Assembly: GCF_003286915.1 (NCBI RefSeq)
Contig: NZ_QMFY01000028.1
Location: 1-37,052 of the forward strand
DNA: 37,052 nt
Origin: Pseudochryseolinea flava
GTDB taxonomy: Bacteria; Bacteroidota; Bacteroidia; Cytophagales; Cyclobacteriaceae
Direction of reading: 5' to 3'
A model generated the notes under the pieces. The model did no database searches. It was not told the DNA's origin and saw only the letters and a list, made by a program, of their open reading frames with translations. Shown piece after piece: positions 1-37,052 of this stretch (the first letter of the stretch is position 1; the number at the start of each line of letters is the position of its first letter). The position numbers were made by a program, and so were the translations under genes.

Positions 1-1
1 A

Positions 2-109
2 GAATCCTCCTATAGAGGAGAAAAAAATCAACGTCGACATAAAAACCGTACGGATGATGCCTCTAAAAATGATAAAAAAAACAAAGCATCTCCAAAATCG
101 GGTTTTTAG
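2..109 (+). CDS. Possible C-terminal tail of a gene entering from the left
   Basis: One plus-strand frame is open from the window edge to a TAG at 107-109. It encodes about 35 residues, very rich in Lys, Arg, Asn and Asp (for example the stretch RRHKNRTDDASKND). Such charged, disordered tails are common at the C-termini of RNA-binding proteins and helicases, but no domain is visible and the gene cannot be identified. It would converge on the lptD-like gene, with its stop inside the terminator stem of that gene. It may equally be a chance open frame in A-rich DNA. Confidence 0.3.
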   Translation, partial: ESSYRGEKNQRRHKNRTDDASKNDKKNKASPKSGF

Positions 110-115
110 AGATGC
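73..115 (-). terminator. Rho-independent terminator of the lptD-like gene
   Basis: Read on the minus strand, the arms GCATCTC (115-109) and GAGATGC (92-86) pair perfectly. An A/T-rich inner stem extends the hairpin, and a T-rich tract (85-73) follows. It lies 31 bases beyond the stop codon of the lptD-like gene, where a terminator is expected. Confidence 0.8.
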
Positions 116-145
116 CCTTAACGATTACTCGCCACAACGCCGCAA

Positions 146-2806
146 CTACAAATTATCGAAGAACGGCTTCCTTCTTTCCAACTTCAAGTCTTGTAGTATA
201 GAAGCTTTCACAGCGATTCTGAAATTGTAGGAAGCATAATATCCAAACGGTGTCCAGTTGAGGTTCATGGTCCAGCAGTGGAGGTCGCGTGTTATACCTA
301 GGTTTGTTGTGGTGAATTCTTTTGCTTGCACATCGTACCCGCTCGAGTATGTGATCTGCCATTTTTCTGAGAGTGCTAGCGTTCCACTGGCTGTAATGCT
401 TTGTCTGATCGTTGGATCTTGATTTGGACCGTGCGAATAGTTCATGTTGTAGCTGAGGTTCAAGCTCCATGGAATCTCAAAGTCGACATATACATCAGGA
501 TTTTGCAGAAGATATTCTTTTTCGCTTTCCGGAAGTTCTGATTTCGCAATCTTCTCGCGACTGACGTTGTCTTTGTTCTGTTTCTTCGGATTTAAGTTTG
601 TGCTCATCGCGAGGTTTGCCGATGTTATTCTACCCAATTTGAAATCTTTCCAAACGTATCGATCAATTTTCACTTCCGTAGGTACACCATTGACGTCGCG
701 GGTTGCATAGGTGTAAGGATCTAAAACAGCAGAAAGGTTAACGTTAAGTCTGTTATCGAGAATGTTTGTGTTTGCTGACATGCTGATGGGCGCTAGGGCA
801 AACTCTTCAGCTATCATGTTGTAGCTGGTGCTAAACGACAGGTTATTTAAGAGCATTATTTTTCGCGCAACCGAGTCATCTTCATCTTGCACTTTCATTT
901 CGAAGTTATTTCCTAAACTAAATCCAACAGAACCATTGTGGCCAGTTTCAGATCCGCCATACACAAAGCCATCGTGGCGTGACTTAAGTTCTTCTCGGCC
1001 GTCTTCAAGGGTAATCTTTGTGAAGTAATCTTTATTGTCTCGAAAATCGGGCGTATAGCTAAAGGATAATGATGGATTCATCACATGTCGAATTGCTTTT
1101 ACTTTTCCTTTTTTGAAAGGAAAGAAACCATAGATACGGGTGTTCAAGCTGGTGCTAAAACCGTAATTCGCAATGCGGTTAAATTTGTTTATGGTATCGC
1201 TGCGAACGGCACCAACTACCTTACCATCGATAATATTGGGTGCCCACTCCAATACTTTATCGTACCATACTTCTTCATAGTTTACAGATGGTGATACAGT
1301 AAAGTGTTTCAATACCTTCGTTGAATAACTCATGGGTATAGTATGGCGCATGCCTTTCTTTCCATCTTTAAAAAATTGCGAAAAGTTAGACGTCGTAAAA
1401 GGCGCAATACTGTCGCGGGTTGCAAATGAATTGACCCTGCCCAGGTTGTTGGTAATTCTGTTGGAGGTGGTCATCGCGTAGGAGATCGAGAAGTTATCAA
1501 GCGGGCCAGTTACACCGGATTTTTTCTGAAACGGGTACGTATTGGCCATGTTGAACGTAAGCGAAGGCAGCGTTAGGTCTACGACTTTTGTGATGATGTC
1601 TTGATCGTGCCGCATGTTGATACCCATGTTAAACGGCGTACCCAAGAATCGCTTGTTGTAGGATACATTGGAGCTCAACTTACGCGACATGTTGTTTAGG
1701 TTCGATGACTGAAATTCGCCAGGTGCTCCGTACATCAAATTGTTATTTCGAGTATAAGTTGCAGTTGCTGCATTTACGGATGCGGCAAACCGTCCTGATC
1801 CTTTTGTCTGCGGTGAGTGCGACCACGTTAATCGATAGTCTTTGGTAACAGAAGACGTTTCTATTTTATCGTCCATATCCGGGTTCTTTGAATATCCGAA
1901 AGTGAAAGAACCCGAGTACTTGTAGCGCTTGATGTAGTTGGAGTTTGCGTTCACCGCATGACCACCCTTTGAATAGATGTCACCCGTAACGGCAAGTTTT
2001 ACGTAGTCACTGATATCAAAAAAGTATCCACCATTTCGAAGGTTGAATCCGCGTCGACGTTCCTCGCCGAATGACGGGAAAATGATTCCGGAGGCACTCT
2101 CTCGTTTCGATGGAAACATACCGAACAGAAATCCAATGGGCAGCGGAATGTCGTTGAATTCAAGATAGAAAGGCCCCGATACGATTTTGTCTTTTGGAAT
2201 CGCCTTTGTTTTTGTAGAACGGATTACAAAGTGAGGATGCTCGAGGTCGCATGTCGTATAGCGATTTCGAATACTAAGAATCTCATTTTTTTCGTTCTTG
2301 AAAGCAGCATAGGCATGGAGGAATCCTTCGTCTTGTTTGGTAACAACTTCACTGATGCGGGCTCTTTTTGTTTTAAAGTTGTAGACGATGTCTTTCGTTT
2401 CATAAACTTCGGCGCCATTCTTGAATACGGGATAGCCCACACGTTGGCCGGTGGAGTCGCGCGTACCATGGGCGGTAAGCGTTCCTGCGGCATAGTCGAT
2501 TTCGATCTCATCGGCTTCGAGTTCAATGTCGCCATAAACGATTTTGGCGTCGCCGTAAAGCCACACCATTTGGTTGTTCATGCTGGCGCGGATGGAATCC
2601 CTGGCCGAATAGTTGATAGTAGTTTCTATATCGCCTTTGGGCGGCTTAACTTTCGTAGAATCGGACACCAAAGAGTCCAATGACTGCCTTACACTGTCGC
2701 TTGGCATCGCATTGGTAGAGTCACGATCCGACAAGTTAGGCCTCACCTGGGCTTGAATAACCTGAAAGTTGAATAAAATAAAGATGGTTACAATTAAAGG
2801 ACGCAC
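146..2806 (-). CDS. lptD: LptD/OstA-like outer-membrane LPS assembly protein
   Basis: Large outer-membrane protein of the LptD (OstA/Imp) type, which inserts lipopolysaccharide into the outer leaflet. From the GTG at 2806 the protein has 886 residues, with a signal peptide at 1-20 (VRPLIVTIFILFNFQVIQAQ). An OstA-type periplasmic beta domain follows at about 62-136 (WLYGDAKIVYGDIELEADEI). The rest is the long alternating beta-strand region typical of the 26-strand barrel, ending in NFRIAVKASILQDLKL. An ATG further upstream at 2998 keeps the frame open, but it adds 64 residues ahead of a good signal peptide and runs into the divergent amidase gene, so I prefer the GTG. The neighbouring amidase and MCE genes fit an envelope-biogenesis cluster. 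The family call rests on domain order; the exact start is uncertain. Confidence 0.85.
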   Translation of the reverse strand: MRPLIVTIFILFNFQVIQAQVRPNLSDRDSTNAMPSDSVRQSLDSLVSDSTKVKPPKGDIETTINYSARDSIRASMNNQMVWLYGDAKIVYGDIELEADEIEIDYAAGTLTAHGTRDSTGQRVGYPVFKNGAEVYETKDIVYNFKTKRARISEVVTKQDEGFLHAYAAFKNEKNEILSIRNRYTTCDLEHPHFVIRSTKTKAIPKDKIVSGPFYLEFNDIPLPIGFLFGMFPSKRESASGIIFPSFGEERRRGFNLRNGGYFFDISDYVKLAVTGDIYSKGGHAVNANSNYIKRYKYSGSFTFGYSKNPDMDDKIETSSVTKDYRLTWSHSPQTKGSGRFAASVNAATATYTRNNNLMYGAPGEFQSSNLNNMSRKLSSNVSYNKRFLGTPFNMGINMRHDQDIITKVVDLTLPSLTFNMANTYPFQKKSGVTGPLDNFSISYAMTTSNRITNNLGRVNSFATRDSIAPFTTSNFSQFFKDGKKGMRHTIPMSYSTKVLKHFTVSPSVNYEEVWYDKVLEWAPNIIDGKVVGAVRSDTINKFNRIANYGFSTSLNTRIYGFFPFKKGKVKAIRHVMNPSLSFSYTPDFRDNKDYFTKITLEDGREELKSRHDGFVYGGSETGHNGSVGFSLGNNFEMKVQDEDDSVARKIMLLNNLSFSTSYNMIAEEFALAPISMSANTNILDNRLNVNLSAVLDPYTYATRDVNGVPTEVKIDRYVWKDFKLGRITSANLAMSTNLNPKKQNKDNVSREKIAKSELPESEKEYLLQNPDVYVDFEIPWSLNLSYNMNYSHGPNQDPTIRQSITASGTLALSEKWQITYSSGYDVQAKEFTTTNLGITRDLHCWTMNLNWTPFGYYASYNFRIAVKASILQDLKLERRKPFFDNL

Positions 2807-2876
2807 TCGTACGCAATTCAGTTCTTTAGCTTCTTGCGAAAAATTCACAATTTTGCATAAAGTTATTGCAAATACA

Positions 2877-3680
2877 TTGAACATAGTAAGGCCTTTAAGG
2901 AATATTGGATTAACGCTGGCATTGCTAGCAATAACCCTGCTAAACTCGTCCAGCTCGTTCGTACAACCACGAGATGCTAAAGTTGACGTGGTCGTCATTG
3001 ATGCTGGTCATGGGGGGAAAGATAATGGAACGCATGGTAAAATACTTCAGGAAAAGGAGTTAGCGCTGAAGATAGCGTTGAAAGTAGGCGCCTATATCGA
3101 GAAGAATTTACCCGAAGTGAAAGTGATCTACACGCGCAAAGACGATCGTTATCTGGCTTTGGATGAGCGCGCTGCGATAGCCAATAAAGCGAAAGCCGAC
3201 CTGTTTATTTGTATTCACGCCAACGCCAACAAGAATACCAAGGCATTTGGTACTGAGACCTTTGTGATGGGGCCGTCGAAAGAAGGCAAGAATTTGGAAG
3301 TATCGAAGCGTGAGAACTCAGTAATCTTGATGGATGAAAACTATCACGAACGATACGAAGGCTTCGATCCCAATAGCCCCGAGTCAAATATCTTGATCAT
3401 GTTGACACAAATGGCTTACCAGGAAAGCAGCCTCAAATTCGCGAAAAAGGTTGAGGATCAGTTTAAAACAAAGGTAGGAAGATCCAGCCGCGGTGTGAAG
3501 CAAGATGTATTTTGGGTGCTCTGGAGCACGGCCATGCCGAGTGTGCTGATTGAAACCGGATTTTTAACGAATAGTGAAGAAGAAAAATTTTTGGCTTCTG
3601 AAAAAGGGCAGGATCTGATCGCTTCCGGTATCTATCGCGCCTTTAAAGAATATAAAAGTGACGTAGAATCCATAAATTAG
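2877..3680 (+). CDS. N-acetylmuramoyl-L-alanine amidase (AmiC/Amidase_3 type)
   Basis: Zinc amidase that cleaves the bond between N-acetylmuramic acid and the peptide stem of peptidoglycan, acting in the periplasm. From the TTG at 2877 the protein has 267 residues. A hydrophobic export signal (GLTLALLAITLL) precedes the catalytic domain. Amidase_3 landmarks are present: VVVIDAGHGGKDNG with the first zinc His at about 45, LFICIHANANKN with His at about 114, and VLIETGFLTN carrying the catalytic Glu at about 226. In-frame upstream starts (ATG 2784, TTG 2769) would run the gene into the 5' end of the divergent lptD-like gene, so the TTG directly before the signal peptide is preferred. The MCE gene follows after 30 bases and is probably co-transcribed. 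Confidence 0.9.
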   Translation: MNIVRPLRNIGLTLALLAITLLNSSSSFVQPRDAKVDVVVIDAGHGGKDNGTHGKILQEKELALKIALKVGAYIEKNLPEVKVIYTRKDDRYLALDERAAIANKAKADLFICIHANANKNTKAFGTETFVMGPSKEGKNLEVSKRENSVILMDENYHERYEGFDPNSPESNILIMLTQMAYQESSLKFAKKVEDQFKTKVGRSSRGVKQDVFWVLWSTAMPSVLIETGFLTNSEEEKFLASEKGQDLIASGIYRAFKEYKSDVESIN

Positions 3681-3710
3681 CCGCTAAACCGCTCTGTTAT
3701 CGCTACCAGC

Positions 3711-4652
3711 ATGAAACTATCGAAGGAATTTAAGGTTGGCCTATTCATGGTCATTGCCATCACGTTGCTCTATTTTGGATTCAACTTTTTGAAGGGCATC
3801 GATTTCTTTTCATCCAATAATAAGTACTACGCCATCTACGACAACGTCGATAAGCTAACACCTTCAAATCAAGTGTTCCTCAGTGGCTTTGCCGTTGGAC
3901 GCGTGAGCAAGATTGAAATTCAGCAGGAAAAAAATCGCGTGTTGGTTGAGCTCGACATTGATACCGATATCAAGATCACCAGCAATTCCAAAGTGTTGTT
4001 AAATGGTGACCTGTTGGGTGCGCGTTGGCTTCAGCTCAATATTGTGCCCGGAGGCAAAGAGCTGGTATCAAATGATACCATACCGTCGGATGTAGCAAAA
4101 GGGATATTGGATTTCCTCGCTGAAAACGCTGAACCTGTCGCGGCAACACTTCAAACAACACTTAAAAAAGTCAACGTGATCCTCGATAACCTCGCGGTAA
4201 ACACGCAACAGTTGGATACGCTTTTCAAAGGTCTTCAGAAGACGCCGAGAATATTAAACAACACATTGTCAAGTGCCGGTAACAATATTGGTGAGTTGTC
4301 TGCTTCAATGAAAACGGTAGCTGGAAATTTGAACAGCACACTCGATGAATTAAAGCCTACCATTGCCAACTTTAGAAATATCTCTGACTCGTTGAAATCA
4401 GCCGAGATCACGGGAACAATTAAAAAAGCACAGGCAAGTTTGGCAAAGCTGAATGAGACGCTGGGTAGACTCAATAAAGGTGACAACACGGCAAGCAAGC
4501 TCTTAACGGAAGATAGTCTGTATGTAAACATGAATAAGCTCATGATTTCAATCGACTCTCTTGCACGCCATTTCAACGAAAACCCGCGTCACTTCCTCGC
4601 GCCATTGGGTAAGAGTGCTAAGAAAATTCAGCGCGAGAAAGCAAAGAAATAA
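3711..4652 (+). CDS. MlaD-like MCE-domain lipid-transport protein
   Basis: MCE (MlaD) family protein, 313 residues, anchored in the inner membrane and reaching into the periplasm, where MCE rings carry phospholipids between the membranes. One N-terminal membrane segment (GLFMVIAITLLYFGFNFL, about 10-27) is followed by the MCE domain (about 35-115; landmarks YDNVDKLTPSNQVFLSGFAVG and VLLNGDLLGARW). A long helical, Asn/Leu-rich tail (about 135-290) has the look of the coiled needle region of this family. No Mla ATPase or permease gene is adjacent in this window. It sits 30 bases after the amidase gene, an arrangement I recall as common in Bacteroidota. The final 20 residues are strongly basic. 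Confidence 0.9.
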   Translation: MKLSKEFKVGLFMVIAITLLYFGFNFLKGIDFFSSNNKYYAIYDNVDKLTPSNQVFLSGFAVGRVSKIEIQQEKNRVLVELDIDTDIKITSNSKVLLNGDLLGARWLQLNIVPGGKELVSNDTIPSDVAKGILDFLAENAEPVAATLQTTLKKVNVILDNLAVNTQQLDTLFKGLQKTPRILNNTLSSAGNNIGELSASMKTVAGNLNSTLDELKPTIANFRNISDSLKSAEITGTIKKAQASLAKLNETLGRLNKGDNTASKLLTEDSLYVNMNKLMISIDSLARHFNENPRHFLAPLGKSAKKIQREKAKK

Positions 4653-4817
4653 CAAAGGCTTATGTCTACACCTTGCGGTTGATCTTGATCTCTTCCGCTT
4701 TACTGTCATGCATCAGATCTTGCGTGAACGTTCTGAAATAACGACGTTAATCTTTCCATTCGACTTCCGGACTTGCGTACTTATTCCAATATTTGAGATA
4801 CTACAACTCATTAACTC

Positions 4818-6449
4818 ATGGCGCACGATCTTGAATTTAACCGGAATGAAGACCAGTTTAAACAGCTTGTCCAACAACTGCAAGCAAAAGCTAAGAAGAC
4901 AAAACTTGGCGGTGGAGAAAAGAAGGTCGACGAACAACATCAAAAAGGAAAGCTTACGGCCCGCGAACGCATTGCATATTTAACGGATAACGGTGCCTCG
5001 TTTGTAGAGTTCGGTTTGTTTGCTGGAGAAGGCATGTACAAAGAACAAGGCGGCTGTCCTTCAGGTGGTGTTGTTACCGGACTAGGTTATGTAAAAGGAC
5101 GACTTTGCGTGATTGTTGCCAACGATGCGACCGTGAAAGCTGGGGCTTGGTTTCCCATCACAGCCAAGAAGAATTTACGTGCACAAGAAATTGCTATGGA
5201 GAATCACCTACCCATCGTTTATCTAGTTGATAGCGCTGGTGTGTTTTTGCCAATGCAAGATGAGATTTTTCCTGATAAGGAGCACTTTGGTCGACAGTTT
5301 AGAAATAATGCAAAGATGTCGGCGATGGGCATCATTCAAATTGCTGCGATCATGGGAAGCTGTGTCGCGGGAGGTGCGTATCTTCCAATCATGTCTGATG
5401 AAGCGATGATCGTCGACAAAACCGGTTCGATTTTCTTAGCGGGTTCATACTTGGTAAAAGCTGCGATTGGCGAAGATATCGATAACGAAACCCTTGGCGG
5501 TGCTACCACACATTGCGAGATTTCTGGTGTTACGGATAATAAATTTCCAAATGACCAAGCTTGTTTAGATTATATCCGATCGCTCTTTGATAAGTTCGGT
5601 GAAAGTGATCGCGCTGGATTTGATCGTGCGACACCAGCAATGCCGAAAGAAGATCCCAAAGAGATTTATGGTTTAATGCCTGTTGACCGTGTGAAGCCAT
5701 ACGATGTGATTGAAATCATTAGAAGAATTGTTGATGAATCTGTATTTGATGAATATAAAGCGCTATACGGAAAAACGATCGTATGTGGTACGGCGCGAAT
5801 CGATGGATGGGCGATTGGTATTGTAGCGAATCAGCGAAAGGTGGTGAAGACCAAGAAAGGCGAAATGCAAATGGGCGGCGTGATCTATTCTGATAGTGCC
5901 GACAAGGCTGCTCGGTTTATTATGAATTGCAATCAACGGAAAATTCCTTTGTTGTTTTTGCAAGATGTTAGTGGTTTCATGGTGGGTAGTAAAGCAGAAC
6001 ATGGCGGTATAATCAAAGATGGTGCGAAAATGGTAAACGCGATGGCGAACTCCACCGTGCCGAAATTCACCATCATTACGGGCAACTCGTATGGCGCTGG
6101 GAATTATGCGATGTGCGGAAAAGCTTATGACCCACGATTAATCTATGCATGGCCGACAGCTCAAATCGCGGTGATGAGCGGAGCCTCTGCAGCAAAAACG
6201 CTTTTGCAAATTCGCGTGAACACACTTAAAGCGCAAGGCAAAGAAATTACGAAAGAGGAAGAACAGAATTTATTAAAAGAAATTACCGATCGTTATAATG
6301 AACAATTGAGTCCGTACTACGCAGCCTCTCGCATTTGGGTGGATGGCGTTATCGATCCACTGGAGACACGCACTGTAATCTCTGCAGGTATTGAGGCGGC
6401 AAATCATGGAAAAGTTGAGCGTTTTAATGTAGGTGTGATCCAAACTTGA
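4818..6449 (+). CDS. Acyl-CoA carboxylase carboxyltransferase (beta) subunit, methylcrotonyl-CoA-carboxylase-like
   Basis: Carboxyltransferase subunit (543 residues, the usual length) of a biotin-dependent acyl-CoA carboxylase. It moves the carboxyl group from carboxybiotin to an acyl-CoA. The N-terminal crotonase-like half contains GKLTARERI, VDSAGVFLPMQDE and MGSCVAGGAYLPIMSDE; the C-terminal half contains FLQDVSGFMVGS and GNSYGAGNYAMCGKAYDPR. The segment LGGATTHCEISGVTD resembles the 3-methylcrotonyl-CoA carboxylase beta chain (leucine breakdown) more than the propionyl enzyme; the substrate remains an inference. No biotin-carrier or biotin-carboxylase gene lies nearby, so the partner subunit must be encoded elsewhere. 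A 165-bp gap separates it from the MCE gene, so it probably has its own promoter. Confidence 0.93.
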   Translation: MAHDLEFNRNEDQFKQLVQQLQAKAKKTKLGGGEKKVDEQHQKGKLTARERIAYLTDNGASFVEFGLFAGEGMYKEQGGCPSGGVVTGLGYVKGRLCVIVANDATVKAGAWFPITAKKNLRAQEIAMENHLPIVYLVDSAGVFLPMQDEIFPDKEHFGRQFRNNAKMSAMGIIQIAAIMGSCVAGGAYLPIMSDEAMIVDKTGSIFLAGSYLVKAAIGEDIDNETLGGATTHCEISGVTDNKFPNDQACLDYIRSLFDKFGESDRAGFDRATPAMPKEDPKEIYGLMPVDRVKPYDVIEIIRRIVDESVFDEYKALYGKTIVCGTARIDGWAIGIVANQRKVVKTKKGEMQMGGVIYSDSADKAARFIMNCNQRKIPLLFLQDVSGFMVGSKAEHGGIIKDGAKMVNAMANSTVPKFTIITGNSYGAGNYAMCGKAYDPRLIYAWPTAQIAVMSGASAAKTLLQIRVNTLKAQGKEITKEEEQNLLKEITDRYNEQLSPYYAASRIWVDGVIDPLETRTVISAGIEAANHGKVERFNVGVIQT

Positions 6450-6546
6450 TCGAAAAACGATTTTTAAAGTGCAGAAAGATATTTTCGACGGGAAAAAATT
6501 TCGATTTTTGGCCGAGACAATAAGGCTGTCGAACTAAAGCATCCGA

Positions 6547-7401
6547 ATGAAAGAGACTGAATTGAAAGCACTGGTTTCCCTCCTTGATGATGAAGATACT
6601 CAAATTGTATCGCATGTTCAGGATAAAATCCGTTCGCTGGGAACGAGTGTGATACCTTTCTTGGAGCAAGAGTGGGAAAGCAATTTTAATCCGCAAGTAC
6701 AACGTCGCATTGAAGACCTTATACACGGGCTCCAATATGAGTTATTGAAAGAGCGTATTTTAACTTGGTATACAAGCGACGATCAGGATCTGTTGACGGG
6801 CATGTGGCTCGTGGCAACGTATCAATATCCAGATCTTGAATTGCTGAAACTAAAACAAGACCTCGAACAAATTTACTACGACACCTGGTTGGAATTTAAA
6901 CCAGACTTATACCCCTTCGATCAAGTGAAGGTGATCAACAGTGTGTTGTTTAATAAATTGAAGTTCGGCGCGAACACAAAGAATTTCCACTCACCTGGAA
7001 ACTCGATGATCAACGTGGTCTTGGAATCCCGTAAAGGTAATCCCATTACCTTGTGTGTGATTTATCTTTTGGTGTCTCAAAAGTTGAAACTTCCGGTGTA
7101 TGGCGTGAACCTTCCGAATTTATTTGTGCTCACATACAAGGATGAGCAACACACGCCATTTTATATCAACGCGTTTAACAAAGGATTGATTTTTTCACGC
7201 CAGGATATTGAGAATTATATCAGTGAACTTCATCTCAATCCGCAGTCGTCATTTTTTGAACCGTGCTCTAGTCTTGAAATTATCCGTAGAGTATTTCGCA
7301 ATCTGATTATGTCGTTCGATAAAATGGGCGAGCATGAAAAGGCTGAAGAAGTAAAAGAACTATTGCTGCTCATTGCGGATGGTGCAGACTTAGGTGTATA
7401 G
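6547..7401 (+). CDS. SirB1/transglutaminase-like family protein
   Basis: Protein of 284 residues with the SirB1 (Transglut_core2) layout. A helical, HEAT-like N-terminal part (about 1-75) is followed by the core motif: HSPGNSMINVVLESRKGNPI, then TLCVIYLLVSQKLKLPVYGV. Family members usually continue with PGHF after this point. Here the residues are PNLF, so the conserved His of the putative catalytic site is replaced. Together with the lack of an obvious nucleophile this suggests a non-enzymatic or diverged member. There is no signal peptide, so a cytosolic location is expected. It follows the carboxylase after 97 bases. The molecular function of the family is not well defined. Confidence 0.75.
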   Translation: MKETELKALVSLLDDEDTQIVSHVQDKIRSLGTSVIPFLEQEWESNFNPQVQRRIEDLIHGLQYELLKERILTWYTSDDQDLLTGMWLVATYQYPDLELLKLKQDLEQIYYDTWLEFKPDLYPFDQVKVINSVLFNKLKFGANTKNFHSPGNSMINVVLESRKGNPITLCVIYLLVSQKLKLPVYGVNLPNLFVLTYKDEQHTPFYINAFNKGLIFSRQDIENYISELHLNPQSSFFEPCSSLEIIRRVFRNLIMSFDKMGEHEKAEEVKELLLLIADGADLGV

Positions 7402-7823
7402 CTTTTATGCCATTGGCTATTAGTGTCTCGTTAAATCAAACGCTCAAGTCAACCACACCCACACCGAACTTCAGCACAAGTATATCTCGCCTGAGCTTAT
7501 CTTTGGCCTGGCAGGGATTGTGCGGATAAGGTCCAGCGAGATATGCGTGTGCGTGGCCCAGCCGGCCTTGGAGGCGAAAAGAATTTAATTAGCAGTGGTG
7601 CATTATAAAATTACAGCTAGCTCCGAACCGTTATTGAAACCTCCCGCACAAAAACTTTTTACTTTCGATGATCTTTGGAAAGAGGCAACATGTGCTTTTC
7701 CAGGGCGCAATAAAATACGTAGTCGATAAGCAGTATGTCGCTTTTTTCGACTTTATAGTTCTTCCGAACAAAATAGGCCTTGCCTGCCGGCTTCTTTGGC
7801 ATCCAATTTTAACCGGACGCACT
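7402..7823. other. 422-bp intergenic region containing a strong hairpin
   Basis: No convincing gene is seen here. One frame stays open in front of the lipid-kinase gene (from 7668), but it encodes no family-like sequence and the conserved part starts at 7824-7839. The central part holds the long hairpin described separately at 7474-7552. The last 150 bases contain short inverted repeats, such as GTCG/CGAC around 7737-7750. Confidence 0.6.
7474..7552. ncRNA. Long stem-loop, candidate structured RNA or palindromic element
   Basis: The arm at 7474-7490 (GCACAAGTATATCTCGC) pairs with 7536-7552 (GCGAGATATGCGTGTGC) over 17 positions with one mismatch and one G-T pair. A symmetric 5x5 internal loop follows, then a second 6-bp stem (CTTATC 7496-7501 with GATAAG 7525-7530) and a 23-base apical loop. 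Imperfect pairing continues outward (CCAC... at 7452 with ...GTGG at 7553-7557). There is no T-tract, so it is not a simple terminator. It could be a small RNA, a leader of the downstream lipid-kinase gene, or a mobile palindromic repeat; the sequence does not resemble an RNA family I know. Confidence 0.4.
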
Positions 7824-8708
7824 ATGGTTTCTAGCGAAATGAAAGTGTTGTTTATCATGAACCCCAATGCGGGGAGGAGCAACGCAGATAAAACTATTCT
7901 GGCAATTCACAATCGTGCGATCGTTGATCCATTCGATTTCAAGTTTGTTTACACAAGGGGAGAAGATGACGATGAACGTATCAACACCCAACTAGAAGCC
8001 TATCAGCCAGATCGTGTTGTTGCTTGTGGTGGCGACGGCACACTTCAACTCGTGGCGCGAAACCTGGTAGGCAAAAATATTCCGCTCGGTATCTTACCCA
8101 CAGGCTCTGCCAATGGATTAGCTACTGCGATGAGTATTCCATCGGATCCAGAAGAAGCACTCGATGTAATTCTTAAAAGAAAAAAAATCAAGCCGACCGA
8201 TATGCTCAAATTTAATGACGAGCATTGGTGTATCCATCTCAGTGACATCGGCACAAATGCGCTGCTTGTTAAAAGTTATCACGAAGCAGGAGATAAGGGA
8301 ATGATTGGCTACGCAAAACATTTGATGGCATCTATCAACCAGAGCGAGTTGATGAATTATAAAGTGAAAACTGCGGAGGGTACGGTTGAGAAATCAGGTT
8401 TTATGGTCGCATTTGCCAACGCACACAAGTATGGTACTGGTGTTCAAATCTCGGAAGGTTCTGTATCCGATGGAAGATTTGAAATTAGTAACGTTCAAAA
8501 GATAGATCTTGAATCGGCAATCAAAGCCGGGCTTACGGCATTGAACGTGTTCATTGACAAGGACATGTTTTCTGATGTTATTAGTTGTGAAGCGGCGGAG
8601 ATCGAGATTGATCGGAAAGTACATTGGCAAGTTGATGGTGAGTACTTGGGTGAAATTGATCGTCTGAAAATTGAGGTTATACCTTCTGCAATACAATTAT
8701 TAGTATGA
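7824..8708 (+). CDS. Diacylglycerol kinase-family lipid kinase (DAGK catalytic domain)
   Basis: Lipid kinase of the DAGK_cat/YegS-like type (294 residues), expected to phosphorylate diacylglycerol or a related lipid with ATP at the inner membrane. Landmarks are LFIMNPNAGRSNADK at the N-terminus, VACGGDGTLQLVARNLVG with GGDGT at 69-73, PLGILPTGSANGLATAM at 88-104, and a C-terminal beta domain (VHWQVDGEYLG) typical of the family. ATG 7824 is used; ATG 7839 (MKVLFIMNPNAG) is an equally good start by comparison with relatives. It overlaps the following phosphatidate-phosphatase-like gene by four bases (ATGA), so the two are translationally coupled. The exact lipid substrate is not fixed by sequence. 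Confidence 0.85.
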   Translation: MVSSEMKVLFIMNPNAGRSNADKTILAIHNRAIVDPFDFKFVYTRGEDDDERINTQLEAYQPDRVVACGGDGTLQLVARNLVGKNIPLGILPTGSANGLATAMSIPSDPEEALDVILKRKKIKPTDMLKFNDEHWCIHLSDIGTNALLVKSYHEAGDKGMIGYAKHLMASINQSELMNYKVKTAEGTVEKSGFMVAFANAHKYGTGVQISEGSVSDGRFEISNVQKIDLESAIKAGLTALNVFIDKDMFSDVISCEAAEIEIDRKVHWQVDGEYLGEIDRLKIEVIPSAIQLLV

Positions 8709-9646
8709 AACGTTTGCCGACATTGTTGAACTATTGTGCGCTGTCCAACGGAACAAGCAACTTAATTGTTGGTCAGTTGGCAAATACCAAACGAAGTGAG
8801 TTTACATTTCAGGAGTATAGCAAACGCAAAACGTTCTGGACATTGTTGGGTTTGTTTCATTCAAAATCGGTATCTCACGTCGAGATCGTTCTGAAATTTG
8901 ATCACGGTCTAGTGAAGGGTAAGACAGATGGCACAGGTGCGTTTTGGGTTACAGCACAGGCTACAGACGCACCCTGGGTGCTCAAGGAAATTTCGCTCGG
9001 TGATGGAAGACCTGTCGTTATATTAGATCACCTTTATGCGCGAACCGTAAATATGCTGGAAAGCAAAACGATTGTTATTTCAGATATCGATGACACGCTC
9101 TTGCACTCCAATATTCGTAATCGTATCCATCAAATCCGAACGTTGATGTTTACAGTGATGGAAAAAAGGCGCGCTGTTGAAGAAACACAGCGGCTCATGA
9201 AACGATTAAAGGATGATGGCGCGGAAACTTTTTACTTGTCGAATAGCGAACAGAATCTTTATCCATTGATTTATCGATTTCTTCGTCATAATAATTTTCC
9301 AGAAGGTCCGTTATTTCTAAAGCAATGGCGTACTGTTCGGGATTTTATTATTCGGAACAGAAATAGAAATCGAAACGCGCATAAACTGGGAACACTTGAG
9401 AATTTGATGCGCATATTTCCAGAGCGACAGTACATTCTCGTCGGCGATAATACACAGCATGACCTATCGATCTATTTGCAAACGGCCCATAAGTTTCCAG
9501 ACAACATCAAGCACGTTGTGATACGAAAAGTATATGAATCTGAAAGTGATAAAGATTTGTTCGGCACGGCGAAAGAGAAACTCGCGAAGCTAAATATTCA
9601 ATTTCACTACGCAGGTAGTTTCGATGCCATAAATTTTACTAGCTAA
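8705..9646 (+). CDS. App1-like phosphatidate phosphatase (DUF2183)
   Basis: Protein of 313 residues with the App1/DUF2183 catalytic domain, a HAD-type Mg-dependent phosphatase; yeast App1 converts phosphatidate to diacylglycerol. Visible motifs are VISDIDDTLLHSN (DIDDT at 127-131, the acid-phosphatase pair), FYLSNSEQNLYPLIYRFL, HKLGTLENLMRIFPERQYIL and VGDNTQHDLSIY. There is no signal peptide or membrane segment. The first 120 residues form the beta-rich N-terminal part typical of bacterial members. Its start overlaps the stop of the lipid-kinase gene, so one transcript would encode both a kinase and a phosphatase for the same lipid pair. Its last 8 bases overlap the convergent response-regulator gene. 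Confidence 0.88.
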   Translation: MKRLPTLLNYCALSNGTSNLIVGQLANTKRSEFTFQEYSKRKTFWTLLGLFHSKSVSHVEIVLKFDHGLVKGKTDGTGAFWVTAQATDAPWVLKEISLGDGRPVVILDHLYARTVNMLESKTIVISDIDDTLLHSNIRNRIHQIRTLMFTVMEKRRAVEETQRLMKRLKDDGAETFYLSNSEQNLYPLIYRFLRHNNFPEGPLFLKQWRTVRDFIIRNRNRNRNAHKLGTLENLMRIFPERQYILVGDNTQHDLSIYLQTAHKFPDNIKHVVIRKVYESESDKDLFGTAKEKLAKLNIQFHYAGSFDAINFTS

Positions 9647-10391
9647 TCCAATTCTTAAATGCTGTTGCTTTCTCACGACTAATGTCGATCGAAACTTTCG
9701 TGGGCGGTTTTAGCGTTACCGTCAGTCCTTTATGCGTTGTGGTGATTTTTCCAACAGACTGAATATGAATGATGAATTGACGATTTACCCTGAAGAATAC
9801 TGCTGGATTTAATAGGTTCTCAATTTCGTCGAGTGTGTGATGTTCGCTTATGAATTTTTCATTGTCAAGCGTGTGGATGTAAATTAATTCTTCTTTGTGG
9901 AAGTATGCGATGCTGTCTTGCTCAACGGGAATTAGTGTATTCCGGTGTAACGTGAGAAATCGTTCTTTATACTTTTTTGCATGCGTGCCCCAATTGCTCA
10001 TTAAACTTTTGAGTTGGTCGCCCAATAGATGTTCTGCGCTTAAGGATTTGTATTTTGTTAATGCGGCCGTGAGTTCTTGTGGATCTACCGGTTTGAGGAG
10101 GTAGTCGATGCTGTTTAATTTGAACGCGCGTATGGCATAGTCATCATAAGCCGTTGTAAAAATGATGGGGCATGTAACATGAAGTGATTCGAAGATATCA
10201 AAACTGATCCCATCGGAGAGTTGAATGTCCGAGAGAATGAGGTCGGGCATTTTGTTCCCGCCGAACCATGTTTTAGCTGACTCAACACTACTAATGGTAG
10301 CGATTATTGTTGCCTCTGGTGCAAGCCGCGCGATCAGATTGTGTAAATCTCTTGCAACGAGCGCTTCGTCTTCAATGATGAGGATTTTCAT
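9639..10391 (-). CDS. LytTR-family response regulator
   Basis: Two-component response regulator of the AgrA/LytR type, 250 residues. The receiver domain (1-115) has the acidic pocket IIEDEA at 5-10, the phosphorylated Asp55 in LILSDIQLSDG, FTTAYDD, and the conserved Lys100 in YLLKPVDP. The C-terminal LytTR DNA-binding domain (about 145-248) shows IHTLDNEKFISEHHTLDEIE and FFRVNRQFIIHIQSV. It is the last gene of the minus-strand array, 5 bases after the GNAT gene. The likely partner kinase lies one gene upstream. Its final codons overlap the convergent phosphatase gene by 8 bases. Confidence 0.93.
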   Translation of the reverse strand: MKILIIEDEALVARDLHNLIARLAPEATIIATISSVESAKTWFGGNKMPDLILSDIQLSDGISFDIFESLHVTCPIIFTTAYDDYAIRAFKLNSIDYLLKPVDPQELTAALTKYKSLSAEHLLGDQLKSLMSNWGTHAKKYKERFLTLHRNTLIPVEQDSIAYFHKEELIYIHTLDNEKFISEHHTLDEIENLLNPAVFFRVNRQFIIHIQSVGKITTTHKGLTVTLKPPTKVSIDISREKATAFKNWIS

Positions 10392-10396
10392 AATGC

Positions 10397-10915
10397 CTAA
10401 AACTCAAAGTTTGGATTTTGCCATCCCATCGGAATATCGGCTTGATAATTTCCATGCACCTTGATGCGCATCTCCATTCGTCCTTCGATTCGAAATCCAA
10501 GCGATTGATACAAACCAATAGCACGCGTATTGTCCTCTTGTGTTACAAGCTCTACGCGACCGATGTGCGGCATGTTTCTCGCTACCTCTTCTAGAAAAAT
10601 CGTAAAGATTGTTCTTCCGATTTTCTTCCCTTGATGATCGGGATGCACAGCGATCGTTAATTCCGTCAGCACATGATCAAAAACTTTTAGTCCGTTTCTG
10701 TACGCATGCAATTCGGCAATAATCTCTTTGTCATTGTCGGGATGCTCGCACACAATAATAAGTCCGCGTTCGATACTTTTTTCGACAAAAGATTTTACAT
10801 GTTCTTCGGTAACCTCTTCTGCTCGGCGTGCAATTCCACCGGAACGTAGGGCTACCGCCTTGTAAAGGTCGATGAGTGCAGGAACATCAAGAGTATCGGC
10901 GGTTCTAAAATGCAT
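10397..10915 (-). CDS. GNAT-family N-acetyltransferase
   Basis: Acetyltransferase of the GNAT fold, 172 residues, using acetyl-CoA to modify an amino group on an unknown acceptor. The acetyl-CoA pyrophosphate loop is seen as VHPDHQGKKIGRTIF (about 112-126), preceded by the beta4 strand ELTIA, and the C-terminal motif B is NTRAIGLYQSLGFRIEGR. It lies between the histidine kinase and the response regulator with gaps of only 4 and 5 bases, an unusual place for an enzyme. It may adjust signalling or be a passenger gene; no substrate can be read from the sequence. Confidence 0.88.
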   Translation of the reverse strand: MHFRTADTLDVPALIDLYKAVALRSGGIARRAEEVTEEHVKSFVEKSIERGLIIVCEHPDNDKEIIAELHAYRNGLKVFDHVLTELTIAVHPDHQGKKIGRTIFTIFLEEVARNMPHIGRVELVTQEDNTRAIGLYQSLGFRIEGRMEMRIKVHGNYQADIPMGWQNPNFEF

Positions 10916-10919
10916 AGGC

Positions 10920-11939
10920 TTAAATTAAAGGTACTTTAACAGCAAATCTTGTTTCGCTTACTTCGATAAGCACGGGTTTTTCAATGAGAAATCTATACAA
11001 TGATTTGAGATTCTCAAGGCCCATCTTATTAGAGGTTTCGACTCTTTTTTTCTGTTGTAGATTATTGCTCACCACGAGGTAGTCGCCGATCGTTAGGATG
11101 TCAATCTGTAAAGGTTTATCCTTATCGACAATATTGTGTTTGATGGCATTCTCCAAAAGTATTTGAAGTGTTACCGGAACGATGGCGCGCTCGCGTGTTT
11201 CATGCATGATGTCAAAATTGATTTTAATCGCCTGTTCAAACCGTGTTTCTAATAAGAATACATAATTCTGGATAAAGTCAAGTTCCGTTTGAAGGGCAAC
11301 AAAATTTTTGTCTTTATTCTGAAGTACGTATCGGTAGACTTTTGAAAGATGCTGCAAGAACTGTGAAGCTAGTCCTTGGTTCTCGAAGATTAAACTATTC
11401 AGCGATGTGAGTGCATTGAATAGAAAATGTGGGTTGAGTTGATTTTTAAGATTATCGAACTGTACCTGTGATTTTTCTTTCTCGAGCCGTTCTGCACGAA
11501 CGATAGAATCTTTCCAACGACCGATGAAGTGAACGGTAAAGAAACCTAAATTAATACCCACAGGTATAAACACGTATAGGGCCCACGTTGCCGCGAGAAA
11601 GAGACTATCAAGCTTAAGCGGGAGTGCAGGCTCGCCAAATTTGTAAATGGTAAAACGAATGGTCAAGCCAACCAGAGCGCCAAGCAGGAGTTGTACGATA
11701 ATTCGCTTCGAGATATTATTTTCAAATGGAAGCTTTTTGTTTAGCCAATGGTTGATACCGCGAAGTATTTCCCAAAATACAATGGCCAGAATAGTAGAGG
11801 CAATGAGGAGGTTAATTTGCATCGGCCATCCGAGCTCTTTCAGTTTCGGGATGCGAACAATAAATGCGGTCACACTTGCACCGAATAATAGGGCGTATGT
11901 TCTGACGAACTGCGAATGACCTTTGTAACCGAGAATCAT
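10920..11939 (-). CDS. LytS/YehU-type sensor histidine kinase
   Basis: Membrane sensor kinase of the His_kinase (PF06580) class, 339 residues, that would phosphorylate the LytTR regulator two genes downstream. The N-terminal 150 residues hold four hydrophobic segments. A short coiled linker (RAERLEKEKSQVQFDN) leads to the phospho-acceptor motif LKNQLNPHFLFNALTSLNSL (about 162-181, His in NPHFLFN). The ATPase part keeps the N box LLENAIKHN and the G box KMGLENL near the C-terminus. There is no extracytoplasmic sensor domain, so sensing is probably within the membrane. Its first codon overlaps the stop of the upstream DUF2834-like gene (ATGA), suggesting coupled translation. Confidence 0.92.
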   Translation of the reverse strand: MILGYKGHSQFVRTYALLFGASVTAFIVRIPKLKELGWPMQINLLIASTILAIVFWEILRGINHWLNKKLPFENNISKRIIVQLLLGALVGLTIRFTIYKFGEPALPLKLDSLFLAATWALYVFIPVGINLGFFTVHFIGRWKDSIVRAERLEKEKSQVQFDNLKNQLNPHFLFNALTSLNSLIFENQGLASQFLQHLSKVYRYVLQNKDKNFVALQTELDFIQNYVFLLETRFEQAIKINFDIMHETRERAIVPVTLQILLENAIKHNIVDKDKPLQIDILTIGDYLVVSNNLQQKKRVETSNKMGLENLKSLYRFLIEKPVLIEVSETRFAVKVPLI

Positions 11940-12265
11940 TTGAGTAATCGTTCGCGGTTAAACAAAAAGAGCGGACATGTCATGGCAAAGGATATCAAGA
12001 AAGTGAATGCAATGTACCATCCAATATACCGCATCTTGATACGACGACTTTCAATGATCATCCACGTCATCATAGTTGACGCAGCGATAAGGAAATCAAT
12101 GCTGATAGACGCCACAAAATTATTCGCGAAACCCGCGGCGATATAATTTTTTAACGTGAAAGGTACAGGACCTAATAACGCTTGTATGTTAAAGTACCAA
12201 GGCAAAAGCGCACCGGCAATTGCCATCAGCAAATAGAACCACATTACGCCTGTCCATGACCTCAT
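11936..12265 (-). CDS. Small integral membrane protein, DUF2834-like
   Basis: Protein of 109 residues with three hydrophobic segments (about 7-25, 45-70 and 84-100). The pattern PWYFNIQALLGP, FANNFVASISIDFLIAA, MMTWMIIESRRIKMR and CPLFLFNRERLL matches my recollection of the DUF2834 family of inner-membrane proteins, whose function is unknown. It overlaps the sensor kinase gene by four bases and follows the monooxygenase gene by 10 bases. The overlap with a sensor kinase raises the possibility of a membrane partner or accessory protein, an inference from position only. Confidence 0.7.
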   Translation of the reverse strand: MRSWTGVMWFYLLMAIAGALLPWYFNIQALLGPVPFTLKNYIAAGFANNFVASISIDFLIAASTMMTWMIIESRRIKMRYIGWYIAFTFLISFAMTCPLFLFNRERLLK

Positions 12266-12275
12266 GGCGTAAAGA

Positions 12276-13433
12276 TCAGAATTCTACTTCATATAAAAAC
12301 TTAAATTGTTTTTCAGAAACGCTTTGTGGGGTAAAGCGCATGGCAGCATTTCGGAGTTTCGCCAATATTGGGTTTTGAAGTTGCGCCACACGCCCAAGTC
12401 TCCAAGATGTATTCACAATCCTTGTCGTGCGTGCGATACGTTGTTTTTCAAAGTTGTAGAAGGCTTCTTCGGGAGAAGAATATTCATCAAGGCAATTCGC
12501 AAGTACGGCAGCGTCCTCAATAGCCATGCACGCACCTTGACCCATATTTGGTGTTGTCGCATGAGCAGCATCGCCCATCAGAACCAGATTGTTGAACGCG
12601 AATTTCTTGATGGGAGCGAGGTCAATGATATCACTCCAAATAATCTGATCGTTATTCGTATGGGATATTATTTTGGCTACCGGGTCATAGAATTCGCTAA
12701 ACTCGCGCAGCAAATCTTCCACCTTATAGTTTCGTTTTGCGGGATCATTTTGTCGCGCGTTGAGTGTGGCGAACCAATAGAGGCGTTTGCCTGAAAGCGG
12801 TACAATTCCGAATCTAGAACCTGCGCCCCAGCTTTCAACAGTTTCTTCAAAATTGAACTCAGCAGGCAAGTTGTCGATCACGGCTCTCCAGCAAGTGTAG
12901 CCGGCGTAGCGTGGCTGGCTTTCTGGAAGCAACTTCTTTCTGAAAACGGAGTGAATACCATCCGAGGCAATCACATAGTCGGCGTGTGCGGTTGAACCGT
13001 CTTGAAAGAAAAGGTCAACACCATCCTTCGTTTGTTGAAAATCCGTACAGGCTTTTGCTAGTACCAGCGTATCAGGATGAAGTAGTTTTAATAATACCTC
13101 GTGAAGATCGGCGCGGTGGATCGTGAAGTTATTGATCAACCCGTAGCGCTCACGGATGCTATCGGAACTCGTTTCGTTCAATACTTTACCGTGATTATCT
13201 TTGATGATCAACTTCTGCAATACCTTGCCCTTTGCGATTATATTTTCGGCAATACCAATTTCAGATAGCGCCTTGATGGCATTCGCCGCCAGCATAATGC
13301 CCGCACCGAGTGGCTTGATATCGTTTGCACTTTCGTACACTTTTACCTGGTAGCCCTGGCGTTGCATGGCGATGGCTAACGTTAGTCCGCCGATACCACC
13401 ACCAACGATGGCGAAAGTTGGCCACTTAGTCAT
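12276..13433 (-). CDS. FAD-dependent monooxygenase (UbiH/PHBH-type)
   Basis: Flavoprotein hydroxylase of group A (385 residues) that would use NAD(P)H and O2 to hydroxylate or epoxidise a small substrate. All three fingerprints of the class are present: the Rossmann motif AIVGGGIGGLTLAIAMQRQG (8-27), the DG motif YVIASDGIHSVFR (153-165), and the GD motif LVLMGDAAHATTPNMGQG (283-300). It overlaps the end of the 58-codon small gene by 8 bases and sits in the efflux/ABC/sensor array. The substrate is unknown; co-location with an efflux-type ABC system makes modification of a toxic or signalling compound possible, but this is not shown. Confidence 0.88.
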   Translation of the reverse strand: MTKWPTFAIVGGGIGGLTLAIAMQRQGYQVKVYESANDIKPLGAGIMLAANAIKALSEIGIAENIIAKGKVLQKLIIKDNHGKVLNETSSDSIRERYGLINNFTIHRADLHEVLLKLLHPDTLVLAKACTDFQQTKDGVDLFFQDGSTAHADYVIASDGIHSVFRKKLLPESQPRYAGYTCWRAVIDNLPAEFNFEETVESWGAGSRFGIVPLSGKRLYWFATLNARQNDPAKRNYKVEDLLREFSEFYDPVAKIISHTNNDQIIWSDIIDLAPIKKFAFNNLVLMGDAAHATTPNMGQGACMAIEDAAVLANCLDEYSSPEEAFYNFEKQRIARTTRIVNTSWRLGRVAQLQNPILAKLRNAAMRFTPQSVSEKQFKFLYEVEF

Positions 13434-13602
13434 TGGTACGCGATTTTTTTCTGATGTTTTTAATGCGTCTTGTGAGGCGTTCTTCTTCGGTTACAAGCGC
13501 CAGATTTATCTGAGCAATTTGAAACTGTTTCAGATACCCGTTTCGCGGATTGATAAGTGTAATTTTATTTTCCATACCACCTTTTTCTGTATGACAACTC
13601 AT
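13426..13602 (-). CDS. Small basic protein of 58 residues, unrecognised
   Basis: A short reading frame starts at the ATG at 13602, 18 bases after the ABC ATPase stop, and ends in TAA at 13426, overlapping the monooxygenase start by 8 bases. A second in-frame ATG at 13575 would give 49 residues (MENKITLINPRNGYLKQFQI...). The C-terminus is strongly basic (RLTRRIKNIRKKS). It exactly fills the otherwise empty 187-bp gap of a tightly packed array, which is the main argument that it is real. No family is recognised. Confidence 0.55.
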   Translation of the reverse strand: MSCHTEKGGMENKITLINPRNGYLKQFQIAQINLALVTEEERLTRRIKNIRKKSRTND

Positions 13603-13620
13603 TTTACGGTTTCCCCTATG

Positions 13621-14328
13621 TTAGGATGTAGGCAACGCAACGTTTTTTTCGCGCGTGTTAACAATCATGCCGTCGCTCATTTCAACCACTTTGTCTGATT
13701 TACTGGCAAACTCCCCATCATGGGTCACCGCTATTATAGTTTGCTTGTAAACGTGAGTGAGCTCCCGAAAGATGTCAAAAACCAGCTGTGTGTTGTAAGA
13801 ATCTAAGTTTCCAGTGGGCTCATCGCCCATAATAATGATCGGATCGTTGATAAGCGCCCTGGCAATAGCCACCCGTTGCTGCTGCCCACCGGATAATTTC
13901 GCCGATTGCTTACGGGCTTGTTCGTGAACACCTAAAATCTTTAGTTTTTCATACGCGCGTGATTCAATTTCTTCTCGAGAATATTTCTTAAGTTTTAACG
14001 CCGGAATCATCACATTTTGCAGTACCGTGAACTCTGGCAATAGATAATGAAACTGAAATACAAAACCAATGTGCTCATTCCGAAAGGCAGCGAGTTCGTT
14101 TTGATTTTTGCCCGTAAGCCGTTGTCCTGCAATTTCTAAATCACCATCATAATCTGTATCCATCGTCGACAATATGTACATCAACGTGGACTTCCCACAA
14201 CCCGACTTACCGACAAGCGAAAGAAACTCACCCTTGTTAACCGACAAGTCAATTTCTTTCAGTACTTGGAACTTCACGGGATCGTAGAAGTACTTGTTGA
14301 TCTTATGTGTTCGCAATACCTTTTCCAT
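13621..14328 (-). CDS. ABC transporter ATP-binding protein (LolD/MacB-type)
   Basis: ATPase subunit of 235 residues from the MacB/LolD/FtsE branch that works with FtsX-type permeases. Motifs: Walker A VGKSGCGKST (39-48), Q-loop region FVFQFHYLLPEF, signature KLSGGQQQRVAIARAL (144-159), Walker B IIIMGDEPTGNLD (164-176), and the switch His in AVTHDGEF. It starts 2 bases after the permease gene and follows the adaptor and permease in the order expected for a tripartite mechanotransmission efflux system. Confidence 0.93.
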   Translation of the reverse strand: MEKVLRTHKINKYFYDPVKFQVLKEIDLSVNKGEFLSLVGKSGCGKSTLMYILSTMDTDYDGDLEIAGQRLTGKNQNELAAFRNEHIGFVFQFHYLLPEFTVLQNVMIPALKLKKYSREEIESRAYEKLKILGVHEQARKQSAKLSGGQQQRVAIARALINDPIIIMGDEPTGNLDSYNTQLVFDIFRELTHVYKQTIIAVTHDGEFASKSDKVVEMSDGMIVNTREKNVALPTS

Positions 14329-14330
14329 TC

Positions 14331-15575
14331 TTAACCGCGTAAAATTTCAATAGGATCTACATGAGATGCTTTTCGCGATGGCATGTACCCGGCCAATGCG
14401 GTAGTAGTAACACCAAAGACGATTCCGATCAAATAATATTTTAATTTGAAGTTCACAGGAAGGTGTTCAATGCTAAGAATATCGCCGCCGTTAAAGGGAG
14501 CTTGGGCAATCAATGAAGAAAGTCCAAAGCCGATGACGAGCCCCAGCACACTTCCGGCCAGACCGATTGCTAACGATTGAATCACAAAAATTTGCTTCAC
14601 ATCGCCACCTGAGAATCCCATCGCCTTGAGAATGGCAATGTCTTTCATCTTGTTGATGATGGTCATGTTGAGGATATTATAAATGCCGAACCCTGCAACG
14701 ATTAATAGTGTAATCGATACGGAATATGTTAAAATGTTACGGATGATGACACCCAAGAGCATCGTTGCATTCGCGACCTCCCAATCTTCTGCTTTGTAAC
14801 GAAATTGTTTTTGGTATTGTGGCGCAAGTTCTTTGGCCAAATGAAAATCATGAAGCTTGATGTTGATGTCCGTAATGTATGCTTTCTCTTTCTGTAAAAT
14901 ATGTTGAACAGTAGAAATGCTAGCATAGCTCTTTATATTATCGATTGCACCGATACCCATTTGAAAGAGTCCGACGATTTTTAGTGTCGTGGTAAAACCT
15001 TGTGGTGTCGTAATAACGACACGATCGCCGGTTTGAGCTTTTAGCTTGCGCGCAAGTCCTGTTCCCATAATGATTCCATTAGGATCTTGAATGAGATTTT
15101 CGATACGTCCTGCTTTCATCTTTGCTTTGAGGCCGAACAACCGATCTTCTTCAATGATGTCGACACCGGCAATCGTACCGCCGAGTTGCACCGGACCGTA
15201 GTTGTAAAAAACTTGTGATGTTAGCTGTGGCGATACGCCTCGCACGGTAGGATCTCGACGAATGATTTCAGCAATCTTGAAAGCATTGCGCACTTTTTGT
15301 GTTTCGTTCTTGGGCTTGGGGTGATGTACAAAGTTTATCCCGCGCGGATTCAGCTCCTCAACAATCGACGTTCTGTCTTGTGTGATGTCATGATAAATTC
15401 GAATATCGGGAGAAGACGTCATCGCTAGTGATTCGGTCATATCATTTAAACCGGTCATCAAACTCACCATTGCAATGAACATCCCGATGCCGAACGTAAC
15501 ACCCATCATGGCCACCAGCGTTTGCTTAGGACGAGAAAAGAGATGTGTTTTTGCAATATCGAATGTAAGCTTCAT
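14331..15575 (-). CDS. FtsX-like ABC permease (MacB-type)
   Basis: Permease of 414 residues with the MacB/LolC architecture. One N-terminal membrane helix (GVTFGIGMFIAMVSLMTGL, about 25-43) is followed by a large periplasmic MacB_PCD domain (about 45-275), then three C-terminal helices of the FtsX domain (about 285-410), including IAILKAMGFSGGDVKQIF and the closing SRKASHVDPIEILRG. This carboxy-terminal signature is typical of the family. ATPase and lipoprotein adaptor are encoded on either side, so the three genes form one transporter. What it exports is not evident. Confidence 0.93.
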   Translation of the reverse strand: MKLTFDIAKTHLFSRPKQTLVAMMGVTFGIGMFIAMVSLMTGLNDMTESLAMTSSPDIRIYHDITQDRTSIVEELNPRGINFVHHPKPKNETQKVRNAFKIAEIIRRDPTVRGVSPQLTSQVFYNYGPVQLGGTIAGVDIIEEDRLFGLKAKMKAGRIENLIQDPNGIIMGTGLARKLKAQTGDRVVITTPQGFTTTLKIVGLFQMGIGAIDNIKSYASISTVQHILQKEKAYITDINIKLHDFHLAKELAPQYQKQFRYKAEDWEVANATMLLGVIIRNILTYSVSITLLIVAGFGIYNILNMTIINKMKDIAILKAMGFSGGDVKQIFVIQSLAIGLAGSVLGLVIGFGLSSLIAQAPFNGGDILSIEHLPVNFKLKYYLIGIVFGVTTTALAGYMPSRKASHVDPIEILRG

Positions 15576-15583
15576 GGGGAGTC

Positions 15584-15731
15584 GGTTATCTGTTATCTGT
15601 TATCGGTTCACGGTTCACGGTTCACCGTGATATCTGTTAAACTGTCAACCGTGAACTGTTATCTGTCAACTGTTAACTGTTAACTGTTTTAACTGTTAAA
15701 CTGTGAACTGTGAACGGTTAACTGTGAACTG
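15584..15731. repeat. Degenerate 7-bp tandem repeat (TGTTAAC/GGTTCAC)
   Basis: Nearly the whole 160-bp gap between the adaptor and permease genes is built from about 18-20 copies of a loose heptamer: TGTTATC, GGTTCAC (three in a row), TGTTAAC, TGTGAAC and so on. Because GTTAAC is self-complementary, the array can fold in many registers. It interrupts an operon whose other spacers are almost nil. Similar TTAACGA heptads occur at about 17604-17670. Confidence 0.85.
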
Positions 15732-15735
15732 CGCG

Positions 15736-16791
15736 CTACTTCAATATTTCAACTTCATCGAGTGTTTTAATGCCTGTGGTTACTTTCACTTTTTTCTTTT
15801 CTCCATCAATTTCCATCCAGACAGAATCTCCCGGTAGAAGCGCCGTGTTGGGGATGACAAGTGCGCTGTTTTTTTCGCGAACAATAATGTTGGCTTCAAC
15901 AGCCAATCCTGAAAAACCAGCGGGTAACTTTTCGTTAAGTACCGCATCGACGCGAATGGATTGTTGTAATTGATTCACCATCGGATAGACTTTTTTAACC
16001 GTCGCGGTGAATACTTTATCAGGATATGCATCAATCTTCGTTTTAACTTGTTGACCAACCTTGACGCGTTGAATATCGAGCTCATCAACATTGAGCTTTA
16101 AGTAGAAGCTGTTGTTATCACCAGCGATAGCAATCAATTCGCCCCGACGAACCAACTCTCCTTTATCTTTTGTCGTGTGGAATAACGTTCCGTCAACATC
16201 ACTTTTTACAATATATCTCCCGCTTTCATCGGCGGCAATTTGAAGTTGTGCCTGCATGTTTTGAAGTTCTGTTGTGACTTGATCCTTCACTTTTTTCAAG
16301 CGACTCTGTTGTAGCAGAAATTCGTTCTTAGCATTTTCATACTGCAGTTTGAAGCGTTCATAATCAACCTTTGTCGTAGCATTTTCCTTCCATAGATTTG
16401 AATAACGTACGAAATTGACCGAGTCGAACTGCAACTTTGATTTTACGGATGCTACTGCGGCGGACAACTCAGTGAGTAGGGGAGAGTCTGCTGCTGCGTT
16501 CTTACGGGCGAGGTTATAATTGTCTTGCGCAATTTTGAAACGTGCACTTTGCTGGTCACTGTCGATGATAAACAAGACGTCACCTGTTTTAACGTCGTCA
16601 CCATCAGCAACAAGTTTTTCGCGCAGATAGCCGTCGACCTGCGAAAATATTTCGTACTCATCTTGCGAACTCACGATGCCTGACGCGTACACCGCTTCAA
16701 TCAAAGGTTTCGTCTTCGGCGTGACGACTTCTTCTCGGTTGCCGCACGAAATGCTAGCGATAAGGACGATGGTTACCAATACTCGATTCAT
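15736..16791 (-). CDS. Lipoprotein efflux adaptor (MacA/HlyD-type periplasmic subunit)
   Basis: Membrane-fusion protein of 351 residues. A lipoprotein signal ends at Cys16 (VLIASISC-GNR), so it is probably lipid-anchored. A first biotinyl-lipoyl half-motif (VDGYLREKLVADGDDVKTGD) is followed by a coiled-coil hairpin (about 75-170), the second lipoyl half (KSDVDGTLFHTTKDKGELVR), and the beta-barrel and membrane-proximal domains (DAYPDKVFTATVKKVYPMVN; ALVIPNTALLPGD). It would link the FtsX-type permease to an outer-membrane channel encoded elsewhere. First gene of the long minus-strand array. Confidence 0.9.
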   Translation of the reverse strand: MNRVLVTIVLIASISCGNREEVVTPKTKPLIEAVYASGIVSSQDEYEIFSQVDGYLREKLVADGDDVKTGDVLFIIDSDQQSARFKIAQDNYNLARKNAAADSPLLTELSAAVASVKSKLQFDSVNFVRYSNLWKENATTKVDYERFKLQYENAKNEFLLQQSRLKKVKDQVTTELQNMQAQLQIAADESGRYIVKSDVDGTLFHTTKDKGELVRRGELIAIAGDNNSFYLKLNVDELDIQRVKVGQQVKTKIDAYPDKVFTATVKKVYPMVNQLQQSIRVDAVLNEKLPAGFSGLAVEANIIVREKNSALVIPNTALLPGDSVWMEIDGEKKKVKVTTGIKTLDEVEILK

Positions 16792-16811
16792 GAACTGAAT
16801 GCTTTTCAGTC

Positions 16812-16843
16812 ATAAAATACGGATACCCCTTAAGCACGGACAA
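16812..16843 (-). promoter_or_regulatory. Possible Bacteroidota-type promoter for the efflux operon
   Basis: On the minus strand a TTG (16843-16841) stands 21 bases before TATTTTAT (16819-16812), close to the -33 TTG / -7 TAnnTTTG pattern of Bacteroidota. It lies about 20 bases before the adaptor ATG. Two of eight -7 bases deviate, so this is tentative. Confidence 0.25.
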
Positions 16844-16980
16844 TGTAAGTTTAGGGAAATGCCGTAAGGATTGATTGAGGTGTGTGGAAATGGGATTGAA
16901 GTGTTTTGCCGAGGCAGGACCTGACGTGTTGGTGTGTTGACGTGCTGACGTAAAAAAGAATTGTGTTTGAAGTCTATAGC

Positions 16981-17000
16981 CCTCGGACTTTAGTCCGAGG
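16981..17000. repeat. 20-bp palindrome CCTCGGAC-TTTA-GTCCGAGG
   Basis: Perfect 8-bp arms around a TTTA loop, immediately ahead of the 108-bp tandem array and preceded by TATAGC. I recall similar GGACTTTAGTCC palindromes as dispersed repeats in other Bacteroidota genomes, which suggests a REP-like mobile repeat. No T-tract is present, and no gene ends next to it. Confidence 0.6.
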
Positions 17001-17014
17001 CATGCGTGCATAAG

Positions 17015-17571
17015 TTTAGCCATGAAGAACACAATGTTCACAAGGGAATGCCGAAGTACCACCTTGTGTTCCTAGTGCTCTTTGTGGAGAAATGAATTCT
17101 GGTATCTACTTAGCGTGCACACGTTTAGCCACGAAGAACACAATGTTCACAAGGGAATGCGAAGTACCGCCTTGTGTTCCTCGTGCTCTTTGTGGAGAAA
17201 TGAATTCTGGTATCTACTTAGCGTGCACAAGTTTAGCCACGAAGAACACAATGTTCACAAGGGAATGCGAAGTACCGCCTTGTGTTCCTCGTGCTCTTTG
17301 TGGCGAAATGAATTCTGGTATCTACTTAGCGTGCACAAGTTTAGCCACGAAGAACACAATGTTCACAAGGGAATGCGAAGTACCACCTTGTGTTCCTCGT
17401 GCTCTTTGTGGCGAAATGAATTCTGGTATCTACTTAGCGTGCATAAGTTTAGCCACGAAGAACACAATGTTCACAAGGGAATGCCGAAGTACCGCCTTGT
17501 GTTCCTCGTGTTCTTGGTGGAGAAATGAATTCTGGTATCTACTTAGCGTGCACAAGTTTAGCAACGAAGGT
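17015..17571. repeat. Tandem array of a 108-bp unit, five copies plus a stub
   Basis: Copies start at 17015, 17124, 17232, 17340 and 17448, with a truncated sixth at 17557. Units are 108 bp, or 109 where an extra C gives GCCGAAG. Copies are almost identical; differences include TGGAG/TGGCG and CACAAG/CATAAG. Each unit holds an imperfect 26-base inverted repeat (for example 17237-17262 with 17278-17303, 20 of 26 positions) around a 15-base loop. The array produces open frames of 148 and 174 codons because 108 is a multiple of three, but these are repeat artefacts. The CCACGAAGAACACAA / CTTTGTGG wording resembles dispersed repeats known from many environmental bacteria. Confidence 0.92.
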
Positions 17572-17686
17572 CCCCCGCGCATTCGACGTTTTCAAAGAAT
17601 GTACATTAACGATTAACTACTAGATATTAACGACCCAGCATTCACTATTAACGATTAACGAATAACGACGAGCGAAGCGAGTAAAG

Positions 17687-17768
17687 TACCGAAGGAGGGA
17701 CTCGAACCCTCACGCCTTGCGGCTCACGCACCTGAAACGTGCGTGTCTACCAATTCCACCACTTCGGT
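17687..17768 (-). tRNA. tRNA-Leu (anticodon CAG)
   Basis: 82 bases on the minus strand. Acceptor arms ACCGAAG and CTTCGGT pair fully, with discriminator A. The D arm is GTG...CAC with GGTAGA in the loop. Anticodon stem CACGT/GCGTG encloses the loop TTCAGGT, giving CAG. A long variable arm typical of class II leucine tRNAs follows, then the T arm GAGGG-TTCGAGT-CCCTC. No CCA is encoded, as usual in this phylum. Confidence 0.96.
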
Positions 17769-17803
17769 ATTTATGAAGATGCTATGATAAGGAACTTTCC
17801 ATT

Positions 17804-17832
17804 CCTGCCTCTCCGTGTTAGGAGAGGGCAGG
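17804..17832. repeat. Hairpin between the two tRNA genes
   Basis: CCTGCCTCTCC (17804-17814) pairs with GGAGAGGGCAGG (17821-17832) with one bulged base around the loop GTGTTA. No T-tract follows on the minus strand. It lies between the two tRNA genes and may be a processing signal or a dispersed CCTCTCC-type repeat. Confidence 0.6.
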
Positions 17833-17837
17833 TGTTG

Positions 17838-17921
17838 TGCCCAGGACTGGACTCGAACCAGCACACCGGTTAAGGCTCTACCACCTCAAAGTAGCGCGTC
17901 TACCAATTTCGCCACCTGGGC
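17838..17921 (-). tRNA. tRNA-Leu (anticodon GAG)
   Basis: 84 bases on the minus strand. Acceptor arms GCCCAGG and CCTGGGC pair fully, with discriminator A. The D arm is GCG...CGC. Anticodon stem CTACT/GGTAG encloses the loop TTGAGGT, giving GAG. A long variable arm is followed by the T arm GCTGG-TTCGAGT-CCAGT. No CCA is encoded. It lies 69 bases upstream of tRNA-Leu(CAG) and is probably transcribed with it. Confidence 0.96.
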
Positions 17922-18014
17922 ATGGAAAGTACTGTCGTGAACGAAGGTGGAATCAATTACCACTCCTCGACAGGGCGACAAAAGTAATAAGCTTTATCGT
18001 TTTAACAAAAGAGA

Positions 18015-18395
18015 TCACAAAAATCGACTGAGCCAAATGCCAAAAACAACGGCAAGCAATCCCAAAATCAAGCTTATACTTATGTAAAACAGCGACAACG
18101 GCAGCATCTTGCTGCTGATCAAGTTTACGTTTTCCCACGCGAATGCAGAAAAAGTCGTGAATCCGCCGCAGAATCCAGTTCCTAGAAACAGTTTCCATTG
18201 ATCGGAAAGTCCCGTTTTTCGCATGAAAAATCCCACGATAATACCCAGGATCAATGAGCCGACGATATTAACGATTAGAGTTCCGTAGGGAACTAGTGAA
18301 TTGATCCGTTGGTCGATAGATCGAACAGCCGCAAAACGGGCAACACTACCGATAAACCCGCCGAGCCCTACAATCATCATGTTAGCAAATGTCAT
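18015..18395 (-). CDS. crcB: Fluoride channel FluC (CrcB)
   Basis: Small dual-topology membrane protein of 126 residues that exports fluoride through the inner membrane as a homodimer. Four hydrophobic helices are visible, along with the family landmarks GGFIGSVARF (12-21), YGTLIVNIVGSLILG (37-51, with the pore Asn) and GTGFCGGFTTFSAFAWEN (the central helix break and the Phe/Thr/Ser track). No fluoride-riboswitch sequence is visible upstream. Confidence 0.95.
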   Translation of the reverse strand: MTFANMMIVGLGGFIGSVARFAAVRSIDQRINSLVPYGTLIVNIVGSLILGIIVGFFMRKTGLSDQWKLFLGTGFCGGFTTFSAFAWENVNLISSKMLPLSLFYISISLILGLLAVVFGIWLSRFL

Positions 18396-18891
18396 GGTTC
18401 AATGATTTGTGATTGTTGTCAGCGGCTTAAAATTACTTTAGTCGATACCAAGATCTTACAAGGATCAACATTGATTTGAATGAACGATAACGCTTGCAAA
18501 GAAAATTCATCGGTTTCACAATGCATATGAGTCAAAGTTACTGTTTTTTCGCGGCCTTTGGCTTTCGCATGGGCATGGGAGCTGTGAACGACGTATTCCC
18601 AAAACTTAACACAGAAACTGACTTCGTCAAGGTTTATGGATTTACAATTTTCAGATGCTTGCTGAAAGTTTTCAAATTTCCCGAGTAAAACTCTGCAGCC
18701 GTGCACCTTCGATATAGTCGGTGTAGATGTATGAAATAATCATTGACCTTTGCTACTTTCCCGTAAAACTCGAACGAAACTTATCCCCGATGGACATTGT
18801 GACGGCCACTTATCACATGATCATGCAAAGGCAATAAAAATCTTTACGCCAGCTTAGAGAACGCTGCAAATACTCTAACTTGTCGTCGACT
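18396..18891. other. 496-bp intergenic region between fluC and the Rrf2 gene
   Basis: Divergent upstream regions of fluC and the Rrf2-type regulator. Two overlapping open frames (minus 18419-18706, plus 18494-18688) have no family resemblance and overlap each other, so neither is called. A GACCTTTG (about 18745), one base from the TAnnTTTG -7 element, lies about 140 bases ahead of the regulator. Nothing else stands out. Confidence 0.45.
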
Positions 18892-19332
18892 ATGCTTTCT
18901 AAAAAATGCAAGTATGCTATCCATGCGCTCGTTCACATGGGAAAACGCCCGACGGAACAGTTTGTAGTGAAAGACATTTCCGAAGCGTGTAACATTCCGC
19001 GCAAGTTCCTGGAGTCTATTTTGCTCGAATTAAAAAGAGCGGGGATGCTGGGGAGCAAGCAAGGCAAAGGTGGTGGATATTTTCTCCGTAGAACGCCGCC
19101 CGAAATCAATTTGGCAGATGTTGTGCGCTTGTTTGACGGCGCTATTGCAGCCGTACCGTGTGCAAGCTTTAAATTCTATGAGTCGTGCGATGAGTGCGAA
19201 GACGAAGACGTTTGCGCTGTGCGCGATGCCTTTCTACAACTTCGAAATGCGACCGTCGAAATGCTCAAAGCCGATACCCTCGAGTCGTTGCTGAAAAAAG
19301 AAGCTATTCTCCGTACAAAGAAAAAGCGATAA
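18892..19332 (+). CDS. Rrf2-family transcriptional regulator with a cysteine cluster
   Basis: Winged-helix regulator of the Rrf2 (IscR/NsrR/CymR) family, 146 residues from the ATG at 18892; a TTG at 18880 would add four residues. The N-terminal helix-turn-helix (KDISEACNIPRKFLESILLE) and wing (GSKQGKGGGYFLRR) are clear. Cys90, Cys99, Cys102 and Cys108 lie in the stretch typical of Fe-S-binding members (three-Cys cluster in IscR), so it may sense redox state, iron or nitric oxide. The following gene is a peroxiredoxin and the gap holds two palindromes, which fits an oxidative-stress regulator acting on its neighbour. Confidence 0.92.
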   Translation: MLSKKCKYAIHALVHMGKRPTEQFVVKDISEACNIPRKFLESILLELKRAGMLGSKQGKGGGYFLRRTPPEINLADVVRLFDGAIAAVPCASFKFYESCDECEDEDVCAVRDAFLQLRNATVEMLKADTLESLLKKEAILRTKKKR

Positions 19333-19349
19333 AATTCCAGCCGTTTATT

Positions 19350-19368
19350 GTCTATAAACTAAATAGAC
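19350..19368 (+). promoter_or_regulatory. Palindrome GTCTAT-7-ATAGAC, candidate Rrf2 operator
   Basis: Perfect 6-bp inverted arms separated by 7 bases, 18 bases after the regulator gene. A TTG (19348-19350) stands just before it and TATAATTTCG (about 19371) just after, so it occupies the place between possible -33 and -7 elements of the peroxiredoxin promoter. A binding site for the adjacent Rrf2 protein is the simplest reading. Confidence 0.4.
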
Positions 19369-19389
19369 TTTATAATTTCGGAACGCTAA

Positions 19390-19405
19390 AACAACCACGG
19401 TTGTT
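19390..19405 (+). promoter_or_regulatory. 16-bp palindrome AACAACC-AC-GGTTGTT
   Basis: Perfect 7-bp arms with a 2-base centre, 36 bases before the peroxiredoxin ATG, in the presumed 5' untranslated region. Possible second operator or RNA hairpin; there is no T-tract, so it is not a terminator of the Rrf2 gene. Confidence 0.35.
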
Positions 19406-19440
19406 AACCACCATATTATTTCACTAAAACCATTATAAGT

Positions 19441-20073
19441 ATGTCACTACGATTAGGCGATGTGGCTCCCGATTTCACAACGGAGACTACGCAAGGCACC
19501 ATCAATTTTCACGAATGGTTAGGCAACGGCTGGGGAATTCTCTTTTCTCACCCTGCAGATTTCACCCCGGTATGTACGACGGAACTCGGTGCAATGGCCA
19601 AGCTTGACAATGAATTCAGAAAACGCAATGTGAAAGTGATCGCCATCAGCGCAGATCCACTCGACTCACACAACCGATGGATCGGCGATATCAACGAAAC
19701 ACAAAATACAAGTGTCAACTATCCTTTGATTGCAGATCCTGAGTTTAAGGTTGCTAATCTCTACGGCATGGTTCATCCCAATGTAGATAAGTTCACCGTA
19801 CGCTCTGTGTTTGTAATCGGTCCCGATAAAAAAATCAAACTGATGATCACCTATCCTGCATCGACAGGTCGCAACTTCGATGAGATCTTACGCGTTGTCG
19901 ATAGTCTTCAACTTACCGCCGGTTATAGCGTAGCAACGCCTGCAAACTGGAAACATGGCGATGATGTAATCATCACGGCAGCAGTTAAGGACGAGGAAAT
20001 CGAAGCAAAATTTCCGAAAGGTCATAAGCGTGTAAAACCGTACTTGCGTACGACACCGCAGCCAAATTTGTAA
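19441..20073 (+). CDS. 1-Cys peroxiredoxin (Prx6 type)
   Basis: Peroxidase of 210 residues reducing H2O2 and organic peroxides. The catalytic motif is HPADFTPVCTTE with peroxidatic Cys45; no other cysteine exists in the protein, so it is a true 1-Cys enzyme needing an external thiol. The Prx6 C-terminal signature is present (YPASTGRNFDEILRVVDSLQ; VATPANWKHGDDVIITAAV; KPYLRTTPQP). It lies 108 bases after the Rrf2-type regulator and ends in a strong terminator, so it is probably regulated by that protein. Confidence 0.95.
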   Translation: MSLRLGDVAPDFTTETTQGTINFHEWLGNGWGILFSHPADFTPVCTTELGAMAKLDNEFRKRNVKVIAISADPLDSHNRWIGDINETQNTSVNYPLIADPEFKVANLYGMVHPNVDKFTVRSVFVIGPDKKIKLMITYPASTGRNFDEILRVVDSLQLTAGYSVATPANWKHGDDVIITAAVKDEEIEAKFPKGHKRVKPYLRTTPQPNL

Positions 20074-20122
20074 AATTCTCTTAATAGCGACGATGTAAAA
20101 TTGACGCCGGTCTCGAAAGAAT

Positions 20123-20156
20123 AAGGCCATCGCCGAGAAATCGCGATGGCCTTTTC
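20123..20156. terminator. Strong bidirectional terminator
   Basis: AAGGCCATCGC (20123-20133) and GCGATGGCCTT (20143-20153) pair perfectly over 11 bp around a 9-base loop, with TTTTC following on the plus strand and TTATTCTTTC on the minus strand. It lies between the convergent peroxiredoxin and lipoprotein genes and can serve both. Confidence 0.92.
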
Positions 20157-20203
20157 TATGTTACATTTATAGTCAGCGCGTAGACGCGCGTATTCATATG
20201 CGG

Positions 20204-20542
20204 TTAAAGATTAGCGGAATACTCGCAGCCTCCGATCTTTTGAAGTACATGATCATCGCCTGCTTTGCTATATAGTAGCGCGTCGCGAAGATGTTTTTTG
20301 GAACCGTTGTTCTCAATATCGAATTCAATCGACACATCAATCAATCCGGTGTCGCCAATAGGTACAATTTCACCTACTGTCACGTTTGTGACTTTTGATT
20401 GCAACGGAACACTGTCGCAAGGAAGTGTTCCAAATTTTGTGACGACGTCGTCGACGATTTGATCATGAAAGGATTTTTTTTGCGCGCAACAAATGGTTAA
20501 CACCATGATGCCGGTTCCGAGTACGGTTGATAATAAACGCAT
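20204..20542 (-). CDS. Small putative lipoprotein, unrecognised
   Basis: 112 residues with a lipoprotein-like signal (GTGIMVLTICC-AQKK, lipid-anchored Cys at 18 or 19) and a short beta-rich mature part (VTVGEIVPIGDTGLIDVSIE) with two further Cys residues that could form a disulfide. It does not match a family I know. Divergent from the giant operon, convergent with the peroxiredoxin gene. Confidence 0.6.
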   Translation of the reverse strand: MRLLSTVLGTGIMVLTICCAQKKSFHDQIVDDVVTKFGTLPCDSVPLQSKVTNVTVGEIVPIGDTGLIDVSIEFDIENNGSKKHLRDALLYSKAGDDHVLQKIGGCEYSANL

Positions 20543-21109
20543 GTCGTTATTGCTTTTCGATTTTTAGTATTGTTGATGTTCTTGCTGTTATCTCGATGTT
20601 ACGAGTGAAACATTTGAAGTTGCAAACGGCGATTTTTGAAGTCGTCATTGTTGCAGGGAACTAAAAACAACGACGTAGCGGAATACAATGCGTGACGCAT
20701 GGTTGACATAAGATGAATTGGGGTTAAATGATGTACCAAAAATGGAAAAAAGGTTTTTCGTGAACAACGCGATGTAATTTTTCTGGTGAAATAGAATGCG
20801 TTTTGCCTGGAGAGTTTTTGATGTAGCGGCGCGCTACGTTTCTTCCGCTATTAATAATTCATATTTATAGCAATATGGTGGTGGGTATTACATGCATAAA
20901 GTTGCTTCCGATACCATCATGGAAAGACACTTCAGTTATATGCTGCGGAACGCACCTTGGTATTGTTTTATTTTTGATCCATTCCTTACATATCCACAGA
21001 ATACACTAATTAAGAGGAACGGCGCAAATGACCTATCTTTGAACCGTTTTGAAGGACTGTAATTGTGTGTTAACATAGACCTTGAAACGGAAATATTAGC
21101 CCCAATCGA
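20543..21109. other. 567-bp upstream region of the giant secreted-protein operon
   Basis: No gene is called. A perfect hairpin GTAGCG-GCG-CGCTAC (about 20823-20837) and the -7 element at 21034 are the visible features. A 56-codon frame (20892-21062) has no support beyond being open. Confidence 0.55.
21034..21041 (+). promoter_or_regulatory. Promoter -7 element TATCTTTG of the giant operon
   Basis: Exact match to the Bacteroidota -7 consensus TAnnTTTG, 69 bases before the first ATG. No clear -33 TTG is found 19-21 bases upstream, so the promoter may be weak or activator-dependent. Confidence 0.45.
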
Positions 21110-24100
21110 ATGAATCACTTTACCGGTGTGGGTCAGCGACTGCTGATCATCTTGATGTTCTTCTTGGTCTTACATGGCCACGCGCAGCAGACGCCAACAC
21201 CATCAGCAACTGCTAATCCTGAAGCGTATAGAAAGGCAATGGAAACTTTTGCCAAGCTCGATCAAACACAGCATTACACCGAATCGCTTGGCTACGCTGA
21301 CATGAATGTTCTCCCCCTTGGCATGAGGAGGACTATAAACAACAATACGTTTACCATTGCTGTCAGCGATATTCGTTGGCACCCACAACATGCAGAGCTC
21401 ACCATGTTTGCACGCATGGAAATTGGACAAGAGAATAAAAAGAAATTGTACTTCGCCGCACAAGGCATTAAGCTATCTTATACAGGCGACATCATTGGCG
21501 ATGCAATGCTCGTGTTGATGAACGACGTCGTCATTCCAATTCAAGGCAATACCGCCTCACTTATTCTGAAAGGAGGACAAGAAAAAGGGACTGGACGTGC
21601 CACCCAACTGACGTACCTCTCCGTGGATTGCAAAGGCTTCAAGGAACTTGGTGTTACAGCGGAACTAGAATTCTCAAAAGAACTGATGTACCCCGTTTAC
21701 GAAAAAGTTGAAAAGGATCAGCCAACAACAGTGAAAGGTGTGTTCTCGACCGTGGCGGCAGATTGGAATGATATTCTGGCCAGCATTACCCTTCCTCCGT
21801 TTTCAATAAAAGGTCTCGATGGTTTTGTGTTCACGGCACAAGAGGCGCTTTTCGATTTCAGCGATATCCGTAATCAACCCGGAATTCTGTACCCGCAAGG
21901 ATATGAACAGAACTACATGATTCCAGGCAATCCAACATTATGGCGCGGTGTATATGTAAAAGCATTGAGTGTAACACTACCCAAACCATTTTCAGACAAG
22001 AGTAAAGTGAGACCGACGTTCGTCGCATCGAATATGATTATCGACAACAACGGTATTAGCGGTGTGTTTGCTGCGAAGAATGTTCTTCCGCTCGATCGAG
22101 GTAGTGCATCAGGATGGCGTTTTTCTGTCGATGATTTTAACCTCGCCTTGGAAGCGAATCACCTTGTTGCTGCTGGATTTTCTGGGGCCATAGGTTTACC
22201 CATCGCCAGCAAAGACACCTTGGGATATGACGCCTTGATAACAGCCGACAACGAATACATGCTTCGCGTAAAGCCCATTGGGATGATGCAGTTCGATGTG
22301 TTCCGTGGAGAAGCGACCTTGCTTCCGACATCGTATGTTCAATTGAAAGTTGCCGACGATAAATTTAAACCCGAAGCATTATTGCACGGCTCCTTGAACT
22401 TCGCAGCACGCATCGATGGAAGCTCTCCCGAAGATTCTACGGGTAAGAAAGTTGCCGAGTTCAAAGGTATTGAGTTTCGAAGCCTGCGGTTAAAAACAGA
22501 CGCACCAACATTTTCTGCCGAGTACTTCGGATACAAAGGTTCTATTAAGTTTATGAACTTCCCGATTTCTATCGAGAGCATCGGGCTGCGTGCACAAAAA
22601 GATGAAGTGGCACTCGGTATGGACATCAAGCTCACCTTGAGCGATGGTCAGTTCTCAGGGAGCACGCGTTTGGAGTTGGTCGCGAAGGAAGAGAAAAAGC
22701 TCGGACCAGAAGGTGAGATTCTCGAACAACGCTGGCGCTACAAAAAACTAGCCATCAAAGACATTGCCATCGATGCTACCATTGCCGAAACTTTTTCGCT
22801 CAAGGGCAATCTGTCTATTCTGAGCAAGGACCCTGTATACGGTGACGGTTTTGCGGGATCAGTGTCGATGAAGTTCGATAAAGCCCTGAAAAGCATGAAG
22901 GCCGATGCGCGCGCGATCTTTGGAAGAAGAACCTATCGCTATTGGTTTGTCGACGCTAAAGTTGAGTTCCCAGGCATGGGTATTCAAATTGGTCCGATGA
23001 ACCTCAACGGTTTTGGAGGCGGCGTGTCTTACCGCATGAAACGTTCACCCGATGGTGCAGATGTATATTTGCCCGACTCGCTGTATGGTCTCGGCGTAAA
23101 AGCGGCTGTACTGTTCAACGTCGGAAGTAAACAAGCTGTCAATGGCGAAGCGTCATTTGAAGTGGCATTCAGTAAAGCAGGAGGTTTAAACTTCATCGGC
23201 TTCTACGGCTTCGCGAAGTTCGTTGGTGAAATTCCGGGTACTGACAACATTGCCAAGTTTGTTGAAAACAAACAAAAGGATATTGCTCAGAAGGAAGCTG
23301 AGTTTACGCAGGGTAGACAAGATATGGTAGAAACGCTTCAAAGAATGAAGCAATACGAAGCCACAAAGTCGGCAGACAAAGTTTTTAAACCTACCGAGAA
23401 ACCTGGTGAAGCTCCGTTCGCGGCGGCGCTGGGTATTCAATATGACTTTACAACGGAAGCACTACACGCTACATTCGATTTATACGTAAACGCGATTAAC
23501 GGTATGGTGCGTGGAACGGCCTCTGGAAATCGTGCCGGGTGGTCAGTGATTCACATCGATCCGAAAGAATGGTATGTTCACATGGGAACACCAACGGATA
23601 GACTCGGTATTAAGATGGGTATTGGTAATATCCTCAACGTGGAGACCGGAACATACTTGATGATTGGTTCACGTATTCCTGGTTCACCGCCACCACCACA
23701 ACAAGTGGCCGATATCCTTGGCGTAAAGATGGATGACCTTGACTACATGCGCGACCTTAACGCATTAGGCGAAGGAAAGGGATTCGCTTTCGGCTCTAGT
23801 CTTCGTGTTGCGACAGGTGATATCACATTCCTGGTATTGTATGCAAACTTCCAAGCCGGTCTAGGATTCGACATCATGCTGAAAGATTATGGTGAAGCAC
23901 AGTGCGAAGGGCGAAGCGGGCCTATTGGTATCGATGGCTGGTACGCGAATGGACAAGCTTATGCGTACTTGCAAGGTGAGCTTGGTATCAAAGTAAACTT
24001 GTGGTTTATCAAAGCTAAAGTACCGATCATCAAAGGTGCTGCGGCCGCGTTACTTCAAGCAAAACTCCCGAACCCAGTGTGGTTTAAAGGATACATGGGT

Positions 24101-25633
24101 GTTCAATTCAGTGTGTTGGGTGGACTTGTGAAAGGCCGAGCGCGCATGAAGATCACCGTGGGAGATGAATGTGAACTGGTGCTGCCAGGTGGAAGTCCGA
24201 TCGATATGAAAATCATTAGCGATATGACACCTGACGATAAGGCGACGGATGTAGATGTGTTCGCTGTTCCAGAGGTTGCACTAACCATGAAAGAAGGAGA
24301 GCACTTTACATTTGAAGACGATAGCGGCGTACGCAATTTTAGAATTCACCTCAACGAGCTTTATGTTCTTAATAAAGACGGAAAGCAAGTCAAAGGAAAA
24401 ATAAAGTGGTCTTTCGATCGCACAAATGTTTTCTTCTATTCGGACGAAGTGTTGCCTCCAAACATGGCGATGAAAGCCGTTGCGAAAGTTGGATTTGAAG
24501 AATATCGAAATGGAAAATGGTCTATTGTTTACACAGCCGGACAACTTGCGCAAGAAATTCAGGAGGTTTCTTTCACAACGGGCACAGCGCCTGAGTCCAT
24601 ACCTTTGCATAACGTCACGTATTCTTACCCGGTCGTTAACCAGCAATTTTTCTTGAAAGACGAGTCCACTAAAGGGTTTATACAATTGAATCGTGGCCAA
24701 AGTTATTTGTTTGACACAGACTATAACCATGAGATTCAGGTTGTACAGGCATCGGGTGAAAAAGTATCTCTTCCGATGACGTATTCTGAATCTCTCAAGC
24801 GTATAGATTTTTCTATGCCATCGTCGTTGGCGAATGGAAACATGTATTTGTTGGACTTAGTTGCCATGACGACCGATTCCAGCAAAACGGAAAAAGCTAC
24901 AACAGAATCAGAGAATGTAGTTGAACAGGGAGAAGATGTTATCAGTGTGACGCGGAATCAAACTGTGAATGTTATTCGAAACGACGCAGGAAAAAGTCTT
25001 TTAGCTTACCAGTTCACGTTAAGTCGGTACAATACATTTGCTGATAAAATTAAACTTCAACAGAAGCGAAGCGCGTTGGTTGGTGATGTTACAGATGTGG
25101 CAAATCTTCAATATAGCCTGCAAGGCGGTGAACCATTTGAAATCAACGAACTTGTGGGGTCACAGTATACCGATTCGAGACCTATGGTTGCGGCTCAGGC
25201 GATCTTAGACGATGCCTACTTCAACGAAGATATCAACCCTGTTTTGTATAGTAGATTGCAGGCTGCTCAATTTGGACTAGCGCGTATTATGAATGGCGGG
25301 GACAAATTAGGACTTCCTCCAGTGAAGGCGATCCAGATCTCTACTGCTTATTTAAATGACGCAGAGAATAATCAATATGACGGCGTTCCAAGAGATCGAT
25401 TCCCCTACATCTACAATCTCCCAGAAGTTTATAAGCAGGACTTTATTGATTTTCAGACGAAAGTCGTGAACAAATACTATGATTCACCGCGTCGTCGCGA
25501 ATTCTTAGATGTTATCGAAGGAACGTTTTCATTTATCCGTTTTGGACACTATAAAGTTGATTTTCAATATGTGTTTCCAGACGGCACGACAGGTAGTCAC
25601 GCGGTCTTTGAATATTATAACTTTTTGAAGTAG
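21110..25633 (+). CDS. Giant secreted beta-rich protein of unknown family (1507 aa)
   Basis: A signal peptide (LLIILMFFLVLHGHAQ, cleavage after about 26) starts a protein I cannot assign. Residues about 60-700 are dominated by alternating amphipathic strands separated by Gly/Asp turns, ending in a Gly-rich segment (GFGGGVSYRM). A charged coiled coil lies at about 713-763 (ENKQKDIAQKEAEFTQGRQD). More beta sequence follows, with a proline hinge GSPPPPQQ near 860. An Ig-like segment near 1045-1165 resembles Big_5 domains (MTPDDKATDVDVFAVPEVAL ... VSFTTG). No T9SS sorting domain is seen at the C-terminus. It is the first gene of the operon; the next starts 4 bases after its stop. A scaffold, channel or shell for the downstream proteins is possible, but that is speculation. 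Confidence 0.85.
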   Translation: MNHFTGVGQRLLIILMFFLVLHGHAQQTPTPSATANPEAYRKAMETFAKLDQTQHYTESLGYADMNVLPLGMRRTINNNTFTIAVSDIRWHPQHAELTMFARMEIGQENKKKLYFAAQGIKLSYTGDIIGDAMLVLMNDVVIPIQGNTASLILKGGQEKGTGRATQLTYLSVDCKGFKELGVTAELEFSKELMYPVYEKVEKDQPTTVKGVFSTVAADWNDILASITLPPFSIKGLDGFVFTAQEALFDFSDIRNQPGILYPQGYEQNYMIPGNPTLWRGVYVKALSVTLPKPFSDKSKVRPTFVASNMIIDNNGISGVFAAKNVLPLDRGSASGWRFSVDDFNLALEANHLVAAGFSGAIGLPIASKDTLGYDALITADNEYMLRVKPIGMMQFDVFRGEATLLPTSYVQLKVADDKFKPEALLHGSLNFAARIDGSSPEDSTGKKVAEFKGIEFRSLRLKTDAPTFSAEYFGYKGSIKFMNFPISIESIGLRAQKDEVALGMDIKLTLSDGQFSGSTRLELVAKEEKKLGPEGEILEQRWRYKKLAIKDIAIDATIAETFSLKGNLSILSKDPVYGDGFAGSVSMKFDKALKSMKADARAIFGRRTYRYWFVDAKVEFPGMGIQIGPMNLNGFGGGVSYRMKRSPDGADVYLPDSLYGLGVKAAVLFNVGSKQAVNGEASFEVAFSKAGGLNFIGFYGFAKFVGEIPGTDNIAKFVENKQKDIAQKEAEFTQGRQDMVETLQRMKQYEATKSADKVFKPTEKPGEAPFAAALGIQYDFTTEALHATFDLYVNAINGMVRGTASGNRAGWSVIHIDPKEWYVHMGTPTDRLGIKMGIGNILNVETGTYLMIGSRIPGSPPPPQQVADILGVKMDDLDYMRDLNALGEGKGFAFGSSLRVATGDITFLVLYANFQAGLGFDIMLKDYGEAQCEGRSGPIGIDGWYANGQAYAYLQGELGIKVNLWFIKAKVPIIKGAAAALLQAKLPNPVWFKGYMGVQFSVLGGLVKGRARMKITVGDECELVLPGGSPIDMKIISDMTPDDKATDVDVFAVPEVALTMKEGEHFTFEDDSGVRNFRIHLNELYVLNKDGKQVKGKIKWSFDRTNVFFYSDEVLPPNMAMKAVAKVGFEEYRNGKWSIVYTAGQLAQEIQEVSFTTGTAPESIPLHNVTYSYPVVNQQFFLKDESTKGFIQLNRGQSYLFDTDYNHEIQVVQASGEKVSLPMTYSESLKRIDFSMPSSLANGNMYLLDLVAMTTDSSKTEKATTESENVVEQGEDVISVTRNQTVNVIRNDAGKSLLAYQFTLSRYNTFADKIKLQQKRSALVGDVTDVANLQYSLQGGEPFEINELVGSQYTDSRPMVAAQAILDDAYFNEDINPVLYSRLQAAQFGLARIMNGGDKLGLPPVKAIQISTAYLNDAENNQYDGVPRDRFPYIYNLPEVYKQDFIDFQTKVVNKYYDSPRRREFLDVIEGTFSFIRFGHYKVDFQYVFPDGTTGSHAVFEYYNFLK

Positions 25634-25637
25634 TCAT

Positions 25638-27692
25638 ATGCGCTTAATAATCGTTTTCTTAATTTTTTCTGTCGCGGGCGTGCATGCGCAGGATTCGTTG
25701 AAAGTAAGTGTGCTCTCGAATGTAAAAGGAAATGTTATTCAACTTCGCTGGGCGGTCAACTCTGCTATGGCGTGGAAGACAACCAATCGTTACGGTTTTA
25801 TCGTGGAACGTATGACGGTAACGCGTGACGGGAAAGCACTTGCTGTTCCTGAAAAGGTTATCCTAACACCGAAACCATTAAAAGCTAGACCGCTCAATGA
25901 TTGGCAAGCACTTGCCACCGATAACCAATATGCTGCTGTAATTGCCCAAGCATTATATGGAGAAAGTTTTGAACTGACAGGGGACGATGCAAAAGGTGTC
26001 TCCAGGTTTATCGCGATGGCTCAGGAACTAGAACAACGGTATTTGGTATCGTTGTTCGCTGCGGATCTTTGCTACCCGGGTGCCGTCATGGCTGGATGGG
26101 GTTTAGAAGATGTAACTGTAAAACCTGGCGAGCGATATCTATATCGCGTATCGTCAGCTGCGCCACAGAAGACCCTGGCCATATCCATGGGCTTGGTCTA
26201 CGTCGGCCTCGCTGATGTCGTTAAACTACCAAAGCCACAAGAACTCACAGCAACATTTGGCGACAAAACGGTAATGCTAACATGGAATTATGGTTTGCTC
26301 ACCCGTTACTATGGAGCATACCATGTCGAGAAGTCTGAAGATGGAAAAAACTTTAAACGTATCTCTTCGACGCCGTTGAGTAATATGAATAGTAAAGATG
26401 GTAAGCCATTGGATAGAATGTATTTTATGGATACGCTGTCAAATAATATGGCTGTTACTTCTTACCGTATTCTAGGTGTCAATTCATTTGGTGAGGAAGG
26501 CCCCGTGTCAGAAATAGTGAGCGGAAAAGGTATTACGCGATTGGTCTATGTACCGCATATCGAAAAAGCAATTCCGAACGAATCCGGTGGTGTTGATATT
26601 GAATGGGAGTTTGACACGCGTGGAAATTCGCAGATCAAAAACTTTGAACTTCATCGTGGTGATCAGGCAAATGGGCCATTCGTTGCAGTTAAAAAAGATA
26701 TTTCATCGGGTGAACGAAAATTCGTGTATGACTCACTACAAGAAAGTAATTACTTCGTGATTGCAGCCATACCTCACCACGGCGAACCGAGTCTGTCATT
26801 TCCTGTATTGGTGCAACCAACAGATACAATACCGCCAAGTGTTCCAAAAGGATTGAAAGGTACGGTGGATAGCACCGGTGTTGTCCGATTGTCGTGGGAT
26901 AAAAATAAAGAGCGCGATTTCCTCGGATACAGAATTTATCGTGCGCAAACCAGAGGAGAAGAACTGGTGCCAATAACCGACATAGCGATAAAAGAAAATG
27001 CGTTTGTAGATTCAGTTCAAATATCGACTTTAAATAATGAGGTTATCTATGCCGTTACATCATTGGATCGACGTTATAACCAGTCCGCACAACCAACTAC
27101 AATTGTATTGAAAAAACCAGAGGTAGTTCCACCACAGTCTCCATTGATCACGAATTACATCGTTAACAACAAAGGTATTACGCTAGAATGGGTATCAGGC
27201 GGTGAAGAAAATTTGAGCATGATTCAAATCGTACGGACCGATAAGTCTACTTCACAAGAAATCATTCTAGCGGAAGTGAAAGATATGAAAATTGCAAGCT
27301 ATCGTGATTCGTTGGCAGCACCGCAGATGTGGTACAGCTATTCCATTCGAAGCGTTTCGGAGGGCGGACTAAAATCGACGTCGCCTGCTGTTACGCTTCA
27401 AGCTCCCGTCAGGGCAATAGGAAGTATTACATTGTTCTCAGCGAAGTTGAACGCAAAGAATAAACTGGTGATGCTCCAATGGAAGCACAACCTAAAAAAT
27501 GTTAAGCAGTTTGAAATATATAAAGGCGAAGTTGGAAAATCCATTACACTGTGGAAAGTACTGAAAGGATTTGAAGATAAAATTGAAGATCGTGTTATCA
27601 CGCCAGGTGTACATTATGAATATATCATTCGTGCATTATTGGATTCAGGTAAAAGTGGAGGATCGGCAAAAGCATCCACCAGTAAAAGGTAG
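25638..27692 (+). CDS. Secreted multi-domain Fn3 protein (684 aa)
   Basis: Signal peptide (LIIVFLIFSVAGVHAQ, cleaved after 18), a unique N-terminal domain (about 20-190), then about five consecutive fibronectin-type-III-like domains at about 197-300, 300-395, 396-495, 500-595 and 596-684. Each shows the family rhythm of a Trp in strand B (VMLTWNYG, VDIEWEFD, VRLSWDKN, ITLEWVSG, VMLQWKHN) and a Tyr-rich strand F. Domain 3 opens with DTIPPSVPKGL, a typical Fn3 boundary. No sorting domain or catalytic motif is present. It sits in a four-gene operon and likely acts in adhesion or as a structural partner at the cell surface. Confidence 0.88.
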   Translation: MRLIIVFLIFSVAGVHAQDSLKVSVLSNVKGNVIQLRWAVNSAMAWKTTNRYGFIVERMTVTRDGKALAVPEKVILTPKPLKARPLNDWQALATDNQYAAVIAQALYGESFELTGDDAKGVSRFIAMAQELEQRYLVSLFAADLCYPGAVMAGWGLEDVTVKPGERYLYRVSSAAPQKTLAISMGLVYVGLADVVKLPKPQELTATFGDKTVMLTWNYGLLTRYYGAYHVEKSEDGKNFKRISSTPLSNMNSKDGKPLDRMYFMDTLSNNMAVTSYRILGVNSFGEEGPVSEIVSGKGITRLVYVPHIEKAIPNESGGVDIEWEFDTRGNSQIKNFELHRGDQANGPFVAVKKDISSGERKFVYDSLQESNYFVIAAIPHHGEPSLSFPVLVQPTDTIPPSVPKGLKGTVDSTGVVRLSWDKNKERDFLGYRIYRAQTRGEELVPITDIAIKENAFVDSVQISTLNNEVIYAVTSLDRRYNQSAQPTTIVLKKPEVVPPQSPLITNYIVNNKGITLEWVSGGEENLSMIQIVRTDKSTSQEIILAEVKDMKIASYRDSLAAPQMWYSYSIRSVSEGGLKSTSPAVTLQAPVRAIGSITLFSAKLNAKNKLVMLQWKHNLKNVKQFEIYKGEVGKSITLWKVLKGFEDKIEDRVITPGVHYEYIIRALLDSGKSGGSAKASTSKR

Positions 27693-27712
27693 TTGATGTT
27701 AATGTTTTTTGT

Positions 27713-30700
27713 ATGAGAAAAATATTATTAATGCTCTTGGTTAGTTGCGCATCATACGTCGCGATGGCGCAGACATATGAGGTAAGCGCACATATTAGAA
27801 TTTGGTCGGACTTAAGCACCATGCATTGCAACAGTCACTACCGCTTACTCTTCCATTTCAAGGATAATACGTACCGTGAATGGTCGGAACTATTGACGAT
27901 GAATAGCGAAGGTGAAAAAGCGGATTTTTACAAGACGTTCTACCTGACTAGAGATAATCCGATCACGCATATGCAAGTAATTGCTGTCCGTAGGTATAAC
28001 AATGATTGTGATAAAGGTAGCGGTGATCCTCGTGACGAACGACTTATTCCGGTAACCATGCAAGTACCGTGCAATGATCAGACGACAGAACGTTACACTA
28101 ATATATTTTCAGCGTTCAGTGCGGGAAGTTTCATAGAGTTTACCGTAAATCCAATTTCAAATGTCGAAGCCATCCAAGTCGACGGGTTCTTCGAGTCGGC
28201 GTACGACGCAGCTTACTGGAAGTATGCTATCTATGGTGTCTATCCCGACAACTCGACGATTCTCCTGAGTAAGGATAATCGAAGCATGAATAAAACAGAG
28301 CTCACGGGACTTCGTGATCTGGTTCGCAGTCCTTTGACGAAGCGTTTGTCGAAAATAAGATTTATCGAAAGGCGAACATCCCTCCCGTGGGAAACACCAA
28401 GACAGCAAGAGTATTCTGTAACATATAACTCCAATGGTGAATTTGACCTGCCGTTTACCGAGCCTTTTCATTACGGTGCAACGATTAGAATCAAGCACAC
28501 TAAAATTCAAACGCCAATCACGCCTTCTCTCGGAACGGTAATGCCATCCCATCATGAAGTATCGCTGGTAACACCGGAAACCAGTGACGTTTTGCGCTGG
28601 CAATATCATCTTCAAGGGGAGGATACAACGAGATGGACTTATCTGCCTGCTTCGTACGGAACTCCACGGACATTGAAGTTGGTCGGGAAAGATTTCTTCA
28701 CATCAATTTCGAAAGATTATATCAACTACCTTTATAAAAATGTTTACTTCCGAGCGCGATACACCTGTGCGACAACACAAATCACACAAATCGCAACGGT
28801 TGAGCTGAGGCTATCCGCACCAGAAATAACCGTCGCAGCAGAGAACGAAAAATGTTTTAATGCACGGGATGGAAAATTCGTGGTGAGCTTGAATCGAACT
28901 TTGTTAGCAAACGAATCGGTTGGAATTGAATTGAACGGCACCATTTCTCCCGAAAATTATTTTGCCACGGCGCCAGGAAATCAGGTGGTTGTGGAAAACG
29001 TCGCGCCAGGAACATACAACGTTCGTATTGTTTCGGTTTTTAATATAGGGGGAGGAAAAACAAGAACCGGATATTCTGGTGCAACCGGCCACGTAAGGCT
29101 TGGTAGAAAGGTTAATGCCGCAAATGATTTCACAGTATTTAACGCTACACCCACTGCCGTAAAATGTTTCGGTGGTGCCGATGGAAAAATTGATGTTACG
29201 GCTACTGGTGGTACTGGAAATTTAACCGCGTCTTTATTTCTGAATAGCAATCAATTGAGCCAGTTGAATTTTTCTAATGGCGGAATCGTAACGTTCACCG
29301 ACCTCAGTAGCGGTTCATATCAAGTGAGATTAAAAGATAGCAATGGATGCGAACCAAAGGTAAGCGGTGTTGTCATAACAAAATCTGGCGTCGTTACACA
29401 ACCTGCAAAAGCTGCGGAGGTCGGGGTGATCGAAGCCATTGAACCCCTTGCTTTCGGCTACACTGACGGATACATCACCGTGCGCGCTAGTGAAGGTACT
29501 ATGCCTTATACATTCGAATGGAAAAACGCGAGTGGAACAGTGCTCACCGCTAACCCGCCCGTGAATGAAGGCACTACGATGCGCAACACCCTTTCGAATC
29601 TTGCAAAAGGTACGTACAACGTCATGGCCAAAGATAAAAATTATGATCTGGTGACCACGCGTACTGAAACCAACTTGAAAGGCTGTTATCAGAAAACATC
29701 GGTAATACTAAATGAACCTGCTAAACTAACCGTAGCTGTTGCTCAAAAACGTCCTGTATCTTGTAACGGCGATAGTGACGGAGAAATTTCGGCACGCGCC
29801 AAAGGTGGAAAACCTTTTCCTGTTGGATCGCCAAACTATCCATACCAATACGAATGGTATAAAGTTGTAAGTGGTACGCCACAATCAATTACGGATACTG
29901 ATAGCATCGCCGGAAACTTGAACAGCGCAACATTCCGCGTTCGCATCACCGATAAGAATGGAATCTCCACGTGGTCTCCTGATTTTAAACTCACGCAACC
30001 TGCCGTGCTTCGCTCTGATTTCGACTTAACGCCTGTGCTTTGCAATGGCGATAAAACAGGCGCAGCAACTTCATTGGCGAAAGGCGGAACTGCACCTTAT
30101 AAATACGCATGGAGTACCAACGACTCAACCCAAACCATTCAGAAATTGTCGGACGGATTTTACGCCGTTGTAATTCGTGATGCACGTGGATGTACTACCT
30201 ATGAACAAGTGGAAATTACCGCACCTGCAGGAATCGTTGATACGCCAACACTAACAATACCAACATGTCAAGGAGATGCGAATGGCTCCATCAGTCTCTC
30301 AGTTGCCGGTGGTAAAGCACCTTATACCTATGTGTGGGATAAGGATATAAATCAGAAGTCCAGTGTGTACAACAACCTTAAGACAGGTACATATGGTGTT
30401 GTGATCACTGACGCTAATAAATGTTTCATCACCCGTGAGTATACGCTGACAGATCCTGATATGTTCATCGTGGATCTTGGTCCCGATCGCGTGCTCTGTA
30501 AAGATCAAAGTCTAGCGGTCAACGCAACCATCGACGATGCAACAGCACAATACACGTGGTTGAAAAACAATCAAGCATTCTCCACCGATCCGTCGCTTTC
30601 TCTTTCTGATGAAGGTGTATACCACGTGAAAGTAAAAGATTACAAGGGATGCATGAACGAAGACGAAATCACCATCACGCGGACAGGTGAAGAAATTTCA

Positions 30701-31234
30701 GCAAGCATCGCTGTCGCTACACGTGTTCCTCAAAATGGAAAAGTACGTATTGCCAACATTAGCTTCCCGAAACCGGATCGCGCGCTTTGGATATTGCCAG
30801 AAGAAGCGATGGTGATCGAAGAAACTGAGGGCTATGTTGATCTTTCATTCCCCGACAAAGGTGAATACAATGTAGGACTCACTACATTCCTCGATGCGTG
30901 TGAAGAATCTACATTCGCTACGGTCAAAGTTGTTGACGCCAGAGAACTCACCGATTACATTCCACCAGATGAACCTTATATCAAGCAGTTCATGGTGACG
31001 CCAAATCCAAACGATGGTCGATTTACCGTTACCGTAGAATTAAAACAAGCTGGAGATTTTGACGTGCTGTTGTACAATGGTCAATCGTCCATCGTCAGAA
31101 ACGAATCCGTACGCGGAAAATCATACGCGAAGTTAGATTTTGATGTGCGCAATGAAGTAAGCGATGGACTCTATGTCGTTCAACTGAAAACCGCACAGGG
31201 ATACTCGATTTTTAAACTCATGATCAATAAGTGA
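27713..31234 (+). CDS. T9SS-exported surface protein with SprB-like repeats (1173 aa)
   Basis: Signal peptide (ILLMLLVSCASYVAMAQ), an N-terminal region of about 350 residues with no recognised domain, then repeats of the SprB type: clear copies near 483-545, 680-750, 770-825 and 845-905 (openings KCFGGADGKIDVTATGGTG, SCNGDSDGEISARAKGG, LCNGDKTGAATSLAKGG, TCQGDANGSISLSVAGG) and two degenerate ones (near 380 and 577). After an Ig-like segment (LGPDRVLCKDQSLAVNA) the protein ends with a type A sorting domain from about 1094 (MVTPNPNDGRFTVTVEL ... GLYVVQLKTAQG). Type IX secretion would carry it to the surface. SprB is the mobile gliding adhesin of Flavobacterium; this protein is far smaller. The next gene starts 7 bases after the stop. 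Confidence 0.92.
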   Translation: MRKILLMLLVSCASYVAMAQTYEVSAHIRIWSDLSTMHCNSHYRLLFHFKDNTYREWSELLTMNSEGEKADFYKTFYLTRDNPITHMQVIAVRRYNNDCDKGSGDPRDERLIPVTMQVPCNDQTTERYTNIFSAFSAGSFIEFTVNPISNVEAIQVDGFFESAYDAAYWKYAIYGVYPDNSTILLSKDNRSMNKTELTGLRDLVRSPLTKRLSKIRFIERRTSLPWETPRQQEYSVTYNSNGEFDLPFTEPFHYGATIRIKHTKIQTPITPSLGTVMPSHHEVSLVTPETSDVLRWQYHLQGEDTTRWTYLPASYGTPRTLKLVGKDFFTSISKDYINYLYKNVYFRARYTCATTQITQIATVELRLSAPEITVAAENEKCFNARDGKFVVSLNRTLLANESVGIELNGTISPENYFATAPGNQVVVENVAPGTYNVRIVSVFNIGGGKTRTGYSGATGHVRLGRKVNAANDFTVFNATPTAVKCFGGADGKIDVTATGGTGNLTASLFLNSNQLSQLNFSNGGIVTFTDLSSGSYQVRLKDSNGCEPKVSGVVITKSGVVTQPAKAAEVGVIEAIEPLAFGYTDGYITVRASEGTMPYTFEWKNASGTVLTANPPVNEGTTMRNTLSNLAKGTYNVMAKDKNYDLVTTRTETNLKGCYQKTSVILNEPAKLTVAVAQKRPVSCNGDSDGEISARAKGGKPFPVGSPNYPYQYEWYKVVSGTPQSITDTDSIAGNLNSATFRVRITDKNGISTWSPDFKLTQPAVLRSDFDLTPVLCNGDKTGAATSLAKGGTAPYKYAWSTNDSTQTIQKLSDGFYAVVIRDARGCTTYEQVEITAPAGIVDTPTLTIPTCQGDANGSISLSVAGGKAPYTYVWDKDINQKSSVYNNLKTGTYGVVITDANKCFITREYTLTDPDMFIVDLGPDRVLCKDQSLAVNATIDDATAQYTWLKNNQAFSTDPSLSLSDEGVYHVKVKDYKGCMNEDEITITRTGEEISASIAVATRVPQNGKVRIANISFPKPDRALWILPEEAMVIEETEGYVDLSFPDKGEYNVGLTTFLDACEESTFATVKVVDARELTDYIPPDEPYIKQFMVTPNPNDGRFTVTVELKQAGDFDVLLYNGQSSIVRNESVRGKSYAKLDFDVRNEVSDGLYVVQLKTAQGYSIFKLMINK

Positions 31235-31241
31235 TTTGTCT

Positions 31242-34200
31242 ATGCAAACGGAGACCCCAATTCTTTCAAAAGACAAATCATCAATTTTTAAGATGATGAA
31301 ACTACGTTGTTTGTTTATATTCTTATTGGCCATCGTGGGCATGTCGGCGTCAGCGCAAACGACATATCCGATTCAGGTCAACGCAAACTTGTTACCGCCC
31401 TATAGTCTTTATCTCAGCGACTACTACAGCGGAACACGCGAGAAGATTGCCGTGACACTCGTCAACCGCGATCAGCTTAAACCAACGTTATCGGTTCGTC
31501 TTCGCATGATCATCAGCGCTGCGGGTGGCGTACGCCTTCAAACAAATGACAATGTTTTCTTCGAGCCAATTATCGTTGAGAACGGATTACCATTAAGGTT
31601 GACAGCGTCTGACCTCGCGCCGTATTTTCAACCGAATAATTTAATCACACAAGGCTCACTTCCCTCAGGGAGATTGCCAGAAGGTCTTGTTGAATTTTGC
31701 TTTCAAGCCGTAGAAGCCTACACAGGTCAAGTGCTCTCTTCTTCTTCGTGCGCAAGAGCGTGGGTAACGAGTCAGAAGCCACCGCTGTTAAGTTTGCCGC
31801 GCGACAAAGAAAGCATCGCCTTCCGTGATCCGCTCAATGTTCTCTTTCAATGGACACCGCTACACCAGGGAATATCTCAAGTAGAATATGAATTTATTCT
31901 GAAAGAATATTGGGACAACGGGATGCCACCACAAGCGGCATTCCCTTACTCGCCGGAAATTTATCGCGAGACCACACGCAGTACTTCCATTATTTATGGC
32001 GCGCTTAATCCTCCGTTGCTTCCTGGAAAGAGATACATCTGGTGCGTACGTGCACAAGCACGCGATGGTATTGATCCCGTAAATCTTTTCCTCAACGAAG
32101 GGTATAGTGAAGTGCGAACATTTACACTTCAAGATAACTGCGGAACGCCAACATACATTTTAGCAACGGCTGAAAGATCGAAGCTTACATTAGAGTGGAG
32201 TGGTTTACCTGAGCACGTAGCGTTTGCAGTGAACTACCGATTAAAGACAGAGAATAACTCCGAGTCATGGACAGAACAACAAACCAATGACGTTAAAACG
32301 ATTTTATACAGTCTGAAGAATGGTGGCGTGTACGAGTACCGCATTGGTGCGATGTGTATCGCAGGGCAACCCGTGTTTGGTCCGATCATGGAGGTAGCAC
32401 TGCCGCAAGAAGATTCAACGCGACTGGCAAATTGTGGTATCCTTCCGGATGTAAACATCGCGAACAAAGAACCACTCAAACAATTGCAAACCGGCGAGGT
32501 AATTAAAGCGGGTGACTTTCCCATTACCATCACACATGTAAATGGAACCAACGGTACGTTTACTGGTAAAGGATGGACCACCGTACCTTGGTTGATGGAT
32601 GCTAAGCTCGCAGTAGAGTTTACAAGCATTGGCGTCAACACCGATCGTCAACTAATCTCGGGATACATTCAATCAAGTTATGATGTCAATGAAGGCGGTA
32701 TTACCGATCTCGACGAAGTATTCGAAGGTGGTGGTATCGGCGGAACAGTAATCACCGGACTCTCGGAATACGACACGACTTTCAACTTTGCTATTCCGGG
32801 TATTGAGTCGTTCACGTTGAATGAAGAAGGTGACCTGGTGATTGTAGATGATCAGAAACAGCCACACGTAGTTGATATGGCTGATCGTGAAGGACAAGGT
32901 AACGAAGGCAACAACGTGAAAGTCTTCCCGATGACGGTAAAAGACAAAGACGGCAAAGTGTATAAAGTAGATGAGGAAACCGTTGTTGAGAATGGACAGG
33001 AAGTGAAGAAAGCGAAAGCGACATTGATTGGACATGCAGGCCAGCCATTGACAGCTGGAAGTTTCGATCCCGGTCAGCTTGATAGCGATAAAGCTGTTGT
33101 GACATTCGAGAAAGGTGAGGGCTATTATTCATTCGATACGTGGCAGGAATATTATGCGAATGCGGCATTGATTCGCGAAAAGTATCAGAAGCTTGATGAC
33201 AACTACTACGCGCCATGGAAGTTCATGCTCGAAGGAAAGACCGATGTTGTGCGCGCAAGAATTCAGATCAAGGATTCATCGATCAAAGCGAAGAAGGTAA
33301 TTTTCAAGACACCACTCGGTGCGGAGTTCGCTGGAAATTACGATAGCATTCAGAATGTATATAACCTCACGTTGATCAGTGGACCCGTAAACGATGTACA
33401 AGAGATCTATGCGTTGTATCCTAAAACGAGTGATAGTTATTATACGCTTGGTAAAATTAACGTAGCAACCTATCCTGGTAAGAGCTATAGCGTAACACTG
33501 GTGTCCGTAAACAATGCTGCGATTGACCAGAATGCAATTCAAGAGACGTTAAACAAAACCTACGGGCCAGTAGGGGTAACGTGGCAAGTAACCCAAGAGA
33601 TATTATCCTATACCGGGAACGTGAATGTGTTGAATGAGTCGACAGGTTTGCAAACCTACAACGATGACATGCGCGCGTTGAATGCCGCGGCGAAGGCACA
33701 ACCATGGTATAAGAAAGATTCTAACATCCTATTCTTCATCGATCCATCGGGCAGTGAAAAGCAGAAGCGTGATGCTGCAGGATTTATGCCGCGAGGTGCA
33801 CAGTTCGGATACATCTTCCCGAATTCAGCAGCAGCCGGTACAGTAGATGAAACAGTAGCGCACGAGTTAGGTCATGGCCGTTGGAAACTCATCCACACGT
33901 TTGACAAGCACTATGGTGGTTATGCAACAGCTGCGACCGACAACCTGATGGATTACAACAACGGACTTCACCTGGCCAAGTGGCAGTGGGATCTGTTGAA
34001 CGATCCGAGCTGGCTGATGCATTTGTTTGATGGGGATGAGGAGGATATGTCTGCCGTATGCCAATCAAGTCTCACCGCGATTGAGGCTGTGATCCGCTCT
34101 GGCGAGGTGGTTACCTTCATGAGACTATTATCTGCCGTGCACGAACCCGATGGTGAATTTGAGCACAAAGGCAAAAAGTATAAGGTGTCGAAATTTGAGA

Positions 34201-36029
34201 ATGACCAAGTGTTGATACATTATTATCACGATGCTTATGATGATCCGACAATTCAGATGTTTCATGTTAATGTGAAGGATGAACAATTATTGTCAAAAGG
34301 CGATCAGAAGTTTTGGATTTACTATCACGACAATAGTTTTAGCAGCGGGCATGCGCTTGCAACGGTTCTCACAATGACGGTACTGTTAAAAGATGTTAAG
34401 CCAGACCTTAATGAACCAATGCATTGCCAAAGGAAGATAAGAAATTTTCCTTATGGGGTAACAGCAGGAGCGGCGTTCTCAAACGTTGCATCAGCGGCGG
34501 TATTTTATACTGCTTTTGGTTGGGCTGGTTTAGAGGCGTTTGTGGCAAACGGACTAGCTAAGTGTGGGTCAGCGCTGGCGGTGGATGTAGCGTTTCAAAT
34601 TGCAATCAATTCGCTTGTTAAAAGATATCTCGGAGAGGAGATTACAGCGGGTATATTATTAAAGGAACTTTCGGCGCCGAGCGCAGGAGCTGCATGTATT
34701 ACTGCTACATTTTTCCCCGATTGCGGAATGCGTTGTGCCGGTCTTACGGGACTTGCTACCGGTTTTGCTGATGATCTCGTAAAGCAACTTTACATTGATG
34801 AAAAGTCAATTGATGAATTAGATCTTAATCAAACGCTGCGTGCAGGTTTTATTCAAGGGCTCATTGCCATGGGCACGCAAAAAGTGATATCATTTGGCCT
34901 TAACAAATGGAATCAGCGTTATACCCGGAAGCAAGTTGAAGAGGCGATTGAAGATGCGCGTATTAACCCCGAGAAGTATGGGCTGCCCGGTCAGGGAGGA
35001 ATGCCAACTCAGGGCGTGGATTTCTCTGATGTTGTCATTAGTAAGAACTATGAATTGGCGAAAGACTTAATCGCAGGTGTTGTTTCAAAAGTTGATGATA
35101 ACTTGATTGACGTCGTTGTTCACGGGGCAGGTAATGAATATTCATTAGTTGAGGAGGGCCTTGAAGCAGTAGGACCTGTTGTGTTAGCAAACTGGATTGC
35201 TAGTAAGGGGATAAAGGATCAAACAATCCGCTTGCTTTCTTGCAGTAGTCTCGAGTCGGCCCAGCAACTTGCCAAAGAGCTGCAGCAAAAAGTTATTGCT
35301 TGTGAGGGTAAAATCAAGATATTTTCCGATGGTGGCATCGAGAGTATGGAGCGATCGCCTTGGTTTGAGCTTTCACCAGATGGTTCTAAAATCCCTGTTG
35401 ACGGGCCCCCATTGCCAGTGAATAAAGAAGGAAAGTTTGTGGAGCTTGGGAAAGATGCGGGAGAAAAATTAGCAAATGCTGGATTCGGTAAAACGCTTAG
35501 AGCATCTTTGTCCAAATTGGGAGTGAGTGATGATGTTACACAATATTCGATAGCCCAAAATTCGAGAGGTGGCGCTTGGGTTCTACTAGGTACGACTTTA
35601 GAAGCGAAGGAGATCGCACTCGCGGACGATATTTTTAGAGTGTTCGGTCAAAAATGCATTTTTCCGAAGAGTAACCTTCAGGCGATAGAAGGATTTTTGG
35701 CTGATGGGACACCGTTCACAATGAAGGAATTAGAAAAGAATTTTAATTCTTTTGCCGCAAGAATAAACGAGATGTCGTCGAAAATCAAAGCAGACCCTAA
35801 TTTTCAATGGCTCGGAGCAGAAGGTTATTTAAAAGTTCCCTTCAGTTCTTTTGTAAAAAATGACGGTACTGTGCAAACAGTTACCAAGGAGTATGTTGAG
35901 CAGCTTTTCGATGCTTCAATTTCACGAAATGCATTCACGATAAAAAATGATGGAACAGTAAAGGCGATTACGGTATTTCTTTACGATGGTAGTAGTTTTA
36001 TTCTCGATTTAAATAGACTGAAACCCTGA
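31242..36029 (+). CDS. TANFOR-like secreted zincin with polymorphic-toxin-type C-terminus (1595 aa)
   Basis: Start ATG 31242; ATG 31293 directly before the signal peptide (LRCLFIFLLAIVGMSASAQ) is a good alternative. Domain order: TANFOR-like region (about 36-297; NLLPPYSLYLSDYYSGTREK, LTASDLAPYFQPNNL, SGRLPEGLVEFCFQ); Fn3 (297-386); conserved linker (GDFPITITHVNGTNGTFTGK); zincin protease with HELGH (His874, Glu875, His878), third His885 and Met-turn NLMDY (Met903); hydrophobic segments (1069-1126, 1145-1179); and a C-terminal part with a VVVHGAG His1294 and LLSCSS Cys1334, spaced as in C80/caspase-like cysteine proteases. The final 200 residues match nothing I know and may be the effector. 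No T9SS sorting domain is seen. The 3' third is more AT-rich, as expected for exchangeable toxin tips. The toxin role is an inference. Confidence 0.85.
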   Translation: MQTETPILSKDKSSIFKMMKLRCLFIFLLAIVGMSASAQTTYPIQVNANLLPPYSLYLSDYYSGTREKIAVTLVNRDQLKPTLSVRLRMIISAAGGVRLQTNDNVFFEPIIVENGLPLRLTASDLAPYFQPNNLITQGSLPSGRLPEGLVEFCFQAVEAYTGQVLSSSSCARAWVTSQKPPLLSLPRDKESIAFRDPLNVLFQWTPLHQGISQVEYEFILKEYWDNGMPPQAAFPYSPEIYRETTRSTSIIYGALNPPLLPGKRYIWCVRAQARDGIDPVNLFLNEGYSEVRTFTLQDNCGTPTYILATAERSKLTLEWSGLPEHVAFAVNYRLKTENNSESWTEQQTNDVKTILYSLKNGGVYEYRIGAMCIAGQPVFGPIMEVALPQEDSTRLANCGILPDVNIANKEPLKQLQTGEVIKAGDFPITITHVNGTNGTFTGKGWTTVPWLMDAKLAVEFTSIGVNTDRQLISGYIQSSYDVNEGGITDLDEVFEGGGIGGTVITGLSEYDTTFNFAIPGIESFTLNEEGDLVIVDDQKQPHVVDMADREGQGNEGNNVKVFPMTVKDKDGKVYKVDEETVVENGQEVKKAKATLIGHAGQPLTAGSFDPGQLDSDKAVVTFEKGEGYYSFDTWQEYYANAALIREKYQKLDDNYYAPWKFMLEGKTDVVRARIQIKDSSIKAKKVIFKTPLGAEFAGNYDSIQNVYNLTLISGPVNDVQEIYALYPKTSDSYYTLGKINVATYPGKSYSVTLVSVNNAAIDQNAIQETLNKTYGPVGVTWQVTQEILSYTGNVNVLNESTGLQTYNDDMRALNAAAKAQPWYKKDSNILFFIDPSGSEKQKRDAAGFMPRGAQFGYIFPNSAAAGTVDETVAHELGHGRWKLIHTFDKHYGGYATAATDNLMDYNNGLHLAKWQWDLLNDPSWLMHLFDGDEEDMSAVCQSSLTAIEAVIRSGEVVTFMRLLSAVHEPDGEFEHKGKKYKVSKFENDQVLIHYYHDAYDDPTIQMFHVNVKDEQLLSKGDQKFWIYYHDNSFSSGHALATVLTMTVLLKDVKPDLNEPMHCQRKIRNFPYGVTAGAAFSNVASAAVFYTAFGWAGLEAFVANGLAKCGSALAVDVAFQIAINSLVKRYLGEEITAGILLKELSAPSAGAACITATFFPDCGMRCAGLTGLATGFADDLVKQLYIDEKSIDELDLNQTLRAGFIQGLIAMGTQKVISFGLNKWNQRYTRKQVEEAIEDARINPEKYGLPGQGGMPTQGVDFSDVVISKNYELAKDLIAGVVSKVDDNLIDVVVHGAGNEYSLVEEGLEAVGPVVLANWIASKGIKDQTIRLLSCSSLESAQQLAKELQQKVIACEGKIKIFSDGGIESMERSPWFELSPDGSKIPVDGPPLPVNKEGKFVELGKDAGEKLANAGFGKTLRASLSKLGVSDDVTQYSIAQNSRGGAWVLLGTTLEAKEIALADDIFRVFGQKCIFPKSNLQAIEGFLADGTPFTMKELEKNFNSFAARINEMSSKIKADPNFQWLGAEGYLKVPFSSFVKNDGTVQTVTKEYVEQLFDASISRNAFTIKNDGTVKAITVFLYDGSSFILDLNRLKP

Positions 36030-36035
36030 ACACAG

Positions 36036-36638
36036 ATGAGTCGTCTAAAAGTCACACAATCTTGGCTTGATTGGTTTAAAGGAAATTCGATCGAATTGAT
36101 CACAACAATCAGCAATCGCGAATTTTTCACCAGAATTGTGGAAGGTCGCTTTTCAACAAACGAAGTTTCCTATGGAATGATATTTAAATTAATTGACAGC
36201 TTCAAGTCTTCGTTGGATTTTTTAGCTGTACGAGAGATTCGGCTTGCCTACTCGCCCGAACTGGATGAAAATGGTATTCAATTTTGCTCAGAAGAGGATA
36301 AGTATATTGAATGGAAAAGCTTAGTGTTAGAAAAAAAAATCAGCTTTTCGGTGGATGATTTTGATAACGATGGTACTAATATTTTTTTTGACTATCTACT
36401 AGAGGCGAACGAAATTCAAACCTCGCTTTTTAGATTCTCAAGTCAAGATGTTGCTACAATTTATTTCTGGCAGGACAAACTGTCCGGTGAGATTTCTTAC
36501 AAGATAGAGGTAGAGCTAAGGAAATATCTATTCAGCAACGAGGAATCGGAGATGAATCTGTCAATGGATTGTTTGCAGTATAATAATATGTTACTGAACA
36601 ACGCAATTGCAAAATTTGGACAAGAACAATATAGATGA
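36036..36638 (+). CDS. Putative immunity protein of the upstream toxin
   Basis: 200 residues, no signal peptide or membrane segment, acidic, beginning MSRLKVTQSWLDWFKGNSIE. It starts 6 bases after the toxin-like gene stop, and its base composition is clearly AT-richer than that of the secreted proteins. Small, cytosolic, tightly coupled and compositionally foreign is the usual profile of an immunity gene of a polymorphic toxin. I recognise no immunity family (no SUFU, SMI1/KNR4 or Imm signature), so the role rests on position. Confidence 0.6.
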   Translation: MSRLKVTQSWLDWFKGNSIELITTISNREFFTRIVEGRFSTNEVSYGMIFKLIDSFKSSLDFLAVREIRLAYSPELDENGIQFCSEEDKYIEWKSLVLEKKISFSVDDFDNDGTNIFFDYLLEANEIQTSLFRFSSQDVATIYFWQDKLSGEISYKIEVELRKYLFSNEESEMNLSMDCLQYNNMLLNNAIAKFGQEQYR

Positions 36639-36653
36639 AACGGGACTTAACAC

Positions 36654-36830
36654 CCCCCGCCTTTGTTGGTGTTCGAAATGGCACGTGCGCGGTGGCACCA
36701 ATAAATTTAGTTACGCCAAATTATTTCGCGATTGATTAATATCCCCCGTCTTTGTTGGTGTTCGAAATGACACGTGCGTGGCGAACCAACAAATTTAGTT
36801 ACGCCAAATTATTCGCGATTGATAAATATC
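36654..36830. repeat. Two tandem copies of an 89-bp hairpin-forming repeat
   Basis: Copy 1 at 36654-36742 and copy 2 at 36743-36830 share most bases (CCCCCG.CTTTGTTGGTG, TTCGAAATG, CACGTGCG, AAATTTAGTTACGCCAAATTA, GCGATTGAT.AATATC). Each can fold a stem: TTGTTGGTG with CACCAATAA in copy 1, and TTGTTGGT..TCG with CGAACCAACAA in copy 2. The two stems differ in sequence but both pair. It follows the putative immunity gene by 15 bases and lies ahead of an IS element. Confidence 0.85.
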
Positions 36831-36994
36831 TTTTACAGCGGGGTCCTCTTATTTGAAGTTGCTCAGTCGGATTAAATTCAAGAGACATTGTCTCGAAGAC
36901 TTTCTTTAGCTATTGTTGGTGGTTCGGTACCTGGCTGGTTTTTTAGAACAGGTTAAAATTAGAGTTTTTAACTTTAACCATCTGAAAAAGCGTT
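36831..36994. other. 164-bp region between repeat and transposase start
   Basis: Presumably contains the left end of the insertion sequence (around GGTACCTGGCTGG...AACAGG, 36927-36953), but only one end lies in the window, so the boundary cannot be fixed. Confidence 0.35.
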
Positions 36995-37052
36995 ATGAAA
37001 AAAACAAGATTCACAGAAGCACAGATCATTGGGATCTTAAACGAGCAGGAAC
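36995..37052 (+). mobile_element. IS3-family transposase OrfA, 5' end only
   Basis: ATG at 36995 opens a frame running off the window edge. Its 19 visible residues begin MKKTRFTEAQIIGILNEQE, the characteristic start of the OrfA helix-turn-helix protein of IS3-family elements of the IS407 type (compare the usual MKK.RFTE.QI.GIL). An insertion sequence therefore borders the toxin/immunity region. Whether it is intact cannot be judged. Confidence 0.85.

Follow-up and report, generated by a model that had tools for sequence, protein, structure and literature searches.

Organisation of the locus

The window (the whole 37,052-nucleotide stretch of Pseudochryseolinea flava contig NZ_QMFY01000028.1 that was analysed) shows, on the + strand, a head-to-tail array of four long open reading frames, P1 to P4, followed by a small one, P5, as called mechanically in the ORF list. 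The array contains the following features:

21034..21041, + strand: candidate Bacteroidota -7 promoter element, TATCTTTG
21110..25633, + strand: P1, 1507 aa, signal-peptide-like leader, no Pfam/NCBIfam family above cut-off
25638..27692, + strand: P2, 684-aa Fn3 protein, signal-peptide-like leader
27713..31234, + strand: P3, 1173 aa, SprB repeats and T9SS type A sorting tail (family matches)
31293..36029, + strand: P4, predicted TANFOR-like polymorphic toxin, likeliest start ATG 31293/31296 (ORF opens with TTG 31236)
31386..32735, + strand: carrier region of P4 with a TANFOR-like stretch inside, residues 51-500 as counted in the 1597-aa ORF
33861..33878, + strand: P4 residues 876-881, HELGHG zinc-peptidase-like motif
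35070..35411, + strand: P4 residues 1279-1392, His/Cys stretch just ahead of the tip
35562..36026, + strand: P4 tip, residues about 1443-1597, predicted toxin domain of no known family
36036..36638, + strand: P5, predicted immunity protein of 200 aa, without a signal peptide by eye

The leaders of P1 to P4 were judged by eye and show AHA/Q, VHA/Q, AMA/Q and ASA/Q, respectively. The P4 ORF (31236-36029) encodes 1597 aa from the TTG and 1595 aa from ATG 31242, but since its leader opens with MMKLRCLFIF the start is more likely at ATG 31293 or 31296. The gaps between the called frames are 4 bases (P1-P2), 20 bases (P2-P3), 1-7 bases (P3-P4) and 6 bases (P4-P5). An earlier note on this DNA described a packed operon of four genes, and its ORFs, sizes and gaps of 4 and 20 bases are those found here, but the P3-P4 gap of 7 bases becomes about 58-61 with the likelier P4 start. 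The single -7 element that it placed upstream of P1, TATCTTTG, is indeed present and is a plausible promoter of the operon. However, the window contains 30 copies of the motif TAnnTTTG versus 31 expected from shuffles, no more than by chance, and the promoter argument built on this motif was dropped. Consensus scans for terminators gave 19 hits versus 15.6 (sd 4.3) on average in shuffles, with no clear excess, so a single transcript is only predicted. The contig ends about 0.4 kb beyond P5. In the same genome, contig C22 contains a second set of all four gene kinds in a different order, therefore the layout exceeds chance. The C-terminus and the small gene of the C22 copy both differ from those of the window, and the copy shows a PT-HINT match (8.6e-16). 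The genome also encodes the T9SS protein SprA.

Conservation of P1 and its neighbours

In the phylum draw of 395 genomes, relatives of P1 were found in at least 43, own genome counted; the eight further genomes sampled from the same family had none. Since the phylum searches scored two or three candidates per genome, these genome counts are lower bounds. P2 is matched in at least 131 of the 395 genomes, where the weak matches may represent generic Fn3 proteins, and among the weak rows of the P4 N-terminus (P4-N) some may likewise be Fn3 only. Of the 49 P1 places, 47 have a P2 match on their strand within 20 kb, 42 have a nearby gene of P6, an outer-membrane barrel-like family, and 37 have P4-N nearby, the last two always on the same strand; the conserved neighbourhood that the earlier note had proposed to look for is thus present. 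At genome level, P4-N was found in 36 of the 43 P1 genomes and P6 in 65 of the 70 genomes with TANFOR-like P4-N genes, and the co-occurrence of P1 and P6 with P4-N is far beyond chance. For the neighbour counts adjacent fragments of one gene were merged; P4 rows whose match is confined to residues 1279-1523 were excluded, as was one short stop-bearing P1 row. For P2, the 50 strongest rows minus one were used, all at about 1e-26 or stronger, since generic Fn3 matches may be among the weaker rows.

P1 is apparently new, a giant protein outside known families and co-inherited with the toxin carrier. Its profile gave no match to solved structures, and matches to DUF6603 (one of 29 P1 relatives, 7.2e-4) and Big_5 (five of 29, best 7.6e-5) are leads only; a literature search for DUF6603 found no paper. 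In 14 fetched loci P1 bears a long N-terminal extension, which is TANFOR-like, as in P4, in 11 of them. No toxin domain was recognised in these extended P1 proteins, which argues against the partners being dedicated to toxins. Among the operon proteins, Por_Secre_tail/TIGR04183 and SprB repeats matched P3 alone, as the earlier note had read for the T9SS sorting domain, and P3-type proteins were found in only 15 of 42 locus labels, the fetched stretches being limited in extent. P6 was not found on the contig of the window, so the account of the locus as four proteins lacks a widespread neighbour; in the same genome, a P6 locus on contig C19 also holds PorP/SprF. The P6 profile had no match among solved structures, and as a companion of TANFOR-like genes the family is apparently new. 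PADLOC returned nothing for P1, P2, P4 and P5.

In the P1 and P2 trees the window copy groups with genes of family f7 and Chryseobacterium sp. CH25, not with the C22 copy of its own genome, with supports of only 91/92 and 89/89, and the P4-N tree gives its placement without resolution; the transfer of the whole module is therefore only hinted at. Pairwise-identity correlations among P1, P2, P3, P4-N and P6 range from 0.86 to 0.97, and little weight is placed on them because they are confounded by species relatedness.

The P4 carrier, its variable tip and P5

Residues 51-500 of P4 are covered by 16-17 of 17 relatives, and residues 951-1250 and 1401-1597 by none of them. The motif HE(L/I)GHG is present in all 13 long-form P4 proteins and in none of the five short ones, and the His/Cys stretch, which may be a caspase-like peptidase, is common to two of the 17 relatives. 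P4 matched no Pfam family at E<=1, and thus no two-partner-secretion (TPS) domain, and had no match among solved structures. Since no T9SS C-terminal sorting domain was matched in it either, its export across the outer membrane is unexplained.

The polymorphic-toxin layout read from the fourth gene, which a single sequence could not have revealed, holds among 18 P4-type proteins, which are those of the P1-bearing loci plus the C26 copy of the own genome. All 153 pairs match over the first 500 residues, three over the last 250 residues and two in their downstream genes, both within the three tip-matching pairs; the variable C-terminus and linked downstream gene that the earlier note had foreseen are thus borne out. 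With six more P4-N proteins (fetched loci L108-L113), matching pairs number 272 of 276 for the N-termini, three for the tips and five for the downstream genes, the three extra pairs being P2-like genes. In none of these six loci does a small gene follow within 50 bases, and in three of them a P2-like gene is there. Together with the extended P1 proteins they indicate that a toxin need not accompany P1 or the carrier. A toxin family was above cut-off in two of the 16 P4 C-termini scanned (the G316 and C26 proteins lay outside the scan): one sibling tip is a colicin/pyocin DNase (1e-41) with a colicin immunity gene (1.5e-5) behind it, the other is an AHH nuclease (2.5e-11), and both are known antibacterial types. 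Below cut-off, the C-termini of G025 and G312 matched TNT (0.0018) and AHH (0.021), respectively.

At the window's tip and P5 the G+C content drops from about 0.45 to 0.38. The small cytosolic-type gene described after P4 is there as P5. No known toxin domain was found in the tip, the comparison of tip and P5 with solved structures gave chance-level rows only, and neither matched in plasmids; a fold model of the tip (alignment of 5 rows) had a mean pLDDT of 51.9 and was unusable. The tip was matched in one named record and P5 in one of 395 class-level genomes, its own. Both are outside every known family tested and apparently new. P5 adjoins the tip in all three genomes in which the tip was found: the own genome, G285 and Chryseobacterium sp. 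CH25. In G285 they are adjacent within an array of short genes, in which an ORF with the same leader bears CdiA_C (5e-18). In CH25 a stand-alone tip and P5 pair lies inside a locus having its own, different P4, and its tip is 71% identical to that of the window, versus 35-37% for the P1, P2 and P4 carriers. These stand-alone pairs strengthen the reading as toxin and immunity protein.

Relation to known systems and proposed mechanism

CdiA/CdiB systems comprise a giant secreted protein with an exchangeable C-terminal toxin, a downstream immunity gene and orphan cassettes. The window shares with them the giant protein, the exchangeable C-terminus, the downstream gene and the existence of stand-alone cassettes, as well as the CdiA_C neighbour of the tip relative in G285; unlike them, it shows no two-partner-secretion domain match in P4, the P6 matches include no CdiB-like family, and it has several giant partners. 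General polymorphic toxin systems share the constant 5' body with an exchangeable 3' toxin cassette and immunity gene, stand-alone cassettes, and HINT, caspase-like and metallo releasing peptidases (Zhang et al., 2012, PMC3482391). The export routes given there are type II, V, VI, VII, PVC, PrsW and MuF, and its text, as far as available, contains neither "TANFOR" nor "Por secretion".

The closest class is TANFOR, whose Bacteroidetes toxins lie beside SprB/T9SS-tail and Fn3 genes (Jana, Salomon and Bosis, 2020, PMC7073777). It shares with the window a leader (in the window signal-peptide-like by eye), a TANFOR/Fn3-like N-terminus, a variable C-terminal toxin with a downstream immunity gene (both predicted in the window), an SprB and T9SS-tail gene immediately upstream, an Fn3 neighbour and a T9SS genome (PMC7073777); in the window, too, SprB/T9SS-tail and Fn3 genes adjoin P4 and the genome contains a T9SS. 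The differences are that P4 scores 12.5 bits (E 0.1) against TIGR02542, under the curated cut-off of 67 bits, and that the tip and P5 are outside the families tested. At E<=1 this model matched 16 of 27 N-termini (best 3.1e-8); at genome level it was found at E<=0.001 in seven of 20 genomes and above cut-off in none. Conserved neighbours, a constant N-terminus with a variable C-terminus, a co-moving adjacent gene and stand-alone cassettes make this, as judged from its sequence, a polymorphic toxin-immunity locus akin to the TANFOR class; it is not filed as a formal member because its score is below the TIGR02542 cut-off. Of the model in the earlier note, the conserved partners and the toxin/immunity pair are supported, but the novelty of the antagonism system is not, since toxins with comparable N-termini beside such genes were described in 2020 (PMC7073777). 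The weapon class is published and the giant partner proteins seem undescribed: in the main text of that paper, as far as available, no mention was found of the P1 and P6 families, the carrier-P1 fusion or the conserved HELGHG region.

The probable explanation is contact delivery by a P4 carrier with an exchangeable tip, with P5 as antidote, P1 to P3 as partners and a P6-type barrel. P4 would be a Sec-exported carrier with a TANFOR-like and Fn3-like N-terminus, then the conserved zinc-peptidase-like region, and distally a variable His/Cys (caspase-like) stretch and the toxin tip. P1, P2 and P3 would be its conserved, co-inherited partners and may build a surface structure, with P3 as a type IX export substrate, and P1 and P2 located in the cell envelope or at the surface. 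The N-terminal carrier of P4 may dock on P1, because a similar N-terminus belongs to the P1 polypeptide in other lineages, and a P6-type barrel encoded on another contig would tether the assembly to the outer membrane. On contact, one of the built-in peptidase-like regions would free the tip, which would enter a competing bacterium, and P5 would shield siblings.

It is rather unlikely that, with the same toxin-immunity pair, P4 is plain T9SS cargo, accompanied by P1, P2 and P6 as unrelated surface proteins. The T9SS tail of the neighbouring P3, SprA in the genome, PorP/SprF at the C19 P6 locus and the presence of T9SS in >95% of TANFOR genomes (PMC7073777, where T9SS export of these toxins is a hypothesis only) agree with such an export, but P4 itself bears no T9SS tail, and the recurrence of P4-N in P1 genomes, that of P6 in P4-N genomes and the P1 proteins fused to a P4-type N-terminus argue against unrelated partners. 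A tip directed at eukaryotes (predators or hosts), with P5 as chaperone or regulator, is very improbable: anti-eukaryotic TANFOR tips, including VIP2, have been predicted (PMC7073777), but P5 moves with the tip like an immunity gene, the tip relative sits beside CdiA_C, and both sibling tips that were recognised are bacterial-toxin nucleases, one with a colicin immunity gene. Least probable is a non-toxin locus, in which a large adhesin or matrix-protease complex would owe its binding specificity to the hypervariable C-terminus. Leader-bearing Fn3-, SprB- or protease-like proteins, carrier-fused P1 forms without a recognised toxin and the six carrier loci without a small downstream gene would suit it, but the nuclease tips, HINT and colicin immunity partner of sibling loci and the stand-alone tip and P5 cassettes do not.

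A further, tentative proposal goes beyond contact delivery by the P4 carrier: P6 and P2, in many lineages with P1, may form a so far undescribed apparatus of Bacteroidota that presents or exports proteins at the outer membrane and is dedicated to those with TANFOR-like N-termini, the passenger lying within P1 in many lineages and in others being split off as interchangeable docking toxins, and the window operon may be a transferred, weaponised copy with a new toxin/immunity pair. The tip and P5 would be a further toxin-immunity family, one with no known relatives. The exit of TANFOR toxins was left open in the 2020 paper, and P1, P2, P6 and the carrier-P1 fusion are candidate delivery parts.

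Gene content of the operon and variability of P4

The window is the entire contig C20 of a 6.54 Mb genome and contains five head-to-tail ORFs on the + strand, named P1 to P5:

21110-25633, + strand: P1, 1507 aa
25638-27692, + strand: P2, 684 aa, with an Fn3 domain (5.9e-8)
27713-31234, + strand: P3, 1173 aa, with SprB repeats (6.2e-37) and a T9SS sorting tail (8e-10)
31236-36029, + strand: P4, an ORF of 1597 aa, whose probable start is the ATG at 31293 or 31296
36036-36638, + strand: P5, 200 aa

P1, P4 and P5 show no family over cut-off in Pfam and NCBIfam scans. A gene for SprA, a T9SS component, is found in the same genome, whose T9SS and relatives point to the Bacteroidota.

The P4 set comprises 18 proteins from the split form of the locus, in which the P4-type carrier is encoded apart from P1: three belong to this genome, one to Chryseobacterium sp. 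CH25 and 14 to 12 other genomes. Of the 17 relatives, 16-17 align with the window P4 over residues 51-500 and about 12 over residues 501-900; none aligns over 951-1250 or 1401-1597, and two do over 1279-1392. The earlier note had seen a polymorphic-toxin layout in P4 and proposed to check whether its C-terminus and the downstream gene vary; the polymorphic reading survived this pairwise comparison: all 153 pairs match over the first 500 residues, three over the last 250, and two in the gene immediately downstream, both of which belong to the three tip-matching pairs. The operon stands up as a real finding, and there is good support for what it is mainly taken to be, a predicted toxin-immunity system. 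A toxin family over cut-off was found in two of the 16 P4 C-termini scanned, both of bacterial-toxin kinds: one sibling tip is a colicin/pyocin DNase (1e-41) with an adjoining colicin immunity gene (1.5e-5), and the other an AHH nuclease (2.5e-11). Six further proteins with the P4 N-terminal region (P4-N), located outside P1 loci, show no small gene within 50 bases downstream (0/6), and in three of them (G158 C38, G289 and G314) the next gene is P2-like; because of these six, a P4-type N-terminus alone does not imply a toxin.

Two stretches of P4 are putative processing regions. All 13 long P4 proteins contain the motif HE(L/I)GHG with another histidine after it, and none of the five short ones does, the truncated copy on contig C26 among them. 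Just before the tip (residues about 1443-1597), the window P4 shows a His/Cys stretch at residues 1279-1392, common to two relatives. Caspase-like peptidases have been placed just upstream of C-terminal toxin domains (PMC3482391), and this stretch is a putative caspase-like peptidase, with a fold model of poor quality.

The tip and P5 as a cassette, and further copies in the genome

Relatives of the window tip were found in only two other places, contig C1 of genome G285 (55% identity over residues 1395-1523) and CH25 (69-71% identity), neither fused to a full P4. In both, the next gene is a P5 relative with 34-39% identity, located 11 (G285) and 2 (CH25) bases downstream. The G285 tip relative is split into two ORFs and sits in a short-gene array (L107:1-18000) where three ORFs share a near-identical signal-peptide-like leader and have different C-termini, one of them ending in CdiA_C (5e-18); this array resembles a reservoir of orphan toxin/immunity cassettes. 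The CH25 tip belongs to a stand-alone gene of 284 aa; the locus in which it lies also has a P1, P2 and P3, a P4 of its own whose tip is different, a PKD protein and the beginning of a P6, a member of an outer-membrane barrel-like family. Between CH25 and the window the tips share 71% identity, versus 35-37% for the P1, P2 and P4-N carriers, and the G+C content of the tip and P5 is 0.38, down from about 0.45; both features fit an exchanged cassette.

The window's genome contains a second copy with all four gene kinds on contig C22, in the order P6, P4-type (2184 aa), 229 aa, 308 aa, P1-type (1525 aa), P3-type (1481 aa) and P2-type. Its P4 shows a PT-HINT domain (8.6e-16), and its C-terminus and small neighbour differ from those of the window. 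A third P4-type gene, on contig C26 (L012:2799-5113), lies 3' of a P6, stops at 613 aa and overlaps the next ORF (159 aa) by 7 bases; it is probably a degraded copy.

P1 architectures and the P6 family

Among 395 genomes of the phylum, this one included, matches were found in at least 43 for P1, 70 for P4 (mostly the N-terminus) and 85 for P6; P1 was found in none of the eight other genomes of the same family in this draw. Within 20 kb of P1, in 49 compared places, P2 is present in 47, P6 in 42 and P4-N in 37, on the same strand throughout. P6 lies within 20 kb of P4-N in 65 of 91 places, also always on the same strand, and in 46 it is upstream within 3 kb. P6 is present in 42 of the 43 P1 genomes (Fisher p 1.5e-31) and in 65 of the 70 P4-N genomes (p 4.5e-50), and P4-N in 36 of the 43 P1 genomes (p 1.1e-24), with genomes treated as independent in these p values, though they are not.

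The split form, with P1 and the P4-type carrier encoded by two genes, occurs in the window, C22, 12 places of family f7, CH25, G158 and G064. In 14 loci from other lineages, P1 instead forms the C-terminal portion of a single ORF, with 351-1036 extra residues ahead of it. P4 N-terminal matches (phmmer) lie within this extension in nine, G337 and G097 have a P4-N match that shares the open frame of P1, and in the remaining three the link to P4 comes from extension length alone. That two proteins encoded separately elsewhere are fused here suggests that they cooperate and is the ground for a docking proposal, in which the P4-type carrier would dock on P1. None of the 14 fused ORFs shows the HELGH motif. 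In 12 of them the tail beyond the P1 match is longer than P1's own remainder by 33-204 residues, and in G160 and G055 similarity to P1 breaks off early; an excess of 100-200 residues could leave room for a small domain. No toxin family was found among the Pfam matches of the alignment of P1 relatives (P1 parts to the ORF end, 11 of the 14 fused loci). The same parts also occur in a third arrangement, which lacks both P1 and a small gene downstream: triplets of P6, a TANFOR-like giant (1351-2427 aa) and a P2-like gene at L108:6591-14365, L110:2942-13904 and L113:4170-12416.

P6 proteins of 544-848 aa, as well as fragments, occur in 34 of 42 locus labels. The first two members tested show no meaningful Pfam match, and two of 30 match OMP_b-brl_3 (best 9.9e-6). 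Of the 22 members shorter than 700 aa, 18 have a C-terminal phenylalanine, a signature of outer-membrane barrels. The window contig contains no P6; the copies of this genome are on C22, C26 and C19. On C19 (L118:10788-19500), P6 and a protein termed PKD-type from its similarity to the CH25 PKD protein lie beside a Peptidase_S74 protein and a PorP/SprF gene, and no ORF of this locus matches P1 or P4. C19 also contains a gene (L119:10225-10464) for an immunity protein of the colicin/pyocin family (79 aa; PF01320, 5.7e-6, over cut-off), beside which no toxin-like ORF was recognised; it is perhaps an orphan immunity gene.

Relation to the TANFOR class

This kind of system is already known. The class of polymorphic toxins called TANFOR proteins was defined by Jana, Salomon and Bosis (PMC7073777), who showed that one tip acts as a DNase and has an immunity protein, found SprB, Fn3 and T9SS-tail domains enriched near the genes, and put forward T9SS export as a hypothesis only. 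The window locus is of the same kind. However, the window P4 N-terminus scores 12.5 bits against the TANFOR-class model TIGR02542, under its cut-off of 67, and is therefore called TANFOR-like; every match in a search of 20 genomes with that model is also below cut-off. The parts that look new are the conserved giant partner P1 and its fusion to the carrier, together with the association with P6 and the family formed by the tip and P5. The terms "barrel", "metallo" and "hypothetical protein" have no occurrence in the text of PMC7073777; TANFOR is mentioned once in PMC11796102 and also occurs in one unrelated paper. In searches of published, largely open-access papers that link T9SS or SprB to antagonism or toxins, no other paper on TANFOR-type systems was among those listed.

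The window contig ends about 0.4 kb past P5. Immediately 3' of P5 lies an 89-bp direct repeat (36647-36830), followed by what appears by eye to be the start of an insertion-sequence transposase gene (36997-37052), which runs off the contig end. Upstream of the operon, a 108-bp unit is repeated at 17004-17569 (5.2 copies, 96% matches), adjoining two tRNA-Leu genes (17686-17768 and 17837-17921), and the 7-bp unit GTTAACT is repeated about 20 times (75% matches) between two ORFs at 15585-15731.
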